Virus record (IMG/VR): IMGVR_UViG_3300037246_000906
Location: 1 to 51,961 of that record
Length of the DNA stretch: 51,961 bases
Origin: a virus
Reading direction: 5' to 3' (one strand)
Part shown: piece by piece, positions 1 through 51,961 of the stretch
Layout of the letters: every line of letters starts with the position of its first letter
How positions within the stretch are numbered: position 1 is the first letter of the stretch
Translations under genes and position numbers: made by a program
The notes under the pieces: generated by a model
Told to the model about the DNA's origin: nothing
Seen by the model: only the letters and a program-made list of their open reading frames with translations
The model's database searches: none

Positions 1-3000
1 GTAATTCATCTCCAAACACTGTGGCTCCTGTATCACCTACGCTAAAATGAACCATGTTTGTTTCGAATCCCATTGTAGGATCTAATGAATATTTTTGAAC
101 TCCATTTGCGTTACTAATAGTCATACCTGTAACACCTCTTACACTAAATGGCATACTTGAATTAAATGATTCTACTGTAATTGGTGTATCTTCATTAATA
201 TCAATTGTTAGTGGTTCACCTGTTGGTTTTTCCTCAACATCTATCGGTTGACTAGTTGGCATTAACTCGTCTAATTCTTCCTCTGCCTCTTCCTTTGGTT
301 CTTCTCTTTCAGATTCTAAATGATCTTCTTGTGCGTTTATTCTTTTAAGTGATTTTCTCTTAATTTCGGCTTCAACAGCTTCAATTGTAGCGATTGGGAA
401 TCCAGCGTGATATACTAGAGAAACCTCTCTAAACTCTGCGCCTTTGATTAATGTGTAACAGTTTTCGTCACATACCTTTGGACTATCACTATCGTAATAT
501 ATACCTAGTGAAACTGCCATATCCATATCATCTATTTCTTTTTGGAAAAATGGATGGTCTACAACTCCTTCATAGAATAATGTTAATTGTTCTGGTTCCC
601 ATCTTAGTGTAACTTCACCAATTTGGAAGTCCTTTTCATTTAATAAGTGATCTTGCATATCGGGATCTAATCTATCCAACTCTGCCTCGGCTCCTGCTAT
701 ACTACTATGATTTAGTAATAGTGGAAGTGTTTTACCGTGTCCTTTTGCAAGTGTTTCTGGTAAGTAAATTCTATCGTTTAGACTTACTCCTGCGTATGCA
801 AGTGTGCCTTTGATCTTTCTACCTTCCCTACTAATTGTTGGTAGCCCATACATTAACTCAACACTTTCACCTGATCTTGCTCTTTTCTGTAATATGTCTA
901 GTTTAGTTTTAATAAATGATTTGTATTTTTTAACATTAGCTTCAAGTGCCTTTGTTTTCTTACATGCACATTTTGGCTTTGATTCTCCTGCTTTTTCGTA
1001 AGCGTGAGATAATTTCCAAGTCATAATAGCTTCCTTTTCACTTTCGGATAAATCACTCCAATTTACCCATTTGTCATGTTCATACCCATCTATCTCTTTC
1101 AATATAAAGTCATCAGTGTGTGATCCAAGATTAAAATAACTATGTCTTACTCTTTCTCCCCACCAATCTCTAATTGCATCATACATGTTACCTTCTTCCT
1201 TTGCATATGACTCATTAGTATAATATGATAATCCACCGTTAGCACCAAAAACGGCACCGTTTTGGTCTAGTAATCTTCCTTCACTTTTTAATTCATTAAC
1301 AATAACCAAATCCATATTAATATTATATTTATCTCTGGCGTCCCATACACTCATTCCCATAATTTCTTCCATTGCTCTCATTACATCATATTGCCTTACG
1401 TGTATAGCTTCATTATAATAACCACCACCTCTTTGGTTTGATTTTACCCAAGAAATTAACTCGTTTTTAATTCTTTCTTTTTCAGCATCAGGTAATGATT
1501 CACTTTCGTCTGCCCAACCTTTTGGGAATTTGAACTCGTGATCATCACCATGGTCTTCATTTGTTTTACCACATGTGTCACACTGTGTATCATTTTTAAA
1601 TTCATTTGCTACACTACCATCATCGTTTAAGTGGTGTATTGATAATGCACTTTGTAGGGTATCTGGTAATTCATCAAATCCCTGCATTTCGGTAATATCA
1701 TCACTATTACCATACCCGAATTTTTCTAGTAAATCATATCGTTTATCATCTCCCATATTACTCCACCAAGAATCTAAATCACCATCATCATATTCTACCT
1801 CGGCAAACTTTGGTTTTTCTGGTGTATCCTCTTTTGGTTCTTGTGGGTTTTCAGTTGGTTGTTGTGGAATTTGGGCTTGACCAGTTTGTTGTTGTGGATC
1901 GTTACCAAATTGATCTGGTGAACCATTGTTAGGTTGTTGGTCTTGTTGTGGATCTTGTACTCCCTGTTGCATTGGATCTACTTGTGCCATTGGATCTACC
2001 ATTGCGTTTGGATCTCCCATTGCCATTGGATCCATTGGGTTTGCACTTTGAACATCGCCAGTTCCGTCACAGTCTGGGCAATCTTTTAATCCCAAGTTTT
2101 CTACGGTAACTTTTCCTGCGCCTTGGCAGAATACACAGTTACCCAATCCCTCTGTTGTATAATATTTATTTTCAAAAACTAAATCACTTGGATGTGGTAT
2201 GTATTTTTCACCTACATAAACTGGTCTGTAAAATACTCCGAATTGATCTTGTATGTAATTACTGTTTAACATGATTCCCTCACCTATTGGTTCACTTGTT
2301 AAATCTTCACTAGTTAAATCATCTTCATCTATTAAATTCTCTTTTGTTTCACTTGGTAATACCATAACGTTATCTTCCTCATCATTTCTAAACTGTGGAT
2401 CGTTTGCCGTCATTGTATCTGCTGGGCCCGAAACACTTGCAAGACTCTCTTCCTTACCATAAGCCTCAGTAGACATTTTTACACCGCCATCTCCTCTCAC
2501 TTTTGTATTTTGACCAATTCTGTGGTATCCCATACTTCCTTTTGCATCATCATCAATATCTTGCCATCTTACAACCTTTTCGGAATGTGGGTTTGATTGA
2601 ATTATTCCCTCTACAGTAACTGGATCATGTTCTTCATCTCCATAATGGAATCCTGTAACAATCATTGTAACATTCCCTGTTTCTCTACCTCTCCATCCAT
2701 TTCCAGTCCATTCTCCCATATTGGTCTCTACTTCATATCTTAGTGTATCACCAACCTTTACCATTTTAGTGTCTTTTTGATCATTCCAATAACCTTTCAT
2801 TTCAGTTACTTCAAAATCATATTTTCTAAATTCACTTGGTGCGTATCCGTCTCCAACAGTGGCTTTTGGATATTTAATATTGGCTTTAACCAGTTCTAAT
2901 CTTGGGTTTTTACTAAATTGGTCTCTACGTCCAATTACCCAGTGACCGTCTTTTACCAAGTCACGACCTTTATTCATTCTTTTTAATCCGTCAAATGCCT

Positions 3001-4699
3001 CGTTTTCGTGTTCATACATCTTTGCCAAAATAGCTCTTGCTTTTTCTCTATTCTTTGGTAAGTTATTATCATCAGTTTTTAAATCAGTGTATTTGTATGC
3101 TAATTGTTTATATTTTACAGTTGCTTTGTTTACTTTTCCACCAACTACAATTTTACCTTTATATTCATCGTCTACAAGGTGTCCCTTTGAGCCTGTGGTA
3201 AACATTTTATCATTTGGGAATTTGAAATACATTTTTGCAAGTCTTTTACTATCCTCTTCATTATACTGCATAACTCCAACTATTCGTTTAACTTTAGAAG
3301 TCTTTGGTTTATCTTTAGTTCCACCACCACTTCCACTAGAAAACTGACCTGTTGATTTATCGTGATTTGGATTACCACCCTCTGCCTCAGTTATGTATGA
3401 TTCATAGCCAGTTATTCCGTATTTTTTATTTGTTGCACCAAACATATCTATTGCTTTTTTATAAAGTCTTTGGTCTTTTTTCTCATAACTGTCATAATCC
3501 TCTTTCAATCTTCTTGATGCTAAATCTAAAATTCTTACTACCTCTTTATCACTAAAATCACCCATCTCTCCATAATCACTCATTACCTCGTACATATCTT
3601 GCTCGGCTTGACTATAACTACTAACACCGTTATCATCCATTCTTCTCTGTGCTAAATCTAAAAGTCTTGCTTTCTGTGGTTTGTTGAATTTATCTAACTC
3701 ACCACCAAGTCCAGTCTTTTTTAAATTCTTACTTCTTTTTGCAAGTCGTGTATGTGTTTCTCTATTTTTTATTTCAGTTTCCTTTTCTGCTTTTGCCATT
3801 CGTATCTTTTCTTTTCTATAATCTTTATCCTCTTTCTTTGTTCTAATATCACTAGCTGTATGCCATTTATCTTTACTTGCTATACGTTTTTTAAGATGAT
3901 CTAAAATTTCTTTTTTACTTACACCTTTTAATTGTTGTATTTGTGTTGGTGTTAGGTCTTTAGCCATATCCCAATTCTTTCCAGCGTCTCTTACAGAATT
4001 AAATTTATCCATTCCATGTCTATTGTTATCGAAAAATCTATCAAGTATCTTTGTTGTTTTAGTGTTAAGTTTCTTATCACCAGATTTTCCACCTCCACTA
4101 CCACTGGTAAATTGACCACTTGCTTTATCATGGTTTGGGTTTCCCTCTTCTTTTGCGAATGATTCATCACTTATACCAATTGCATCGCATTCGGGATCTC
4201 CACACTCTTCAACTCTTTGCACATCGGCAAATATGTGTTTGTGATCTTTGATAAATCTTTTACCACTTGCAGTTCTAATTCCATGTGCAGGGTTTGAATG
4301 ATCATCAATCCATTCACCACCTTCTACGGCTTCGCCTAATGGGTATCCTTCATCTTTTTTCCATTGTTTATAATTAGCATGATAAGTATTGTAAAATTCA
4401 TTAAATGCTCTTTCCCAATCACCATGGAATACTTCATCAACTTCTTTCTGACTTGCTTGATGTTTTTTGAACCATTTCATTTCTTTATCTGGTATTTTTT
4501 CAACGGCTTTGTAAACTTTACCTTCAAATTCTAATAATCTATCGTCTTCGTTTATTGGGTTTTGCTGACCACGTTTTTCTTCCTTTTCCACGTCAGTTAC
4601 CTCGAATCCACTATTACTTCCTTGTGGTGTTTCTAAATCATTATCCAGTGGGATATCTCCACCTTTTGTAGTGGTTAGATCATTTTGTTCGACAGACAT
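1..4699 (-). CDS. Very large virion protein with HK97-type (U35) prohead protease domain, C-terminus beyond window
   Basis: The frame is open for 1566 codons from the ATG at 4699 and runs off the left edge. Residues about 1290-1445 look like an HK97-family prohead protease: start near GVSLNDRIYLPETL, His1331 in LLLNHSS, Ser1397 in MAVSLGIYY, then EFREVSLVYHAGFPIA around Glu1425, the usual order of this serine protease fold. The family trims scaffold and capsid during head maturation and is normally about 200 residues. Here some 1290 residues precede it. They include two copies (about residues 186 and 439) of NPNHDKxxGQF followed by a Ser/Gly stretch, a motif common at domain borders in phage head proteins. 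They also include a DnaJ-like CxxCxGxG zinc motif (about 850-880) and a Q/P/N-rich linker (about 890-960). More sequence follows the protease, so a capsid or scaffold domain may lie beyond the edge. The start overlaps the previous stop (TAATG). Confidence 0.85.
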   Translation of the reverse strand, partial: MSVEQNDLTTTKGGDIPLDNDLETPQGSNSGFEVTDVEKEEKRGQQNPINEDDRLLEFEGKVYKAVEKIPDKEMKWFKKHQASQKEVDEVFHGDWERAFNEFYNTYHANYKQWKKDEGYPLGEAVEGGEWIDDHSNPAHGIRTASGKRFIKDHKHIFADVQRVEECGDPECDAIGISDESFAKEEGNPNHDKASGQFTSGSGGGKSGDKKLNTKTTKILDRFFDNNRHGMDKFNSVRDAGKNWDMAKDLTPTQIQQLKGVSKKEILDHLKKRIASKDKWHTASDIRTKKEDKDYRKEKIRMAKAEKETEIKNRETHTRLAKRSKNLKKTGLGGELDKFNKPQKARLLDLAQRRMDDNGVSSYSQAEQDMYEVMSDYGEMGDFSDKEVVRILDLASRRLKEDYDSYEKKDQRLYKKAIDMFGATNKKYGITGYESYITEAEGGNPNHDKSTGQFSSGSGGGTKDKPKTSKVKRIVGVMQYNEEDSKRLAKMYFKFPNDKMFTTGSKGHLVDDEYKGKIVVGGKVNKATVKYKQLAYKYTDLKTDDNNLPKNREKARAILAKMYEHENEAFDGLKRMNKGRDLVKDGHWVIGRRDQFSKNPRLELVKANIKYPKATVGDGYAPSEFRKYDFEVTEMKGYWNDQKDTKMVKVGDTLRYEVETNMGEWTGNGWRGRETGNVTMIVTGFHYGDEEHDPVTVEGIIQSNPHSEKVVRWQDIDDDAKGSMGYHRIGQNTKVRGDGGVKMSTEAYGKEESLASVSGPADTMTANDPQFRNDEEDNVMVLPSETKENLIDEDDLTSEDLTSEPIGEGIMLNSNYIQDQFGVFYRPVYVGEKYIPHPSDLVFENKYYTTEGLGNCVFCQGAGKVTVENLGLKDCPDCDGTGDVQSANPMDPMAMGDPNAMVDPMAQVDPMQQGVQDPQQDQQPNNGSPDQFGNDPQQQTGQAQIPQQPTENPQEPKEDTPEKPKFAEVEYDDGDLDSWWSNMGDDKRYDLLEKFGYGNSDDITEMQGFDELPDTLQSALSIHHLNDDGSVANEFKNDTQCDTCGKTNEDHGDDHEFKFPKGWADESESLPDAEKERIKNELISWVKSNQRGGGYYNEAIHVRQYDVMRAMEEIMGMSVWDARDKYNINMDLVIVNELKSEGRLLDQNGAVFGANGGLSYYTNESYAKEEGNMYDAIRDWWGERVRHSYFNLGSHTDDFILKEIDGYEHDKWVNWSDLSESEKEAIMTWKLSHAYEKAGESKPKCACKKTKALEANVKKYKSFIKTKLDILQKRARSGESVELMYGLPTISREGRKIKGTLAYAGVSLNDRIYLPETLAKGHGKTLPLLLNHSSIAGAEAELDRLDPDMQDHLLNEKDFQIGEVTLRWEPEQLTLFYEGVVDHPFFQKEIDDMDMAVSLGIYYDSDSPKVCDENCYTLIKGAEFREVSLVYHAGFPIATIEAVEAEIKRKSLKRINAQEDHLESEREEPKEEAEEELDELMPTSQPIDVEEKPTGEPLTIDINEDTPITVESFNSSMPFSVRGVTGMTISNANGVQKYSLDPTMGFETNMVHFSVGDTGATVFGDEL

Positions 4700-5028
4700 T
4701 ATACCTTTATCTCTCTTTTTACGTTAAAAGCATTTTTTCTTATTACTTGGGTTTGAGGCTTTATTTCTGCAATAATCTTACTTTCTCTTTGTATTTTTCT
4801 ATCCCTATCCTCTTTTGACTCGAATCTTTCTGCCAGATCAAGTTCATACTGATTTTTTACAAAAGTTCTACAAGTACATTCTTTTCTTTCTGGTTTTCTT
4901 TCTACTATCTTTCCACATGCAGGCACATGGCTACTATACTTATGTTCACATCTAAAACAGATTCTACTACTACGTGGAATCTTTCTAGCCCATTCAGGAC
5001 GTGTATTTGGTATTTTATTTTTCTTCAT
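4699..5028 (-). CDS. Small zinc-binding protein between portal and protease genes
   Basis: 109 residues from ATG 5028, which overlaps the last 14 bases of the portal gene. The stop shares one base with the next ATG (TAATG), so the three genes are probably co-translated. Residues about 18-50 carry RICFRCEHKY, a His, PACGK and ECTCRTF, a Cys/His set that could hold one or two zinc ions. The rest is basic and predicted helical (RFESKEDRDRKIQRESK). A similar C.C.H / C.C spacing occurs in the protein at 38350-38694. The position between portal and protease suggests a head-assembly helper, but no family is recognised. Confidence 0.75.
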   Translation of the reverse strand: MKKNKIPNTRPEWARKIPRSSRICFRCEHKYSSHVPACGKIVERKPERKECTCRTFVKNQYELDLAERFESKEDRDRKIQRESKIIAEIKPQTQVIRKNAFNVKREIKV

Positions 5029-8000
5029 CGAAATCCTCTTCCTGATCAAATGCGTCATCGGCAATTTCCTCACCAAATTCATCTTCCAATAATTTATGTG
5101 CAGTTTCTTCTGGTACGTTAGCATCAAGTAATTCGTGTTCCCTTTCTATAATATCTTGAACACTTCCTGTAATATTTTTAGGTTCCTCGTCAACTAAGTC
5201 AGTTGCTTCGTCTTTATCCTTATCCACTGTTTCTTTATCTCCACCTTCCTTTTTGGCTTGTTTCTTGTTATCCTTATCGTCTTTTTTAGTATCGGTCTTT
5301 GCCTTTTTCTTTGGTTTTGATTTAGGTTTATCGTCATCTTTTTTGTCTTCGGAGTCAGTTTTGTCTTCGCTTTTCTGCGAATCGCTGTTCTGCGAAGTTT
5401 CCTCGTCTTCCGAATCGTTTATATTAGCGTCACCACTACCTTTACTTTGAGGACTAGAATCCTTTGGCGTATCGGAATCAGCATCAGGTTTAGAACTTGA
5501 TTTAGGACTTGCTTTTTGTTCAGGTTCTTCTAAACCTTGGTCTGCCATTTCAAGTTCTTTTGGGTTTCCATCTTCATCAGTTTCTGTTGGATCTAATGGG
5601 TTATCTTCCTCTGGTGTAAATTCTTCGGGAGTTGTTTCTAGTGTATCCATACTTGGATCGTTTAATTCGGCATTGAATCCGTCTTGTGTCATTGGATCTG
5701 CCATCGGATCTGTTAATGGATCACTCAACTGTCCCTTACTTGCGTCTAGGTGTTGATCATATTCTTCTTTAGTTACAATTTCATATTCAAGTTCTACCTC
5801 TGGTTGTTCCTCATCACTATCAGGTTCTTGGTCAAATCTTAAGTCTGGTACTTCATTACCTTGCTCATCAGTTAAGTCGGTATAATTCATACCAGTTTCA
5901 GGGTCTGTATGTAAAACGTTAGGATCTATTTGTTCCTCATCAATTCCACTATCACTAGGATCGTTTATTGTGTTAGGATCTTGGTCTAATGCAGTTTGAC
6001 CTTCTGGTGTTAATGGTGTTCCACCTAAGCCGTCTAATCCAGCTCTTCCATCATTTTGTTGTATATCTTCTGGTTTTATAATTGCTCCGTCCTCAAGTGG
6101 CTCTCCCTCCTGTTCAAGTGGGTTACTACCGTCTTGGACTTGTTGGCTATTTGGTTTCATGTTAAGTCCTGTGTTATCTAAAATACTATTACTATCATTT
6201 GGTAATAATGGATCCTGTGGTAATCCTGTTTGCTCTTCGTCATGTAATCTCATTTGGCTAGAATCTCCTAGGTTGTTTGTTCCATCTGGATCTGCTGGTG
6301 CTTCAAACTTAGTTGCTTCGTCAGGCATTCCATCATTTGCCATACCATCCAATCCTAATTGTTCTGTTGGCTCTGTATCGAATGGGACTTGGCTTGCATC
6401 CTGTCTTGCTGGGTTAATTCCATTAATGTTACCTTTGTTTGCACTTGGATCGTTTAGTGGTGTATCATCTAATTGGGCTTGACCTTTTTGTGGTTGGTTG
6501 TTTAATTCTGGTGATGGTTCGTCACCTGTTCCGCTGGTAAATGGATCCTCTCCCTCTTTAATATCACGATGCATTACGTTAGGTGCTTCTGGTTTTTGAA
6601 CCTTTGGTTTTTCCATCATTGTAGGCTTTACTGCTTCCTCAAGGTTTTGTCTATCCTCTTTCTTTTTCAATTCTTCTTTATCAAAGTCTGGTGTAAATCC
6701 TTCGCTTGGAACTATTGGTTGTTCGTCTTCATCATTTGCTCCTAGAATCTGTTTATTGGTATTATCTGGTAATGCGTCACTACCACCTGTAACTTTCATA
6801 GTCATATCGGTTGGTGTGTTTGCTATATTGTCTGCTACAAGTGGATCTTTATTCGGCCCTGCGTGTGGGTCTGCGTTGGCTTGTGGTGTATCTGGTGATA
6901 ACTCCATATCATTATTTAAATCGTTAGGGTCTTTGAATGAACCGTCACTGTTTGGATCTATTCCATCATTACCCAATCCTCCTTGTGTATCGTCTCCTGC
7001 CATTCCACCACTTGCTTCTAGGTGTTTGTTATACTCGTCTAAACTAACTTCTGGTACTTCATCAATTTGTGGAATACCTTGGTCGTCTGCGTTTGTAAAT
7101 CTTCCTGCTGTATTATCAGCTGGTTGTAATGCTGGTCTATCTCCACCTCTAGCCATTTTACTTGGGTCGCTTGGTGGTGTTTCACTATCATCTTTATCAA
7201 GTCCATACTCATCCCTAATAGCTGGATCAGTAATTTCAGGTGTTCCATTAATATCATCTAAGCCTTGGCTTACATACAAGTCACTACTACTATTGGAATT
7301 ATCTCCTGCTTTTGGTGGAAGTGGAATTCTTTCTATTGCTTTAATAGCTTCAATTGTTTCTTTAGCAGATAAACCTTCATTTGCAATTTCTTTCATTAAT
7401 CTAGTATGTAGGTTTTCTCCCCTTGGTTTCTTTTCAGGTTGTGGTGTTGTTGTTGGAGTTGGAGTTGGTCTATCCATTTCAAATGGTGACTTTGCACCTG
7501 TTTTTGGTTCACTTACTTTTGGTGCTTGCACTCCACCTTGACTCGCTGGTGCTTTTTGTTTATCCTCACCATCTGCTGGTGGTGTTTTAAATGGATTATC
7601 TCCACTTGCAGGATCTCCTCCTTCACCTTGACCTTGACCTGCAATATCCTGTGTCATTGCGTCCTGCATTTGTATATTCTTTTGATCTTGTTTATCTTGT
7701 TTAAGTTCCTGTTGTTCCTCTTCCCATAATTTGTCGTCTAGTGGGATATTCAATTTTTTATACATTTCTCTAATTTCTTTCTTACTAACTGCTTCTGGGT
7801 CTAAACCTCTAATATCTTCCATTGTAAGTCTCTTCATTGTAGGTGTAAATCCTACCTCAACCTCCATGGCTTCGAAGTCTTGGAATCCCCAACTTTCTGC
7901 TATTGGTTTTAATAATCTATCTTTTATGGTTTCACAAAGCTCACTTTGTAAGTCACCCATTCTTTGATCTAATACATCGAATGGAGTTTGTGAACCTGAA

Positions 8001-8959
8001 TAACTAAATCCTTGTGGATTCTTAATAACGTTAGATGCAAAAATTGTACCAACGTCAATATGGGCATCTACATTATTTCCATATTCGTCAAACTTGCCCT
8101 GTGGTTGAATCTGCAACTCGGCAGATTGAATTGGTTTATCGAAAATCCAAATATATTGGTCTGTGTTAGGATCTGCCATCTCAGCTTGTACTTTATCCAT
8201 TTGGTCTCTTGGCATACCAACTGCACTAACCAGCATTCTTGGTTTTGCCATTTTCTTTTTAATCTCAATTTCTGCGTTTTGTAATTCTGCCTGTGCATCT
8301 AATAGTGGAATACTTTGTCTTGCTGGGTTTATTGCCTCCCCTGTAAATGGATCTATAGTACCTGTAATTGGTCTTGGTGTTGCAAGTGTGTGAAACATTG
8401 ATTTACCAAAAGCCTGTCGGTCTGGGTTGTTAATAGTTGCGTGAATGAAAAACTGAGGATCTAATTCTTTGAAAACACCGTCCACGATTTGAACGATTTT
8501 TAATTCATTACCAAACTGGTCTCTGAATAAACGATAAATTGTCTGCATTGGGATTTGTTCTGTATTACCTAATCTTTGATCAGGTGTATATTGAAGTTCC
8601 ATAATTGCAGAGCCTGTGATTAAAAGTGAAAATATAAATTGTGACCATTTCTTTTCGGAGTTTGTTACGTCCCACCATTTCTCAATAAAAACGTTAAAGT
8701 ATTCATTATTTGATTTAATTTCAATTCCACTACCTCGGAATTTTTGATGCATAACGTCAACGGCAGTTTTTATCTGATCCCAGTGGTGATAATATTGATA
8801 TAATCTTTCAAAGTCAACCTCTGGAAACTCACCGACTAATTGCTTACTCGGGCCGACAATCGTTGCATTTCGCTTTCTAACGATTCCACCTAACAGTGAG
8901 TTAAAGGTCTGAAATACCTTTGGTACGGCTTCTGTTGCCTGTCTTAATCTATCTGCCAT
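5015..8959 (-). CDS. Portal protein with about 900-residue acidic disordered C-terminal extension
   Basis: 1314 residues. Residues 1 to about 415 resemble HK97/SPP1-type portal proteins: an N-terminal helical part, HQKFRGSGIEIKSN, FIFSLLITGSAIMELQY, a stem-like segment with FASNVIKNPQGFSYSG, and a helical end (MEDIRGLDPEAVSKKEIREMY). Portals form the dodecameric DNA channel at one head vertex and are usually 400-550 residues. After about residue 430 the chain is low complexity, rich in D, E, P, N, Q, G and S and poor in aromatics, with a Lys-rich island near 1195-1245. Two related segments, LDEYNKHLEASGG and TKEEYDQHLDASKG, suggest an internal duplication. The tail could serve as a built-in scaffold, which is inference. 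The sequence AGAGGAAAA just before the ATG is a plausible ribosome-binding site. Confidence 0.86.
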   Translation of the reverse strand: MADRLRQATEAVPKVFQTFNSLLGGIVRKRNATIVGPSKQLVGEFPEVDFERLYQYYHHWDQIKTAVDVMHQKFRGSGIEIKSNNEYFNVFIEKWWDVTNSEKKWSQFIFSLLITGSAIMELQYTPDQRLGNTEQIPMQTIYRLFRDQFGNELKIVQIVDGVFKELDPQFFIHATINNPDRQAFGKSMFHTLATPRPITGTIDPFTGEAINPARQSIPLLDAQAELQNAEIEIKKKMAKPRMLVSAVGMPRDQMDKVQAEMADPNTDQYIWIFDKPIQSAELQIQPQGKFDEYGNNVDAHIDVGTIFASNVIKNPQGFSYSGSQTPFDVLDQRMGDLQSELCETIKDRLLKPIAESWGFQDFEAMEVEVGFTPTMKRLTMEDIRGLDPEAVSKKEIREMYKKLNIPLDDKLWEEEQQELKQDKQDQKNIQMQDAMTQDIAGQGQGEGGDPASGDNPFKTPPADGEDKQKAPASQGGVQAPKVSEPKTGAKSPFEMDRPTPTPTTTPQPEKKPRGENLHTRLMKEIANEGLSAKETIEAIKAIERIPLPPKAGDNSNSSSDLYVSQGLDDINGTPEITDPAIRDEYGLDKDDSETPPSDPSKMARGGDRPALQPADNTAGRFTNADDQGIPQIDEVPEVSLDEYNKHLEASGGMAGDDTQGGLGNDGIDPNSDGSFKDPNDLNNDMELSPDTPQANADPHAGPNKDPLVADNIANTPTDMTMKVTGGSDALPDNTNKQILGANDEDEQPIVPSEGFTPDFDKEELKKKEDRQNLEEAVKPTMMEKPKVQKPEAPNVMHRDIKEGEDPFTSGTGDEPSPELNNQPQKGQAQLDDTPLNDPSANKGNINGINPARQDASQVPFDTEPTEQLGLDGMANDGMPDEATKFEAPADPDGTNNLGDSSQMRLHDEEQTGLPQDPLLPNDSNSILDNTGLNMKPNSQQVQDGSNPLEQEGEPLEDGAIIKPEDIQQNDGRAGLDGLGGTPLTPEGQTALDQDPNTINDPSDSGIDEEQIDPNVLHTDPETGMNYTDLTDEQGNEVPDLRFDQEPDSDEEQPEVELEYEIVTKEEYDQHLDASKGQLSDPLTDPMADPMTQDGFNAELNDPSMDTLETTPEEFTPEEDNPLDPTETDEDGNPKELEMADQGLEEPEQKASPKSSSKPDADSDTPKDSSPQSKGSGDANINDSEDEETSQNSDSQKSEDKTDSEDKKDDDKPKSKPKKKAKTDTKKDDKDNKKQAKKEGGDKETVDKDKDEATDLVDEEPKNITGSVQDIIEREHELLDANVPEETAHKLLEDEFGEEIADDAFDQEEDFDEEK

Positions 8960-8987
8960 TTTTTCCTCTTATAAATGTATTGATTGG

Positions 8988-9003
8988 CATCATATATAAA
9001 CAC
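8988..9003 (-). promoter_or_regulatory. TATA-box promoter of the portal gene
   Basis: The minus strand reads GTGTTTATATATGATG, centred about 36 bases before the portal ATG at 8959. The spacing allows a start about 25 bases downstream of the box and a short leader with a GAGG ribosome-binding site. It overlaps the stop region of the preceding gene. Confidence 0.6.
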
Positions 9004-9009
9004 GTATGC

Positions 9010-9339
9010 TTATTCGTCAACTGAAAAACCCGTCCATGAACCCATAAATTTGGAACCACTCGGATAATTAGCAACGCCTCTTATTTTCCACCTTCCAGCG
9101 TCTGTAAATAATCCAACCGTATCCGTAAATGTTACTTGACCATCCGTTCCATCTGTTACAAAAGACGCAACTAATTCAGGTAAAACTTCACCTCTTGGTT
9201 TTTGGAGTTCAATTGTTACACTGCTGGTTCCACTCAAATCTACGACTTCCTCCACCCCTGCCACAATTCTGGTAACTGTGGTTGATAAAACGGTTCCTAT
9301 CTGCCCGACTCTTATAAAATCATCAAATGTACTACTCAA
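9010..9339 (-). CDS. Baseplate upper protein (BppU N-terminal, DUF2479)-like small virion protein
   Basis: 109 residues with a TTG start that overlaps the stop of the giant gene as TTGA. The pattern GQIGTVLSTTV, then VVDLSGTSSVTIELQKPRGE, then TDGTDGQVTFTD and GRWKIRGVANYPSG resembles the beta-sandwich found at the N-terminus of BppU-type baseplate proteins and related small tail proteins. The usual family order is a null-to-limit DLSG strand, a lysine-proline turn, a TDGTDG hairpin and a final W.i.g strand. It likely docks a fibre onto the tail. Translational coupling to the giant repeat protein suggests the two work together, for instance as adaptor and fibre. Confidence 0.65.
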   Translation of the reverse strand: MSSTFDDFIRVGQIGTVLSTTVTRIVAGVEEVVDLSGTSSVTIELQKPRGEVLPELVASFVTDGTDGQVTFTDTVGLFTDAGRWKIRGVANYPSGSKFMGSWTGFSVDE

Positions 9340-12300
9340 TTTCCTTCACTATCCTTGATGCGTGTAATGAAATTTAAGCTTATTTTAATTCTAGTAACAA
9401 AGTCCAAGCTGTCCCTAATTACCGTATTCCAATCAAATGTATCCTTAACTATGGTTCCAAATATTATACTATCCCTAATTACTGTATTCCATGATAGATC
9501 ACTCATTCCAAGTATTGTGGTAAATGCTATACTATCCTTAATTGTAGTTCCAAATGATATTCCTTCTCTTATCAAAGTTAGGAAAACAACACTTAATCGT
9601 ATTCTTGTTGGGAATGTTATACTTTCCCTAATTGTTGTATTGAATAATATACTTGGTCTGATTATTGTTGTGAATAATAATACAGATGGTCTTACGAAAC
9701 TTGAGAATAAATCTTCAAATATATCTATTACTGGTTCTATTAATTCTCTAAATAACTCTAATTCTCTTATTATTGTATCATCTACCACAATAGTTTCAAA
9801 TGCACTACCAACGGTTCCTGCGATTCTTACAACTTCATCTATCATATTAATTACTGGTTCATTTATAAATCTGAACAGGTCTGCTATGCCAGTTACAATA
9901 TCATCCACAGTTATTGTGTTAGTTAATATTCTGAATATTTCAATCTGTCTTATAACCTCATCAAGTTGTATAATAGTGTTCAATGGTGTTCTAAACATAT
10001 TCAATACTCTTATAACTTGATCATTTGTTGGAATGAACTGATTAGGAACAACTCTAGATAATGCAATCTTTAAATCGTCTAATGGGTCTAGTGAGTTAAG
10101 CAATATTCTGAATAAGTTAATCTGTCTTACTATATTGTCTGCTCCTATTACGACTGTATCAAACAAATCTGCTGGTCTAATTCTAGTTGCAAGTATTGAA
10201 TCTACTGGGTCAAATAATATGGTTTCTGCTATTGTTCTAAACAATTCAATAGTTCTATCTACAGCGTCATCAAGTATAACGTTGTTAAGTAATGTTCTAA
10301 AGTATGTTTGATTGTATGTTATTACATCGTCTAATACAATAGTGTTTGCTATTACTCTAAATGCTCCTATTACCCTTACCACAACATCACTCAATGCGAT
10401 AACCTCGGCACCAATCATTATTCTAGCATTACCCAGTGTTCTTTGAACTCCCTCAAATGCTGTATTGTTTTCCAACAATATTCTAAACAATTCCAATACA
10501 CGTATAATGGTATCATTTTGTGTAATAGTTTCTGCCAAGTCTCTAAATAATCCCATAAATATTGACTCGCTTAAAACAACAGTTTCTGCCATACTTCTAA
10601 ACATATCTATCTGTCTTATTACAAAGTGTGGGAGTAGTGTAGATTCAATCAGTGTTCTAAACAATACAATTACTCTTATTACTTGATCACTTACTGCAAT
10701 AACTGGTGTATCGTTAATTACCCTAATATTTGCAAGTATTCTAATAACGTCATCACTTAGAACAACTGTATTAAGCAAGATTCTAAAGAATGTCTGGTTG
10801 AATGTTATATTATCGTCTAATATAATTGTGTTAAGTAAAACTCTGAATAAATCAATTTGTCTAATTACATCATCAGTTAAATTAACTGCTTGTTCTGCAA
10901 TAAATCTCAATGTGTTTCTAATACCTGTAACAGTATCACTTAGTGTAATTACCTCTGCACCTATTACTGCTCTAAATAATTCTATAACCCTTACCACAGG
11001 ATCATTAATAACTACCGTATTCAATAACACTCTAAATTCTACCATTAATCTTACTACATCATCACTTAGTGTAATTGTGTTAAGTAAGACTCTGAAATTA
11101 TTTAATACTCTTATCACGTCATCACTTAGTGTTACTATTTCCGCTCCTATCACGTCTCTAAATAATGCTATTGTTGGACTTCCCACATCATCAATAACAA
11201 CATTATTAAGTAACACTCTAAACAAATTAATCTGTCTAATAACATCGTCAGTTAAATTAACTGCTTGTTCTGCAATATCTCTTAATCTATCCCTTACTGC
11301 TATAATCACATCAGATACTGCTATTATATCACCAGTGTTAATTATTCTAAACAAGTTTGCTACATCTGCCAATGCGTCATTTACCACAACATTGTTAAGT
11401 AATACTCTGAATAGGTTAATTTGTCTTACAAGTACTTCTGCTCCAATTATAACATTATTGAATACGATTACTACAGTTAAGTTAATTAATCTTATAATAT
11501 CATCTACAGGTTGTATGTTTTCACTTAATGCTCTGAACATTTCCAACACACGTATAACAGTGTCATTTTGTGTAACAGTGTTAAGTAATACTCTAAATGC
11601 AGTTTGTAGTCTAATTAATGAATCATTAATGATAACTGTTTCTGCAAGGACTCTAAATTGATCAAGTCGTCTAATCACAGCATCGCCTACCACAATAGTA
11701 TCTGCTAATAATCTAAACTGATCAAGTCTTCTAATTACACTTTCTACTGGAATAACGATTGTTTCACTTAATACCCTTGGAACGTCTCTTACCCTTGAAA
11801 TAACATCATTGATAACAACAGTGTTTAATAGTATTCTAAACAATTCAATCTGTCTTATCACGTTATCGAATGTTATATTTGGTACGTTTTCGGCAAGGGC
11901 TCTAAATAAGTCAATTTGTCGAATAACAGCATCACTTACCACAATTATTTCTGCTCCTATTACAGTTCTGAATAAGTCAACGTCTGGATTACCAACATCA
12001 ATAATAACAACATTTTCACTTAATGCTCTGAATAATTCTATAACTCTTATAACACTATCATTTATCGCAACGTTTTCTGCAAGTGTTCTAAAGTTACCTA
12101 CAACTGCTATTAAGAAGTGTGGTAATAGTATATTCTCATTAAGTGTTCTAATATTTGCAAGAACACGTATAACGGAATCACTTAATACAACTGTGTTAAA
12201 TGTTATTCTAAATTGATCTAGTCTTCTAACAACTGCGTCACTAAGTACAACCGTTTCAGATAAGAAGAATCCTAGTGTTGTTGCTATTGTATCATCAAGA

Positions 12301-15300
12301 TTAACTGCTTCACTAATTTCTCTCACCTTACCAGCTATTCTATCTAATACATCATCTAATACAACTGTGTCAAGCATTGTTCTAAACATTACTGTATTTC
12401 TAACAACAACATCAATAACAGTAATATTTTCAATTAATTCTCTAACCACTCCCAATGTTCTAATTACAGCATCGTCTAGTGTTATAATATCACCAGTGTT
12501 AATTATTCTAAACATTTCTAAGATTCTATTAACAGTATCTCCAACTACAACTGTATTCAATAACACTCTAAACTGGTCAAGTCTTCTAATTACATCATCA
12601 CTTAATGTTATTATATCTGCTCCTATAACACTTCTAAACATATCTATCTGTCTTATTACATTATCAGATATTACAACAGTATTAGGTAAAAGTCTTGTTA
12701 TGTTTGTGATAATATTATCAATACCGATAATAACGTTTTCAGACATATTTCTAAAGAAGTCAATTACTCTATCAACATCGTCATTTACCACAACATTGTT
12801 AAGCAACACTCTAAACTGTGTTATACTTCTAATCACTGCGTCATTAACTACAACATTGTTAAGTAGAACTCTAATTAATCCTAACTGTCTTATTACATCA
12901 TCGCTTAATGCAATTATCTCTGCACCAATTATGGCTCTAAACTGGTCAATAGTTCTATTAACAGCATCGTTTATTACAACAGTATTAAGTAATATTCTTT
13001 CTAATGTTATACTTCTAACTACATCGTCACTAAGTGCAATAGTATTAAGTAATATTCTACCTAATCCTAGTGATCTAATAACAGTTTCTACTGGAATTAT
13101 AATAGTTTCTAATGGAACTATTCTAAACATTTCTAATAATCTATCAACACTATCTATCGCATTGGCTACAAATTGTAATATGTTTCTTGGAACGTCTCTA
13201 GCCACTTGTACTATATCTGCTCCTATTGTAACTGTTTCTGCTATTATTCTAAAGAAGTCAATTACTCTAACAACAGCGTCACTAACTGCAATGTTTTCTG
13301 AAAGTGTTCTAAACAACTCAATTACACGTATAACAGTATCGTTTTGTGTTATAGTTTCTGAAATGTTTCTAAGGAAGCTATTTGTTGCAACAACAACATC
13401 GTTAATTACGACTGTTTCACTGATTAGTCTAAACAAATTTGCAATATCTACTACAACATCACTTAACACCACATTATTTGTTAATATTCGTTGTAAATCT
13501 AACCGTCTTATTACACTATCTAAAAGTATAATTGGTGCCTCAAGTGGTGATACAAGTTTATCAGTAAATGATACTTCTAATGGAGTCACTACGAAAATTG
13601 TATTTTCTGCCAAGTTTCTAAACAGTTCCAATAATCTTACAAAGTTATCACTGATCGCTACGTTTTCTGTAACTAATCTTGGAACTCCTCTAATACCTGT
13701 TATTAGATCATCAATTATTTCAACACCACCACTAATAAAGAATCCACTTAAGGTAAATCCACTACCAGTAAATCCTCTTCCCTCAAATATGAATCGGAAG
13801 AATTGAACGTTAGATATAACACCAGATACCACATCTTGTATTGTTACACCTCCACCTGTGAACCCACTAAGTGTAAATCCTTCGGTAAATGCTCTAAACT
13901 CACTTATCACTCTAGATAAAGAAAGTAATCTACCAACACCATCACTTAAACTAATGACTGATTCTGCGATGAATGCTGGTAGATTTTTAATCTTTGCCAC
14001 GTTATCATTGATAATAACGGTTTCTGCTATAACTTTGCCAAGTGCCAATCCTATTGTGTCTATAAATTGAACTCCTCCACCAATAGCGAAGCCACTAATT
14101 GTGAATCCAGTTTGTGTGAATCCACTCGCCTCGTTAATGAATCGGAATAAGTTACCTATATGTTCTATTACATTTAGTGAATCTGTTATTTGTGCTACAT
14201 CTTCCATTGTAAAACCAGTTTGTGTGAACCCACTAATTACGAATCCTCTTGTTGCAGTTAGAATTCTATTAAGTGCTAATATTCTATTTGTTATGTTACT
14301 AACACTAATACTCTCAATTAACCCTCTTCCAAGTCCGCTGATAAGTGTTTCCAATACTCCTACGTTTTCACTTGCTGTTCTTACACTTCCTCTTATTCTT
14401 GCTACAGTATCACCTATAAACACTCCTCCACCCATTGTAAACCCAGCTGTAAATCCACTAATTGTAAATCCTGCACTTTCAAATATATTTCTAAAGAAGT
14501 CTTCTGGTACTATTGCAGTTATTGAATCAAATACATTGGCACCTCCATGTAGGAAGAATCCACTACTAGTAAATCCAGTTGAAATAAAACCTTGAATTTG
14601 TAATAGTATTCTACTCAAAGATAATTGTCTTGTAATTGTATCAAATATTGGTTCAACCTCTAATACATTTCTTATGAATCCAAACTCGTTAATTATTCTT
14701 GCTACAACGTCAGATATTGAAGTTGTATCACCAGTTGTAATATCCCTGATAAACCCTTTAACACCTATTACAACATCACTAATGAATACTCCACCAATAC
14801 CATCACTTATAGTAAATCCACTAAGTTGGAATCCACTAAATGTAAATCCTCGGCTTTCTAATAATCCTCTAAATGCGTCTATTTTTCTTATAACACTATC
14901 ACTAATTACTATGATTTCGGCACCAATTACTGGTCTTAAGAATCCAAACTCGTTAATTATTTCTTCTACAATATCAGATAATATAGTGTTTTCCGTTATT
15001 ATTACATAAGCATTATAGAATCTTGGGAATATGAAGTCATTAATAGCAACTCCTCCACCTTGAACGAATCCACTTAGTGTAAATCCACTTAGACTATATC
15101 CACTACTTTCTGCAATATCTCTAAAGAAGTTCCCTATTCTTGTGGTTCCACCTATAATTTCATCTACAATAACACCTCTATCAATTACAAATCCAGTTTC
15201 AGTAAATCCAGTGTAAACGAATCCACTAATCACACTTATTATTCTGTTAAGGTCAACCTTTCTTACAATTGAATCTAAGAACGATATACCACCCTCAACC

Positions 15301-18300
15301 ATTGTTCTTAATAATGGAATCGTTGCTCTACCTACAATATCGTTATTTGTTATTGTATCTGTGATAAATTTACCTACATCCTTACTAATAGTATCACTGA
15401 TAAATACTCCACCGTCATGGAAGAATCCACTTGATGTAAAGCCAGCAAGTGTGTATCCACTAGATTCGAATATCTCTCTAAATAAGTTCCCAGTATGTTT
15501 TAGAGGTATTACTACATCTGCTACATGTATTCCACCGAAGTTTACAAATCCACTTTCTGTAAATCCAGTAATTGAAAAACCACTCTCCTCTAATATAATT
15601 CTTAGGTTGTTTAACTTTCTACCAATTATGTTAGAAACATTTATAACAGGTTCACCTATATTTCTAATAGCAGATAAGACTTTGGCAATGACGTCTGACT
15701 GTGATATAGTGTCAACAAGGGCTACATTTAATGAAGTAACTCTTGCCACTACATCACCAATAAACACCCCTCCACCGTGTACGAATCCCTCGGTAAATCC
15801 TGTAAGTGTAAAGCCACTAGATTCGAATATTTCTCTAAAGAAGTCGAGACCAGTTTCCACCGTACTAATACTATCTTCAAGTAATACTCCACCCAACTTG
15901 TAGAATCCACTATCAGTAAACCCACTCCAAGTAAACCCTCTAATCTCTACTATATTTCTAAACTGATCAAGTACTCTAATAATAGAATCCACTTGTAACA
16001 CTGTTTCATTTAGAATAGCAAATACATGTCCAATTCCACCTGTGACTACATCATCAGTAAGTAATATTTGATTATCTGTAATATTTTTAAGTTGACCTAA
16101 ACTACCACTAACTGTATCACCTACGAACTGAGTTATATTAATTACAAATCCACTTGCAGTAAATCCACTAACTGTAAATCCACTAACTTCCAATATCTCT
16201 CTAAGTAGGACTATTAATCTATCAACACTATCAAGTGGGTTAATTGACTCTGTCAATGTTCTTGAAAATCCAGCTATTCTTTCAACTATATCGCCTAATA
16301 CTATATTTTCTGATCCAATTACTGTTCTAATTGCTCCAACACTAGATGTTATAATCTCACTAAAGAATACACCTCCACCAGTTGTTTCTGGTGATGTAAA
16401 TCCACTTAAAGCGAATCCAGTTAAAGTAAATCCTCTGGTTTCAAATATGGTTCTAAACATTTCAATAACCCTTACAACACTATCTCCTTGTGTAACAGTA
16501 TCAAATATAGGTCTCACCGTACCAAACAAGTTGATTTGACCTATAACATCATCTAACTGTGTTACTGTATCAATTATAGAATATGAAACTCCTTTTGTTA
16601 TAATATCGAATATCTGCACTCCACCCTGCACGAATCCATCGGTAAATCCTGTAACAGTAAATCCAGTTCCCTCAAATATTGTTCTGAAAAATGCGTGTAT
16701 TGAAGCCTGTCCGTCTACAACATCAGATACAGAAATTCCAAAATTCTCGGTAAACCCACTTAGTGTGAATCCACTAAATGTGAAACCACTAGACTCACTA
16801 ATTGTTCTTGCAAAGTTACTAATTCTATTTACCACATCATCTAACACAGTTGTTTCACTAGCAATTCTTGAGAATGGATCACCAAGTCTACTTATAATAT
16901 CATCTAATATTGTTGTACTACTTGTAACTCTAGTTAGTGTTAGCATTCTGTCTACAACATCACTTACAAACACTCCTCCGTTCTTATAGAAACCACTTGC
17001 TGTGAATCCACTAAGTGAGTATCCAGCAGTTTCAAATATGTTTCTGAAAAAGTCACCACTAGTAACCCTAATTACACTATCACTAACAAATATTCCACCA
17101 AACTTTACAAATCCTTCTGTAAATCCAGTTGCAGTAAAACCACTTTCCTCCAACACAATTCTAAAGTTATCTATCTGTCTACCAATAACTTCTAATGGAA
17201 TAGTAACTGCCTCTGACATTCCATATGTAATTGCTTTCTTTATTGTATCAAGTATTGGTATGTTTTCAGTTGTTATTGTTCTTGTTAATACACTAATTCT
17301 ACTAACCACATCACCCACGAATACACCACCATCATGGAAGAATCCCTCGGTAAATCCAGTTAGGGTAAATCCACTTGTTTCGAATATGTTTCTAATTAAA
17401 TCTACATTTACTATTGAACTAATACTATCATGTATGAATGCTCCACCTTGTAAGAAGAAACCACTAGCAGTAAATCCAGTTGTGGTAAATCCTTGAATTT
17501 CTAAGAATGTTCTAAATTGATCAAGTAATCTAATAACAGTATCATTTTGTGTTATTGTGTCTGCAAAGAATCTTAAGTTTCCAAACTCATTAATTATTTC
17601 TACCACATCATCAGATATTGCAGTTATATCACCAGTGTTAATTTCACCAACAAACCCAAATCCTCTTTCTATAACATCACCAACAGCAACTCCACCAGCA
17701 TATAAGAAACCACTGGCAGTAAATCCACTTAATGTAAAACTGAATGAATCTTCTAATATTGCTCTTAATGAAACCAATAGTCTATCAACTCCATCATCAA
17801 CTACAATAGTTTCAATTGCTGGTCTAAATATACCGAAGAAGTTTATTATTCCACTAACAACGTCACCAGTAGTTATTGTGTTACTGATAATTCTTAATAA
17901 TGAAGTTGCTCTACCTACAATATCATTTATTATAACATCTTCACTTATAACTCCGAATTTAGTGAAACCATTAATTAATTCCTCAACTGGAACTATAACT
18001 GTTTCACCTATTGTTCTAAAACTTGTTATAATTCTAATAATAGGATCGTTGATAACTACATTTTCGGCAACAAATAATATTCTTTGTATTGACTGTGTTG
18101 CTACATCACTAAGTATGATAAAGTCTGTTAGTTGGAATGTATGTAATCCTCTTTGGAATCTAATCTTTCTACCAACCTCATCTAGTAATCCAGTAACACC
18201 GTCTGCGATAAATCTTGGTCTATCTTGGATACCACTTATAATATCACTAATCGCAGTCGCGTGTGTAAAGAATCCAGTTATTGTAAATCCACTAATAGTA

Positions 18301-21029
18301 AAACCTTGAACATCTATTACACTTCTAAACGCAACAGTTAGTCTGTTTGCTATATCACCTACAACAACGTTTTCGGTTACAAATCTCAAGTTTCCAAACT
18401 CGTTTATTATTCTAGCAACAACATCACTAATCGCAATTATTGGAGTATCGTTAATTGTTACTGACTGTGATCTAAATGCAGTTACAACATCATTAAGTCC
18501 TGCTCCACCTATCTTAAACCCACTAATAACGAATCCTGTTAGGGTAAATCCTCCTGCCTCCAATATATTTCTAAAGAAGTTTGCTATTCTAGTAACTCCA
18601 ACAACTATATCTTCTATTATAATTTTATTACTCTCAGTAAAGAATCCACTAAGTGTGAATCCACTAATGGTAAAACTTCCTGCTGATATTGTTCTAACTA
18701 AACCGTGTACTCTATCTATTATGTTACTAACCACAACAGTATTAACAAGGTTTACTACTCTACCAATAACACCTACAACATCATCATTTGTAGTTATAGT
18801 TTCACTTAATTGTTTACCAACTGCCTTACCTATACTATCTAATAAATAAACTCCACCGTTAAACCTAAACCCAGATAATGTAAAACCACTAAGTGTGTAT
18901 CCACTTTGTTCTACAATATTTCTAAATAACTCAGTAATTCTAACCACACCAAGTGGACTATCATCTACATATATTGCGTTATCAAACACGAATCCTGTAC
19001 TACTAAATCCAGTTCTTACGAAACCAGTTGTTTCTATTATTGTTCTTACAACATCAACTACAGATCCAATTATCTCGGAAGTGTTTGGATGGAAAGAAAA
19101 TCCTTGTAATTCTTTGAAAAAGTCAAACTTTGTTGCAACTTGATCACCCAATGCAGTTATGTTTGCTCCCAAGAATTTACTTACATCTTTCTGTATTGTA
19201 TCAAGTACAAACACTCCACCATTATTAAAGAATCCACTTGTAGAAAATCCAGTTAAACTAAATCCTGCTGTTTCGTTAATTGTTCTAAATAGATTTCCTG
19301 TATGTTTAACAATTTGTATTATATCTTGGTTGTATATACCTTTACTAAACTCGAATCCACTTTTGGTGAATCCACTAACTGTAAATCCAACACTGCTTAA
19401 TAATGTTCTAAATGCTCCAAGTGATCCTATAATAGTTTCAATTGGTATAGTTATGTTTTCTACCATACCATATGTTACACCTCTCTTTATTGCATCGCTA
19501 ATTGACTCGCTTTCGGCTAATATTCTTGTTAATACATTAAGTCTACTAACTACATCACCTACGAACACACCTCCTGCGTGGTAGAATCCTTCGGTAAATC
19601 CAGTTAGAGTAAATCCACTAGTCTCGAATATTTCTCTGAAAAAGTCACCACTTGCCTGCATTGCATCATCAAGTATTGGTACACCTGTGTTTAGGGTAAA
19701 CCCACTTGTTGTGAATCCACTAATTACGAACCCAAACTGTTCAGAAATATTTCTAAAGTATTCAATAACTCTATCTACACTATCAGATTGTGTTACAGTT
19801 TCTACGATAAATCTTAAGTTTCCAAACTCGTTTATTATCTCAGCAACAACATCATTTCTTGTTATTATGTCGCCAGTGTTAATTATTCTGCCTACCTCTC
19901 TAACACGGTTTACAATATCGGTAACATAATATTGGTTTAATACGAAACCACTTTGAGTAAAACCTGTGAAAGTGAATCCTGTCACTTCCAGCACATTTCT
20001 AAAGGCTTCTATTACCCTTATTACACTATCACTCTGTGTAACGGTATTATTAATGTTTCGTTTTAATGCGATCAGTCTATCTTCTATTGTATCACTTAAC
20101 ACATTGATCTCGGCACCAATTACTGTTTCGGCTAATCCGATAGATTTAATAACGGCATCTTCAAAGAGAACACCACCATAAGTGAAACCCTGAGTAAATC
20201 CAGTTAATGTAAAGCCTCTGCTTTCTAAAATGGATCTACTACTTACAAGTAATCTTCCTACAATATCACTCTGTGCAACTGTGTTACCAATGTTTCTCAA
20301 AAATCCGAATGCGTTGATCACTCCACCAACCACATCATCAAATATTGTTGTTTCAAGTATTGGGCTACTTGAACCCTTACTAATATTTCCAGTAATAATT
20401 ATTCCATCATCGCCTACAACGAATCCACTTGGTGTGAAACCAGTCTTTGTAATACCACCTGAATGTAATATTATTCTAAACATATCAATTAATCTATTTG
20501 TTATGTCAGAAGTTATAACGGTATCATCAATAAATCGTATATTACCAAACAGGTTTATGAATCTAAGTACTGTATCGTTTACAACAAATCCGTTTAATGT
20601 TTTTCTAAACTCTCCTTTTACAACACTGTCTTCTAAACCTAATGCACTTTCTAAAGTAAATCCACTTTTTGTTAAACCAGTTACTGTAAATCCTTTTCCG
20701 TTAATTGCATTTCTGATAAATTTTGCTATTCTAGTTACTGGACTACTTGAAGTAATATTTTCAATTGCATTTCTTAATAATCCAAATTTATTTACAATAG
20801 CTTCTATTATATTATCACTAGGTATTCCAATATTCTCTGCTGGTTTTACTAATTCCCCTTTATTCAGATTTTCTATTACTTGAACTATTTCTTTTGTAAA
20901 TCCACTGGCGCTAAACCCACTTGGGAAGAATCCACCAGTATCTAAAACAACTCTTAAAAATAGAATAATTCTGTTTAGAGTATCGTTACGCGTAACCGTA
21001 TCGTTAAGCCCTCTTGGGAAATCAGTCAT
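9336..21029 (-). CDS. Giant 3897-residue repeat protein, putative tail fibre or surface adhesin
   Basis: One uninterrupted frame of 11.7 kb, almost a quarter of the window. No Cys was seen, Lys is scarce, and Ile, Val, Asn, Thr, Asp, Arg and Phe dominate. Three repeat regimes are visible. Residues 1 to about 2440 hold roughly 36 copies of an FRxILExxGFTxxGFTxSGF block, often followed by GGVFxxDxI. Residues about 2440-3770 are a near-perfect 20-residue repeat (FRxLLNTVVIxDxVIRxIxx). The last 120 or so residues repeat every 10 (TxIRDSIxFx). The GFT block appears to be an insertion into the 20-residue unit. Periodic hydrophobic strands with conserved Asn/Asp suggest a beta-solenoid fibre. Neighbours are tail-fibre and baseplate-like genes. 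There is no recognised homologue family, and a tape measure is less likely because that class is helical. Confidence 0.85.
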   Translation of the reverse strand: MTDFPRGLNDTVTRNDTLNRIILFLRVVLDTGGFFPSGFSASGFTKEIVQVIENLNKGELVKPAENIGIPSDNIIEAIVNKFGLLRNAIENITSSSPVTRIAKFIRNAINGKGFTVTGLTKSGFTLESALGLEDSVVKGEFRKTLNGFVVNDTVLRFINLFGNIRFIDDTVITSDITNRLIDMFRIILHSGGITKTGFTPSGFVVGDDGIIITGNISKGSSSPILETTIFDDVVGGVINAFGFLRNIGNTVAQSDIVGRLLVSSRSILESRGFTLTGFTQGFTYGGVLFEDAVIKSIGLAETVIGAEINVLSDTIEDRLIALKRNINNTVTQSDSVIRVIEAFRNVLEVTGFTFTGFTQSGFVLNQYYVTDIVNRVREVGRIINTGDIITRNDVVAEIINEFGNLRFIVETVTQSDSVDRVIEYFRNISEQFGFVISGFTTSGFTLNTGVPILDDAMQASGDFFREIFETSGFTLTGFTEGFYHAGGVFVGDVVSRLNVLTRILAESESISDAIKRGVTYGMVENITIPIETIIGSLGAFRTLLSSVGFTVSGFTKSGFEFSKGIYNQDIIQIVKHTGNLFRTINETAGFSLTGFSTSGFFNNGGVFVLDTIQKDVSKFLGANITALGDQVATKFDFFKELQGFSFHPNTSEIIGSVVDVVRTIIETTGFVRTGFSSTGFVFDNAIYVDDSPLGVVRITELFRNIVEQSGYTLSGFTLSGFRFNGGVYLLDSIGKAVGKQLSETITTNDDVVGVIGRVVNLVNTVVVSNIIDRVHGLVRTISAGSFTISGFTLSGFFTESNKIIIEDIVVGVTRIANFFRNILEAGGFTLTGFVISGFKIGGAGLNDVVTAFRSQSVTINDTPIIAISDVVARIINEFGNLRFVTENVVVGDIANRLTVAFRSVIDVQGFTISGFTITGFFTHATAISDIISGIQDRPRFIADGVTGLLDEVGRKIRFQRGLHTFQLTDFIILSDVATQSIQRILFVAENVVINDPIIRIITSFRTIGETVIVPVEELINGFTKFGVISEDVIINDIVGRATSLLRIISNTITTGDVVSGIINFFGIFRPAIETIVVDDGVDRLLVSLRAILEDSFSFTLSGFTASGFLYAGGVAVGDVIERGFGFVGEINTGDITAISDDVVEIINEFGNLRFFADTITQNDTVIRLLDQFRTFLEIQGFTTTGFTASGFFLQGGAFIHDSISSIVNVDLIRNIFETSGFTLTGFTEGFFHDGGVFVGDVVSRISVLTRTITTENIPILDTIKKAITYGMSEAVTIPLEVIGRQIDNFRIVLEESGFTATGFTEGFVKFGGIFVSDSVIRVTSGDFFRNIFETAGYSLSGFTASGFYKNGGVFVSDVVDRMLTLTRVTSSTTILDDIISRLGDPFSRIASETTVLDDVVNRISNFARTISESSGFTFSGFTLSGFTENFGISVSDVVDGQASIHAFFRTIFEGTGFTVTGFTDGFVQGGVQIFDIITKGVSYSIIDTVTQLDDVIGQINLFGTVRPIFDTVTQGDSVVRVIEMFRTIFETRGFTLTGFALSGFTSPETTGGGVFFSEIITSSVGAIRTVIGSENIVLGDIVERIAGFSRTLTESINPLDSVDRLIVLLREILEVSGFTVSGFTASGFVINITQFVGDTVSGSLGQLKNITDNQILLTDDVVTGGIGHVFAILNETVLQVDSIIRVLDQFRNIVEIRGFTWSGFTDSGFYKLGGVLLEDSISTVETGLDFFREIFESSGFTLTGFTEGFVHGGGVFIGDVVARVTSLNVALVDTISQSDVIAKVLSAIRNIGEPVINVSNIIGRKLNNLRIILEESGFSITGFTESGFVNFGGIHVADVVIPLKHTGNLFREIFESSGYTLAGFTSSGFFHDGGVFISDTISKDVGKFITDTITNNDIVGRATIPLLRTMVEGGISFLDSIVRKVDLNRIISVISGFVYTGFTETGFVIDRGVIVDEIIGGTTRIGNFFRDIAESSGYSLSGFTLSGFVQGGGVAINDFIFPRFYNAYVIITENTILSDIVEEIINEFGFLRPVIGAEIIVISDSVIRKIDAFRGLLESRGFTFSGFQLSGFTISDGIGGVFISDVVIGVKGFIRDITTGDTTSISDVVARIINEFGFIRNVLEVEPIFDTITRQLSLSRILLQIQGFISTGFTSSGFFLHGGANVFDSITAIVPEDFFRNIFESAGFTISGFTAGFTMGGGVFIGDTVARIRGSVRTASENVGVLETLISGLGRGLIESISVSNITNRILALNRILTATRGFVISGFTQTGFTMEDVAQITDSLNVIEHIGNLFRFINEASGFTQTGFTISGFAIGGGVQFIDTIGLALGKVIAETVIINDNVAKIKNLPAFIAESVISLSDGVGRLLSLSRVISEFRAFTEGFTLSGFTGGGVTIQDVVSGVISNVQFFRFIFEGRGFTGSGFTLSGFFISGGVEIIDDLITGIRGVPRLVTENVAISDNFVRLLELFRNLAENTIFVVTPLEVSFTDKLVSPLEAPIILLDSVIRRLDLQRILTNNVVLSDVVVDIANLFRLISETVVINDVVVATNSFLRNISETITQNDTVIRVIELFRTLSENIAVSDAVVRVIDFFRIIAETVTIGADIVQVARDVPRNILQFVANAIDSVDRLLEMFRIVPLETIIIPVETVIRSLGLGRILLNTIALSDDVVRSITLERILLNTVVINDAVNRTIDQFRAIIGAEIIALSDDVIRQLGLIRVLLNNVVVNDAVIRSITQFRVLLNNVVVNDDVDRVIDFFRNMSENVIIGIDNIITNITRLLPNTVVISDNVIRQIDMFRSVIGADIITLSDDVIRRLDQFRVLLNTVVVGDTVNRILEMFRIINTGDIITLDDAVIRTLGVVRELIENITVIDVVVRNTVMFRTMLDTVVLDDVLDRIAGKVREISEAVNLDDTIATTLGFFLSETVVLSDAVVRRLDQFRITFNTVVLSDSVIRVLANIRTLNENILLPHFLIAVVGNFRTLAENVAINDSVIRVIELFRALSENVVIIDVGNPDVDLFRTVIGAEIIVVSDAVIRQIDLFRALAENVPNITFDNVIRQIELFRILLNTVVINDVISRVRDVPRVLSETIVIPVESVIRRLDQFRLLADTIVVGDAVIRRLDQFRVLAETVIINDSLIRLQTAFRVLLNTVTQNDTVIRVLEMFRALSENIQPVDDIIRLINLTVVIVFNNVIIGAEVLVRQINLFRVLLNNVVVNDALADVANLFRIINTGDIIAVSDVIIAVRDRLRDIAEQAVNLTDDVIRQINLFRVLLNNVVIDDVGSPTIALFRDVIGAEIVTLSDDVIRVLNNFRVLLNTITLSDDVVRLMVEFRVLLNTVVINDPVVRVIELFRAVIGAEVITLSDTVTGIRNTLRFIAEQAVNLTDDVIRQIDLFRVLLNTIILDDNITFNQTFFRILLNTVVLSDDVIRILANIRVINDTPVIAVSDQVIRVIVLFRTLIESTLLPHFVIRQIDMFRSMAETVVLSESIFMGLFRDLAETITQNDTIIRVLELFRILLENNTAFEGVQRTLGNARIMIGAEVIALSDVVVRVIGAFRVIANTIVLDDVITYNQTYFRTLLNNVILDDAVDRTIELFRTIAETILFDPVDSILATRIRPADLFDTVVIGADNIVRQINLFRILLNSLDPLDDLKIALSRVVPNQFIPTNDQVIRVLNMFRTPLNTIIQLDEVIRQIEIFRILTNTITVDDIVTGIADLFRFINEPVINMIDEVVRIAGTVGSAFETIVVDDTIIRELELFRELIEPVIDIFEDLFSSFVRPSVLLFTTIIRPSILFNTTIRESITFPTRIRLSVVFLTLIREGISFGTTIKDSIAFTTILGMSDLSWNTVIRDSIIFGTIVKDTFDWNTVIRDSLDFVTRIKISLNFITRIKDSEGN
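9339..9695 (-). repeat. Coding repeat array 3: 10-residue (30-base) units at the C-terminus
   Basis: The last stretch repeats every 10 residues: TTIRESITFP, TRIRLSVVFL, TLIREGISFG, TTIKDSIAFT, TVIRDSIIFG, TVIRDSLDFV. Period 10 is half of the 20-residue unit upstream, suggesting a simplified form of the same strand-turn pattern at the end of the chain. Confidence 0.8.
9750..13700 (-). repeat. Coding repeat array 2: 20-residue (60-base) units
   Basis: About 65 tandem units of 20 residues each, such as FRLLADTIVVGDAVIRRLDQ followed by FRVLAETVIINDSLIRLQTA. Invariant features are FR at the start, N/E/D-T-V in the middle, an Asp, and V-I-R near the end. Some units carry a six-residue insert (IGAEII, INTGDII). 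Confidence 0.85.
13700..20990 (-). repeat. Coding repeat array 1: about 36 GFT-type units
   Basis: The first two thirds of the giant gene repeats units of about 60-75 residues whose core is FR, three to six residues, GFT, two residues, GF, three residues, SGF. Examples are GFTLTGFTEGF, GFTVSGFTKSGF and GYTLSGFTLSGF. I counted about 36 cores by eye. The units are diverged but keep reading frame, so selection acts on the protein. Confidence 0.85.
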
Positions 21030-21050
21030 TAATATACAATATCATTACTC

Positions 21051-21062
21051 GCAAATAAGCAT
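21051..21062 (-). promoter_or_regulatory. ATGCTTATT promoter of the giant gene
   Basis: The minus strand reads ATGCTTATTTGC, about 27 bases before the ATG at 21029. It belongs to the ATGC-TTATA promoter set of the structural half, with the TATA part weakened to TTATTT. The transcript would have almost no leader. Confidence 0.5.
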
Positions 21063-21074
21063 AAAAAAAGAAAA
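21062..21074 (-). terminator. Poly-T terminator after 21080-21646
   Basis: The minus strand carries TTTTCTTTTTTTAT directly after the stop of the tail protein gene. Archaeal RNA polymerase typically stops at such U tracts. It directly abuts the next promoter. Confidence 0.55.
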
Positions 21075-21079
21075 TTTGT

Positions 21080-21646
21080 TTACCCTAATGTTAAAGTCCA
21101 AGTAACTGTTAGTGTATCGTTTAACTGAAGACTTGCTGGTGTAAACGTATTCTCGTGTCCCAATGTACCTGAGACTGGTGCGGTGTCTATATCAAATAGT
21201 CCTGCTAATTGTACTGCGGTGTGGATTCCTCCAGCTGTGAAAGTATTGGCTACTGTTGATGTATTCTGTGTTGGAATATGTGTGTGTATTGAAGCGTCTA
21301 CTCTTTCTAAGCCGTCTCCTGTAATTTCACCAGCTACAAATGTGTGTGAAGCGTCTGCTCCACTTGCGTTTACTGATAGTGCAATAATGTTAAATCCCAG
21401 TTGAGTTGCAGTTACTTGCTCGACATATAGTGCGTCGTGCATTGCGTCTCTTCCTGCTGTAGTTAAAAGATTGTGTTTATTCTTACAAAGAACTTCTTCA
21501 TCTTCTCTACCTTCGTTTTTAACAACGGTTACAAAGCCGTGAATTACTTGGTGTTCCTCGAATCCTCTTTTTGTGGCTTGCTCAAAACTACCTAACTCAT
21601 TTGCTCCGATTTTATCAACCATACCGTTATCTACTATGTCGGTCAT
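21080..21646 (-). CDS. Putative tail structural protein
   Basis: 188 residues, starting inside the previous stop (ATGA). The central KNKHNLLTTAGRDAMHDALYVEQ followed by a beta-rich, Ala/Thr-rich part resembles minor tail proteins that carry an N(L/I)(V/L)TTAGRD signature before a strand-rich domain. HTHIPTQNTSTVANTF and the terminal TLTVTWTLTLG are strand patterns of a capsid- or fibre-like fold. Likely part of the tail tip or fibre set with the neighbours on both sides. The exact role is unknown. Confidence 0.6.
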   Translation of the reverse strand: MTDIVDNGMVDKIGANELGSFEQATKRGFEEHQVIHGFVTVVKNEGREDEEVLCKNKHNLLTTAGRDAMHDALYVEQVTATQLGFNIIALSVNASGADASHTFVAGEITGDGLERVDASIHTHIPTQNTSTVANTFTAGGIHTAVQLAGLFDIDTAPVSGTLGHENTFTPASLQLNDTLTVTWTLTLG

Positions 21647-21873
21647 TCTTCTTCTGAACTCCCTTGTAGAAGCATGGTTTTACATTCTTGACAAAGTGCT
21701 GGTGGTTTTGCTCCGAACTTACCTGTAAAGGTAAATTTTTGTGATAGTCCACATTGGTTACATGGTGCTGTCCCATAAATTGTATGAACGTTATCAGCGT
21801 TATGTGCTGTCAACTCTTCCATAGAATCACAAGAAAAATCATGTTTTCCGCATTTGAAAATTCCTTCTGGCAT
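21643..21873 (-). CDS. Zinc-finger protein (C2H2 plus CxxC knuckles)
   Basis: 76 residues: FKCGKHDFSCDSMEELTAHNADNVH is a C/C...H/H pattern, followed by CNQCG and CQEC, a second four-Cys knuckle. Two zinc sites are likely. It is the first gene of a two-gene unit behind an ATGCTTATATA promoter and is coupled to the tail protein by ATGA. No family recognised. It could be a structural or folding accessory, or a late regulator. Confidence 0.75.
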   Translation of the reverse strand: MPEGIFKCGKHDFSCDSMEELTAHNADNVHTIYGTAPCNQCGLSQKFTFTGKFGAKPPALCQECKTMLLQGSSEEE

Positions 21874-21894
21874 GATATTAGTTTATTGAATATT

Positions 21895-21906
21895 GTATAT
21901 AAGCAT
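21895..21906 (-). promoter_or_regulatory. ATGCTTATATA promoter
   Basis: The minus strand reads ATGCTTATATAC, about 27 bases before the ATG at 21873. This is the clearest form of the element shared by the structural genes. Confidence 0.65.
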
Positions 21907-21923
21907 ATTTTGAGCTATTCTAT

Positions 21924-24900
21924 CTACATTACGGTTCTTACGCCATCGGGATCGTCTTCGTCCCATTGATTGTCAACTGTATTCTTCTCAAGTCTGTAGT
22001 GGAAGTGTGCTGTAACATCTACGTGGTATCTTCTATACATAATTCTATTAATTACAATTCCACTAGAATCAGTTGTTCCTACAATTTGAGTCCAAAGTGT
22101 TGGAGTTTGGTGGTTTCCTTCTAAAACCCTGTTTACTACGAAGAATCTAAATACATCATCTGTAATATCAGCAGTATCTATTGTTCTAACAGTATCTGCG
22201 TCTGTGAAGAATAAGTTTCCTGTAATATTCTGTCTGATTTTAAACTGTGTTTCTTTAAATCTATCTGCTTGGAAGTGAATTGCATATCCTACTGGATCAT
22301 AGTGCATTTCTCTTAATCCAACATTGTCTGGATTACCTGTTCCTTGTATTGGGAATGCATTCTTTCCTCTGTTAGCGTCGTCCCAAATCTGTATTTTCTC
22401 TATTTTTCCTTGAATAGTAGAATCACTTGTACTTGCGTCATTGTTATTCTTAACAATAAAGTGATCCATTGTAATTAATGTTGATACACAGTCTAAAGTA
22501 GCATTTTCATGTGTTTCAATTTTCATATCTTCATCACTATATACAGACACTCCATATCCTGTTCCCGTATTTCTATAAACTCTAATATAATATTTAGTTC
22601 CCAATACATATGGGTTTACTATTACTGCGTCTGCTAAATTATTTAATACTCCATTAAGTGCAGAATCATATCCACCGATTGCACTTTCATTACTTGCGTG
22701 AGTAACCTTTATACCAATACTGTGGTGTGTTCCGTTTGCACCTATTGTACTATCTCTTTGATCAACTCCGATAAATAATTCTGCTGGAGTTGTTGTGTTT
22801 GCAAAGTGTGAAGTTATTGTTAATTCCATTCTCATTTCCCATTCAATATTACTTAATGCGCTTGGTGTAATATCTGAACCAAGTGCATAACTTATACTAT
22901 CATTAGAGTTATCACGTTTACAGTCAAAGTCAAGTCTATTATCAACTACATTAATATCAATGTTTGCACTATCTTGTGGCAACCATTTAACGTGTGCTTC
23001 TTCTATATTACTATATTCTGTAAAGTCTTCAACCATTCTTGGAATAGCGTGTCCTAGAATTAATTGTGGTGGATAATTGTCACCTGTACCTTTTGCAGTA
23101 TCAGAAACCCAGTAATCATTTACATTACCAGCAATATCTACATTAAGTACACCTTGTGCTGGTTCACCAGTTACATTACATCTTAGAATAGAACTATCTG
23201 AGTTCCAAAATTGTAACATATCGAATTCTATTGTTCTATCTCCAGAATTACTTATACTTGCGTCATTGGTAATTTTCCATTGTGCTAAATTATCTATTAA
23301 ACTTGTTATTGATACTGTTTTTAATAATGAACTTGCGTAAACAAATTTCTTGTCTACTCCAAAGAATTGGAATGTAAATGTTCCAGTTCCTGTTCTAATA
23401 ATTTCCCAGTGATACCAAATATCTGGTTCCATAACAACAACGAAAGTTTCTTCTATTGTTGAAGTTTCTAAGCCTTGTTCGTTTGCTTCAACACTTTCTA
23501 CTGTGTATGTTGTGCTTGCACTATTTTTAATTCTAATTCCCATAAAGTCATGATTTGCTGTTGAAGCACTACCAGAATCTAAGTTACTTAATCCAATATA
23601 AATATCTCCACCGCTTGCACCGTCTGCTTTTGCTGAGATTAATGTTCTAAATCTTGCAGTCCAAAGAGAATTATTTCTGTCTGATCCATAATCGAAACTT
23701 ACTGAGTCGTTTGTAGTATCACCTACACACTGGCAAGTCATTCTATCATTAACTGGATCTATTGTAAATTTAGTATGGTCACTTGTTAGCCAACCCTCTT
23801 GAGTTGAAGGTGAACTTGTATGTGCTACTCCACCGTCAAAGAATGCGTCGTCAGTAATTATTTCTTGAGTACCATAAGAATTACTCCACCAACCTTCTAA
23901 TAATGTGGTTGTAATTGGTGTTACTGGTAATGGTGTACCTAAGAAAGTTGTATTTGGTGTTGTATCTAAATAGTGTGCATGGTTTCTGTCATTGTTTGCT
24001 TGGTTTAATAGATCTCCAATTGAACTGAATCTTTTTGGATCTAAGTTTAATACACCTGTGTTAGTTAGTGTTGCGTCTCCGCTCATTGTTACACTTTGTC
24101 CTTCATTAGAACCATCACCAACAATTAAGTCTGCGTTATTAACTGCGATTTTTGCTGGTGCTATATCTGCACTTGTTTTAATATCTGCATTTGCAATGTT
24201 TGTAATAGTGTTGTTATCGGAATCAATTTGTTTGTTTGTTAAAACATCATTTGTTGCTTGACCTACAAGTGTATCATCTGCGTCTGGGAAAGTAATACTT
24301 CTGTCTGTACTTGCTATTGAAATTAATGTAAGTGTAGTTGCTGTAGTTGCTCCTGCGTTACTAAATGCTACTTGTTTAGAAGTATCACCGTCGTCTTGAA
24401 CTCTGAATAATGTGTCCAAGAATGTAGTTGTTCCACTTCCTGCGAATTGTGTAAACACTCCTGCTTTTCTAACTAGTAATGTTGGTACGGTTTCTGAAAG
24501 ATTAATATCTACTCCGCCTTGTAAGAATAAATCATCTGAGGCAGGTGCTGGGTTGTGTGTTATTGTAATTGTATCTCCAATTTTTGCGTATAATGCTACA
24601 ACATCATCGTCTGATAATCCTGTTAAGGTATCAAGTGTATCTACAGTTCCAGTTTCTGCTGTTACTTCGATTGCTGTTGAAGTTACTGCCAATGCTCCTG
24701 TTGAGATTGCAGTTTGTGTAATTGGTAATCCTAAAATTGCACTAATGTCAATACCTTTGTTTGTAAGGTTTTGAGCTTGTGCGTTAAATGTAATTTCGTC
24801 ATTGCCTGTTAAAAGAGGGAAAGTAACATCTCTATCTGCTGTGATTGCAGAAGATTGAACGATATAAGTAAAGTCGCCTGCTGGGTTTATAATATGTAAT

Positions 24901-25064
24901 TTGCCGTCTCTAATAAAGAATTGTGAATTAATATCAATGTCGTCAACATCAAGATCTCCATTGAAAACTTGACTGATTTTCTTAACATCAGGTGCTCCGT
25001 AGATAACACTTGAACCTGCGTTAGGATCTGTTGCTTCTTTCCAATTAGTAGAAGGTACTGGCAT
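21924..25064 (-). CDS. Tail fibre / receptor-binding protein with two lectin-like domains
   Basis: 1046 residues. The N-terminal 360 or so contain phrases typical of phage fibres: DRSITFPDADDTLVGQ, LTNKQIDSDNNTITNI, DIAPAKIAV and SGDATLTNTGVLNL, built from short beta repeats. Two related domains follow at about residues 400-640 and 690-930. Each starts with a W..H/D pattern and a CQC or DCK segment near NDSxSxxxGSD, and each holds SGGDIYIGLSNLD or AELFIGVDQRDS and then a W-x-I/IRVYRNTGTG strand. That layout is that of concanavalin/LamG-type carbohydrate-binding sandwiches. The C-terminal 110 residues are strand-rich and probably form the tip. It likely recognises glycans on the host surface. 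Confidence 0.8.
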   Translation of the reverse strand: MPVPSTNWKEATDPNAGSSVIYGAPDVKKISQVFNGDLDVDDIDINSQFFIRDGKLHIINPAGDFTYIVQSSAITADRDVTFPLLTGNDEITFNAQAQNLTNKGIDISAILGLPITQTAISTGALAVTSTAIEVTAETGTVDTLDTLTGLSDDDVVALYAKIGDTITITHNPAPASDDLFLQGGVDINLSETVPTLLVRKAGVFTQFAGSGTTTFLDTLFRVQDDGDTSKQVAFSNAGATTATTLTLISIASTDRSITFPDADDTLVGQATNDVLTNKQIDSDNNTITNIANADIKTSADIAPAKIAVNNADLIVGDGSNEGQSVTMSGDATLTNTGVLNLDPKRFSSIGDLLNQANNDRNHAHYLDTTPNTTFLGTPLPVTPITTTLLEGWWSNSYGTQEIITDDAFFDGGVAHTSSPSTQEGWLTSDHTKFTIDPVNDRMTCQCVGDTTNDSVSFDYGSDRNNSLWTARFRTLISAKADGASGGDIYIGLSNLDSGSASTANHDFMGIRIKNSASTTYTVESVEANEQGLETSTIEETFVVVMEPDIWYHWEIIRTGTGTFTFQFFGVDKKFVYASSLLKTVSITSLIDNLAQWKITNDASISNSGDRTIEFDMLQFWNSDSSILRCNVTGEPAQGVLNVDIAGNVNDYWVSDTAKGTGDNYPPQLILGHAIPRMVEDFTEYSNIEEAHVKWLPQDSANIDINVVDNRLDFDCKRDNSNDSISYALGSDITPSALSNIEWEMRMELTITSHFANTTTPAELFIGVDQRDSTIGANGTHHSIGIKVTHASNESAIGGYDSALNGVLNNLADAVIVNPYVLGTKYYIRVYRNTGTGYGVSVYSDEDMKIETHENATLDCVSTLITMDHFIVKNNNDASTSDSTIQGKIEKIQIWDDANRGKNAFPIQGTGNPDNVGLREMHYDPVGYAIHFQADRFKETQFKIRQNITGNLFFTDADTVRTIDTADITDDVFRFFVVNRVLEGNHQTPTLWTQIVGTTDSSGIVINRIMYRRYHVDVTAHFHYRLEKNTVDNQWDEDDPDGVRTVM

Positions 25065-25086
25065 AATAGTAGTTTGTATTAATTAT

Positions 25087-25097
25087 TATATAAGCAT
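25087..25097 (-). promoter_or_regulatory. ATGCTTATATA promoter of the tail-fibre gene
   Basis: The minus strand reads ATGCTTATATA, about 27 bases before the ATG at 25064, implying a nearly leaderless transcript. Confidence 0.65.
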
Positions 25098-25110
25098 ATT
25101 TTACGGGATT

Positions 25111-25122
25111 TAAAAAAAAAGA
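25111..25122 (-). terminator. Poly-T terminator after 25128-25454
   Basis: The minus strand has a run of nine T directly after the stop of the small fibre gene and before the next promoter. Confidence 0.55.
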
Positions 25123-25127
25123 TTCTC

Positions 25128-25454
25128 TTACAGTGCGATAACTACATATTTGTCGCCAGAAACACATGTAACCTTTGCGTTAGTTGCATCGTGAGTTCCC
25201 TCAATATATGAACCAATACCAGTAACTTCAGTTGGGATAACAATAACTAGGGCTGGTGTTCTACCAAGTCCGTGTGCTGTATCTACCTCTGAACCAGTAC
25301 CTGTGATTTCTGTGCTCTTAAAGTAAGAAATTTTGTTTGCTTGAATGCTAGCAAGTGCAATATCTGCGTTTACAACTGTTTGATCAACTAAACCTCCAAC
25401 GGTTCCTTTGAATTGCAATACATTATTTGCGTCTCTTATGAATCTATTAGGCAT
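25128..25454 (-). CDS. Small tail-fibre-like protein
   Basis: 108 residues. The C-terminal half, STEITGTGSEVDTAHGLGRTPALVIVIPT and then YIEGTHDATNAKVTC and YVVIAL (given here in parts), is a beta-rich module seen at the ends of phage fibre proteins (G.GSE...AHGLG..PA.V.V.P). The N-terminal part (NVLQFKGTVGG, VNADIALASIQANK) resembles a fibre repeat that registers trimers. Monocistronic, with its own promoter and terminator, which may allow high expression. Confidence 0.65.
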   Translation of the reverse strand: MPNRFIRDANNVLQFKGTVGGLVDQTVVNADIALASIQANKISYFKSTEITGTGSEVDTAHGLGRTPALVIVIPTEVTGIGSYIEGTHDATNAKVTCVSGDKYVVIAL

Positions 25455-25474
25455 AGTTATTTTTGTATAATAAA

Positions 25475-25486
25475 GTATTTAAGCAT
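25475..25486 (-). promoter_or_regulatory. ATGCTTAAATA promoter
   Basis: The minus strand reads ATGCTTAAATAC, about 26 bases before the ATG at 25454. Variant of the structural-gene promoter. Confidence 0.6.
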
Positions 25487-25487
25487 A

Positions 25488-26246
25488 TTATCTAATCAGT
25501 AATCTTAGTTTTCCTCTACGCAAGGCATTTTTTATTCTTGCGTAATGATTAACTCTTGAATACACGCGAGCACCATATTTTGCCACAATTCTACTAATAT
25601 CTCTCACACTTAGTTCTAATCTTGATTTACCAGAATAAAATGCATCCATACTATCCGTTCCATCATTGTTTCCACTAACATCATGTCTTAATCCCAAACT
25701 ATGTCCTAGTTCATGTATCAACACTGCAATTACTGAATATGTTCTTATTGTGTTATCGGGGTTGTTAGTTCCAGTTATCCAACCTTTACTAAGTGCTTTG
25801 CTTGCTTTAATTCCTAATCCCACAAAATCCCAGATATAATCATTGTTAAATACAACTTGACCACTTACGCTACCTTGTGCTGGGAAGTATGCGTATGCCA
25901 AAACACTTGGGCTTTTTTTGAATTGTTCGTCTTCATCTCTTCCTTTAAAATCAATTGTAATATCAGGTTCCTGCGTTCTATTTCCTTTCCACCAAACTGG
26001 CTTGAAAACAATTGGTATTTCCAAGTCCCATGTGGTCATTGCATAGTTTAAGGCTCTTCTTACTTGCCTTTCTGACATAGTTCTACAAGTTCCTATAACC
26101 TCATAATACATTATAGGTTTATCCCATTTTCCTGCCCATTCAGTTTGAGTTTCTATAAACTCCATTTGGACTTTGTTAGAATCGTGTATAGTACATCTAT
26201 AATCAGTAGTTTCAGTTCTACTTGTTCTTCGTCCCATTTTATTCAT
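25488..26246 (-). CDS. Matrixin-like zinc metalloprotease
   Basis: 252 residues. The motif AVLIHELGHSLGLRHD is the HExxHxxGxxH zinc site of metzincins, followed by a SMDAFY segment that could supply the Met-turn. Upstream, RQVRRALNYAMTTWDLEIPIVFK, DITIDFKGRDEDEQF and PAQGSVSGQVVFNND match the N-terminal half of a matrixin catalytic domain. No signal peptide is seen. The C-terminus is very basic (RIKNALRRGKLRLLIR). The first ATG is 26246, but 26237 has a better-placed AAGGATG upstream. It lies beside tail fibres and two small membrane proteins, so cleavage of host S-layer protein at entry or exit, or virion maturation, is plausible. Confidence 0.82.
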   Translation of the reverse strand: MNKMGRRTSRTETTDYRCTIHDSNKVQMEFIETQTEWAGKWDKPIMYYEVIGTCRTMSERQVRRALNYAMTTWDLEIPIVFKPVWWKGNRTQEPDITIDFKGRDEDEQFKKSPSVLAYAYFPAQGSVSGQVVFNNDYIWDFVGLGIKASKALSKGWITGTNNPDNTIRTYSVIAVLIHELGHSLGLRHDVSGNNDGTDSMDAFYSGKSRLELSVRDISRIVAKYGARVYSRVNHYARIKNALRRGKLRLLIR

Positions 26247-26847
26247 CCTTGGTTACTTGAACCAGTCTTCTTGCAGTTGTTTCTTTGTAAGCTTCTTTAC
26301 TCCATCCTCTCGCCTCAACCATGTATTCTCCTGCCTTCAATAGATTTTTCACTCCATCTTTGTTTGGATACATATCTTCCCAAGGAACCTTTACCTCTTT
26401 CACATCTTTAAATTCTTCTATAATAAAACCTTTACAAATTAATTCAGGCTTACTTGCTTTATCATATTTGTCACGTTTAAGCCATTTCATATTTGCACTA
26501 ATTACAACTTGAGCTAGTGGTACCTTTTCACTAAATTTAATTACACAGTTTTCTCCTACCTTTCCTGTTTCTGGTATCTTAATTTCTACATAAATATTCT
26601 CTGGATCTGCATATTCGTTTTCTTGATTATCTCTAAGTTCTTGTTTTCTTGACTCTAATGGATCTTTTTTAATTACTTGTTTTACCTCCTCAGTAACTAT
26701 TACTTTACTATCAGGTTTAGTTGGTTTTGAAAATTCTTTAAAACTAACTTCTTCCAATTTTTCCTTTTCTTTTTGTTGATTAAACTTTGCAGTTTTTTCT
26801 GCTATTTCTTCATCGGTTAAATCTAATCCTTCTAAGTCATCAGACAT
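26239..26847 (-). CDS. Unknown protein with charged coiled N-terminus and beta-rich C-terminal domain
   Basis: 202 residues. Residues 1-85 are charged and helical or disordered (EIAEKTAKFNQQKEKEKLEE, many E/K). Residues 90-200 look like a compact beta domain: NIYVEIKIPETGKVGENCVIKF, VVISANMKWLKR, GEYMVEARGWS, ARRLVQVT, the strand pattern of an Ig-like or bacterial-Ig fold. Its stop overlaps the matrixin gene by 8 bases, so it may be a partner or inhibitor of that protease. No family recognised. Confidence 0.75.
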   Translation of the reverse strand: MSDDLEGLDLTDEEIAEKTAKFNQQKEKEKLEEVSFKEFSKPTKPDSKVIVTEEVKQVIKKDPLESRKQELRDNQENEYADPENIYVEIKIPETGKVGENCVIKFSEKVPLAQVVISANMKWLKRDKYDKASKPELICKGFIIEEFKDVKEVKVPWEDMYPNKDGVKNLLKAGEYMVEARGWSKEAYKETTARRLVQVTKDE

Positions 26848-26865
26848 TAAAAATAAATAGGGTTT

Positions 26866-26897
26866 GTAGTATATAACCTTATAGGCTCTTATACTAC
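26866..26897 (-). repeat. Inverted repeat at a gene boundary
   Basis: Arms GTAGTATA (26866-26873) and TATACTAC (26890-26897) are perfect complements separated by 16 bases. One arm holds the likely TATA box (TTATATACTAC) of the gene starting at 26847, the other the stop of the preceding gene. It may be a terminator hairpin or an operator over the promoter. Confidence 0.5.
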
Positions 26898-27146
26898 AGG
26901 TGTTTCTTGTGCTTTTCTAAAGTGATATTGTACTACCAAGATCACTATAATAGTCATAGTTCCTAAAATACTAGACATACTTTCTAATGCATCTAAACCA
27001 ACTGCCATACGAGTTTCCCCTTCTGGTATAATATCGGTAACTGCACTAAACAAAGTAAAAGCCCACATTCCTGCGTATGTTGCAATTAGAATGACTGCCA
27101 AGATATTGTTTATTGTAATTCTATCTATTACACTTGCCATGATCAT
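26889..27146 (-). CDS. Small two-helix membrane protein (holin-like topology)
   Basis: 85 residues with membrane segments at about 13-35 (NILAVILIATYAGMWAFTLF) and 58-77 (SILGTMTIIVILVVQYHF), an extracytoplasmic loop with PEGETRM, and a short charged C-terminus. Size and topology match class II holins, but no sequence family is recognised and archaeal virus holins are poorly known. Neighbours are another small membrane protein and, further downstream, a metalloprotease. A second in-frame ATG at 27140 is also possible. Confidence 0.7.
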   Translation of the reverse strand: MIMASVIDRITINNILAVILIATYAGMWAFTLFSAVTDIIPEGETRMAVGLDALESMSSILGTMTIIVILVVQYHFRKAQETPVV

Positions 27147-27164
27147 ATACCTGAATCCTACTAT

Positions 27165-27467
27165 TTAACTCTTATCTGATTCCCTAAGCAACTCAGTCGC
27201 GATATCCTCAAGTGTGGCAGTAAGTTCGGGATGGTTTTTGGTTGTTTGATCGTCTATGATTTTTGCCATAATTAGTACGGTTTTGTTTAAACGCCAAATA
27301 TCCTTTTTCTGTGCTTGAACCATTTTTATAAGCTCTTTGATAAGTTCCTTATCCTCTTTCGTTTTTTCGGCACTATTTCTATATTTACTTCTTATTGAGC
27401 TTACTATAATTCCACCTATAACTGTTACGATTAAACCAGCTAATATTGTTGGTAGTATTGGATCCAT
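27165..27467 (-). CDS. Single-pass membrane protein with cytoplasmic coiled coil
   Basis: 100 residues from ATG 27467. A GTG at 27485 is in frame, but the promoter 21-31 bases upstream of 27467 favours the ATG. An N-terminal helix (PTILAGLIVTVIGGIIVSSI) is followed by a charged coiled coil (KTKEDKELIKELIKMVQAQK, then DIWRLNKTVLIMAKII). Layout resembles holin partners or antiholins and XkdX/hemolysin-type small phage proteins. The function is inferred from position only. Confidence 0.65.
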   Translation of the reverse strand: MDPILPTILAGLIVTVIGGIIVSSIRSKYRNSAEKTKEDKELIKELIKMVQAQKKDIWRLNKTVLIMAKIIDDQTTKNHPELTATLEDIATELLRESDKS

Positions 27468-27487
27468 ACTTTGTTTTGATTGCACAC

Positions 27488-27498
27488 GTTATAAGCAT
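27488..27498 (-). promoter_or_regulatory. ATGCTTATAAC promoter
   Basis: The minus strand reads ATGCTTATAACG, about 26 bases before the ATG at 27467, the usual spacing for a leaderless archaeal transcript. This also supports the choice of that start. Confidence 0.6.
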
Positions 27499-27501
27499 TG
27501 A

Positions 27502-27711
27502 TTATTTATAGTTAATACTTGGCTCTCCACAGTGGATACATTTATTGGAATTCCTATCATCATATTCATGCTCACATACCACTTTCCCAATAAACTGGGA
27601 TTGTTCGGCAAAACACTCTGGGCAGATAAATAGCCTAGTATTCTTTATGTCGCCTATCTTCTTCATTTTGGAATGTCCACACACCGTACAATTTTCAGGT
27701 TGTATCACCAT
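27502..27711 (-). CDS. Zinc-ribbon microprotein
   Basis: 69 residues with three Cys pairs: CTVCGHSKM, FICPECF, and CEHEYD with KCIHCGEP. The first two pairs could form one ribbon and the last a second, rubredoxin-like knuckle. It has its own ATGCTTTAATA promoter. No family recognised. Confidence 0.75.
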   Translation of the reverse strand: MVIQPENCTVCGHSKMKKIGDIKNTRLFICPECFAEQSQFIGKVVCEHEYDDRNSNKCIHCGEPSINYK

Positions 27712-27732
27712 AATAATTATTACTAGTTTTCA

Positions 27733-27743
27733 TATTAAAGCAT
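27733..27743 (-). promoter_or_regulatory. ATGCTTTAATA promoter
   Basis: The minus strand reads ATGCTTTAATATG about 27 bases before the ATG at 27711. Confidence 0.55.
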
Positions 27744-27758
27744 AAATAATTAATAATG

Positions 27759-28085
27759 TTAAAATAGCCAGTCATTTTCTGCCCATATAACTCTTTTCAT
27801 TAATTCGTGTTCCTGCTCACCATCCATGTTTTCTGATTCATCCATCTTGATTTTAACATCACCAACTCGATCTTTGATTTCTATAATGTCTTCCCTAATC
27901 GCTTGGTGTAATGCTTCGTGGTTTACCGTATTAATTATGTTTTCCATACTTTCGTGTCTGTGTAGAGTAATCCATACCTGTTTTGTTGCACTATATGTAA
28001 CTCCATATTCTGCACTATCTTGAAGGTTAAATGCTCTAAAATCTTGTGTCCATTTACTCTCTCTTACATGAAAATATTTACCCAT
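27759..28085 (-). CDS. Small HExxH protein, putative metallopeptidase
   Basis: 108 residues. NHEALHQAIRED contains an HExxH zinc motif, with a preceding strand (YSATKQVWITLHRHE) and helix (MENIINTV) as in SprT-like or gluzincin mini-proteases. The third ligand could be one of the Glu or His residues in EQEHELMKR. The protein is too short for a full protease domain of known families, so activity is uncertain. It follows the winged-helix gene with a 6-base gap. Confidence 0.65.
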   Translation of the reverse strand: MGKYFHVRESKWTQDFRAFNLQDSAEYGVTYSATKQVWITLHRHESMENIINTVNHEALHQAIREDIIEIKDRVGDVKIKMDESENMDGEQEHELMKRVIWAENDWLF

Positions 28086-28091
28086 GCAGGA

Positions 28092-28472
28092 CTAGTGTGT
28101 TTTGTTCTTATTTAACCTTGGAGCCTTGGCTAATTTGAATAGGCGTGTATCCCTCATTCTTCCCAGACCATCTGGGTATTTTATAGTTTTAACTTTCAAT
28201 ATTTCATGCTTTACCATTCTTTCGGTTGAACTATGGACTGTTCTTTCTGCCAATCCCATATCATCCCTCATTTCTTTTACCGATCTCCACGAATTACCAT
28301 TATGTTGGTAGTAATCTACTATCACATAATCTGACTTTATTCTACCTTCGGGATTTGTGAAAAACCTATGCTCTGTATTTTCCTTATACATTGACTTTTT
28401 AATTTTCTTTTCTGGGTTTTTTAATTCCATTGATGTAGATCCAGTAATTGAATCGTCTTCTAATTCTGTCAT
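28092..28472 (-). CDS. Winged-helix DNA-binding protein
   Basis: 126 residues. Residues about 48-110 read as a winged helix: VIVDYYQHNGNSWRSVKEMR (helices 1-2), LAERTVHSSTERMVKHEIL (recognition helix), then KVKTIKYPDGLGRMRDTRLFKL (wing). The N-terminus is charged and probably flexible. It starts inside the stop of the phosphoesterase gene (ATGA). Likely a virus transcription regulator. Target unknown. Confidence 0.72.
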   Translation of the reverse strand: MTELEDDSITGSTSMELKNPEKKIKKSMYKENTEHRFFTNPEGRIKSDYVIVDYYQHNGNSWRSVKEMRDDMGLAERTVHSSTERMVKHEILKVKTIKYPDGLGRMRDTRLFKLAKAPRLNKNKTH

Positions 28473-29329
28473 ATATGGTGGTGTAATTCCCCTTTCAATG
28501 CGTCAAATGAAATTGTTATAGTTCCAGCGACGGCAGGCTTCATTTTGTTTCTTCTTTCATACCACTGGTCAACACCGTCAAGCATTGTGGCAGTAAAACT
28601 ACCTGTGTTACCAAGTACTACTGTTCTTTGTTGTGCATTTCCAGTCTTGTAATTAAAACTAACCATTTGCTCTTCCATACTCATTTTTTGGTGTAAGTGT
28701 CCCATTAGGTAAACATCTGCTATGTGGTTCCACATTAAGTTTTGAAGTGGTGTGTAGGCGTTAGCTCCACCTCCGAATCCGTGAACACTTAAGATAGTCC
28801 AACGTCTAAGTGGTTTACCTTTGTATTGTATTTCTAAACCTATTAATGCTCGGCTACCTAGGTAATCAACACCTAAACCATCATAAACTTTTCCATCTTC
28901 TTTATCCTTATATCCCTCGAAAAATGTTTGAATCCACTCTTGATCAATTTCCCTATTGTTATATTCGTGGTTTCCTGCGAGTCCCCAGAGTACTTTGCCA
29001 TGTCCATCTTTCTTTTTATTGGCAATATGTAATTCAGTTAAATCTTGTGTTACTTTGTAAAATCCTTTTTTCTGGGCTTCAAGTGAATTTTCGGTTACAC
29101 TTTCTTTTTGCCACCTTTTGTCTTTTGGTGTAATTGCATCCAATTGGTCTCCACCATAAAATGTGAATCTTGCTGGATCTCCAATTACTGCTTTCATTCT
29201 TCTATCAAATAATTTTGGTAAGTGGTTTCTTCCACCATAATGTATATCACTAAATCCCTCCAAATGAATTAGGTCATCTTTTTTAAGTCCTATTTTGTGT
29301 AAGTCTATTTTTATTAGTTTACTAAACAT
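28469..29329 (-). CDS. Calcineurin-like metallophosphoesterase
   Basis: 286 residues with all signature blocks in order: GFSDIHYGG (D-x-H), FYGGDQLD (GD), LAGNHEYNN (GNHE), SVHGFGG (metal-binding His) and YLMGHLHQKM (GHxH). These bind two metal ions and hydrolyse phosphodiesters or phosphomonoesters. The substrate cannot be told from sequence. Viral members include nucleases and cyclic-nucleotide phosphodiesterases, so cleavage of a host signal nucleotide is one option. It lies next to the NMN adenylyltransferase and SLOG-like genes. Confidence 0.85.
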   Translation of the reverse strand: MFSKLIKIDLHKIGLKKDDLIHLEGFSDIHYGGRNHLPKLFDRRMKAVIGDPARFTFYGGDQLDAITPKDKRWQKESVTENSLEAQKKGFYKVTQDLTELHIANKKKDGHGKVLWGLAGNHEYNNREIDQEWIQTFFEGYKDKEDGKVYDGLGVDYLGSRALIGLEIQYKGKPLRRWTILSVHGFGGGANAYTPLQNLMWNHIADVYLMGHLHQKMSMEEQMVSFNYKTGNAQQRTVVLGNTGSFTATMLDGVDQWYERRNKMKPAVAGTITISFDALKGELHHHI

Positions 29330-29351
29330 TTAATCTCATCAAATCCTCGTA

Positions 29352-29480
29352 CTATATAATCGTTACCTTCTGTATAAAAGCATTGGTTAATTTGTAATGA
29401 AAGACTAATTTTCCATAATTTGAACCATTAGCCCACTTTAAAAATACTCTCTCCTTTAAACATAGTTTACACTCACACAT
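29352..29480 (-). CDS. Microprotein with CxCxxC motif
   Basis: 42 residues starting MCECKLCLKERV, then a segment with strand pattern (GKLVFHYKLTN). It overlaps the end of the NMN adenylyltransferase gene by 8 bases (ATGTGTGA), which supports translational coupling. The three close Cys could bind a metal with one other ligand. The 3' half overlaps a possible promoter of the next gene (29372-29383), so I hold it with moderate confidence. Confidence 0.5.
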   Translation of the reverse strand: MCECKLCLKERVFLKWANGSNYGKLVFHYKLTNAFIQKVTII

Positions 29481-29943
29481 AATGTCTTACCTCATTGATT
29501 ACTGTTTCTGTTCCACTTGGCACTAAGGAAACCCAGTTTTCGTTCCTTATAATAAGCTTCCGAATTAATGAAGCATTAAGTCCATTTTGTTTTATTGGTA
29601 TTGGTTGAACCTCAAACTTGTGGTCTTTAAACGCTTGTGCAGTTCTTGGATTATTTGTAAAACATACTTTTCTTCCTTTTGGCATTTCTTTCTCGATCAC
29701 TCTAGTCCACTCTTCGTCTGATTCTTGATCGCATATATGTATAAAATGTACCCTATTCTTGTAAAATTTCATCATATCTTTGCGTTCTTGATAAGTAAAC
29801 GGGTTTTTATCGTCTAATAGATTAATGCCTCTTTTCGAACAAATCAATACGAATGTTTCATCACACCTTTCTAAAAGATGTTGTATTGCATCGAAATGAC
29901 CTAAATGGAACGGCTGAAAACGTCCAGCGTATATTCCTATCAT
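29473..29943 (-). CDS. nadM: Nicotinamide-nucleotide adenylyltransferase (archaeal NadM type)
   Basis: 156 residues. GRFQPFHLGHFDAI is the GxFxPxHxGH nucleotidyltransferase motif, with FVLICSKRGINLLDDKNPFT and YQERKDMM as in archaeal NMNATs, and NASLIRKLI in place of the usual ISGTxIR block. The enzyme joins NMN and ATP to make NAD+ and pyrophosphate. It matches archaeal NadM in size (about 165-180) and order. In a virus it may refill NAD+ drained by host defence or by replication. The adjacent SLOG-like gene and the distant Nudix gene add to this theme. Its close relatives also act on related dinucleotides, so in vivo substrate is not certain. Confidence 0.85.
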   Translation of the reverse strand: MIGIYAGRFQPFHLGHFDAIQHLLERCDETFVLICSKRGINLLDDKNPFTYQERKDMMKFYKNRVHFIHICDQESDEEWTRVIEKEMPKGRKVCFTNNPRTAQAFKDHKFEVQPIPIKQNGLNASLIRKLIIRNENWVSLVPSGTETVINEVRHYV

Positions 29944-29974
29944 TACAGTTTTCCAATACTTGAGTAATTTAAAC

Positions 29975-30076
29975 TTATGCTTCTACTAGTGTTTCTGGTG
30001 AACAATCATCACACCAAGGCAATGTATGTATGTCTTCATAAGGTAAGTTACATTTTACACAAACGTCATAATCCAT
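29975..30076 (-). CDS. Zinc-ribbon microprotein
   Basis: 33 residues: CVKCNLPY, then WCDDCSPE, a four-Cys ribbon with a short spacer. It has an ATGCTTTTATAAC promoter about 25 bases upstream and ends 31 bases before the NMN adenylyltransferase gene. Confidence 0.65.
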   Translation of the reverse strand: MDYDVCVKCNLPYEDIHTLPWCDDCSPETLVEA

Positions 30077-30095
30077 ATATACTATACGTTAAATT

Positions 30096-30108
30096 GTTAT
30101 AAAAGCAT
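30096..30108 (-). promoter_or_regulatory. ATGCTTTTATAAC promoter
   Basis: The minus strand reads ATGCTTTTATAAC, about 26 bases before the ATG at 30076. It probably drives the zinc microprotein and NMN adenylyltransferase genes. Confidence 0.6.
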
Positions 30109-30118
30109 TATGGATAAA

Positions 30119-30547
30119 TCATCTTTTAATTGGAGGCATCATTTTTGTTTCTTTGCCTATTCTTCTTGCCTGCCACATAGTCCAACATCCTCCACCTACT
30201 TGGTGATCTTGGTCACAGTGGTAACATCTTCTATCTCTATATCCTGCTGGAAAACAATAAAGTTTATCACAATCCTCTGCAATCAATAAATTTCTTGACT
30301 TGTAGCCACGTTTACCGTCTTTGTCTTCCCATTGTTCTATTTCTGGTTTGTAAATTGTAGTTTTTATGTTAAGTGGTATTGCTATATCCTCTGCAATTGT
30401 ATCTATTCCTTTTGAACCACCACTAACAACATACAAGTCATCACCATTCTCATTTAATGCATCAGTTAGAATTATTCCTATTAATTGTCTCGCGTCTCTT
30501 TCCTCGTTTTCAGTTAGTTTACCTGCGCCAACTATTGCTATTCTCAT
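30119..30547 (-). CDS. SLOG-like (YpsA/DprA-related) nucleotide-binding protein with Cys/His insert
   Basis: 142 residues with a Rossmann-like layout of SLOG proteins: MRIAIVGAGKL, then LYVVSGGSKGIDTIAEDIA (GGxxGID, the ligand loop), a strand with TTIYKPE, RNLLIAEDCDKLYCFP, and a final GGCWTMWQARRIGK (the GTxxxxxxA helix). Known SLOG domains bind nucleotides such as NAD-derived or cytokinin-like signals. YHCDQDHQVGG inserts a Cys/His group not usual for the family. The neighbouring NMN adenylyltransferase makes an NAD-linked role attractive, possibly as a sponge or sensor. That is inference. Confidence 0.75.
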   Translation of the reverse strand: MRIAIVGAGKLTENEERDARQLIGIILTDALNENGDDLYVVSGGSKGIDTIAEDIAIPLNIKTTIYKPEIEQWEDKDGKRGYKSRNLLIAEDCDKLYCFPAGYRDRRCYHCDQDHQVGGGCWTMWQARRIGKETKMMPPIKR

Positions 30548-30825
30548 AAGTCTAAACCAAAAGTGCCTGCTAAATCTGCAAACTGTTTGTATTTTTCCAA
30601 GTATATTCTACCTTTCTCGGTTATGATAAATGTGTGTTTTCCCTTTACCTCTATTCTGTTTACAAGTTCATTACCAATTAGTTTATTCATAAATTTTGTT
30701 AGTCTAGGATGTGGCATATTTGCCTTTGTCATTAAAGTAGTAACTTGTATGCCTGCCATACCACCATCTTGTGTTGCTTGGAGTATTGATTCGCATATTT
30801 GCATACTGTTACGGTATTGTTTCAC
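30544..30825 (-). CDS. Archaeal winged-helix protein (HTH_45-like)
   Basis: 93 residues with a GTG start. Helices (SMQICESILQATQDGG, IQVTTLMTKANMPHPRLTKF, MNKLIGNELV) and a wing (KHTFIITEKGRIYLEKY) follow the pattern of HTH_45-type regulators, which are very abundant in Nitrososphaerota. This gives a weak hint at the host. It overlaps the SLOG-like gene by ATGA, so it may regulate its own operon. Confidence 0.78.
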   Translation of the reverse strand: MKQYRNSMQICESILQATQDGGMAGIQVTTLMTKANMPHPRLTKFMNKLIGNELVNRIEVKGKHTFIITEKGRIYLEKYKQFADLAGTFGLDL

Positions 30826-30845
30826 ATTTAACGTTGGATTTTACC

Positions 30846-31013
30846 CTATATTAACTTATCTCGGTTGAATATCCAAGGTTCAGGTTTTGTTTTATCCTCA
30901 TGCCAAGACTTTAAAAGATTATCTGCTGTTATCCACCAACAATTAATACATAAAACTGTATATTTGTTTTGTCTATAAATGGCTTGTTTACCACATCTAT
31001 TATCACACTTCAT
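30846..31013 (-). CDS. Small Cys-containing protein
   Basis: 55 residues: MKCDNRCGKQ and LCINCWW give a CxxxC/CxxC zinc site, followed by an aromatic helix (ADNLLKSWHEDK). It sits after a T-rich terminator and before the winged-helix gene. No family recognised. Confidence 0.65.
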   Translation of the reverse strand: MKCDNRCGKQAIYRQNKYTVLCINCWWITADNLLKSWHEDKTKPEPWIFNRDKLI

Positions 31014-31022
31014 AAAAAAGGA
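31014..31022 (-). terminator. T-rich terminator after 31057-31494
   Basis: The minus strand reads CCTTTTTTAT just downstream of the preceding gene's stop, and reaches the next ATG. Confidence 0.4.
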
Positions 31023-31056
31023 AAAGGGTTATACCCTAATTAAATGATTCTAATTA

Positions 31057-31494
31057 CTACTTGTAATCTTCATCATTTTCAAACGCAAGGCACCAGTAAT
31101 CATTACCTCCCTCTTTGTTTGATTTTCTTAAAACCACTTTAACTGGGCCGATTCGTTTTCCTTGGGCTAACGCATTAGCATAGTCTGGAATTCTCTCGAT
31201 TTGTTTACTAACTGCTTCAGTTGTAAAGAAGTTGCATATTGCTTCAGGTGCTTCACCTTTTTTAGGTGGTAGACTAAAACTCTCGCTAGTTGCAAACGTC
31301 CAGTAATCGACTTTGTTATCTGCGCCTATCTGATCTGGTCTATGGTATTTGCCTGCTTTACCTCTTGTATGTGTATATGCAGTAATAAATACCTCCTTAC
31401 CACTAATCAATTTTTGATTTACGGCTTTAGGTCTCTCTTCAGTAGAAACTTGCTGATTTGTATCGGCTGGGTTTATTGTATCATTCTCACTCAT
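31057..31494 (-). CDS. Unknown soluble protein, possibly nucleic-acid binding
   Basis: 145 residues from ATG 31494. This start has a strong AGGAGGTGA site 7-15 bases upstream, better spaced than the ATG at 31500. The first 30 residues are polar and disordered. The rest mixes strands and basic loops: GKEVFITAYTHTRGKAGKYH, DYWTFATSESFSLPP, GPVKVVLRKSNKEGG, DYWCLAFENDEDYK. The strand-loop pattern with aromatic positions would suit an OB-like single-strand binder, but I recognise no family. Confidence 0.65.
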   Translation of the reverse strand: MSENDTINPADTNQQVSTEERPKAVNQKLISGKEVFITAYTHTRGKAGKYHRPDQIGADNKVDYWTFATSESFSLPPKKGEAPEAICNFFTTEAVSKQIERIPDYANALAQGKRIGPVKVVLRKSNKEGGNDYWCLAFENDEDYK

Positions 31495-31500
31495 TCTCAT

Positions 31501-31509
31501 TCACCTCCT
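31501..31509 (-). promoter_or_regulatory. Strong Shine-Dalgarno site
   Basis: The minus strand reads AAAGGAGGTGA before two in-frame ATGs. Spacing favours the ATG at 31494. It is the longest anti-16S match noticed in the window and marks a gene that is probably highly translated. Confidence 0.7.
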
Positions 31510-31554
31510 TTTTAGAAGTTAAAGTATTAAGAACTTACTCTTTTATAAGTGTTG

Positions 31555-31698
31555 TTATCTGAAAAAGTTTTGGATTCTTCCACATTCTGAACACCACTCC
31601 AATTCAAAGGTATCCATTTTGGGATCTTGGGTCTTTACATAAATTGCGTTTATATGACCGTATGCCTCACATTCCTTGAATCTACATATTGATCTCAT
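31555..31698 (-). CDS. Zinc-knuckle microprotein
   Basis: 47 residues: ICRFKECEAYGH near the start and WCSECGRIQ near the end form a CxxxxC/CxxC site around a strand (INAIYVKTQ). Its ATG shares a base with the stop before it (TAATG). Confidence 0.65.
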   Translation of the reverse strand: MRSICRFKECEAYGHINAIYVKTQDPKMDTFELEWCSECGRIQNFFR

Positions 31699-31790
31699 TA
31701 TACAAACCTCTTACAGATTTTGCAATAATCTTTTTCTTTCTTGGTTAGTGGTATTCCACACTGCATACATTTCTTATTGACCGCTGGCAA
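31698..31790 (-). CDS. Tiny zinc-ribbon protein (start uncertain)
   Basis: 30 residues from a TTG at 31790, or 22 from the ATG at 31766. The longer form keeps both halves of a ribbon, KKCMQCGIP and YCKICKRF, so the TTG is preferred. The stop overlaps the next ATG. It overlaps the upstream gene's end by 17 bases. Confidence 0.5.
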   Translation of the reverse strand: MPAVNKKCMQCGIPLTKKEKDYCKICKRFV

Positions 31791-31920
31791 GTAAGAACTT
31801 CTCCAATTTATTTCTTAACATAATGTCTTCGGGTGCACACATTTCATTATTTCTATAATCGGGGAAACTATGATGAAACCAGTTATAAGCTCGTTTAGCA
31901 CTAGGAATATCCAAATTCAT
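31774..31920 (-). CDS. Small unknown protein
   Basis: 48 residues, mostly helical (DIPSAKRAYNWFHHSFPDYR; EDIMLRNKLEKFLLASGQ). It is first in a short unit behind a TTATATA box 21-34 bases upstream. No family recognised. Confidence 0.55.
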   Translation of the reverse strand: MNLDIPSAKRAYNWFHHSFPDYRNNEMCAPEDIMLRNKLEKFLLASGQ

Positions 31921-31940
31921 ACAACCACTATATAAGTGTT

Positions 31941-31954
31941 CTATATATAAGCGT
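31941..31954 (-). promoter_or_regulatory. TATA-box promoter (ACGCTTATATATAG)
   Basis: The minus strand reads TACGCTTATATATAG, about 27 bases before the ATG at 31920. It is intermediate between the ATGC-TTATA class and the simple TATA class. Confidence 0.55.
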
Positions 31955-31959
31955 AATGG

Positions 31960-32145
31960 TTATTTCTTCCGAGGCTTTTCCAAATACTTGCGTTCTTTTA
32001 ACAATTCGTGTAAGTATCCCTGCGCGTTAAATATAATACCACATATTGATTCTTCAACTTCATCTCTACCTTGAAGACCTCTATGTTCAAGCCATGTATC
32101 GAAAACATGTCGTAACATACTTTTCATGTATTGTTCTTTTGGCAT
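31960..32145 (-). CDS. Small helical protein, unknown
   Basis: 61 residues from ATG 32145, whose first base is the last base of the previous TGA stop (TGATG). Helical and basic at the end (LHELLKERKYLEKPRKK). A TTG one codon earlier is an alternative start. No family recognised. Confidence 0.6.
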   Translation of the reverse strand: MPKEQYMKSMLRHVFDTWLEHRGLQGRDEVEESICGIIFNAQGYLHELLKERKYLEKPRKK

Positions 32146-32351
32146 CAATTATCAGAATCTCTAAGTGAACCATCAGATTGTATTCTATTCTTTGTCATAT
32201 ATTCTCCAAATCTATTTATTACTGTTGGTGATAAGTATCCTTCAAAATCGTGTTTTCCCTCATCAGTATCTCTGGTCGCACCAGTTTTAAATGATCTTAT
32301 TTTACCCTTTTTTCCTGCCAAGTAACTTCTCACAAAACTCCTTCTTTGCAT
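32145..32351 (-). CDS. Small basic protein, unknown
   Basis: 68 residues, basic at the N-terminus (MQRRSFVRSYLAGKKGKIRS) then polar with GKHDFEGYLSPTVINRFGEY. It overlaps the preceding gene by 50 bases in another frame, more than the usual overlap here, so one of the two starts may be later. Confidence 0.5.
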   Translation of the reverse strand: MQRRSFVRSYLAGKKGKIRSFKTGATRDTDEGKHDFEGYLSPTVINRFGEYMTKNRIQSDGSLRDSDN

Positions 32352-32511
32352 TCAACTCAACCCACCTATAATTCTTTACACCCAACTGTAACGTGGACAT
32401 TTCATTAACGGTTTTCAATTCGGCTTTAAAACAATTAAGATAACCTTCTACCAACTCTCTATCTTTTCTATGAAATAGGGTTTTATAACTCGCATTACCA
32501 CCAAACGTCAA
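32302..32511 (-). CDS. Small unknown protein with TTG start
   Basis: 69 residues. The TTG at 32511 overlaps the previous stop as TTGA, a junction form seen five times in the window, which supports this start. It is helical (KDRELVEGYLNCFKAELKTV; NAKKEFCEKLLGRKKG). No family recognised. Confidence 0.6.
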   Translation of the reverse strand: MTFGGNASYKTLFHRKDRELVEGYLNCFKAELKTVNEMSTLQLGVKNYRWVELNAKKEFCEKLLGRKKG

Positions 32512-32600
32512 TGTCTCTCACCCTCAATACAAAACTCACAGAAATTTCCTACTTGATAATCTGGCGCGTTTGTTTCTTTACAATTCTTACATACATACAT
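32508..32600 (-). CDS. Tiny zinc-ribbon protein
   Basis: 30 residues with CKNCKE and FCEFCIEG, a four-Cys ribbon and little else. It is coupled on both sides: TAATG at its start and TTGA at its end. Confidence 0.7.
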   Translation of the reverse strand: MYVCKNCKETNAPDYQVGNFCEFCIEGERH

Positions 32601-32791
32601 TATTTCTTTAACAACTCCATAACCTTTTTCTTCCATTCACTTTGTTTCTTTTCCATAAACTCTTCATCATATCCAGTTTCAATGAATACACCACCGTCGG
32701 CTATACAACCTCTTAAAATATCATCTATTGCTTTTTTCCTAGCCTCACCAGTTAATCCTTTCAATTGTGGAAATTGTGGTACAGGTATCAT
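32600..32791 (-). CDS. Small helical protein, unknown
   Basis: 63 residues: a proline-rich start (MIPVPQFPQLKGL), a helix (ARKKAIDDILRGC), then a charged helix (EFMEKKQSEWKKKVMELLKK). Start overlaps the previous stop (ATGA). No family recognised. Confidence 0.6.
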   Translation of the reverse strand: MIPVPQFPQLKGLTGEARKKAIDDILRGCIADGGVFIETGYDEEFMEKKQSEWKKKVMELLKK

Positions 32792-32922
32792 CCTAGTTTC
32801 TCCTTTAAGAATGCTATTAAACGTCTTGGTGGATTATTCTTACAGTGTTGGCATAGATAGTGTTTACACATACTACAATATTTTACGTTAAAGTCTCCCT
32901 TGCAGATAAAGCATATTTCCAT
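32788..32922 (-). CDS. B-box/RING-like zinc microprotein
   Basis: 44 residues with a dense ligand set: CFICKG, YCSMCKHYLCQHCKNN. Eight possible ligands in 25 residues could bind two zincs in a cross-brace or B-box-like way, followed by a basic helix (PRRLIAFLKEKLG). Confidence 0.7.
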   Translation of the reverse strand: MEICFICKGDFNVKYCSMCKHYLCQHCKNNPPRRLIAFLKEKLG

Positions 32923-32950
32923 TTAAATTGTAGGTGAAAACCTCCTTATA

Positions 32951-32962
32951 AAAAGTTATCGA
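32951..32962 (-). terminator. Poly-T terminator after 32972-33100
   Basis: The minus strand has AAAATTTTTTTTCG just past the stop, with eight T in a row. Confidence 0.5.
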
Positions 32963-32971
32963 AAAAAAATT

Positions 32972-33100
32972 TTAAGCCTCTATAAAAGTTATAGGCTTGT
33001 GTTTTTCACAAAAGTATTCGATCTCACTATACCGTCCACCTTTTATTACTTGAGATTCGTCTACACTATCTAGTAATAGACCACATGTTCCACATTGCAT
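32972..33100 (-). CDS. Zinc-binding microprotein
   Basis: 42 residues: MQCGTCGLLLDS at the N-terminus and YFCEKHKP near the end form a CxxC/CxxH site. Monocistronic, with a TATA box upstream and a poly-T run downstream. Confidence 0.65.
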   Translation of the reverse strand: MQCGTCGLLLDSVDESQVIKGGRYSEIEYFCEKHKPITFIEA

Positions 33101-33122
33101 ACCAGTATTTATACCTAACGTA

Positions 33123-33134
33123 AGGTATATAAAC
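33123..33134 (-). promoter_or_regulatory. TGTTTATATACC promoter
   Basis: The minus strand reads TGTTTATATACC about 29 bases before the ATG at 33100. It has the right-half promoter form, without the ATGC element. Confidence 0.6.
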
Positions 33135-33172
33135 ATTGTTATTTCAACATTTTAGGTGTTTTTTGGTGATTT

Positions 33173-33649
33173 TTAGAATTTCCACCAAGGAGTTTTCTTT
33201 GTTTTAGCCTTATCCTTCTCAATTAATTCCATTATTTTAGCCTCATCATACCCATCTACCGACTTTGTATCCTTTTTGTTATCGTAATGTTCCCTTTTAT
33301 CTTTTAGGTGTATAGGATGATCATAACAAAGCATACAGTCTTTCTTGTTTTTTAAATGGCATTCACAAACACATACTTCCAAGTTTTCGAATTCATGTAT
33401 GCTTTCACTTGGTATTCTATCTGGTGCACCGTCGTCCTCCGCAAATACACTACCACTTTCTGTATTTTTTACAAGTCCTGCTTTTTGTTCACTGGTTCGT
33501 TTTGCCTTACTAATTTGTTTAATTGTATCTTCCCTATCGTGACCAAGTGGACTGCTTGCCGTTGCTCTTTTCTTTTTTCTATCCTTTTCATATTTTGTAT
33601 CAAAAGGTGTTATATCATCATCTGGTTCTAACCATTTATCTTCTGTCAT
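33173..33649 (-). CDS. Charged protein with zinc-binding CxCxCH/CxxC cluster
   Basis: 158 residues. The first 85 are charged and mostly disordered (DTKYEKDRKKKRATASS, then a Lys-rich helix). Residues about 92-110 hold VCVCECHLKNKKDCMLCYDH, a compact zinc cluster. The end is a helix (AKIMELIEKDKAKTKK) and PWWKF. It follows a zinc microprotein by TAATG. Function unknown. Confidence 0.7.
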   Translation of the reverse strand: MTEDKWLEPDDDITPFDTKYEKDRKKKRATASSPLGHDREDTIKQISKAKRTSEQKAGLVKNTESGSVFAEDDGAPDRIPSESIHEFENLEVCVCECHLKNKKDCMLCYDHPIHLKDKREHYDNKKDTKSVDGYDEAKIMELIEKDKAKTKKTPWWKF

Positions 33650-33771
33650 TATTTACCCTCACTACATGCAGGATGCCTATATACATGTGGTACACAAACT
33701 GGTTTTTGACATGCCTTACATACTGACTTTGCTGGAATTCCACAAACAAAACATTTTACGAATCCTACCAT
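33649..33771 (-). CDS. Zinc-finger microprotein
   Basis: 40 residues: KCFVCGIP, VCKACQKPVCVPHVYRHPAC. Two interleaved Cys/His sets suggest a B-box or FYVE-like double site. It resembles 32788-32922 in ligand density. Confidence 0.7.
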   Translation of the reverse strand: MVGFVKCFVCGIPAKSVCKACQKPVCVPHVYRHPACSEGK

Positions 33772-33777
33772 TATAAA

Positions 33778-33987
33778 TTATTCCTCCTCTTCGTTTATAA
33801 CTGTGCTGGTATGTCTCTTATGCCAGCATGGAATACATACCCTATCTTCCCATCTACACATTCCGTTACATTTATCACAAGTCGTACACTCACAGATTAT
33901 CCATCCATTTGTTCTAACTCTATGACGAATTTGGTATTTAGGCTCTAAGACCTTATTTCTACCTAATTTCTTGAACCAATTGAACAA
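33778..33987 (-). CDS. Zinc-binding small protein
   Basis: 69 residues, TTG start. A basic N-terminus (FNWFKKLGRNK) is followed by IICECTTCDKCNGMCRWEDRVCIPCWHKRH, given here for position: seven Cys and two His at about residues 32-59, enough for two zincs. A TATA box lies 30-43 bases before the start. Confidence 0.6.
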   Translation of the reverse strand: MFNWFKKLGRNKVLEPKYQIRHRVRTNGWIICECTTCDKCNGMCRWEDRVCIPCWHKRHTSTVINEEEE

Positions 33988-34015
33988 ATAACATCATCAC
34001 CGTTGGCATGTTTTC

Positions 34016-34029
34016 TGATATAAATAACC
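34016..34029 (-). promoter_or_regulatory. TATA-box promoter (GGTTATTTATATCA)
   Basis: The minus strand has GGTTATTTATATCA, about 35 bases before the TTG at 33987. It explains the gap between 33987 and 34045, where no gene is seen. Confidence 0.45.
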
Positions 34030-34044
34030 ACATACTAATTATAC

Positions 34045-34218
34045 TTATCCCAAGTATATAACTGCCACGGTCTTTGTTCCCTTTGGAATATCTAATCCCC
34101 AGTCTATATCCTTATCAATCTGTATTGATTGGTGACTAAGCACTTTGTATTTTGGAATATCAACAACTCCCTTTATTGCTAGTATTGCATCCCTTTTCTT
34201 AAGTTCTTTATTTACCAT
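34045..34218 (-). CDS. Small unknown protein
   Basis: 57 residues from ATG 34218, overlapping the previous gene by 11 bases. A GTG at 34227 is an alternative. A basic N-terminal helix is followed by short strands (KVLSHQSIQIDKD, TKTVAVIYLG). No family recognised. Confidence 0.5.
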   Translation of the reverse strand: MVNKELKKRDAILAIKGVVDIPKYKVLSHQSIQIDKDIDWGLDIPKGTKTVAVIYLG

Positions 34219-34462
34219 GTTGGTCACTAAGTCCTTGCCAATATAAAGTTATCCTTGGTGTATATTTTGCCACCGTTTTAATTATTGGATAAGAAAATAT
34301 CATTTCAAATATGGTTCCAGTGATTAACCAGTTCCAAAACTCATCCATTTCTATTTGAACCCAAAACAGCATAAATGGAATTAACCATATTAAGTATAGA
34401 GCCCAAACAAAAGATGTTAATGATAGATATTCTAATACTCTAAACTTTAATTTCAATTTCAC
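34208..34462 (-). CDS. Small membrane protein
   Basis: 84 residues with two hydrophobic segments (SLTSFVWALYLIWLIPFMLF; LITGTIFEMIFSYPIIKTVA). The apparent start is a TTG at 34462 that overlaps the previous gene by 23 bases in another frame. Both frames there encode alternating basic/hydrophobic residues, so the real start may be slightly different. Confidence 0.55.
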   Translation of the reverse strand: MKLKLKFRVLEYLSLTSFVWALYLIWLIPFMLFWVQIEMDEFWNWLITGTIFEMIFSYPIIKTVAKYTPRITLYWQGLSDQHGK

Positions 34463-34820
34463 TCATCTCATCAATACTTGTAAATACTCTTTTACCCCAG
34501 TTTTGAGCCCATTCCAACTCCATTCTTGCTCCTTTGGATTCACCATATATTTCAGGTATCATATAGAAAAAGTATTTGTTTTTCCAAACTTTTTGTTTAT
34601 CAAGTTCTAACCATGTTTTATGATCAAAGCCACCTAAACCAGATTCTTTCCAACGTTTGTCTGGATAATAACTCATGTGTGGACATTCTGGGTTCCAACC
34701 TATTCTAATAAGTTCCATGTAAATATTCTCTCCCCTATGAACATTTGCCTCAATTTCCTCTGGTGTACATTTTCCAGCATTACCAATCGGCCCACTTATG
34801 TAAATGCTTAGGTCTTCCAT
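34440..34820 (-). CDS. DUF4406 / nucleoside deoxyribosyltransferase-like protein
   Basis: 126 residues. SIYISGPIGNAGKCT is the typical start of DUF4406 and related nucleoside 2-deoxyribosyltransferase-like proteins (Y[IL]SGPM), followed by a helix (RGENIYMELIRIGWNPECPH), FYMIPEIYGESKGARMELEWAQ (the DxxP...S.G...E region) and KRVFTSI. Relatives cleave nucleosides or nucleotides at the N-glycosidic bond. DUF4406 itself is uncharacterised. The usual catalytic Glu may be E in ARMELEW. It starts inside the RNase H-like gene's stop (TAATG). Confidence 0.72.
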   Translation of the reverse strand: MEDLSIYISGPIGNAGKCTPEEIEANVHRGENIYMELIRIGWNPECPHMSYYPDKRWKESGLGGFDHKTWLELDKQKVWKNKYFFYMIPEIYGESKGARMELEWAQNWGKRVFTSIDEMSEIEIKV

Positions 34821-35302
34821 TATCCGTTCGTTATATGCTCGTTATAAAAGTGTTCTTCTTTCTCTTTATCGCTTAGGCTTTTATATACGCACCTACTACA
34901 CGCGTACCATTTAGCCATGAATTCCGTTGGTTTACTTGAATGTGAAGTATGATATTCCAATGCTCTACCAGCTAGGTTTTCGTTACGCTTTACCCATATA
35001 CCAATTATGCGATGTCCACTTTCTCTTAGGTTAGTCAGTTTATGCAGGCATTTTTGTTTAACAATACTATCGTCTTCTGGTATTGTTGATTGTATCCACC
35101 TTATCACTTGGTTATTATCACCTATTAATTCTATATTTTTATGATCTGGATCTAATTGTTTTATGTGATCTAGTGCGAGTTCCAAGGCATCCCATTCATA
35201 GTCCTCGTTATCGTATAACCTTTTCTTTATCTCAACGTAGTTATCTCCGTTTACAATTGCAATTAGGTTTTTTCTAAGCCCACCGTCAAAATATACTTTC
35301 AT
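34820..35302 (-). CDS. RNase H-like protein with C-terminal C2H2 zinc finger
   Basis: 160 residues. VYFDGGLRKN (first Asp), YEWDALELALDHI (Glu), IELIGDNNQVIRWIQ (second Asp), and VKRNENLAGRALEYH line up with RNase HI. The last block is usually N..AD.LA, and here the Asp appears as Gly (LAGRAL), so the fourth metal ligand may be missing or shifted. Residues about 133-157 (YACSRCVYKSL, H..E.H) form a C2H2 finger not usual in RNase HI. The enzyme would cut RNA in RNA-DNA hybrids during replication. Activity with the missing Asp is doubtful. Confidence 0.78.
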   Translation of the reverse strand: MKVYFDGGLRKNLIAIVNGDNYVEIKKRLYDNEDYEWDALELALDHIKQLDPDHKNIELIGDNNQVIRWIQSTIPEDDSIVKQKCLHKLTNLRESGHRIIGIWVKRNENLAGRALEYHTSHSSKPTEFMAKWYACSRCVYKSLSDKEKEEHFYNEHITNG

Positions 35303-35487
35303 AGTTTTTTCACATATTCGAATAGTTCTTTTCTATGTGTTTCTAATATAAACGTGTGTTTTCCGTCCTCAAACTTGTATAATTGGTAACACGAATCCCC
35401 GTCGGCTATACACATAACTTCACATCTTACCTTTTTCCTAGTTCCATCACCGAAACCAAATGTAACCTCATTACCGAATAGTGTCAT
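35299..35487 (-). CDS. Small beta-rich protein, unknown
   Basis: 62 residues, strand-rich (NEVTFGFGDGTRKKVRCEVM; CYQLYKFEDGKHTFILETH). ATGA overlaps on both sides link it to the RNase H-like gene and to 35484-35702. No family recognised. Confidence 0.65.
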   Translation of the reverse strand: MTLFGNEVTFGFGDGTRKKVRCEVMCIADGDSCYQLYKFEDGKHTFILETHRKELFEYVKKL

Positions 35488-35702
35488 GGTTGTATTATTG
35501 GGTTCCTCTTTTCCTCACGCCATTCTTTTAATGCAATTTTCTTTAACCATCTTAAGTTTTTAATTTCTGCGTCAAGTTGCATTCGCATTGGTGTATATCT
35601 TGGATGATCTGGTATCCTTGCCTTAATATCCTTTTCTGCCTCAATAACTTTATCTATTGCTTTACTAAGCTCCTCTATACTACCAAAATATTTGTTATTC
35701 AT
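35484..35702 (-). CDS. Small helical protein, unknown
   Basis: 72 residues, helical hairpin-like (SIEELSKAIDKVIEAEKDIK; RMQLDAEIKNLRWLKKIALK). Coupled by ATGA at both ends. No family recognised. Confidence 0.65.
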   Translation of the reverse strand: MNNKYFGSIEELSKAIDKVIEAEKDIKARIPDHPRYTPMRMQLDAEIKNLRWLKKIALKEWREEKRNPIIQP

Positions 35703-35860
35703 TTTCTAAGTATCTGATCAAGCATCTCTACCTCATATAACTTTAACGCAAATATAGCCCACTCTTTTGGCAGATATCCTGCTGGCATTGGGACTTTGTA
35801 TCCATGTTTAGTTAATACTTTGATTAGGAATGCATCATCAAGTTTTAGCTTCTTTACCAT
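35699..35860 (-). CDS. Small helical protein, unknown
   Basis: 53 residues (KKLKLDDAFLIKVLTKHGYK, then LPKEWAIFALKLYEVEML). It starts 9 bases after the zinc-ribbon gene and ends by ATGA on the next. No family recognised. Confidence 0.6.
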   Translation of the reverse strand: MVKKLKLDDAFLIKVLTKHGYKVPMPAGYLPKEWAIFALKLYEVEMLDQILRK

Positions 35861-35868
35861 TATAACTG

Positions 35869-36057
35869 CTATTTTTTCTTCCTATAAAACTGTTTCTTTT
35901 TGTAGTCAGCTCCGCAGTGTTGGCACCGCATATACCTCTCACCCTCCCAAGTAGATAATCCATCAAGTTTACGACAGATCGGGCATGGTATGTAGTCACC
36001 AATCTTTTGTTTCCTAGCCACCTTTTGCTCGTATGACCATTGTTCGATTCTCCCCAT
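35869..36057 (-). CDS. Zinc-ribbon protein
   Basis: 62 residues: IPCPICRKLDGLS and MRCQHCGADYKKK form a classical ribbon between a charged helix and a basic tail (QFYRKKK). First gene of a coupled run that continues to the DUF4406-like gene. Confidence 0.7.
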   Translation of the reverse strand: MGRIEQWSYEQKVARKQKIGDYIPCPICRKLDGLSTWEGERYMRCQHCGADYKKKQFYRKKK

Positions 36058-36074
36058 TTTAAACTCATCCTATG

Positions 36075-36104
36075 TATTATCTAAGGTATATCACTTATTT
36101 ATAT
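36075..36104 (-). promoter_or_regulatory. Promoter with ATATACCTTAGATAATA element
   Basis: The minus strand carries CATATAAATAAG and then ATATACCTTAGATAATA (36075-36091). The latter 17 bases are identical to 43300-43316 before the tRNase Z gene. The ATG is at 36057. Confidence 0.55.
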
Positions 36105-36108
36105 GTTA

Positions 36109-37014
36109 CTATCGTTCTACTAACGTGTATTCTTTCTTAATCGCAATATGATCGCAGTGTGGACATTTTATCTTACTATATGGTGACCAAGATCGATATG
36201 TGTGTTTTTTACCTTTCTTACTATCACAAGTAAGTATATGGTATGCCTCCCTTATTGACATTGTACCATTTCTACATTTTTCTTTCATGTCTTCATCTCC
36301 CCTTTCTAAAATACTCGCGCTAAACAAAACACTGCTTCTACCACAACCTATAATTTTACCAAGTACGTTACCCACTGCGCCCACCTTTCTTGGCTCTCTC
36401 TTACTAAGCATTTCAACACCTTTTGGTAATAGTGTCCAAGTATGCATCGAGGTTCCACCATTTCCGTTTTCATGTTTTTTGTAAATACTATCTCCTTGAC
36501 GGACACACCATATATCTTTTAATTCATTTAGTATTCTTAAAACACTTCTCTTACTATACTTTGTTTGTTTTTCAATATCGGTAGTACTTTTTAATCCTTT
36601 ACTTAAAACTTGCATAACATCAAACTGACTGGTTCTATCTTTTTCCCTTCTTGCTAGTGTCTCGTCTAAAAAGAATTGATACATAGCCTCAACCCTTTGG
36701 TAAATATTCAATTGTCTTCTCATAACATTTGTTTCTACAACATATTCGAACTCCTCATCTTCACTTGCAAATTCTTTGAATATGTATTTTACCTTAACAC
36801 CTCTTTGCCCTAACAAATCATGTCTTGTATAACCATCTAAAATTCCCATATCACTTTTCCTAACTTCTATTGGTACTTGTTGACCTCTTTGAATTAGTTT
36901 CAAGTCTAACGCGTGTAGTTCATCCTTAGTTGATCTTGGTAGTGCATTAAGATATTTAGGTATAGTCTTAAATTTGTCGGCATCTGCCTCCATGACGAGT
37001 TCCTGCATTAACAT
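36109..37014 (-). CDS. ParB-like protein with helix-turn-helix and zinc ribbon
   Basis: 301 residues. Residues about 10-110 match a ParB/sulfiredoxin-like N-domain: QVPIEVRKSDMGILDGYTRH with the GxxR-like loop, a strand KVKYIFKEF, then ETNVMRRQLN. A helical DNA-binding part follows, with LKSTTDIEKQTKYSKRSVLR as a helix-turn-helix. The last 25 residues hold KCPHCDHIAI, a single CxxC knuckle. ParB proteins bind DNA and, in some families, hydrolyse CTP to spread on it. Viral versions help partition or regulate transcription. No ParA partner is seen, so a regulatory role is as likely. Confidence 0.75.
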   Translation of the reverse strand: MLMQELVMEADADKFKTIPKYLNALPRSTKDELHALDLKLIQRGQQVPIEVRKSDMGILDGYTRHDLLGQRGVKVKYIFKEFASEDEEFEYVVETNVMRRQLNIYQRVEAMYQFFLDETLARREKDRTSQFDVMQVLSKGLKSTTDIEKQTKYSKRSVLRILNELKDIWCVRQGDSIYKKHENGNGGTSMHTWTLLPKGVEMLSKREPRKVGAVGNVLGKIIGCGRSSVLFSASILERGDEDMKEKCRNGTMSIREAYHILTCDSKKGKKHTYRSWSPYSKIKCPHCDHIAIKKEYTLVER

Positions 37015-37046
37015 TATAGTAAGCCTGTAATTAGCCTAATATAAAG

Positions 37047-37259
37047 TTAATCTTCTTTACTCTTCACTATTGCTATTAATCCAGTTGTTGCTAAGAATCC
37101 TAATAGAATTGTTCCAACCCAACCGATAACATACTTCCAGAGAATATCAATAATTGTATCTCCACCTGATGCTATTGCAGGAATTGTTACATAATTCAAT
37201 ATTGAAATACTAATCAATATTAGGATAATTCCTAGAACTATCTGTCCTTTCTTTACCAT
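37047..37259 (-). CDS. Small two-helix membrane protein
   Basis: 70 residues from ATG 37259. Longer in-frame starts exist (37304), but the TATA box lies at 37280-37291, inside that longer form. Hydrophobic segments are IVLGIILILISISILNYVTI and VIGWVGTILLGFLATTGLIA, with a short KSKED tail. No family recognised. Confidence 0.65.
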   Translation of the reverse strand: MVKKGQIVLGIILILISISILNYVTIPAIASGGDTIIDILWKYVIGWVGTILLGFLATTGLIAIVKSKED

Positions 37260-37279
37260 ATTAGAGTAAATAGGATAGT

Positions 37280-37291
37280 GGTATATAAACT
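37280..37291 (-). promoter_or_regulatory. AGTTTATATACC promoter
   Basis: The minus strand reads AGTTTATATACC, about 26 bases before the ATG at 37259, giving a leaderless transcript. The 100 bases beyond hold a second TATA-like site (37373-37390) and a CCTATTAAATAGG palindrome (37340-37352), but no convincing gene. Confidence 0.6.
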
Positions 37292-37405
37292 TAATGTGTG
37301 GCATTTTGATTCGATGTATGAACCACGAACACCGACATCCTATTTAATAGGTTTGTAAACTTTTTAGGATCTTATACTATATAAGTGAGTCTAAAATAAT
37401 TCTGA

Positions 37406-37543
37406 TCATATGTTACATTTTTTCTTTGATTTTGATTCCTCAGCGCTTTGGCATATTGTGAATCCTTGGTTTTCGCATTCCTCTTCAAAATTGTCAGATT
37501 CTACTGCCTTAACTAATCTTTTAACTTCGTCTTTTTTGGACAT
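37406..37543 (-). CDS. Small charged protein, unknown
   Basis: 45 residues (KKDEVKRLVKAVESDNFEEE, then CENQGFTICQSAEE, ending KKKCNI). Three Cys, but not in a typical ribbon. Its ATG overlaps a TTAGATAATATG element like those at 36 and 43 kb. Confidence 0.5.
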   Translation of the reverse strand: MSKKDEVKRLVKAVESDNFEEECENQGFTICQSAEESKSKKKCNI

Positions 37544-37565
37544 ATTATCTAAAGTAATTGCCTAC

Positions 37566-37835
37566 TTAAAAGCCTTTCTCTTCTCGCCATTCATCGACAC
37601 GTTTAAGTATCTCATTATCTTCGTATAATTGTAGAACCAGATCGTAAAAGGTGATTCCTTGGCGATTTGCTTCACCGTCCACAAATGCCATTGCCTCACG
37701 CCATTCTCTATCGTTATTATCCAAAATACATTCATCTACCATTTGGCAAAAAAACTTTCGTTGCTTTTCAGGTAATTCTTCAATAGTTCTCAACGTTATA
37801 ATCTTCCCCGTCCCTCTTCTTATTTCTACATTCAT
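37566..37835 (-). CDS. Small unknown protein
   Basis: 89 residues from ATG 37835, which has GGTGATGA just upstream. An ATG at 37859 is also in frame. It is mostly helical (TIEELPEKQRKFFCQMVDEC; LVLQLYEDNEILKRVDEWRE). It overlaps the zinc microprotein upstream by 56 bases, long for this genome, so the start could be later. Confidence 0.6.
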   Translation of the reverse strand: MNVEIRRGTGKIITLRTIEELPEKQRKFFCQMVDECILDNNDREWREAMAFVDGEANRQGITFYDLVLQLYEDNEILKRVDEWREEKGF

Positions 37836-37923
37836 CACCACAAAAATACTCCCCAGCATATTCTTCTAGCAATTCGTCTTGATCTGGTGGGTTCTTTGCT
37901 CCACATGTTTCGCAGTATGGCAT
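37780..37923 (-). CDS. Zinc-binding microprotein
   Basis: 47 residues: MPYCETCGAKNPP and YFCGDECRNKK, a treble-clef-like CxxC/CxxxC site. Its 3' end overlaps the next gene. Both frames look coding, with confidence limited by that overlap. Confidence 0.6.
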   Translation of the reverse strand: MPYCETCGAKNPPDQDELLEEYAGEYFCGDECRNKKRDGEDYNVENY

Positions 37924-37947
37924 GTAGTACTTGTGGATTAATAAGAT

Positions 37948-38328
37948 TTAAGCCTTGTGCTCCTCACGCGTGTCACCCTTGCCTATTATGGTTCCTGTAT
38001 CACGTCTTTTCTTAAGTTTTTCCATATTCATGGATTCTACCAATTGCCAGTCCCTACCAAGTTCCTGTAAAAATCTAGTTTCATACCAATGCCTATCTCC
38101 TATCTCTTTTAGTAAATCGGTTTCTATTCCATTAATATTCTTACAACACCATAACATTCCACCTGTTTTGTGATCTATTGCGTTTTTCGCTTCTTTGCCA
38201 TAATCGCCACGTCTTACCCTTTTCCATATTCCACTTATCTCTCCATTTTCCTCATTCATTCCGTCTAGATAAAATTGTAAGTTATGATTTGAAATATCAG
38301 TTGATTCAACAAAGTCCTCATAATCCAT
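37948..38328 (-). CDS. MazG-like nucleotide pyrophosphohydrolase
   Basis: 126 residues. LDGMNEENGEISGIWKRVRR contains the ExxE half of the metal site, and LLKEIGDRHWYETRFLQELG supplies the second ExxD half, the order and spacing of MazG-like folds. These all-alpha enzymes split NTPs or dNTPs to the monophosphate, and phage members are thought to manage the nucleotide pool or ppGpp. The second block has Arg-His in place of the more common hydrophobic pair after GD. Confidence 0.72.
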   Translation of the reverse strand: MDYEDFVESTDISNHNLQFYLDGMNEENGEISGIWKRVRRGDYGKEAKNAIDHKTGGMLWCCKNINGIETDLLKEIGDRHWYETRFLQELGRDWQLVESMNMEKLKKRRDTGTIIGKGDTREEHKA

Positions 38329-38349
38329 TGTGGTTTACCTAATAATCCC

Positions 38350-38694
38350 TTATTTTAAGTTATCCCACGCGTGCTGGCTACAAAAATGCTCACATATACA
38401 TCCCTTAACTTTACAAATAAATCTTTCACTCCACCAACCACGCTTTTTAACGTAACCGTGTTGTAGTGAACCATGCTTACAGTGACATGCTTTGCCAGTT
38501 GATTTTACTATCTTTAATCCACTTTTTCCTTTTCTTGCCTTTGCTATAATCGCTAGTTCTTCATCCCTACTAATCACTTCCCCTTGATTAAGTGGGTTAT
38601 CCATTGAAAGTATCTTATCCCAGTATTCACTAGCCTTATCTTTTTCGGCTTTATCAAATTCAGAAAAATTACTGGAGTCGTTACTCAAGGTCAA
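38350..38694 (-). CDS. Zinc-binding protein, unknown
   Basis: 114 residues with a probable TTG start at 38694 (or 38688). A charged helical N-terminus is followed by ACHCKHGSLQHGYVKKRGWW and ICKVKGCICEHFCSQHAW, a Cys/His set similar to that of 4699-5028 (CxCxH...CxCxxF). The two may be paralogues. Confidence 0.65.
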   Translation of the reverse strand: MTLSNDSSNFSEFDKAEKDKASEYWDKILSMDNPLNQGEVISRDEELAIIAKARKGKSGLKIVKSTGKACHCKHGSLQHGYVKKRGWWSERFICKVKGCICEHFCSQHAWDNLK

Positions 38695-39148
38695 TGGTTA
38701 GCCTCCTATTAATATCACACCAATTACAACCCTCACCAGTTTGTAGTAACCCACAATCTAAGCATTTGTCTTGGTTTTCTCTATCCCACCTATCGTCAGT
38801 ACAAATACAATCAACATAATCAATGATTTCGGTTTCTTCTAAATCTTGATATGCTGGTAGTTGACCTGCGCCTTGGCAGACTTTACATTCAACACGTTCT
38901 ATTTCGACTTTGTTGAATTGCTCGAAGATCTCATTTTGGATTTCTGCAACTTTAAATCTAACTGCTTCGAATTCCTTGATTTTTAATAACCAATAGTTTG
39001 CGTCTTTCTTAAAACGACTGTATTGATTTCCATCGGTTGTACGATTCATAGCAGATACATTATCGTAGTGATTCTTTTTCAAGAATTTTAACTTCTTATT
39101 GTATGCTGATTTTTCCTTAATGGTCTCAACAATTTCTATCTGTCTCAT
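38681..39148 (-). CDS. Protein with DnaJ-type zinc knuckles
   Basis: 155 residues. The first 85 form a basic coiled helix (IEIVETIKEKSAYNKKLKFL; FEAVRFKVAEIQNEIFEQF). Then VECKVCQGAGQ, DCICTDDRW, KCLDCGLLQ and GCNWCDINR supply eight Cys for two zincs, as in DnaJ-type zinc domains. The CQGAG core shares 16 identical DNA bases (38865-38880) with the giant protease-fusion gene (2115-2130). A TATA box is at 39167-39178. Confidence 0.7.
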   Translation of the reverse strand: MRQIEIVETIKEKSAYNKKLKFLKKNHYDNVSAMNRTTDGNQYSRFKKDANYWLLKIKEFEAVRFKVAEIQNEIFEQFNKVEIERVECKVCQGAGQLPAYQDLEETEIIDYVDCICTDDRWDRENQDKCLDCGLLQTGEGCNWCDINRRLTIDLE

Positions 39149-39194
39149 ACTATACGATATACCGTAGAGTATAAAAGGTTTGCGATCAACAATA

Positions 39195-39207
39195 CATTTA
39201 TATAACC
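39195..39207 (+). promoter_or_regulatory. Plus-strand TATA-box promoter of the structured RNA
   Basis: Plus strand ATTTATATAACC, centred about 26 bases before 39226. It is the only convincing plus-strand promoter noticed and faces away from the promoter at 39167-39178. Confidence 0.65.
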
Positions 39208-39225
39208 TAGGGTATAAGATATATT

Positions 39226-39453
39226 AGATTCGGAGGTCGCGTCTCTAGAGATAGATACAGGATTCCATTGGAAACTTTGGGAAACTTAACACGCATACGG
39301 CACCAGACTAAGGGTTGAAAAGCCTAAGCAAAGGTATATCAGATCAGCGATATACGAATAACGGTCGATTACGTTCTGCCGTATTAGCTCAGCAGAACCC
39401 ATGAAGTCGATTGCAACGATGAGGGTGGGGTTAAGGAGAGCACCGAATTTTTT
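39226..39453 (+). ncRNA. Structured non-coding RNA of unknown class
   Basis: About 228 bases without a convincing protein frame, visibly richer in G+C than the surroundings, and with plus-strand signals: a TATA box 26 bases upstream and a T6 run (39448-39453) at the end. The ends pair: ATTCGG (39228-39233) with CCGAAT (39443-39448), a terminal stem. Inside are GTATATC/GATATAC (39334-39340 with 39349-39355) and GTTCTGC/GCAGAAC (39373-39379 with 39392-39398), both perfect 7-base stems. AACG/CGTT (39360-39375 region) offers an alternative hairpin. A TAGCTCAGC string recalls a tRNA D-arm, but no tRNA cloverleaf is found. It does not match RNase P, SRP or group I intron cores known to me. Confidence 0.72.
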
Positions 39454-39460
39454 AACTAAA

Positions 39461-39472
39461 ATAAAAAAAAGG
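39461..39472 (-). terminator. Poly-T terminator after 39477-39872
   Basis: The minus strand reads CCTTTTTTTTATTTT just past the stop. With the plus-strand T6 at 39448-39453 it makes a convergent terminator pair. Confidence 0.55.
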
Positions 39473-39476
39473 TAGT

Positions 39477-39872
39477 TTACTTAAAGAAACCTTTAATGTA
39501 AAACTTACCGTCAAAGAATTTATCAACTGCGAATTCTATTTTTTTATCATCGCCAGTTGCACTAAGTCCTAAATATGGGCTTATTGTTTGTGGTGCGTTA
39601 GTTTGCTCATTTTGTAAATGGCTTGGTTGTTTCCATCCATTTGAACCGTCAATACATAATTCTAACCCACACACTTTACTGACTTTCCAGCCGTAAGACT
39701 TTGGGCTTATAACATCGTGTTTATTCCAATCTAATGGATAACTAACATTACCTCGTTTTTGTATATCAAGTCTATCTAATGGATTTGCATCCCATGAACT
39801 AGCATATGCTACTCCCGAACTAAGTCCAGTCATTAACACTAATGCTACTAACACTGCTATTACTTTATACAT
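39477..39872 (-). CDS. Secreted protein with signal peptide
   Basis: 131 residues. MYKVIAVLVALVLMTGLSSG then VAYASSWDA is a Sec signal peptide with a likely AYA-S cut. The mature part has two Cys (VCGLELC) that could form a disulphide, and is polar with WKQPSHL and APQTISPYLG. No transmembrane segment remains. It may act at the host surface, for example on superinfection or adhesion. It has its own promoter (39893-39904) and terminator. Confidence 0.75.
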   Translation of the reverse strand: MYKVIAVLVALVLMTGLSSGVAYASSWDANPLDRLDIQKRGNVSYPLDWNKHDVISPKSYGWKVSKVCGLELCIDGSNGWKQPSHLQNEQTNAPQTISPYLGLSATGDDKKIEFAVDKFFDGKFYIKGFFK

Positions 39873-39904
39873 TAAAATAATTATAACTTCTTGGCATATA
39901 TGTA

Positions 39905-40048
39905 TTATTTAGTTTTGTGTATAGATTCCTTTTCCTCGGTTTTCTTCTTGGCGTATTTCTCCCTCTCGGTTTCTGGTGTTTCGAACCATGGGAAGTAATA
40001 CATTATTGTAGCTTCATGTGAGTCAATAAACATTTTATGGGTTTTCAC
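39905..40048 (-). CDS. Small unknown protein (start uncertain)
   Basis: 47 residues from a GTG at 40048. An ATG five codons later is also possible, and the frame stays open upstream to about 40115. It has an aromatic patch (TIMYYFPWFETPE) and a charged tail (KKKTEEKESIHKTK). No family recognised. Confidence 0.4.
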   Translation of the reverse strand: MKTHKMFIDSHEATIMYYFPWFETPETEREKYAKKKTEEKESIHKTK

Positions 40049-40089
40049 TATTCCCTGCCTAATGCCTTGAGCTAGTAAAAATTTAATAT

Positions 40090-40359
40090 CTACCTTTTGA
40101 ATATCGACCAGAATCCCTCACCTTTAGGATCACCTGTAATATGCCTGCCATCCCACTTTAACGTTCCCTCCCAACTTATTGGTTTGTTTTTACATTTTTC
40201 TAGTATGGCAGTTTCGTTTGGCATTAATGATATTGTTTGATGTTCGCTATTACAATCATAGCAATTGATTTGTAATCTTCGTATAAATTCCTTTGGCATG
40301 GCTCCCCTATCCATTCCAATCATGTCTATTAAATCTAATTCACCGTTATCGTGTTTCAT
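40090..40359 (-). CDS. Small Cys-containing protein, unknown
   Basis: 89 residues. NCYDCNSEHQTISL looks like half of a zinc ribbon, with a further Cys in EKCKNKP. The end is polar with SWEGTLKWDGRH. It starts directly after the stop of the membrane protein gene. Confidence 0.65.
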   Translation of the reverse strand: MKHDNGELDLIDMIGMDRGAMPKEFIRRLQINCYDCNSEHQTISLMPNETAILEKCKNKPISWEGTLKWDGRHITGDPKGEGFWSIFKR

Positions 40360-40914
40360 TTAATCTTCCCATTCCAGCATTGGACAGTGATTTTTCTTCC
40401 AAGCCTTTAGGTATTCAATTGTCATACTTGGTGTTTTTTCCTTGTATGGTTTCGATTTATGTGGATGATCATATCTCCAATCGGAATAATGCTCACCACA
40501 TATAATTACGGCTTTGCAAATTAAAGCGATTAAACCAATTATTCCTACAACTACACCAGTCCAAAATGCAAACTCATACCAACCTACCAATTCACCTAAT
40601 CCATACACTCCATATACAACTAATGCAGTTACAGTGAGTAGTGATACCTTACCTATATTCATTTGTGTTTTCTTGCTTATACTTGGCATTTCAGGTAAAC
40701 TAATATTGCTTTCGGGCATACTTGGCATTTCGTGATCTCCATCATCCCATACGCGAAGTAACTCTTTTGGTATTACTATAAATGGAAATATAATAGTTGC
40801 TAGAATAGTTCCCCAGAAGTATGGACACAGGTTGTTTGCTTTTTCGCTATATCTCCAACCATAAACATAATCATTAAGTTTAGTATGCCAAGCACCTTTC
40901 TGAATTCTAACCAT
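40360..40914 (-). CDS. Membrane protein with three or four helices
   Basis: 184 residues. Hydrophobic stretches at about 30-50 (FWGTILATIIFPFIVIPK), 93-115 (VSLLTVTALVVYGVYGLGEL) and 117-140 (FAFWTGVVVGIIGLIALICK). A Pro/Glu/Met/Ser-rich cytoplasmic loop (EMPSMPESNISLPEMPSISK) sits between the first two. No family recognised. Confidence 0.7.
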   Translation of the reverse strand: MVRIQKGAWHTKLNDYVYGWRYSEKANNLCPYFWGTILATIIFPFIVIPKELLRVWDDGDHEMPSMPESNISLPEMPSISKKTQMNIGKVSLLTVTALVVYGVYGLGELVGWYEFAFWTGVVVGIIGLIALICKAVIICGEHYSDWRYDHPHKSKPYKEKTPSMTIEYLKAWKKNHCPMLEWED

Positions 40915-40934
40915 TTACTAGTCGCTTTATCTTT

Positions 40935-40947
40935 CGTTATATAAATC
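40935..40947 (-). promoter_or_regulatory. GATTTATATAACG promoter
   Basis: The minus strand reads GATTTATATAACG, about 27 bases before the ATG at 40914. The same 13 bases occur before 48033, showing a conserved right-half promoter. Confidence 0.65.
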
Positions 40948-41120
40948 TAACTCTCTGCCCAGTTACTATCACATGTGGTACAAAATCCACGATAACCATT
41001 ATAGCGATTATCCCACATCCTATATGCTGGGTTTCCACAATTCAAACAAACATTATCTCCCTCCTCGTGAAATAATCCCCAGTATCTATACCACACCCAC
41101 TTAGCAGTCAGGCTTGACAT
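40947..41120 (-). CDS. Zinc-ribbon protein
   Basis: 57 residues: a tryptophan-rich start (AKWVWYRYWGLFH), VCLNCGNPAYR and FCTTCDSNW. It has an AATTTATATATG box at 41140-41152, overlapping the stop of the preceding gene. Confidence 0.7.
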   Translation of the reverse strand: MSSLTAKWVWYRYWGLFHEEGDNVCLNCGNPAYRMWDNRYNGYRGFCTTCDSNWAES

Positions 41121-41150
41121 ATATCTACTACGTGAACATCATATATAAAT

Positions 41151-41372
41151 TTACTTAAAGTGTTGTGGATTTGCATTATCTTCTAGGAATATGTGATCTG
41201 TCTTGCCTGTTTCTAGGTAAGTTAAAAACTCACCAACACATTCCAATCTATAATCAACTGCTCGGTTAAAATCACTATCATTTAAATCTGTGTTATTCTT
41301 CATTGTAGGTAATTCATTGATTAGTGTTTTGGCAGTTTTCATTTTATAATCTTTAGATTCTTTATCGTTCAT
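41151..41372 (-). CDS. Small acidic protein, unknown
   Basis: 73 residues, helical (YKMKTAKTLINELPTMKNN; FNRAVDYRLECVGEFLTYLE). It follows the methyltransferase by 12 bases. No family recognised. Confidence 0.65.
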   Translation of the reverse strand: MNDKESKDYKMKTAKTLINELPTMKNNTDLNDSDFNRAVDYRLECVGEFLTYLETGKTDHIFLEDNANPQHFK

Positions 41373-41384
41373 TTACATATATCA

Positions 41385-42068
41385 CTATTCTCTGCTATTT
41401 AAACGTGACTCTATCATTTTACAGTGTTCAGGTTCAAGTTCTATTCCTATACTATCTTTACCCATTCTTTCGGCTACCTCTAACACGGTTCCACTTCCTG
41501 CAAATGGATCTAACACCATCTTACTATCGGGAAAACAACTTAGTAAATCTTCTACCATTTTTGGTGGAAATGCTCTTGTAAAACTACCTTTAGTTCCCAT
41601 GGCTTTCCACTCAGTTCTATCAAACACATCATGGTGAGATATTGTATTAAACATTTTGGTCTTTGGTGATTTTGTAAGCCAGTATAATCTCTCGGTAAAT
41701 GGATAGAATCTAATTTTGTCGAAGTTTGGTGATCCATTAACCCACACGATCTCCTGCTTGATAGTAAATGGTAAATCCAATAACCACTCGTAAGGACTAA
41801 TTTGAGCACCATCTCTAATTCGATTCTTGTGGTTATACCATAAACTGCCATCGTCTTTTAATACTCTAAAACACTCTCTAAGTATTCGCTTTTGTTTCTT
41901 TTGGTATTCAACCTCATCCATATCATCCTCATACTGCTTGTGGAATTTGCTTCGCGTGTGATGCTTGTTTCCCAAGTTATATGGTGGACTAGTAATTATA
42001 ATATCGAATATTTTATCAGGTAATTCTTTTAAGACTTCCTCTGCGTCTCCCTGCATTATCTTTATCAT
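41385..42068 (-). CDS. Orphan DNA methyltransferase (beta class, TSPPY)
   Basis: 227 residues. Motif IV (ITSPPYNLGN) is near the N-terminus and motif I (VLDPFAGSGTVLEVAE) near the C-terminus, the order of beta-class N4-cytosine or N6-adenine methyltransferases. GKDSIGIELEPEH is motif II. No target-recognition subunit or endonuclease is beside it, so it likely protects viral DNA from host restriction or marks it. SPPY is more common in N4-cytosine enzymes, but base specificity cannot be decided. Its ATG overlaps the previous stop (ATGA). Confidence 0.88.
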   Translation of the reverse strand: MIKIMQGDAEEVLKELPDKIFDIIITSPPYNLGNKHHTRSKFHKQYEDDMDEVEYQKKQKRILRECFRVLKDDGSLWYNHKNRIRDGAQISPYEWLLDLPFTIKQEIVWVNGSPNFDKIRFYPFTERLYWLTKSPKTKMFNTISHHDVFDRTEWKAMGTKGSFTRAFPPKMVEDLLSCFPDSKMVLDPFAGSGTVLEVAERMGKDSIGIELEPEHCKMIESRLNSRE

Positions 42069-42250
42069 TTCTTTAGCAGTGATATTAGTTGTGATATAAT
42101 ACTTGGTCTGAATCTTGGGCTAAGCTCACAACTATGGTTTATACACACTCCCCTACTTAATCTTCTATTGCATTTAGCGTTTGGGCATCTAGCTCCATAT
42201 CCTCTATAATTACTATCTGTACTATTACCGAATCCTCTTGGTAAAGTCAC
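42065..42250 (-). CDS. Zinc-knuckle small protein
   Basis: 61 residues with a GTG start that shares a base with the previous stop (TAGTG). RCPNAKCNRRLSRGVCINHSC gives a CxxxxC/CxxxxC set, followed by a helix (SIISQLISLLKK). Confidence 0.65.
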   Translation of the reverse strand: MTLPRGFGNSTDSNYRGYGARCPNAKCNRRLSRGVCINHSCELSPRFRPSIISQLISLLKK

Positions 42251-42375
42251 TAGTCTGCCTCCTTTAGTGTATGCTTTTCAATTATATGTAATAAAATATT
42301 ATGTGTGAGAAATGGTTCGCTATTAACTGCTTCACCTGTAAATCGGAACTTACAGTTTTCTACTGGGCAGTTCAC
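42250..42375 (-). CDS. C2H2 zinc-finger microprotein
   Basis: 41 residues, GTG start overlapping the tRNase Z stop (GTGA). CPVENCKFRF, LTHNILLHIIEKH is a single C2H2 finger: C-x4-C and H-x4/5-H. Coupled downstream by TAGTG. Confidence 0.65.
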   Translation of the reverse strand: MNCPVENCKFRFTGEAVNSEPFLTHNILLHIIEKHTLKEAD

Positions 42376-43292
42376 TTTAATTCAATCTCCAAAAAGTCTC
42401 TAGTAACGATAACATGCTTATGGAACTTACTAGCATCCTTATAAAAACCTTCCGTATTCTCATGTCTTGCTGAAAAGTGGTTTAACAATAAGGTTTTAAC
42501 TCCTGCTTTGCCTGCCAATTCGCCAGTTTCACTAGCCGTACTATGTTTACTTTTAAGTGCCAAGTCCAACTCGTCAGTTCTAAATGTTGATTCGAATGTT
42601 AAGTAATCACAATCCTTGAAGAATGTTTCCAAGTCTTCCGTTGGTCTTGTATCACCACTAAATCCAATTTGTAAGCCTTTTCGCTTTTCACCTACAACGT
42701 CTTTAGATTTAATTGTAACAGTATATTTATCTGGTACGGTTTCAAACAACTTTACATCCTCACCACGTTTTAACTTACCCAATAACTCTCCGTCAGGTAC
42801 GCCTAACGTGTGACATTTTTCAATATCAAGTGCTCCATCTCTATCTGGTAACACAACCCTATACGCGATGATTGGGACTTGGTGTTTTCCTCTACATGTT
42901 GAAACAGAAAAGTGTTTATGTGTAATTGAATCTCCTGCCTCAATTTCCACAACATCAAAGTCGAATGCAAATTGTACAGCATGACCTCTATGTAGGTTTA
43001 GGATAAATGCCTTGATTCCTTTTGGCCCATATACTTTAACTGGTTCGGTTCTTCCCATTAAATCCATGCTTTGAAATAAACCCAAGATTCCCATGATGTG
43101 ATCGGAATGCAAATGAGTAATTAACAAAGTCATTGGTTTGTTCCATTTTAAGTATGATTTTAAATATTGACGGCAAGTTCCATCACCACAGTCAACCATG
43201 ATGTAATGTTTACCCAAATCCAAAACAGTACACGATAAACCTCTTTCAATAGTTGGCATCGCGCCACTTGTTCCTAAATAGACTAATTTCAT
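42372..43292 (-). CDS. rnz: tRNase Z (ELAC-type metallo-beta-lactamase-fold ribonuclease)
   Basis: 306 residues, the length of short-form tRNase Z. LGTSGAMPT, then ITHLHSDHIMGILGL (HxHxDH), an exosite-like insert, GFSGDTRPTEDL, ESTF, KHSTASETGELAGKAGVKT and LNHFSARH are all present in family order. It cuts the 3' trailer from tRNA precursors. Viral copies are rare. It might process viral tRNA-like RNA, such as the structured RNA at 39.2 kb, or affect host tRNA. No tRNA gene is visible here. Promoter and start suggest a leaderless message. Confidence 0.88.
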   Translation of the reverse strand: MKLVYLGTSGAMPTIERGLSCTVLDLGKHYIMVDCGDGTCRQYLKSYLKWNKPMTLLITHLHSDHIMGILGLFQSMDLMGRTEPVKVYGPKGIKAFILNLHRGHAVQFAFDFDVVEIEAGDSITHKHFSVSTCRGKHQVPIIAYRVVLPDRDGALDIEKCHTLGVPDGELLGKLKRGEDVKLFETVPDKYTVTIKSKDVVGEKRKGLQIGFSGDTRPTEDLETFFKDCDYLTFESTFRTDELDLALKSKHSTASETGELAGKAGVKTLLLNHFSARHENTEGFYKDASKFHKHVIVTRDFLEIELK

Positions 43293-43299
43293 ACTTACC

Positions 43300-43323
43300 T
43301 ATTATCTAAGGTATATATAAATT
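43300..43323 (-). promoter_or_regulatory. Promoter with ATATACCTTAGATAATA element
   Basis: The minus strand reads AATTTATATATACCTTAGATAATA. The last 17 bases are identical to 36075-36091. The TATA centre is about 25 bases before the tRNase Z ATG. Confidence 0.6.
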
Positions 43324-43438
43324 AATCGGTAGTGAACTCATCTTGTTTCTTTTTGTTTATTTTAGCTTTGTTTAAAACAATCCACAAGGTAATGAAAAAC
43401 CCTACTATTGCTATACCAGCTAATATTGCTAATACCAT
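43322..43438 (-). CDS. Single-pass membrane microprotein
   Basis: 38 residues: LAILAGIAIVGFFITLWIVL as a membrane helix, then NKAKINKKKQDEFTTD inside. A TATA box at 43459-43469 lies 21-31 bases before the ATG. No family recognised. Confidence 0.6.
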   Translation of the reverse strand: MVLAILAGIAIVGFFITLWIVLNKAKINKKKQDEFTTD

Positions 43439-43468
43439 TAAGTATTCGTGATTATACTATTATATAAA

Positions 43469-43906
43469 CTATGGCATGTCTGGTGATAAGGGATCGTGTT
43501 TTATTCCTCCACCTCTACCACCACTTCCGTATTTACACCATAAACATAGATCACTTTGCATTTCTGTAAGACATACTATCTTAACCCAACCAAGTTTGAA
43601 TATGATTCTTCCTAAAAATCTTTGCCACCACTTAGCCCTTTTCATAGCTTCGTCTTTAGTATCATTCCATATTTTAAAGTGTGATGGGCAGTATTTGTAT
43701 AGTATTGGTAAAGTTCTTCTACTCTTTCTTTGTTCTAAAAAGTATTCATGTTTGGGACATGTACATTTTCTTGGATGATCATTATATGGTGTTTCTTTCC
43801 AATCAAAGTCTGTATTGTTTTCCATTTGCCAATCATCCCTTTTCTTATCAGGTACGGCACTAAATTTATCAAAACCATCTGTTTCTTTATCATCCCAACG
43901 TCCCAT
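43469..43906 (-). CDS. Zinc-binding basic protein
   Basis: 145 residues from ATG 43906, set by the TAATG overlap with the gene before it (an ATG further up at 43927 is less likely). KCTCPKHEYFL, KYCPSHFKIW and the C-terminal DLCLWCKYGSGGRGGG provide zinc ligands, with a basic helical part (KDEAMKRAKWWQRFLGR). The Gly-rich end is probably flexible. Function unknown. Confidence 0.65.
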   Translation of the reverse strand: MGRWDDKETDGFDKFSAVPDKKRDDWQMENNTDFDWKETPYNDHPRKCTCPKHEYFLEQRKSRRTLPILYKYCPSHFKIWNDTKDEAMKRAKWWQRFLGRIIFKLGWVKIVCLTEMQSDLCLWCKYGSGGRGGGIKHDPLSPDMP

Positions 43907-44028
43907 TATTGTAAACCCTCGAACCATTTAGCTGTTTCCAACAATTCAAAATTCATGTAATAAGTTACGCCATCGTGTTTATAATTAACAACATATACTG
44001 TTATATCACCTATCGTTTTAGTCTTCAT
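43906..44028 (-). CDS. Small beta protein, unknown
   Basis: 40 residues, strand-rich (TIGDITVYVVNYKHDGVTYY) with a helix (FELLETAKWFEGL). Overlaps on both sides (11 bases before, TAATG after). Confidence 0.6.
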   Translation of the reverse strand: MKTKTIGDITVYVVNYKHDGVTYYMNFELLETAKWFEGLQ

Positions 44029-44137
44029 TATTACCTTCCTTATGTGTTTTCTCATGTTTAAAGATTTCTTTCATAACTTCATCGTGCATGTAGTCGGCTT
44101 GTATAACCTTGTTACAGATTGGACAGGTGTATTTCAT
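44018..44137 (-). CDS. C2H2 zinc-finger microprotein
   Basis: 39 residues: YTCPICNKVIQ with FKHEKTHKEG, a single C2H2 finger with CxxC and HxxxH. Starts inside the stop of the Nudix gene (ATGA). Confidence 0.7.
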   Translation of the reverse strand: MKYTCPICNKVIQADYMHDEVMKEIFKHEKTHKEGNNED

Positions 44138-44622
44138 TTCCTCTCTAGTTGTAAGTAGGAGTATATACACATTATGGTCTTACTATCTTTAATTTCCCCT
44201 TTAGCAATCATATCTATAACCTTATCCAACCCAACATTTACCACTCTAATATCCTCACCAGCTTCAAGTTCCTTAATGCCAGTGTTTTCAATATCTTCTG
44301 TATAATAACAATTAATCTTTTCGGTTGAATATCCAACGCTTGGATAGTATTCTATTAGTGGTTTAACTACATTTGCTTGGTATCCAGTTTCTTCCTTGAA
44401 TTCCCTTATAGCAGTATCTATCGGATCTTCGTCTTTATCCACTTTACCCGCGGGAACTTCAAGTATTTTACCAAAATGCCCTCTAGTTTGTTCTACAAGT
44501 ATTACATCGCCATATTGATCTATCGCTAAGAGAGCTGACGCTACTGGTCGTTCTATCATTTCTTTTCCGTTATCCTCAGTTACTGTGGTATAATTGGTCT
44601 TTAAAAGTGTTCGCTTCAACAC
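44134..44622 (-). CDS. Nudix hydrolase, ADP-ribose pyrophosphatase-like
   Basis: 162 residues, GTG start. The Nudix box is at about residues 58-80: GKVDKDEDPIDTAIREFKEE followed by TGY, matching Gx5Ex7REUxEExGU. The beta layout around it (ASALLAIDQYGDVILVEQTR, EYYPSVGYSTEKINCYY) is that of ADP-ribose pyrophosphatases, with Pro-Ser-x-Gly downstream. It likely splits ADP-ribose to AMP and ribose phosphate. ADP-ribose is the leftover of NAD+ cleavage by TIR and sirtuin-type defences, so this fits with the NMN adenylyltransferase. Other NDP-sugars or dinucleotides are possible. Confidence 0.8.
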   Translation of the reverse strand: MLKRTLLKTNYTTVTEDNGKEMIERPVASALLAIDQYGDVILVEQTRGHFGKILEVPAGKVDKDEDPIDTAIREFKEETGYQANVVKPLIEYYPSVGYSTEKINCYYTEDIENTGIKELEAGEDIRVVNVGLDKVIDMIAKGEIKDSKTIMCIYSYLQLERK

Positions 44623-44849
44623 AAAATCGACTTCCTTAGTTTTGCCCTCGCACCACTTGGATCTTTTTTACCTTCAACATATTCGCATTCGAATCTCGTT
44701 GGAACTCCATTTTTATCGAATCCCTCCCAAGACCATTTGTTAGTGTTAATTTTACTTCCATTAACCAAGTCAGCAACAATTAAAGGCTTTCCAGTCTTTA
44801 GGTCTGCCTTACAATAATTCATTGCCTCTACCTCTTTCCACTCAGGCAT
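44616..44849 (-). CDS. Small unknown protein
   Basis: 77 residues with short strands (KPLIVADLVNGSKINTNKW; GVPTRFECEYVEGKKDPSGA) and a basic end. One Cys near each end. Overlaps the Nudix gene by 7 bases and the membrane protein gene by 8. No family recognised. Confidence 0.6.
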   Translation of the reverse strand: MPEWKEVEAMNYCKADLKTGKPLIVADLVNGSKINTNKWSWEGFDKNGVPTRFECEYVEGKKDPSGARAKLRKSILC

Positions 44850-45072
44850 ATCTTCTCCTAAGCCAGTAGTATGGCACGTATGTAAGTATCACTATTGGTA
44901 TTACCGTCCAAGTTGCAAAGAATCTTTCCCAAAACATATTCCAGTCTAACCAACATTCTAAACATAATACAGGTAAATGTAATCCGTATTGTATCCAAGC
45001 CGTTAATACAAACATATAGAAGAATCCCAATAACCACCCATACGCGAGTGCTATTTGCCGTGGACTAACCAA
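44842..45072 (-). CDS. Small membrane protein with two helices
   Basis: 76 residues, TTG start. IALAYGWLLGFFYMFVLTAW and FFATWTVIPIVILTYVPYYW are membrane segments, with CLEC in the loop, which could hold metal or a disulphide. A basic RRR tail suggests the C-terminus is inside. Confidence 0.6.
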   Translation of the reverse strand: MVSPRQIALAYGWLLGFFYMFVLTAWIQYGLHLPVLCLECWLDWNMFWERFFATWTVIPIVILTYVPYYWLRRRYA

Positions 45073-45226
45073 GTATATCTTCCTCGTCTTCTACTGGCTT
45101 TATCGCAAATGGGTTTACACTAAGTGGGTTTGCTGATAAATATTCTATGAATTGTTCTAATGCGTTATCATTGTTCTTTGCCAACACCCTAAATGAAATA
45201 GGCATGTTTATTTCGTAAACCCTCAT
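45065..45226 (-). CDS. Small unknown protein
   Basis: 53 residues (ISFRVLAKNNDNALEQFIEY, then PVEDEEDILG). Starts by ATGA and overlaps the TTG of the next gene by 8 bases. No family recognised. Confidence 0.6.
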   Translation of the reverse strand: MRVYEINMPISFRVLAKNNDNALEQFIEYLSANPLSVNPFAIKPVEDEEDILG

Positions 45227-45477
45227 TTGAGTTTCCTCGCTATACGCTGTAATATATTCTTTTTGTTTCTAGCCTTTAACTCCTTTTCCAACTCATAATC
45301 TATCATGTTGTTACATATTTTGTTAAGCCTGTTAAGACATCTATTTAATGCTATGTTCTTGGCTTTGGGATCTGTAAAGTGTATGTTTTTGCCAGTAATT
45401 TCGTCTAGTGGCATCATAGTTGCCATTTCAACTTCTGTCATTTCATTTGGTAATCCGTCGGCTATATCTTCACTCAT
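45223..45477 (-). CDS. Small helical protein, unknown
   Basis: 84 residues from ATG 45477, fixed by the ATGA overlap with 45474-45611; a GTG at 45489 is less likely. Acidic start (EDIADGLPNEMTEVEMATMM), then a basic helix (RLNKICNNMIDYELEKELKA). No family recognised. Confidence 0.6.
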   Translation of the reverse strand: MSEDIADGLPNEMTEVEMATMMPLDEITGKNIHFTDPKAKNIALNRCLNRLNKICNNMIDYELEKELKARNKKNILQRIARKLK

Positions 45478-45611
45478 TTTATATCCCACCCAAAATAGTT
45501 ATCCATACAAAGTCCACCAATTGCATTGATAGTATTTGCTACATCGTCAGGTATTTTGAATTGCTTGATAACCTTACCTGTATCCTTATCTTTTATTGTA
45601 ACCGTTTTCAT
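45474..45611 (-). CDS. Small unknown protein next to DNA ligase
   Basis: 45 residues: KTVTIKDKDTGKVIKQFKIP gives two strands, then a helix (DVANTINAIGGLC). Starts directly after the ligase stop. Confidence 0.6.
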   Translation of the reverse strand: MKTVTIKDKDTGKVIKQFKIPDDVANTINAIGGLCMDNYFGWDIK

Positions 45612-46514
45612 TTACATATCAACCTCGTCTTTGTCAGGTCTAAGTTCGATAAACCTTGGTAAGTATAATGATTTAGTATCGGTTCCTTTTCGTGTAATAA
45701 CGCCATTATGTTTAATCGCTATTATTGTGTTTAATAACTGTTCTTGTTTACTCCAAATATCTATTCTTTGGGCATCGCTAAATCCAGTTCCAACGTCTAC
45801 CTTAATACTACCATCTTTGTTTTGGGTTTGTATCGCTCCAAGCATTCCACTGGCTTTTCCAGTTCCTTCTGCAAATCCGATAATCTTAAAGTCGACATCA
45901 ATCTCTTCCTTCATTTTAACACATTGTAAGGATCTCTTTGGTTCCCATAAGTGATCTTTATTCTTAAGTATTAATCCTTCTTCGCCTCTACTTACCAAGT
46001 CCATAAATAAGCCTTGAGCTTCTGCCTTATCCTTAACTATCCAAGTTTCCACAATACTAAACAAACTATGCTTTCTCATTTTTTTCAATGATTCTAATCT
46101 ATCCATTCCACCTCTAATAGATTTTTTCAAGTCGAATTCCTTAATGTCTATTATATCCCATAATGTTAATCTAATTTGTTTAACTTCCTCATCACTAATT
46201 GTAGCCACACTATCTACTGCTTTGTGGCATATACCATTTCCAGTTTGCCTATCCATAACTTCGCCTTTATCATCAAGTACGGTTAATTCGCCATCAAGCA
46301 TTACGTTATCCATTTCTTCAAGTATCCCTCCGAAGTGGTGATTCAACTTGATCATTTTCTTACCATTCCTGCTAAACACAGTAACTTCGCCATCACGTTT
46401 TATTACAATTGCACGCATACCGTCCATTTTGACTTGTGCCATTGCTGGAAAGTTAATACGTTTATCCAACTCTCTTGGTGGTGAGATTAACATAACTGGG
46501 AACTTATCAGACAT
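45612..46514 (-). CDS. ATP-dependent DNA ligase
   Basis: 300 residues, a small virus-type ligase. Motif I is VKMDGMRAIV (Lys about 29, the adenylated residue), followed by GKKMIKLNHHFGG, MLDGELTVLDD (motif III-like), EEGLILKNKDHLW (motif IV) and CVKMKEEIDVDF (motif V), then an OB domain with FIELRP. It seals nicks in DNA with ATP during replication or repair. The gene is in the middle of a coupled run of small genes and starts with an 8-base overlap. Confidence 0.87.
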   Translation of the reverse strand: MSDKFPVMLISPPRELDKRINFPAMAQVKMDGMRAIVIKRDGEVTVFSRNGKKMIKLNHHFGGILEEMDNVMLDGELTVLDDKGEVMDRQTGNGICHKAVDSVATISDEEVKQIRLTLWDIIDIKEFDLKKSIRGGMDRLESLKKMRKHSLFSIVETWIVKDKAEAQGLFMDLVSRGEEGLILKNKDHLWEPKRSLQCVKMKEEIDVDFKIIGFAEGTGKASGMLGAIQTQNKDGSIKVDVGTGFSDAQRIDIWSKQEQLLNTIIAIKHNGVITRKGTDTKSLYLPRFIELRPDKDEVDM

Positions 46515-46884
46515 TGATTATTTCCTCCTTGAATATTTTTCTAACCATAACAAGACTAAGTATATCATTATTACTATTAGACATAAAACTGTGTCCCATT
46601 CTGTTATGACCGTGGCTTAACCCTTTGTGATGTAACATTTCATGCATCACTACTTTTCTACTGGTCTTGGAATACTCACCGTCACCGAATCCTATCGCCA
46701 TTTCATTCCTACCTCTACTATAAAGTCCACCATAACCATTCTTTAACTTAATCACTTTAGGTAATTCAATTTCTAAATACTTTGCTATTACATTAGCATC
46801 GTTGATTACCTTTTCCATGAATATTTCTCTAAGTGGTTTATTATTACCTTGTTTAATTAACCTACCGTTACTATCAAACTTCAT
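46507..46884 (-). CDS. SprT/WLM-like mini metalloprotease
   Basis: 125 residues. KVVMHEMLHHKGLSHGHNRM is an HExxHxxGxxH site, the length and position suiting WSS1/SprT-like or short putative metallopeptidases found in viruses. The N-terminal half carries a strand (EIELPKVIKLKNGYGGLY) and a loop with EMAIGFGDGEY. Such proteases may remove protein crosslinked to DNA, which would fit its place beside DNA ligase. The second Gly/His pair (GHSFM) is unusual. Confidence 0.7.
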   Translation of the reverse strand: MKFDSNGRLIKQGNNKPLREIFMEKVINDANVIAKYLEIELPKVIKLKNGYGGLYSRGRNEMAIGFGDGEYSKTSRKVVMHEMLHHKGLSHGHNRMGHSFMSNSNNDILSLVMVRKIFKEEIINV

Positions 46885-47132
46885 TAGTCATCACCCTCAT
46901 AGTTACGTGAGTAATCTATTCCCTGCCCTACACAAAGTTCGGCTTCACTTGGAATTAGTTCGCTAGCCATCTCACCTATGTAGTCACAATACATACATGC
47001 AAATATTGTAATACAGTTTGGTTTTGCTCTGTGACCGTCAACCTTACAATCATGTATTTTTGCCTTGTGACATGAATGAAGTCTTTCTGCTGATCTATCC
47101 TTTTTACAAAACTTACATATCTTTGGTTCCAT
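46884..47132 (-). CDS. Zinc-binding protein
   Basis: 82 residues: KICKFCKKD, HSCHKAKIHDC, NCITIFACMYCDY. Up to seven Cys and four His in about 50 residues, compatible with two zinc sites. TATA box at 47151-47162. Confidence 0.68.
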   Translation of the reverse strand: MEPKICKFCKKDRSAERLHSCHKAKIHDCKVDGHRAKPNCITIFACMYCDYIGEMASELIPSEAELCVGQGIDYSRNYEGDD

Positions 47133-47150
47133 AATATACCCTAGATAATA

Positions 47151-47162
47151 TTACATATAAAC
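47151..47162 (-). promoter_or_regulatory. GTTTATATGTAA promoter
   Basis: The minus strand reads GTTTATATGTAA about 24 bases before the ATG at 47132, overlapping the stop codon of the preceding gene. A TATCTAGGGTATA string follows. Confidence 0.55.
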
Positions 47163-47345
47163 GTTTGGATCAACAGAAACATACCCTTTAGGCATCTTTT
47201 TCCCTTTAGCCAAGTCTCCACACATTAAAACACTATTACTTTTTCCCTCACTTTGTCTATATCCAATAATGTAATCACAAAACTTTGCTCGCTTTCCAAC
47301 CAGTTTAATCAAATGCCACTTATCGTGTTTTCTACTACATGCCAT
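47151..47345 (-). CDS. Small Cys/His protein, unknown
   Basis: 64 residues from ATG 47345 (an ATG at 47354 is also in frame). MACSRKHDKWHLIKL, KFCDYII and LMCGDL contain scattered possible ligands. Overlaps the preceding gene by 11 bases. Confidence 0.55.
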   Translation of the reverse strand: MACSRKHDKWHLIKLVGKRAKFCDYIIGYRQSEGKSNSVLMCGDLAKGKKMPKGYVSVDPNVYM

Positions 47346-47475
47346 ATCTTGCATTCTTCTCCAATTCTTTTACCTCGATAAACACTTTATCCCAATCAAT
47401 GATCTCACCATTTTTCTCGGCTTTGTTATTTCTATGAATTAAATCCCTGCTTTTCTTAGTACTAATACTTACCAT
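47335..47475 (-). CDS. Small helical protein, unknown
   Basis: 46 residues from ATG 47475. Basic (ISTKKSRDLIHRNNKAEKNG) then acidic (WDKVFIEVKELEKNA). Longer in-frame starts would run into the zinc protein before it. Confidence 0.5.
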   Translation of the reverse strand: MVSISTKKSRDLIHRNNKAEKNGEIIDWDKVFIEVKELEKNARYGM

Positions 47476-47587
47476 GTTTACTCTCCAACCTTGTTTTAAA
47501 CTCTTCCTCACATGCAATACAACAATATGGTGGATCTATAAATTCTACCGCTCCACATAGATGCTGACAGTTTCTACAATTCATCAT
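47462..47587 (-). CDS. Zinc-ribbon microprotein
   Basis: 41 residues: NCRNCQHLCGAV and YCCIACEEEF, a ribbon with extra Cys. Starts by TAATG at the stop of the coiled-coil gene. Confidence 0.65.
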   Translation of the reverse strand: MMNCRNCQHLCGAVEFIDPPYCCIACEEEFKTRLESKHGKY

Positions 47588-48033
47588 TATAGTAAAGCCT
47601 CCAATTTTCTTATTTCTTTGTAGTTCTTTTTAATCTTCTTTTCGTATGTAGTCTTACGTGTAGTTAATCCTTTAAGTTTACTATCTGCACGTTTAATGTT
47701 TGCGTTAAGTCGTTCTATATCCTTTTGGAACTTTGCCAGTTTGATTTGGGCTTTAGTTAATATCGGCTTTAATGCTTCACGCTCCTCTTTTCGTATTGCT
47801 CTATCGGTTAGTACTACCTCTTGGCGTCCCCTAGCTCTTCTTACAAGTTTTAAACACCATGCTTTAGCGTCTTTCTTTTTTCTAAATAATCTAGACTTTG
47901 TCGAAGTCCACCTTCCCCAGTTGTTTTGGGACTTGTATTTGTAAACCACACCAAGATAATAATTATTACTATCTCTATCAAGTGTCCATCTATACTGGTT
48001 ATTATTCAAGTCTTCAAAGTATTTGTATCTCAT
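47587..48033 (-). CDS. Basic coiled-coil protein
   Basis: 148 residues. An aromatic beta-like N-terminus (NNQYRWTLDRDSNNYYLGVV; NWGRWTSTKSRLF) resembles AP2-type or small DNA-binding strand folds, followed by a long basic coiled coil (ALKPILTKAQIKLAKFQKDI; KKIKKNYKEIRKLEALL). DNA binding is plausible. Behind a GATTTATATAACG promoter. Confidence 0.68.
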   Translation of the reverse strand: MRYKYFEDLNNNQYRWTLDRDSNNYYLGVVYKYKSQNNWGRWTSTKSRLFRKKKDAKAWCLKLVRRARGRQEVVLTDRAIRKEEREALKPILTKAQIKLAKFQKDIERLNANIKRADSKLKGLTTRKTTYEKKIKKNYKEIRKLEALL

Positions 48034-48052
48034 ACAATACTATTATACTGTA

Positions 48053-48065
48053 CGTTATATAAATC
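48053..48065 (-). promoter_or_regulatory. GATTTATATAACG promoter
   Basis: Same 13 bases as at 40935-40947, here about 26 bases before the ATG at 48033. A T-rich terminator (AACTTTTTTGT, 48080-48090) precedes it. Confidence 0.65.
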
Positions 48066-48092
48066 TTCTTCAACTATTTTTACAAAAAAGTT

Positions 48093-48467
48093 TTACAGAC
48101 AGAGTTTTGTAATTTTTATTGCAAGTGATGGTCTTTCATGCCAAGCATAATTATCTATAAACAATTTTACCAAGTCCTCACAATCATCTTCATTCGCAAT
48201 CGTGTTAATTGATTTTGTTATACTATCATTATCGGGATGTGTAGTTCCGTCCTCTTGTGTTACCTCGTCAGCAATTTCGTCTAATAGGTCTTGTGGGTAT
48301 TCATTACCATTAATCTTTTCTATCACAGTTATCTGTGTTCCATTCTCCGATTCAACGTTAGAAGTTAAAGTCATACCAACCACTATACCAATTACAACTA
48401 TTGCTATTAAAACAAAGAACGGATGACTCTTAATACTCTTGAAAATTGTATCATCATCTAGTGGCAT
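48093..48467 (-). CDS. Membrane-anchored protein
   Basis: 124 residues. One N-terminal helix (PFFVLIAIVVIGIVVGMTLT) then an acidic outer domain (LLDEIADEVTQEDGTTHPDN) with a short strand start (NGTQITVIEK) and a helix (EDLVKLFIDNYAWHE). Two Cys (DDCED, TKLCL). Promoter box at 48487-48499. Confidence 0.68.
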   Translation of the reverse strand: MPLDDDTIFKSIKSHPFFVLIAIVVIGIVVGMTLTSNVESENGTQITVIEKINGNEYPQDLLDEIADEVTQEDGTTHPDNDSITKSINTIANEDDCEDLVKLFIDNYAWHERPSLAIKITKLCL

Positions 48468-48498
48468 TTAGATTTCGCTGGTATAACCGTAATATAAA

Positions 48499-48831
48499 CT
48501 ATCGCTTTATCTTCTGTCCACAACATGGGCAGATATTATCTATATCGGTATCAAATTTATAACTACCATTTCCATACCCACCAATCCTATCATCAAATTC
48601 AGGCTTTGTCTTATTCTTACGATAATAGAACTGATAAATCATAGTTACCACACTTACAAAAGTTCCTAGTAAGAATGTAATTAATGGGTTTTCCAATACG
48701 TCTGGAACTACTATTACTGTATAAATTACCAAGGCTAAGAAAACGCTTATTGTTGCTACTGTTATGAAATTTCTAACTGTTATCTTTCTCAGGCATTTAT
48801 CGCAATTGGTTAATTCCTTCTTATCTCCCAT
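48499..48831 (-). CDS. Membrane protein with split zinc ribbon
   Basis: 110 residues. NCDKCLRKI near the start and NICPCCGQKI at the end bracket two membrane helices (FITVATISVFLALVIYTVIV; ITFLLGTFVSVVTMIYQFYY). Both ends are then cytoplasmic and could form one four-Cys site. An unusual arrangement. Promoter box GATTTATTAGACC at 48850-48862. Confidence 0.7.
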   Translation of the reverse strand: MGDKKELTNCDKCLRKITVRNFITVATISVFLALVIYTVIVVPDVLENPLITFLLGTFVSVVTMIYQFYYRKNKTKPEFDDRIGGYGNGSYKFDTDIDNICPCCGQKIKR

Positions 48832-48868
48832 GCGTTATTAAGTGGATCTGGTCTAATAAATCTTTTAT

Positions 48869-49135
48869 TTAACAGTTAGTTAATCCCATTTCTATACATT
48901 GTCTTTTCATTTCGCTTTGGAATTCATTAAGTACTATTTCGGTTTCACCTACATAATCTTCAGGTTCGGCTATTTCGTGATATATCTCTTGTGTTGTTTG
49001 CATTGGTGGAATATCTGCATGTTCCACAATTAATGGTGCTTGTAATTCCTGTGTTTCCTCTTCTTCTGGGAAGAAATACATTGTTGCTATTGGTGCTACA
49101 ACTGCTACTATTATGATAAATGTAAAGAAATTCAT
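48869..49135 (-). CDS. Membrane-anchored acidic protein
   Basis: 88 residues from ATG 49135, chosen because it overlaps the previous stop as ATGA (an ATG at 49147 is also in frame). NFFTFIIIVAVVAPIATMYF is a membrane helix, followed by an acidic Pro-containing stalk (PEEEETQELQAPLIVEHADI) and a short helix with CIEMGLTNC. No family recognised. Confidence 0.62.
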   Translation of the reverse strand: MNFFTFIIIVAVVAPIATMYFFPEEEETQELQAPLIVEHADIPPMQTTQEIYHEIAEPEDYVGETEIVLNEFQSEMKRQCIEMGLTNC

Positions 49136-49452
49136 TCTACGTGACATGCCTCACATGTTTTGCGATCATCGTCTATCCATACGTCTTTATGTTTCAATGA
49201 CCTCCCACAACATTGGCAGTTTATAACTGTTTGCAATTGCTTATAGGAGTATTGTTTGTAATCTTCCCATTCCTCTGGTGTTATTATTAGTTTAGGTTTA
49301 TCCTCTTCCCTCATCTTGATTGGTGGACATTTATCATGTCTTATTCCCTCACCCTTTTTCCATAATACAGGATCGCCTTCTGGTATTGTATCTTGGCATA
49401 CACCACACTTACTATTTGCGTATTTACTTTTTATCTTTACCCATTCACTCAA
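49132..49452 (-). CDS. Double zinc-ribbon protein
   Basis: 106 residues, TTG start with TTGA overlap. SKCGVCQDTIPEG with RHDKCPPIK resembles the PARP-like or ATP-dependent-helicase end C..C..H..C ribbon. A second unit has NCQCCGRSLKHKD and TCEACHVE. Related layouts occur in small host-nuclease-like zinc proteins, but no family can be named. Confidence 0.65.
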   Translation of the reverse strand: MSEWVKIKSKYANSKCGVCQDTIPEGDPVLWKKGEGIRHDKCPPIKMREEDKPKLIITPEEWEDYKQYSYKQLQTVINCQCCGRSLKHKDVWIDDDRKTCEACHVE

Positions 49453-49541
49453 TCTTTACCACCATGTTTTTGGCATAACCAAACACCTTGATCACTACTT
49501 ATTAGTTTACCACAAAACTGGCATTTTGGTTTTAATCCCAT
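49449..49541 (-). CDS. Tiny zinc-binding protein
   Basis: 30 residues: KCQFCGKLISS and LCQKHGGKD, a CxxC/CxxH site. Coupled by TAATG before and TTGA after. Confidence 0.65.
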   Translation of the reverse strand: MGLKPKCQFCGKLISSDQGVWLCQKHGGKD

Positions 49542-49753
49542 TATGGTCTTACGCCATCACATCTAGTACATTTCTGTGGTTTCTCATAACCATTTTTCAT
49601 TAAATAATCATGTCTTCTTTGCATTTCATCATTACACCATTCTGTCGCAGGACTATTTCCCCAAGACTTACTTTCGTTCATACGTCTATATGTTGCATCA
49701 ATAATATCTTCATTAATAGTCCCACACTTTAAACAGTTCCAAATATCTGTCAT
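49541..49753 (-). CDS. Zinc-ribbon protein
   Basis: 70 residues from ATG 49753 (ATGA overlap). WNCLKCGTINEDI and KCTRCDGVRP bracket a helix (DEMQRRHDYLMKNG). RanBP2-like first knuckle (W.C..C...N). Confidence 0.7.
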   Translation of the reverse strand: MTDIWNCLKCGTINEDIIDATYRRMNESKSWGNSPATEWCNDEMQRRHDYLMKNGYEKPQKCTRCDGVRP

Positions 49754-49968
49754 ATTTTCTCCCACCTTGTTCTAGCATACTCGCCTGCACATTCCATATT
49801 GCATACTTTACGAATTTCGTCTTTACAATAAAATCCTCTACCACATACCTCACATGTCCTAATATCGTTTGTTTCTTTTTCAAAATGTTCTATTGGTTGG
49901 TTTCCATGTAATAAACACGTTCCATCTTCCAGCATATCCTCGCCAGTTTCCTTGCAATAATAACTCAA
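49750..49968 (-). CDS. Zinc-binding protein
   Basis: 72 residues, TTG start with TTGA overlap. YCKETGEDM, TCEVCGRGFYCKDEIRKVC. The second half looks like a FLYWCH or MYND-like CxxC...C...C set. Confidence 0.65.
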   Translation of the reverse strand: MSYYCKETGEDMLEDGTCLLHGNQPIEHFEKETNDIRTCEVCGRGFYCKDEIRKVCNMECAGEYARTRWEKI

Positions 49969-50099
49969 TTATATCTATCCTCGTGTCTATTATAATCTTT
50001 TAAACACTCGTAATGATCTTCAATTGTATTCTTATTCATTGGTTTACCACACACTTTACACGCATCTACATAATTGTATAATACTTGGGATAAATTCAA
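49965..50099 (-). CDS. Zinc-binding microprotein
   Basis: 44 residues, TTG start with TTGA overlap on both ends. ACKVCGKPMNKN, then HYECLKDYNRHED, a CxxC/H-x2-C or C2HC site. Confidence 0.6.
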   Translation of the reverse strand: MNLSQVLYNYVDACKVCGKPMNKNTIEDHYECLKDYNRHEDRYN

Positions 50100-50230
50100 A
50101 TTACTCTATCACTATCCGTTCTAAATACTTCATAATCTTTCACTTGATCGTGGCATATGGTACAATATAAACCATTGGATAGGTTGATTGCTATTGCGCC
50201 TTCGGGATGTATCTTACAGCTTTTTACCAT
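50096..50230 (-). CDS. Zinc-binding microprotein
   Basis: 44 residues: SCKIHPEG, a strand (AIAINLSNGLY), CTICHDQVK. A CxxH/CxxC site. Ends by TTGA. Confidence 0.62.
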   Translation of the reverse strand: MVKSCKIHPEGAIAINLSNGLYCTICHDQVKDYEVFRTDSDRVI

Positions 50231-50429
50231 GTCTACTTTTCTTGTATGGAGTCATCCCAAATAAATGTATGTATAACCATTCTCTACATTTCGGACACAT
50301 TTTTTCCATTACGTGTATGTTTGTAGGAACCGTACCAATTGGTTCTAATTCCCAACTAGGATGAAACACAACTGGCTTTAACGCATAAAACTGTTTAAAT
50401 TCTAAATCGTGCATTTCACACTTAGTCAT
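50214..50429 (-). CDS. Zinc-binding small protein
   Basis: 71 residues from ATG 50429 (a TTG two codons earlier is possible). KCEMHDLEF and MCPKCREWL bracket a strand part (ALKPVVFHPSWELEPIG). Basic end (PYKKSRHGKKL). Confidence 0.6.
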   Translation of the reverse strand: MTKCEMHDLEFKQFYALKPVVFHPSWELEPIGTVPTNIHVMEKMCPKCREWLYIHLFGMTPYKKSRHGKKL

Positions 50430-50526
50430 CGCCAAACATCTCCAATGATTTTCTTTCTATACATACAGGATGACCACATATTTCGCTTTCCTTTGCCTCG
50501 TTATCACAATATTTACACTTTACCAT
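50422..50526 (-). CDS. Tiny zinc-binding protein
   Basis: 34 residues: KCKYCDNEAK, EICGHPVCIE, a CxxC/CxxxxC site with His. Overlaps both neighbours by 7-8 bases. Confidence 0.6.
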   Translation of the reverse strand: MVKCKYCDNEAKESEICGHPVCIERKSLEMFGDD

Positions 50527-51098
50527 TTTTCATACATCTTATCGTATAACTTGTGACTGTTCACTAAACGTTTAATCATTTTAACTGTGTGTGGTGTTTC
50601 TGGGAAGTCACGTATGTATAATGCACATCCCAAGTCCATTAATCTGTTTTTCAATTTTTTAGTATGTGGTCTACTCTCACCTCTAAATCTTATAGTCCAT
50701 TTTGTTGGTTTCTTAAATCCATTTTTCATATCATCCAAGTCTAATGGTGCACTTACCTGTGGAAAGTATTTATCGGAATATAACTCAGGTATCATACCAC
50801 AACTTCGTTTAACAAATGCATCACATTCGTAACATAACATAATATATGGTGTATCAACAAATCCACCACTCATAAATCCAAATGGTAAACTACTAAACGA
50901 TCTTGTTGCTTTTTTCTTCTTACTCATTGGGAAACCCTCTATTGCTCTTTCGGCACATCCCTCTTGGAGTTTCTTCAAGTTCTTTCTACACTTTACACAG
51001 CGTGGATTCTCTTGGTGGTTAATTAGAATATCTGCTATTACCTTACTAGCCTTTTGGAATGCTGGATACATTGATTTAGGTTGACCTCGTTTAGTCAT
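50520..51098 (-). CDS. Zinc-binding protein, unknown
   Basis: 192 residues. Basic N-terminal helix (AFQKASKVIADILINHQENP), RCVKCRKNLKKLQEGCAERA, then MLCYECDAFVKRSCG as zinc ligands. The C-terminal 70 residues (KWTIRFRGESRPHTKKLKNR) look like a small alpha/beta domain. No family recognised. Confidence 0.68.
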   Translation of the reverse strand: MTKRGQPKSMYPAFQKASKVIADILINHQENPRCVKCRKNLKKLQEGCAERAIEGFPMSKKKKATRSFSSLPFGFMSGGFVDTPYIMLCYECDAFVKRSCGMIPELYSDKYFPQVSAPLDLDDMKNGFKKPTKWTIRFRGESRPHTKKLKNRLMDLGCALYIRDFPETPHTVKMIKRLVNSHKLYDKMYEKW

Positions 51099-51345
51099 CT
51101 GCTAACAACCTCTCTTCATCTTCTTTCTTTGCATTTGCTACAAATTCTATTTCGTCTACTTGGTGTTTTTCATGTATCTGTTTTGATTCTTTGCCAGTTA
51201 CTCTATATGCTAACCAATTATGTAATATGAAAATACAGTCATCGCATACGTCTTTTTTAAATGGAATCTCTTTATCGAATATGATTAAGTTTTCGTGATT
51301 AGTGGTTTCACCCTTACATTTATCGCAGTTGTGTTTAGTAGACAT
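51091..51345 (-). CDS. Zinc-ribbon protein
   Basis: 84 residues from ATG 51345, which has GGAG spaced 7 bases upstream (the ATG at 51351 is closer to it). NCDKCKGETTNH and VCDDCIFIL form the ribbon. A charged helix ends the protein. Confidence 0.65.
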   Translation of the reverse strand: MSTKHNCDKCKGETTNHENLIIFDKEIPFKKDVCDDCIFILHNWLAYRVTGKESKQIHEKHQVDEIEFVANAKKEDEERLLADD

Positions 51346-51580
51346 CGCCATTCTCCTTTATTTTTTTATCCTCGTATTTGGCTACTTTCCTCCTATATAA
51401 TTCTTGCTTGCAACATTCAATCACGCCAAATATGTCATTATACGTTTGGTATGATTCGCCATGTTCCTCCAAATACATTTGAAATGACATTGTTAGCATA
51501 TAGTTTAATTCGCCTGCGTTACGTGGACATATTGGACTTTGTGCCAATTCCTTTCTCTGATAATCTTTGATATAAGGCAT
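51335..51580 (-). CDS. DUF6899-like phage protein
   Basis: 81 residues. MPYIKDYQRKEL, then GELNYMLTMSFQMYLEEHGE, TYNDIFGVIECCKQELYRRK, and YEDKKIKENGDVY closely follow a short family widespread in phages and prophages (MPYI..., ELNY, GV.E..K.E.YRR, YED.K...NGDVY). Function unknown. Confidence 0.78.
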   Translation of the reverse strand: MPYIKDYQRKELAQSPICPRNAGELNYMLTMSFQMYLEEHGESYQTYNDIFGVIECCKQELYRRKVAKYEDKKIKENGDVY

Positions 51581-51657
51581 TATTGACCACTCCTTTTTAA
51601 TATTGATTTAAGCCAAGCATCGTATTCCTTTCTAGGTATTTTAATTTGTTTCCACAT
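51580..51657 (-). CDS. Tiny unknown peptide
   Basis: 25 residues, basic (WKQIKIPRKEYDAWLKSILK). Its stop overlaps the next ATG as TAATG, and AAAAAGGAGTGG near its end supplies the next ribosome-binding site. It may be a real small gene or a leader. Confidence 0.45.
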   Translation of the reverse strand: MWKQIKIPRKEYDAWLKSILKRSGQ

Positions 51658-51658
51658 A

Positions 51659-51841
51659 TTATGGAACTCCCATAAATGGTTTTATCGCATACCCAAGAGC
51701 AAATGTAATAGCAAATAAACTAATTCCAACCATTATCAAAGTCTTATAGTTGAATATCGGATTTCGTCTTCTACCTTGTTTAGCCTCTTCGCGTTTAAGT
51801 TTCTTTTCATCCTTATCCCATTTTTTACTATGACTAGACAA
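51659..51841 (-). CDS. Single-pass membrane protein
   Basis: 60 residues, TTG start. A basic N-terminus (KKWDKDEKKLKREEAKQGRR) and a membrane helix (IMVGISLFAITFALGYAIKP). Start is set by a TATA box 21-33 bases upstream. No family recognised. Confidence 0.55.
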   Translation of the reverse strand: MSSHSKKWDKDEKKLKREEAKQGRRRNPIFNYKTLIMVGISLFAITFALGYAIKPFMGVP

Positions 51842-51861
51842 TTAACTTACGCGTGACCACG

Positions 51862-51874
51862 CCTTATATAAACC
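51862..51874 (-). promoter_or_regulatory. GTTTATATAAGG promoter
   Basis: The minus strand reads GGTTTATATAAGG about 27 bases before the TTG at 51841, overlapping the stop of the next gene upstream. Confidence 0.6.
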
Positions 51875-51961
51875 AATGTTTTATTCTATATCTTAGTGGA
51901 ATTATGATATCACACATTAGACATACAAAATCGTTACAACCATTTTTAACATGAATAACTA
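51864..51961 (-). CDS. C-terminal end of a Cys-containing gene running off the right edge
   Basis: An open frame from the edge to TAA at 51864 encodes about 31 residues, including GCNDFVCLMCDIIIPLRYR. The CxxxxC/C spacing is like the other zinc proteins here. Only the end is visible, so this is tentative. Confidence 0.4.
   Translation of the reverse strand, partial: VIHVKNGCNDFVCLMCDIIIPLRYRIKHWFI

What the first reader, a model, noticed from the sequence alone, without database searches (positions are those of the whole stretch)
1..4699. Prohead protease embedded near residue 1300 of an oversized protein
The protease is usually a stand-alone protein or fused to a portal or capsid. Here it follows about 1290 residues with two NPNHDKxxGQF border motifs, a DnaJ-like zinc knuckle and a disordered linker, and more sequence follows. 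It may be a self-processing polyprotein of head components.
Basis: partly seen in the sequence, partly recalled or inferred. Interest (0 to 1): 0.72.

Follow-up and report, generated by a model that had tools for sequence, protein, structure and literature searches.

The report
Giant protease-capsid fusion of archaeal virus
A tailed virus, probably of ammonia-oxidising archaea, makes its head-maturation protease inside one very long protein whose first 1270 residues carry a linker motif that other phages use between head proteins and toxin-like cargo; the protease fusion itself is known in this lineage, the enormous front part is not.

Summary
One intact frame (bases 4699 to 2, minus strand, 1566 aa, cut by the contig end) carries a prohead protease at residues 1271-1452: homologous to thaumarchaeal virus proteases, predicted fold matching T4 gp21 (Z 13.2), catalytic His1331 and Ser1397 conserved.

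In this lineage the protease is normally fused to the major capsid protein (MCP): 13 relatives have both in one frame, as published for Nvie-Pro1 and NCAV2-Pro1. There the protease starts at residue 2-90 and the MCP domain follows 31-294 residues later. Here 1270 residues precede it and the contig ends 114 residues after it, so the MCP most likely lies off the contig.

The two NPNHDKxxGQF copies are real. A viral-contig scan found the motif in 54 stretches; ORFs bearing it are enriched in portals (16-17/56 against 3/55 controls) and often carry toxin or effector domains. I read it as a cargo linker of head proteins. The domains upstream of the protease have no recognised homologue.

The adjacent portal has an 891-residue tail (relatives 0-182). 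Most likely: a self-cleaved head polyprotein with core or cargo domains facing the prohead lumen. Cleavage is not shown.

The parts
2..4699 (-). whole open frame, 1566 aa, cut by the contig end
4142..4699 (-). residues 1-186, N-terminal region, no homologue found
4088..4141 (-). first linker motif NPNHDKASGQFTSGSGGG, residues 187-204
   Evidence: motif distribution
3374..4087 (-). residues 205-442, unknown region between the two motifs, possible cargo domain A
   Evidence: position between motifs; no family match
3320..3373 (-). second linker motif NPNHDKSTGQFSSGSGGG, residues 443-460
2465..3319 (-). residues 461-745, unknown region, possible cargo domain B
   Evidence: no family match; single-sequence model unusable
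2057..2137 (-). CxxCxGxG pair, residues 855-881, possible zinc knuckle
   Evidence: weak Pfam match
1805..2050 (-). P/Q/D/N-rich, probably disordered linker, residues 884-965
   Evidence: composition
890..1804 (-). residues 966-1270, unknown region in front of the protease
   Evidence: no family match
344..889 (-). prohead protease domain, residues 1271-1452
707..709 (-). His1331, predicted catalytic histidine (LLNH)
   Evidence: invariant in A6; position of the mutated His of gp21 in 5jbl
509..511 (-). Ser1397, predicted catalytic serine (VSLG)
   Evidence: invariant in A6; position of the mutated Ser of gp21 in 5jbl
2..343 (-). residues 1453-1566, acidic linker after the protease; in relatives the MCP domain follows this stretch
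4699..5028 (-). small ORF with Cys pairs between portal and big frame (ATG at 5028), overlapping both neighbours
5015..8959 (-). portal protein, 1314 aa: portal domain 28-423 plus an 891-residue tail, mostly acidic and of low complexity

Best explanation
This is the head-maturation protease of a tailed virus with an HK97-type head that most likely infects Nitrososphaerales archaea. It is made as part of a protease-MCP fusion, the usual state in this lineage, but behind a 1270-residue front part. Shown: protease homology and predicted fold, the His/Ser pair, lineage, position next to the portal, intact frame, two copies of a linker motif that elsewhere lies between head proteins and cargo domains. 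Inferred: the MCP continues in frame beyond the contig end; the front part sits in the prohead lumen, serves as built-in core and/or cargo, and is cut off at least in part by the protease, in cis or between neighbours, when the shell closes; the pieces then stay in the head or are digested, leaving mature MCP.
For: Protease homology to Nvie-Pro1-8 and to L018 at 2e-27; AF2 model with pTM 0.70 and T4 gp21 at Z 13.2, next unrelated chain Z 3.2; His and Ser invariant. 13 relatives carry protease and MCP in one frame, MCP domain 31-294 residues after the protease, whereas only 114 residues remain in the window; no MCP elsewhere in the window while the same model finds L018's. Motif ORFs: 16-17 of 56 are portals, one MuF, one S78 protease with the motif right behind it, many toxin/effector domains, against 3 portals in 55 matched controls. 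The same motif ends the portal or links it to a separate domain in Nitrososphaera proviruses. Published fusions: PMC6563490.
Against: The MCP itself is not seen. Some relatives carry the protease without an MCP in the same frame (L019, L052, L053, L061) or a separate MCP (L051). No effector domain is recognised in residues 1-1270. In most motif ORFs the cargo is C-terminal to the head protein; here it would be N-terminal. A front part of about 140 kDa on every MCP copy would be very bulky (about 58 MDa for 415 copies, own arithmetic), so early cleavage, low yield of the full fusion or internal starts would be needed. Cleavage is not demonstrated.
Confidence: 0.52

Rival explanations
1. The front part is purely a scaffold or core: a greatly enlarged delta-type domain that organises the prohead and is digested completely by the protease. 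It carries no effectors, and the NPNHD copies are inherited spacers.
For: No effector family matches residues 1-1270; much of it is charged and low in hydrophobic residues; the portal tail next door is likewise acidic and of low complexity; prohead proteases are known to digest core proteins (PMC9958956).
Against: The linker motif is associated with effector-like domains in other viruses; regions 461-745 and 966-1270 look compositionally globular; no known scaffold has this length or motif (own knowledge).
Confidence: 0.27
2. The MCP is a separate gene beyond the contig end; this protein ends soon after residue 1566 and is a low-copy protease with minor-head or cargo domains, not a capsid fusion.
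For: Split or different arrangements occur in the same lineage: L019 has protease 395 aa and MCP 387 aa, L051 an MCP frame without protease, and L052, L053, L061 protease frames without an MCP. Low copy number would remove the bulk problem.
Against: 13 relatives including the closest one, L018, are fused; the linker length left on the contig is still short of, or equal to, the usual spacing, so the lack of an MCP is uninformative.
Confidence: 0.17
3. Assembly artefact: unrelated genes joined into one frame.
For: Single metagenomic contig; no second copy found; the front part has no homologue.
Against: Uniform codon use and codon-position GC over all 1566 codons in one frame; tight overlaps with neighbouring ORFs; the portal next door is enlarged as well.
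Confidence: 0.03

Closest known systems
Protease-MCP fusions of thaumarchaeal proviruses Nvie-Pro1 (FR725450, nvie-Pro1-8) and NCAV2-Pro1
   Same: Homologous protease domain, portal encoded just upstream, protease fused to the capsid protein in the relatives
   Different: Protease at residue 2-90 there, 1271 here; no NPNHD linkers in those fusion proteins (in Nvie-Pro1 and L017 the motif is in the portal instead); MCP part not visible here
T4 gp21 / S78-type prohead proteases
   Same: Predicted fold (Z 13.2 to 5jbl), His and Ser positions
   Different: gp21 is a stand-alone core protein of 212 residues; here the domain is embedded in a frame of more than 1566 residues
Polyvalent proteins and MuF/portal-effector fusions of phages (Iyer et al. 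2017, PMC5512222)
   Same: Very long multi-domain protein linked to head components; linker motif shared with portal and MuF ORFs that carry effector domains
   Different: No known effector domain identified here; partner is the protease, not portal or MuF; that paper reports a paucity of polyvalent proteins in archaea
T4 capsid-targeting sequence of internal proteins and Alt
   Same: Works like it, if the motif is a head-loading signal: short conserved peptide next to head-borne cargo
   Different: Different sequence, not at the N-terminus, and neither targeting nor cleavage has been shown

Membership tests
Tailed-virus prohead protease (gp21/S78 type) | assemblin-like fold of the prohead proteases | tested here: met
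   model pTM 0.70; VIA-align 5jbl Z 13.2, rmsd 2.7, 131 residues; viral library hits mostly prohead proteases
Tailed-virus prohead protease (gp21/S78 type) | catalytic His and Ser | tested here: met
   H1331 and S1397 invariant in A6, at the positions mutated in the gp21 crystal construct
Tailed-virus prohead protease (gp21/S78 type) | third catalytic residue | tested here: inconclusive
   E1425 and S1427 are both invariant in A6; which one corresponds was not resolved
Tailed-virus prohead protease (gp21/S78 type) | direct match to Pfam Peptidase_S78 | tested here: inconclusive
   two of six alignment members match (best 2e-4), the window sequence itself does not
Tailed-virus prohead protease (gp21/S78 type) | cleaves head proteins | not testable with these tools
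   needs biochemistry or virion proteomics
Nitrososphaeria protease-MCP fusion | homologous protease domain in a virus with a related portal gene just upstream | tested here: met
Nitrososphaeria protease-MCP fusion | HK97-type MCP in the same frame after the protease | not testable with these tools
   contig ends 114 residues after the protease; no extending contig found
Polyvalent protein / head-delivered effector fusion | two or more recognisable effector domains in one polypeptide | tested here: inconclusive
   no Pfam or PHROG family significant in residues 1-1270; folds not determined; not filed as a member
Polyvalent protein / head-delivered effector fusion | linkage to a virion head component in a portal-terminase virus | tested here: met
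   fused to the prohead protease, next to the portal; linker motif shared with portal and effector ORFs

The most novel reading that the evidence does not exclude
NPNHDxxxG[RQK]F-SG is a general head-cargo linker or loading signal of tailed viruses, and this archaeal virus has placed two or more such cargo domains in front of its own protease-MCP, so that assembly, cargo loading and release all depend on one self-cleaving polyprotein.
Probability: 0.22. Interest if true: 0.75.

Novelty: new variant of a known kind. Interest (0 to 1): 0.5.

Why it matters
How tailed viruses load effector proteins into their heads is understood mainly for T4. A short, recognisable motif that lies between portal, MuF or protease domains and toxin-like domains in many unrelated viruses is a concrete, testable candidate for a linker or loading signal, and this window shows it in an archaeal virus in the same polypeptide as the processing enzyme. 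It also extends the known protease-capsid fusion of thaumarchaeal viruses by more than tenfold on the N-terminal side and pairs it with an equally inflated portal.

Tried and rejected
Relatives of the whole protein in IMG/VR: none. Portal and closer protease scans of IMG/VR: no further relatives. Peptide scan to find a contig that extends the window: none. Single-sequence AF2 of residues 456-745: pLDDT 33, unusable. Foldseek against the PDB gave no significant hit, although the second-look aligner ranked gp21 first. PDB sequence searches with the whole protein and with the protease profile: nothing relevant. Cleavage-site reading of the repeated peptide ES[FY]AKEEGN (residues 179 and 1163): kept only as a lead; in the 16-residue comparison it lies within the shuffle range, and the 9-residue identity test does not decide it because masking the NPNHD copies also removes its last residue. 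Acidic residues in front of NPNHD are not general (17 of 81). Separate internal start for the MCP: weak. Frameshift or misassembly: rejected on codon statistics. No paper in the held library contains the motif strings tried. The profile contains the window sequence. Control ORFs come from the same contigs and were matched on strand and length, not on phylogeny. One ORF may match two portal families, hence 16-17.

Full report
CHECK OF THE OBSERVATION. The minus-strand frame 4699..2 is open for 1566 codons from an ATG and runs off the contig; the window is an entire 51,961-base viral record. Codon statistics are uniform along the frame and the other two frames are full of stops, so as far as sequence can tell it is one gene. 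The two NPNHDK..GQF.SGSGGG copies start at residues 187 and 443.

WHOSE VIRUS. The only match in annotated phage records is the Nitrososphaera viennensis provirus Nvie-Pro1: its protease/MCP protein matches residues 1288-1443 (5e-13) and its portal matches the neighbouring gene (2e-4). Among 398 genomes of the phylum of a Nitrososphaera MAG, seven match the big protein; among 300 genomes of the order, 16 match the portal; among 400 genomes of the class, nine match the protease profile. The closest, L018 (G303:C7), shares portal (4e-65), protease (2e-27) and an M10 metallopeptidase (3e-39) with the window. Host order Nitrososphaerales is inferred from these relatives; the 34.7% GC would suit Nitrosopumilaceae (own knowledge).

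THE PROTEASE. An alignment of the window domain with five relatives (A6) gave an AF2 model with pLDDT 69.6 and pTM 0.70. VIA-align puts T4 gp21 first at Z 13.2 with rmsd 2.7 over 131 residues; the next, unrelated chain has Z 3.2. The library of viral structures returns mostly prohead proteases, including those of the haloarchaeal viruses HSTV-2 and ChaoS9. H1331 (LLNH) and S1397 (VSLG) are invariant in A6; in the crystallised gp21 the corresponding His (LNH) and Ser (VSS) are changed to Ala. Pfam S78 is hit by two of the six members but not by the window sequence. Activity is inferred.

FUSION IS THE RULE, THE FRONT PART IS NOT. With domain models run on all collected ORFs, 13 relatives carry protease and MCP in one frame of 471-779 aa; the protease starts at residue 2-90 and the MCP domain begins 31-294 residues after its end. 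Krupovic et al. 2019 (PMC6563490) already describe such fusions in Nvie-Pro1 and NCAV2-Pro1. Four frames carry the protease without a detected MCP (L019, L052, L053, L061) and L051 has an MCP frame without the protease, so splits occur. In the window the protease starts at residue 1271 and only 114 residues follow before the contig ends, so absence of an MCP is expected. Models of MCP and TerL find nothing elsewhere in the window while they find the genes of L018. The portal next door has 891 residues behind its portal domain; in the relatives the tail is 0-182 residues. Residues 1-1270 match nothing in the relatives except the motif region 175-265, which matches the end of the portal of L017.

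THE LINKER MOTIF. A DNA pattern for NPNHDxxxG[RQK]F[AST] (38.4 bits, about 0.05 chance matches per 10 billion bases) matched 54 stretches of the viral collection. The motif lies in open frames, often several times in one: L083 has a 1446-aa frame with four listed copies, L110 a 1473-aa frame with four. Among 56 such ORFs Pfam finds 16-17 portals, one MuF, one S78 protease with the motif directly behind it (L064), and cargo-like domains: ADP-ribosyltransferases, Ntox50, Zeta toxin, Acb1, PBECR2/3, CdiA_C, DUF6883, topoisomerase IB. ORFs of similar length on the same strand of the same contigs gave 3 portals in 55 (Fisher p 0.001-0.002) and few toxin-like domains. In Nitrososphaera proviruses the motif lies in the portal tail of Nvie-Pro1, and in L017 it links the portal to a domain that is a separate gene, nvie-Pro1-13, in Nvie-Pro1. 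The motif is therefore best read as a linker or loading signal of head-borne cargo; this is a correlation, not a demonstrated function. I found no paper on it in the held library.

MECHANISM. Shown: domain order, fold and lineage. From the literature: T4 gp21 digests the prohead core, trims internal cargo proteins and cuts the MCP (PMC9958956), and SPN3US keeps more than 40 MDa of ejected proteins in its head (PMC7411985). Own knowledge: in HK97-type heads the MCP N-terminus and the portal C-terminus face the lumen. Inference: both giant extensions are lumenal; the front part serves as core and/or cargo and is severed by the protease. Copy number is the main difficulty: 415 copies of about 140 kDa would be about 58 MDa, so early cleavage, low yield of the full fusion, or an internal start would be needed. 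An SD-like GAGGTG precedes Met1526, and a perfect AGGAGGTG lies between protease and MCP in L006, but in the window 3 of 162 internal ATGs have such a site anyway.

MEMBERSHIP AND NOVELTY. The domain is a prohead protease by fold and catalytic pair. The protein belongs with the Nitrososphaeria protease-MCP fusions by homology and gene order, with the MCP itself untested. It is not filed as a polyvalent protein, because no effector domain was recognised. Hence: a new variant of a known kind.

LIMITS. Residues 1-1270 have no homologue and no usable fold. The MCP is predicted, not seen. Cleavage is not demonstrated. The motif ORFs include some from related contigs.

Noticed in passing
window 9336-21029 (-): A 3897-aa frame made of many degenerate repeats (GFTxxGFT units, then units like NTVVINDxVIRxxxxFR); probably a fibre or adhesin of the tail. 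It occupies the place before the Ig-like ORF and the portal.
   Followed up: no
window 25488-26246 (-): M10 (matrixin-like) metallopeptidase, 1e-20 in Pfam; its homologue in L018 lies directly upstream of the portal.
   Followed up: partly
loci L064-L117: NPNHDxxxG[RQK]F-SG motif in 54 stretches of viral contigs, between portal, MuF or protease domains and toxin-like domains; apparently undescribed in the held library.
   Followed up: partly
L051:2560-4137: A 526-aa frame between portal and a separate MCP that seems to combine a protease-like start, a MuF-type Cys/His end and an ALARLSQ-type helix region: another fusion state of the same module. The protease part was judged by eye only.
   Followed up: no
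L006:8280-8302: Perfect AGGAGGTG six bases before an in-frame ATG between protease and MCP: possible internal start that would make MCP without the protease.
   Followed up: no
window 45612-46514 (-): ATP-dependent DNA ligase (phrog_114, 3e-77) whose best relative among 201 genomes of the order is 42% identical on a 49-kb contig that shares no other gene with the window.
   Followed up: partly
window 5015-7690 (-): The portal tail holds two similar peptides (DEYNKHLEASGG and EEYDQHLDASKG) within a low-complexity acidic stretch; the similarity is within the range of shuffles.
   Followed up: no

Follow-up and report, generated by a model that had tools for sequence, protein, structure and literature searches.

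Described relatives

Among described viruses of archaea, Pro-Nvie1 (FR725450), a provirus of Nitrososphaera viennensis, encodes relatives of the portal and of the protease of the virus studied here, and its portal is the sole GenBank phage match of the viral portal (27%, E-value 2e-4). However, the tail fibre annotated in Pro-Nvie1 is of ~188 amino acids and there is no giant repeat gene among its 32 annotated features, whereas in the window analysed here, a 51,961-base IMG/VR record classed as 'linear' and probably an incomplete genome, one repetitive gene takes up nearly a quarter of the known sequence of the virus. A second point of comparison is offered by the extremely long-tailed phage P74-26, the tail of which is nearly 1 micrometre long (PMC10034513). 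Tape-measure proteins of the P74-26 type resemble the giant protein of the window in being very long, repetitive and possibly helical, but differ from it in the position of their gene, and relatives of the giant are accompanied by a separate, small tape-measure candidate. In the literature searched, no protein such as the giant is described in viruses of these archaea, and a small form of it may already appear in work on head-tailed viruses of Marine Group I. Our best reading is that the giant represents a tail-module repeat protein enlarged to an extreme, built on a 20-residue lattice that is also that of giant surface proteins of the hosts.

Architecture of the giant repeat protein

The giant gene (9336..21029, minus strand) is a single open frame of 3,897 codons with an ATG start and a TGA stop, while the plus frame of the same region is packed with stops, and its GC content at the three codon positions (0.43/0.37/0.18) is typical of true coding sequence. 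An earlier note on this DNA had described a single gene for 3,897 residues, nearly a quarter of the window, and a product devoid of Cys; both statements hold, with the strand now added. The repeat unit has the consensus L-F-R-[IV]-L-L-E-T-V-V-[IL]-S-D-D-V-I-R-Q-I-D (in summary form LFRxLLETVVxSDDVIRxID), its conserved positions being the even ones. Identity autocorrelation at a lag of 20 reaches a z-score of 15 over residues 2650-3650, and with a cyclic 20-column profile, which finds units from end to end, the score is 3,215 as opposed to 356-500 for shuffled sequences, in agreement with the period of 20 residues which that note had seen throughout the protein. The number of diverged 20-residue units lies between 110, when the conserved Arg is counted, and 134, when the conserved Asp is counted. 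The previous figures of about 65 plain units and about 36 GFT blocks are a fair undercount; of the blocks we find 35, as GFxxxGF clusters. In the gene, Tandem Repeats Finder detects no more than short arrays of low copy number, and the units are thus old and diverged.

The GFxxxGF clusters are restricted to residues 33-2430 and their spacings alternate between ~41 and ~78 residues. The distance from Asp12 of one unit to Arg2 of the next is 10 residues in 77 of ~108 cases, whereas from Arg2 to Asp12 plain units have 10-12 residues and units with a GFT block mostly 27-33. Since the former spacing is constant and the latter variable, the GFT blocks are insertions at a single fixed site of the unit, which upholds and sharpens the earlier view of them as inserted elements. 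Three parts can be delineated along the chain, viz., a GFT-bearing part in which 20-residue units are broken by the 35 blocks (residues 33-2450; 13680..20933, minus strand), a plain part made of 20/22-residue units (residues 2451-3790; 9660..13679, minus strand), and a C-terminal array of 10-residue repeats of the form xRDSIxFxTx (residues 3791-3893; 9351..9659, minus strand), recognized by autocorrelation and from the sequence. The C-terminal 10-residue array had been noticed previously and is borne out by a z-score of 5.6 at a lag of 10 in the last ~100 residues. A further level of organization, absent from the earlier description, consists of four super-modules of ~370 residues that are mutually 44-46% identical and lie, all on the minus strand, at residues 424-780 (18690..19760), 1171-1540 (16410..17519), 1689-2060 (14850..15965) and 2138-2450 (13680..14618). 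Comparison of the giant with the repeat families of Pfam, NCBIfam and the PDB gave no match at the curated cut-off; weak Pfam, PHROG and NCBIfam matches were dismissed as chance, and PPR matches in the PDB were likewise dismissed (E-values of 0.09 or higher).

Gene neighbourhood and affinity of the virus

On the minus strand, to which all the genes of this region belong, the giant is the sixth in a series of nine genes. The series begins with an M10 (matrixin) metalloprotease (25488..26246; Pfam E-value 1.1e-20) and continues with a small protein of 108 residues, probably structural judging from its sequence and with no confident family (25128..25454), and a tail-fibre-like protein of 1,046 residues (21924..25064), which has weak tblastn matches in the related contig L163 and carries an 'NLTNKGID'-type motif that we take to be tail-fibre-like. 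There follow a Cys-rich, putative zinc protein of 76 residues (21643..21873) and, directly upstream of the giant, the 188-residue protein p188 (21080..21646), both of which have homologues in the contigs L158 and L159; p188 also matches phrog_5417 weakly, and this family connects it with a gene upstream of marine fibres. Downstream of the giant are an Ig-like protein of 109 residues (9010..9339), a portal with a long acidic tail (5015..8959) and a prohead-protease gene that extends past the contig end (2..4699). The TTG start of the Ig-like gene overlaps the TGA stop of the giant (TTGA), and AAGGA is found just 5' of it.

Only the first ~430 residues of the 1,314-residue portal product match other portals, the remainder being an acidic tail rich in Pro, Asp and Glu, and the portal relatives found are of ~380-580 residues. 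The prohead protease domain occupies approximately residues 1286-1443, after ~1,280 N-terminal residues that have no counterpart in the relatives. The metalloprotease is ~50% identical across many related contigs (L158, L159, L160, L166, L168, L174, L188 and L191 among them) and is usually located upstream of the portal. Elsewhere in the window, minus-strand metabolic or DNA genes at 42372-43292, 29473-29943, 45612-46514 and 41385-42068 encode an RNase Z-like protein of the beta-lactamase fold, a nucleotidyltransferase (CTP_transf_like), an ATP-dependent DNA ligase and a DNA methylase.

Of 400 genomes from the class to which a Nitrosopumilus MAG belongs, 20 contain relatives of the portal (two-row portal profile), and the closest provirus contig, L145, shares with the window its metalloprotease (38%), portal (31%) and protease (40%). 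The portal matches and the similarity to L145 thus place the virus with those of Nitrososphaeria, and it very probably infects archaea of this ammonia-oxidizer class. Single-sequence scans of viral and genome contigs with the portal and the protease found no match, and neither did a scan with a two-row portal alignment; matches were obtained with the metalloprotease and with four-row portal alignments.

In L145 the metalloprotease immediately precedes the portal with no gene in between, and the block in the window that runs from the 108-residue protein through the fibre-like, zinc, p188 and giant genes to the Ig-like gene is therefore an accessory cassette. L158 and L159 show the order metalloprotease, zinc protein and p188 (46-49% identity), followed by a fibre-like gene in the slot of the giant, which in L158 encodes 405 residues. 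L158 may also hold a second portal-like gene between the terminase and the metalloprotease (L158:2092-3753), and a candidate portal-like gene may be present upstream of the metalloprotease in L159 (L159:3-1205); both differ from the portal of the window.

A probable small counterpart in marine viral contigs

Three portal-related marine contigs (L198, L199 and L200) matched the repeat profile with Cys-free proteins of 391, 584 and 582 residues (L198:8772-9944, L199:8274-10025, L200:8007-9752), in which the unit is FRNISDTVGITESFNRLRTQ and LEDGSG-type blocks occur in between. Like the GFT blocks of the window protein, these short blocks (LLEDGSGNYLLEDGSGNYxQD) sit between the units. Right after each of the three proteins there is an Ig-like gene with a product 27-33% identical to that encoded at 9010-9339 of the window, with E-values down to 2e-12. 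A search for the Ig-like gene in other related contigs found two more, L201 and L203, in which the upstream gene again encodes a protein of 20-residue repeats, of 638 and 607 residues. Hence in five of five related IMG/VR marine contigs, and in the window as well, the gene immediately preceding the Ig-like one encodes a Cys-free protein of 20-residue repeats, the identity of the Ig-like proteins having been compared directly in three. When the unit profiles of the window and the marine proteins are compared, a single rotation out of twenty fits, with a score of 11.7 against -8.3 for the next best. However, in Smith-Waterman alignments of the giant with marine proteins the forward score fell below the reversed one in all three tested. 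With a reversed giant that does no worse than the forward one, the repeats as such do not prove homology, and the case for a correspondence rests on the lattice and on the neighbouring genes. A likeness of the C-terminal tails of the marine proteins and the giant was rejected, as their alignment was no better than that of shuffles.

The marine proteins thus resemble the giant in their 20-residue lattice in the same register, the lack of Cys, the additional blocks and the adjacent Ig-like gene. They differ from it in having ~14-26 units as against 110-134, in the type of block, and in the location of the cassette, which follows the capsid genes in the marine contigs and precedes the portal in the window; neither super-modules nor a 10-residue tail array are demonstrated in them, unlike in the giant. 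Searches with tblastn of the giant, the host repeats and the marine repeats against GenBank phages gave no match at the limits used, nor did single-sequence and unit-alignment scans for the repeats across viral contigs and genome contigs.

The arrangement of these genes bears directly on a reading of the giant as the tail tape measure of an extremely long-tailed virus, in which 3,897 residues at 1.5 Å each would correspond to ~580 nm. It is the largest gene of the window, its units are compatible with helix, and there is one weak PHROG tape-measure match (E-value 0.0027). Yet the tape measure annotated in Pro-Nvie1 is a protein of 594 residues encoded after the major tail protein, and in that slot L145 and the marine L198 hold a gene of ~224 residues, assigned by position and composition; in the marine contigs the small repeat protein and the tape-measure candidate are separate genes. 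The giant in turn precedes the portal and adjoins p188 and the fibre genes. The tape-measure reading therefore fails on gene position, given that Pro-Nvie1, L145 and L198 have another gene in that place, and we regard it as most improbable.

We favour instead, as somewhat probable, that a head-tailed virus of Nitrososphaeria makes the giant as a very long, repetitive tail-module protein, and that a component of 391-638 residues in the marine viruses would here have been enlarged six- to ten-fold. The earlier suggestion of a fibre-like virion protein gains support from the position of the giant between p188 and the Ig-like gene and from the occurrence of the same pair of repeat protein and Ig-like gene in the fibre or tail module of the five contigs.

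Repeats on the same lattice in giant surface proteins of Nitrososphaeria

The unit profile finds matches in 38 of 300 Nitrososphaeria genomes at an E-value of up to 1 (best 4e-16), nearly all of which are long frames, of up to 5,212 residues. One such host protein, L110, has 3,483 residues, with ~135 units between ends that resemble a signal peptide and a membrane anchor. The host giants (L110, L111, L112, L115, L116 and L117) resemble the viral protein in their unit, R-x-L-x-[ED]-x-x-x-[IL]-x-D-x-V-x-R, but differ from it in their secretion-signal-like and anchor-like ends, in their Ser/Thr-rich odd positions and in lacking convincing GFT blocks; searches for the GFT block in host genomes gave short matches only, the best with an E-value of 1e-3. 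No repeat match was found in plasmid sequences at the limits used. L110, L111 and L112 share an almost identical C-terminal tail (KARFNYPM, QRFDYPL and RARFDYPL), preceded by a hydrophobic segment and suggestive of a common anchoring or sorting signal. The three genomes that encode them have no AmoA match. An AmoA search of the three genomes in which the repeat matched best was negative, although these may be incomplete. In L115 and L116 the repeat parts are nearly identical tandem units (arrays of 80 and 20 residues), a sign that they expanded recently, unlike the diverged units of the virus.

The C-terminal third of the giant matches L110 in BLASTP with 243 bits and an E-value of 1e-68 (26% over 1,201 residues), and hhalign gives the giant and the host repeats a probability of 97.8%. 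These figures overstate the case, because R-Phi-E-Phi-Phi-D-Phi-R reads almost the same in either direction and a reversed decoy attains 96.8%. A reversed-alignment decoy likewise matched the host giants, which weakens the claim of homology of the repeats. In Smith-Waterman alignments of the giant with host proteins the forward score exceeded the reversed one in six of six, mostly slightly and clearly in two. With a pattern so close to a palindrome and reversed scores so near to the forward ones, the repeats by themselves are insufficient proof of homology. We nevertheless consider that host and viral repeats probably share ancestry, through a transfer that may have gone in either direction. 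The earlier note had named a strong resemblance to a host surface-layer protein as grounds against its own interpretation; this applies in part, the likeness found being to giant host surface proteins and not to a demonstrated S-layer lattice protein. The kind of protein, which that note did not recognize, is now partly identified, its lattice being present also in the surface giants of Nitrososphaeria and in the small tail-module protein.

The lattice common to the giant and the host surface giants also invites the view that the giant is a viral copy of such a protein that acts outside the virion, displayed or released by infected cells, for example in blocking superinfection or masking the cell. 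Unlike the host proteins, however, the giant has by inspection neither a signal peptide nor a C-terminal membrane anchor, both of its ends being repeats that lack a hydrophobic stretch of this type, and it sits in a structural module where the Ig-like gene overlaps it. A role outside the virion hence appears improbable, and we retain that of a tail-module protein.

Fold of the repeat unit

The earlier note had proposed a long beta-solenoid fibre. Many phage fibres are rich in beta-structure, the Val, Ile and Thr content of the giant is high, and in the host units the odd positions are almost all Ser or Thr while the even positions are conserved, as in beta-structure. However, there is one variable loop per 20 residues, whereas one would expect two or three turns in a solenoid rung of that length. 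Moreover, the hydrophobic moment of the 15 rigid residues of each unit peaks at 100-110 degrees, and not at 160-180, in the virus and in three hosts. AlphaFold2 models of two slices of the giant, made with internal-repeat alignments, had pLDDT values of 31 and 32, with helices drawn but no confident fold. The beta-solenoid is thus unsupported by the AlphaFold2 models, by the position of the moment and by the match of a host relative to the designed helical-repeat protein DHR14 (E-value 1.7e-9), and we consider it fairly unlikely.

The analysis leans instead towards a unit made of one amphipathic helix and one variable loop. Such units could build a helical-repeat rod or alpha-solenoid, with a helix of ~15 residues, a Ser/Thr/Asn-Asp cap and a linker of five residues, compatible with a tail-module arm. 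The fixed spacing from Asp12 to Arg2, the helix-like moment, the concentration of Pro in the linker of the host units and the DHR14 match are all consistent with it. On the other hand, the alternation of Thr and Ser in the host units is odd for a helix, DHR14 is a designed protein whose match is probably one of pattern only, and the helices drawn by AlphaFold2 at a pLDDT of ~31 carry no evidential weight. We therefore hold the helical repeat tentatively, at somewhat less than an even chance, with the weight not taken by it or by the beta-solenoid falling to other folds or to no stable fold.

A proposed tail-module arm and its implications

Based on the neighbourhood and lattice discussed above, we hypothesize that the giant plausibly emerged from the form of 391-638 residues by the addition of 20-residue units and GFT blocks. 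Each unit would contribute a rigid element of ~15 residues and a variable loop, with the extra blocks placed beside or between units, and the chain may project from the virion tail as an extended arm, with its neighbours probably providing an anchor close to the neck or the baseplate. Such an arm could span the host envelope, made up of glycoproteins and of giant surface proteins that in some cases have the same lattice. It is further conceivable, though unlikely, that a virion arm of host-type units binds or threads the host coat through repeat-to-repeat contact, the number of units being set by the thickness of the coat. If this were true, unit number would track coat thickness, from 14-26 in the marine contigs to more than 110 in the window.

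Little is known of how head-tailed viruses recognize ammonia-oxidizing archaea and their kin, which are very abundant microbes. The repeat protein beside the Ig-like gene is a testable candidate for such recognition, as its unit number varies about ten-fold between related viruses and its lattice recurs in the giant surface proteins of the hosts.

Follow-up and report, generated by a model that had tools for sequence, protein, structure and literature searches.

Results

Genes and candidate features of the virus record

The DNA analysed here, referred to as the window, is the IMG/VR virus contig IMGVR_UViG_3300037246_000906 over its whole length of 51,961 bases (34.7% GC). Essentially all of its genes are carried on the minus strand, and a candidate non-coding RNA lies on the plus strand in the gap 39149-39476. 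The features discussed below are the following.

38350..41120, no strand assigned: 2.8-kb accessory block holding the candidate RNA, missing from the collinear relative G425
39194..39207, plus: archaeal TATA/BRE promoter ACATTTATATAACC, located with a matrix derived from the virus's own promoters
39226..39453, plus: candidate non-coding RNA of about 225 nt, based on its predicted start, its GC and purine content, no plausible ORF and no Rfam match
39227..39233, plus: 5' arm of the terminal stem, GATTCGG, pairing with 39443-39449 (mean probability 0.98)
39295..39302, plus: 5' arm of the central stem, ATACGGCA (8 bp), pairing with 39377-39384 (mean probability 0.64)
39312..39325, plus: small hairpin GGGTT-GAAA-AGCCT (mean probability 0.78)
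39334..39355, plus: 7-bp hairpin GTATATC/GATATAC (mean probability 0.99)
39377..39384, plus: 3' arm of the central stem, TGCCGTAT (8 bp)
39387..39441, plus: irregular 3' hairpin with the pairings GCTC/GAGC, AACCC/GGGTT and GTCG/CGAT (mean probabilities 0.93, 0.56 and 0.95)
39443..39449, plus: 3' arm of the terminal stem, CCGAATT, running directly into the T-run
39448..39453, plus: T6, presumed from its sequence to be an archaeal terminator
39477..39872, minus: neighbour gene, probably coding for a secreted protein, with a signal-peptide-like N-terminus
42372-43292, minus: RNase Z gene (NCBIfam NF000801, 263.9 bits; cut-off 252)

Many of the window genes are preceded by a TTTATATA box, the motif start of which is located 32-34 nt before the start codon, a spacing that marks an archaeal host with mostly leaderless mRNAs. 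Thaumarchaeal virus contigs, drawn from IMG/VR using AmoC of ammonia-oxidising archaea as query, matched window proteins at 29-38% for an exonuclease, 30-36% for a matrixin-like protease, 26% for a 1046-aa protein, 57% for a ligase and 39% for a ParB-like protein. A second search for relatives with a two-sequence ligase alignment led to G425 (IMGVR_UViG_3300024348_000042, 57 kb), which is collinear with the window across much of 25-49 kb; queries with the direct neighbour of the RNA, the RNase Z, the ligase or the 1046-aa protein alone retrieved no relatives. The window RNase Z retains its metal-binding motif and is 44-47% identical over its full length to Nitrosopumilaceae-like enzymes, with lower identity to others. 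On the basis of the related thaumarchaeal virus contigs and the closeness of the RNase Z to Nitrosopumilaceae, the host is very probably a (marine) ammonia-oxidising archaeon of the Nitrosopumilales. No recognisable tRNA was detected in the window with ARAGORN or Rfam, nor in the related viral records that were scanned, although the virus encodes an RNase Z. The window also contains a single ORF of 3897 aa (9336-21029, minus) in which no Pfam family exceeds the cut-off. The C-terminal half of its product shows weak similarity to long proteins encoded by related thaumarchaeal viruses.

Promoter and ends of the candidate RNA

To score promoters by the virus's own standard, we derived a 14-column matrix from 27 promoters on its minus strand. 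The site at 39194-39207 scores 11.8 bits with this matrix, which makes it the top plus-strand site across the 52 kb, and four sites of at least 8 bits are found on the plus strand compared with 56 on the minus strand. With a re-trained matrix the site scores 11.1 bits and is the sole plus-strand orphan promoter of the window. Taking the spacing from the leaderless genes (32-34 nt past the motif start), the RNA is predicted to start at 39226-39228, which is where the terminal stem begins. An earlier note on this DNA had described a TATA box at the right distance and a lone transcription unit on the plus strand that has a promoter and an end of its own; the former is real when measured against the other promoters of this virus and the latter is supported computationally, as are the boundaries of the RNA, its terminal stem, the T6 run and the raised G+C content. 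As an end signal, the T6 run is indeed present after the stem, but T6 alone is common, with 53 such runs on the plus strand.

The combination of the two ends is more distinctive. When a helix of at least six Watson-Crick pairs, at least three of them G/C, had to be tied to both the start and the T-run, such an anchored terminal helix was found at 40 (0.23%) of 17,147 arbitrary positions. Both strands together contain 160 promoter-like sites, and the site of the candidate RNA is the only one with such a helix. The null for the anchored helix makes no correction for the by-eye choice of this region, but the matrix for the promoter was derived without reference to it.

Composition and coding potential

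The purine content of the plus strand is 58% at the candidate RNA compared with a median of 41%, which places it at rank 96 of 51,734 positions. The low median is due to the purine-rich mRNAs of the virus, and the high value at the candidate therefore marks the plus strand as the RNA strand. The other most purine-rich plus-strand stretches of the window, 20800-21200 and 24600-25200, lie around the points where two minus-strand genes begin, the giant one and that for the 1046-aa protein. The GC content of the candidate is 0.45 compared with 0.26-0.36 in the other intergenic gaps. No ORF of at least 40 aa lies inside the gap 39149-39476, the longest being 38 aa. The next largest gap, 31501-31959, is occupied by small minus-strand ORFs.

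Predicted fold

The predicted fold has two long internal stems, ATACGGCA/TGCCGTAT (8 bp) and GTATATC/GATATAC (7 bp). The folding energy of the whole RNA is only mildly unusual compared with shuffled sequences: 39226-39453 has a z-score of -2.09 (4 of 200 shuffles), a weaker signal than the earlier note had implied, and the reverse strand reaches -1.58. The trimmed RNA (39228-39447) has a z-score of -1.68 and the inner domain (39295-39385) one of -2.82. Given this modest folding energy, it is the promoter, the ends and the base composition, more than fold stability, that argue for a transcript.

Searches for homologues and known families

In agreement with the earlier note, which had recognised no known RNA class, covariance searches with Rfam 15 gave no match in the window at the gathering score, and for 39100-39520 no match even at E <= 5. 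ARAGORN and Rfam detected no cloverleaf that would indicate a tRNA or tmRNA. A ribosomal RNA fragment, suggested by some resemblance, was rejected, as the Rfam rRNA models gave nothing at this position. No homologue of the candidate RNA was found in 400 Nitrososphaeria or 250 Nitrosopumilaceae genomes, among the INPHARED phages, or by exact pattern and blastn searches in 33 related viral records. Likewise, 80 loci (1.17 Mb in total, counting the window) were scanned with a single-sequence covariance model and gave no homologue, the best match elsewhere reaching 10 bits with an E-value of about 1. Blastn matches to RNA positions 22-59 in several Nitrososphaeria genomes lie inside apparent protein genes and are for this reason best taken as chance; the same single chance match recurred in the search of the 250 Nitrosopumilaceae genomes. 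Within the paper library searched, we came upon no account of a structured RNA that stands alone in a virus infecting ammonia-oxidising archaea.

An accessory block beside a gene of probable host origin

The sequences on both sides of the candidate's surroundings are kept in G425, where window 37948-38328 matches L233 1359-1003 and window 41151-41372 matches L233 1874-1713. As these flanking genes are separated by only about 350 nt in G425, the candidate RNA sits in an accessory block. Four thaumarchaeal genomes encode proteins that share about 35-44% identity with the product of 39477-39872 in the aligned portion, from which we conclude that the neighbour gene is probably host-derived. No homologue of the RNA was found beside the copies of this gene in the four genomes.

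Other orphan regions in related viruses

Scanning of the related viral records picked out two further candidate regions. The first, a GC-rich non-coding stretch of ~430 nt in G414 (L196 10742-10300, minus), has a fold z-score of -4.24 and a 9.0-bit promoter with a predicted start at 10742. A T6 run comes after its 3' arm, GCCCTCCC, and its 5' element, GGGAGGGC, can pair with GCCCTCCC or with the nearby GCTCTCC; judged from these pairings, GGGAGGGC and GCCCTCCC could act as a switch. The other, a non-coding region of ~540 nt in G403 (L199 6403-5860, minus), has a fold z-score of -4.96, contains the most extreme outlier among 13,190 windows of related virus sequence scanned for folding, and shows a weak promoter (6.1 bits) and repeated GTTTAGGAACG / GGTTAGGAACGTTACG elements. 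Rfam gave no convincing match for either region; the closest was Tombus_3_IV in G414 (E 0.029), which falls short of its gathering score.

In addition, an orphan promoter is found between minus-strand genes in G425 (L232 8989-9150, plus), and the ~115 nt downstream of it are closed by CCTCT/AGAGG followed by T4, with a fold z-score of -1.0. The arrangement of this unit is the same as that of the window RNA, but the sequence similarity between the two is at chance level. Sequence shared between the window RNA and the orphan regions of G414, G403 and G425 is at the level of shuffled sequences, and so is the sequence shared between the G414 and G403 regions.

Discussion

The promoter, the strand, the ends, the non-coding nature, the accessory location and the lack of known relatives of the candidate at 39226-39453 were established computationally, and we infer that it is transcribed. 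That it is a real, lineage-specific accessory non-coding RNA seems to us likely, and we hold this with good confidence. The best explanation, which we consider rather probable, is that the virus encodes an independently transcribed, structured non-coding RNA of ~225 nt that acts in trans on a host component. According to this proposal, a host-type RNA polymerase would be recruited by the strong TATA/BRE promoter and begin transcription at the first bases of the 7-bp terminal stem. Transcription would halt in the U6 tract once the terminal stem closes, after about 225 nt, and the product would be a closed RNA whose ends are protected, with two or three stem-loop domains inside; its elements would include the central 8-bp stem, the 7-bp hairpin and the irregular 3' hairpin. 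The RNA might then act in trans as a regulator or decoy that binds a protein or ribonucleoprotein of the host. The regulatory, packaging and decoy functions named in the earlier note were guesses. A structured RNA that is directed at the host and acts in trans is the mechanism we favour, with low confidence, and its host target is a conjecture. Trans action on the host appears most likely because the RNA is part of an exchangeable accessory block and has a gene for a host-like secreted protein as its neighbour, and a trans effect on the host is our leading guess since the RNA has neither a viral antisense target nor a conserved core role. Against this explanation stand the mild folding z-score, with the reverse strand nearly as good, the absence of a homologue in the sequences searched and the lack of any sign of structural selection.

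Several other readings have to be weighed against this proposal. The candidate might be a trans-encoded base-pairing sRNA that regulates host or viral mRNAs via unpaired stretches, such as the GGAAACTTTGGGAAACTT duplication and GGAGGT near the 5' end, a reading we think possible but unlikely. Its size, its own promoter and its terminator fit an archaeal trans-acting sRNA and purine-rich single-stranded loops are present, but plus-strand matches in the window that could pair with minus-strand mRNAs are at most 11-14 nt long, which is chance level. An antisense RNA to viral mRNAs is not supported by these matches, as the lack of significant complementarity argues against a simple antisense action on the virus; base-pairing to a host mRNA may be the next guess after a protein-binding regulator or decoy. 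It is less likely still, and in our view improbable, that the region contains no RNA gene at all and is either a remnant of recombination or a DNA element acting in cis, such as an origin of replication or a site for packaging or attachment. The modest significance of the fold, the lack of conservation and the position in a variable block would be in line with such an element, whereas the strand's best promoter, a helix anchored on the start and the T-run, and the reversal of the purine bias at the candidate RNA would not. In addition, a repeat search (seed 7) revealed no inverted repeats and one weak 71% direct repeat, and the cumulative GC skew displays a small local reversal without a lasting turn.

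Three more specific assignments fared worse. An ATG-started ORF of 24 codons crosses the 3' end of the candidate RNA, so that the locus might produce a short mRNA for the 24-aa basic peptide MKSIATMRVGLRRAPNFLTKIKKR (39401-39475) or for another micro-ORF; we judge this very unlikely, as the ORF reads through T6 and ends beyond it, its ATG is more than 170 nt downstream of the predicted start in a virus that mostly starts 32-34 nt from the TATA box, and the remaining ORFs in the gap are at most 38 aa long. A packaging RNA or other structural virion RNA is highly improbable. The pRNA of phi29-like phages is a viral structured packaging RNA, and a closed, multi-branched RNA in a virus brings it to mind, but the candidate has no Rfam match, is accessory and is not conserved. 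It is missing with the whole block from G425, which keeps the neighbouring genes, and this counts against packaging because a part needed for packaging should be conserved; as far as the sequences can tell, the loss of the whole block favours an accessory over a core packaging role. A reduced or divergent RNase P RNA, acting as partner of the viral RNase Z in tRNA processing, is an equally far-fetched assignment. It was considered because the RNase Z (42372-43292) scores above the curated cut-off and because short motifs, GGAAACTTT / GGGGTTA and GGTTGAAAAGCC..AAGCAAAGG, resemble thaumarchaeal P4 and CR II/III by eye. However, the archaeal family RF00373 has no match in the record at E <= 10, and a custom covariance model based on 15 thaumarchaeal RNase P RNAs gave, with its filters switched off, 4.8 bits (E about 1) at a stretch that overlaps the candidate in part, less than at many random places. 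Pairwise similarity was near shuffle level (8-43 of 300 shuffles), and the favoured fold puts GGGTT in another helix. RNase P RNA was therefore rejected on RF00373, the custom model and the shuffle comparisons.

A host-directed, trans-acting structured RNA remains our preferred reading, at low confidence. Among known systems, virus-encoded structured RNAs such as GOLLD and ROOL come closest to the candidate. GOLLD and ROOL are ornate large RNAs of bacterial phages and prophages, structured and non-coding, the function of which is unknown; ROOL env-120 is 659 nt long, many GOLLDs exceed 800 nt, and these covariation-supported RNAs of bacterial hosts are often encoded beside tRNA islands (PMC12286853). 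The candidate RNA is likewise virus-encoded, non-coding and predicted to be structured, but at about 225 nt it is below the ~600-nt size of these families, has no match to their Rfam profiles, no tRNAs and no homologues found, and belongs to a virus of an archaeal host, and is thus not a member. With archaeal RNase P RNA (RF00373) it has in common that it is a structured RNA, the partner activity of a viral RNase Z and two look-alike motifs, but it does not score with either the Rfam model or the thaumarchaea-specific model. Archaeal trans-acting small RNAs (reviewed in PMC3432209) are short and intergenic with their own promoter and a U-tract; the candidate shares this layout, but differs in being viral and in having no target found.

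The window RNA may be the first and, so far, only member of a new RNA family from an archaeal virus. One might further speculate that stand-alone accessory RNAs, large, strongly folded and unrelated to one another, are routine in viruses of marine ammonia-oxidising archaea and form a counterpart of GOLLD and ROOL, an idea that we regard as tentative and more doubtful than not. Under such a scenario, the window RNA would be a small example and the regions of G414 (~430 nt) and G403 (~320 nt, L199 6403-6080, minus) would be larger ones; the strongly folded orphan regions of these two relatives are perhaps a more interesting lead than the window RNA. If the larger RNAs of the relatives are real, these viruses, which infect some of the most abundant cells of the sea, contain a class of accessory RNAs that is absent from Rfam. 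If transcribed, the RNA would offer a well-defined object for probing its structure and pulling down its partners, and the combination of a virus-learned promoter matrix with an anchored terminal helix offers a way to find such RNAs in viruses without sequence homologues.

Two minor observations were made along the way. In the thaumarchaeal genomes G001 and G013, two RNase P RNA matches each were found, both over the cut-off in G001 and one just below it in G013, which could reflect mixed strains or true duplicates. In related viruses, the stretches between the gene for a small CxxC protein (GSKQIDKI..CIAC) and the gene for a Cys-rich protein (L202 5200-9400 and L208 8050-12750) contain many intergenic gaps that resemble one another in sequence and may be repeated regulatory elements.
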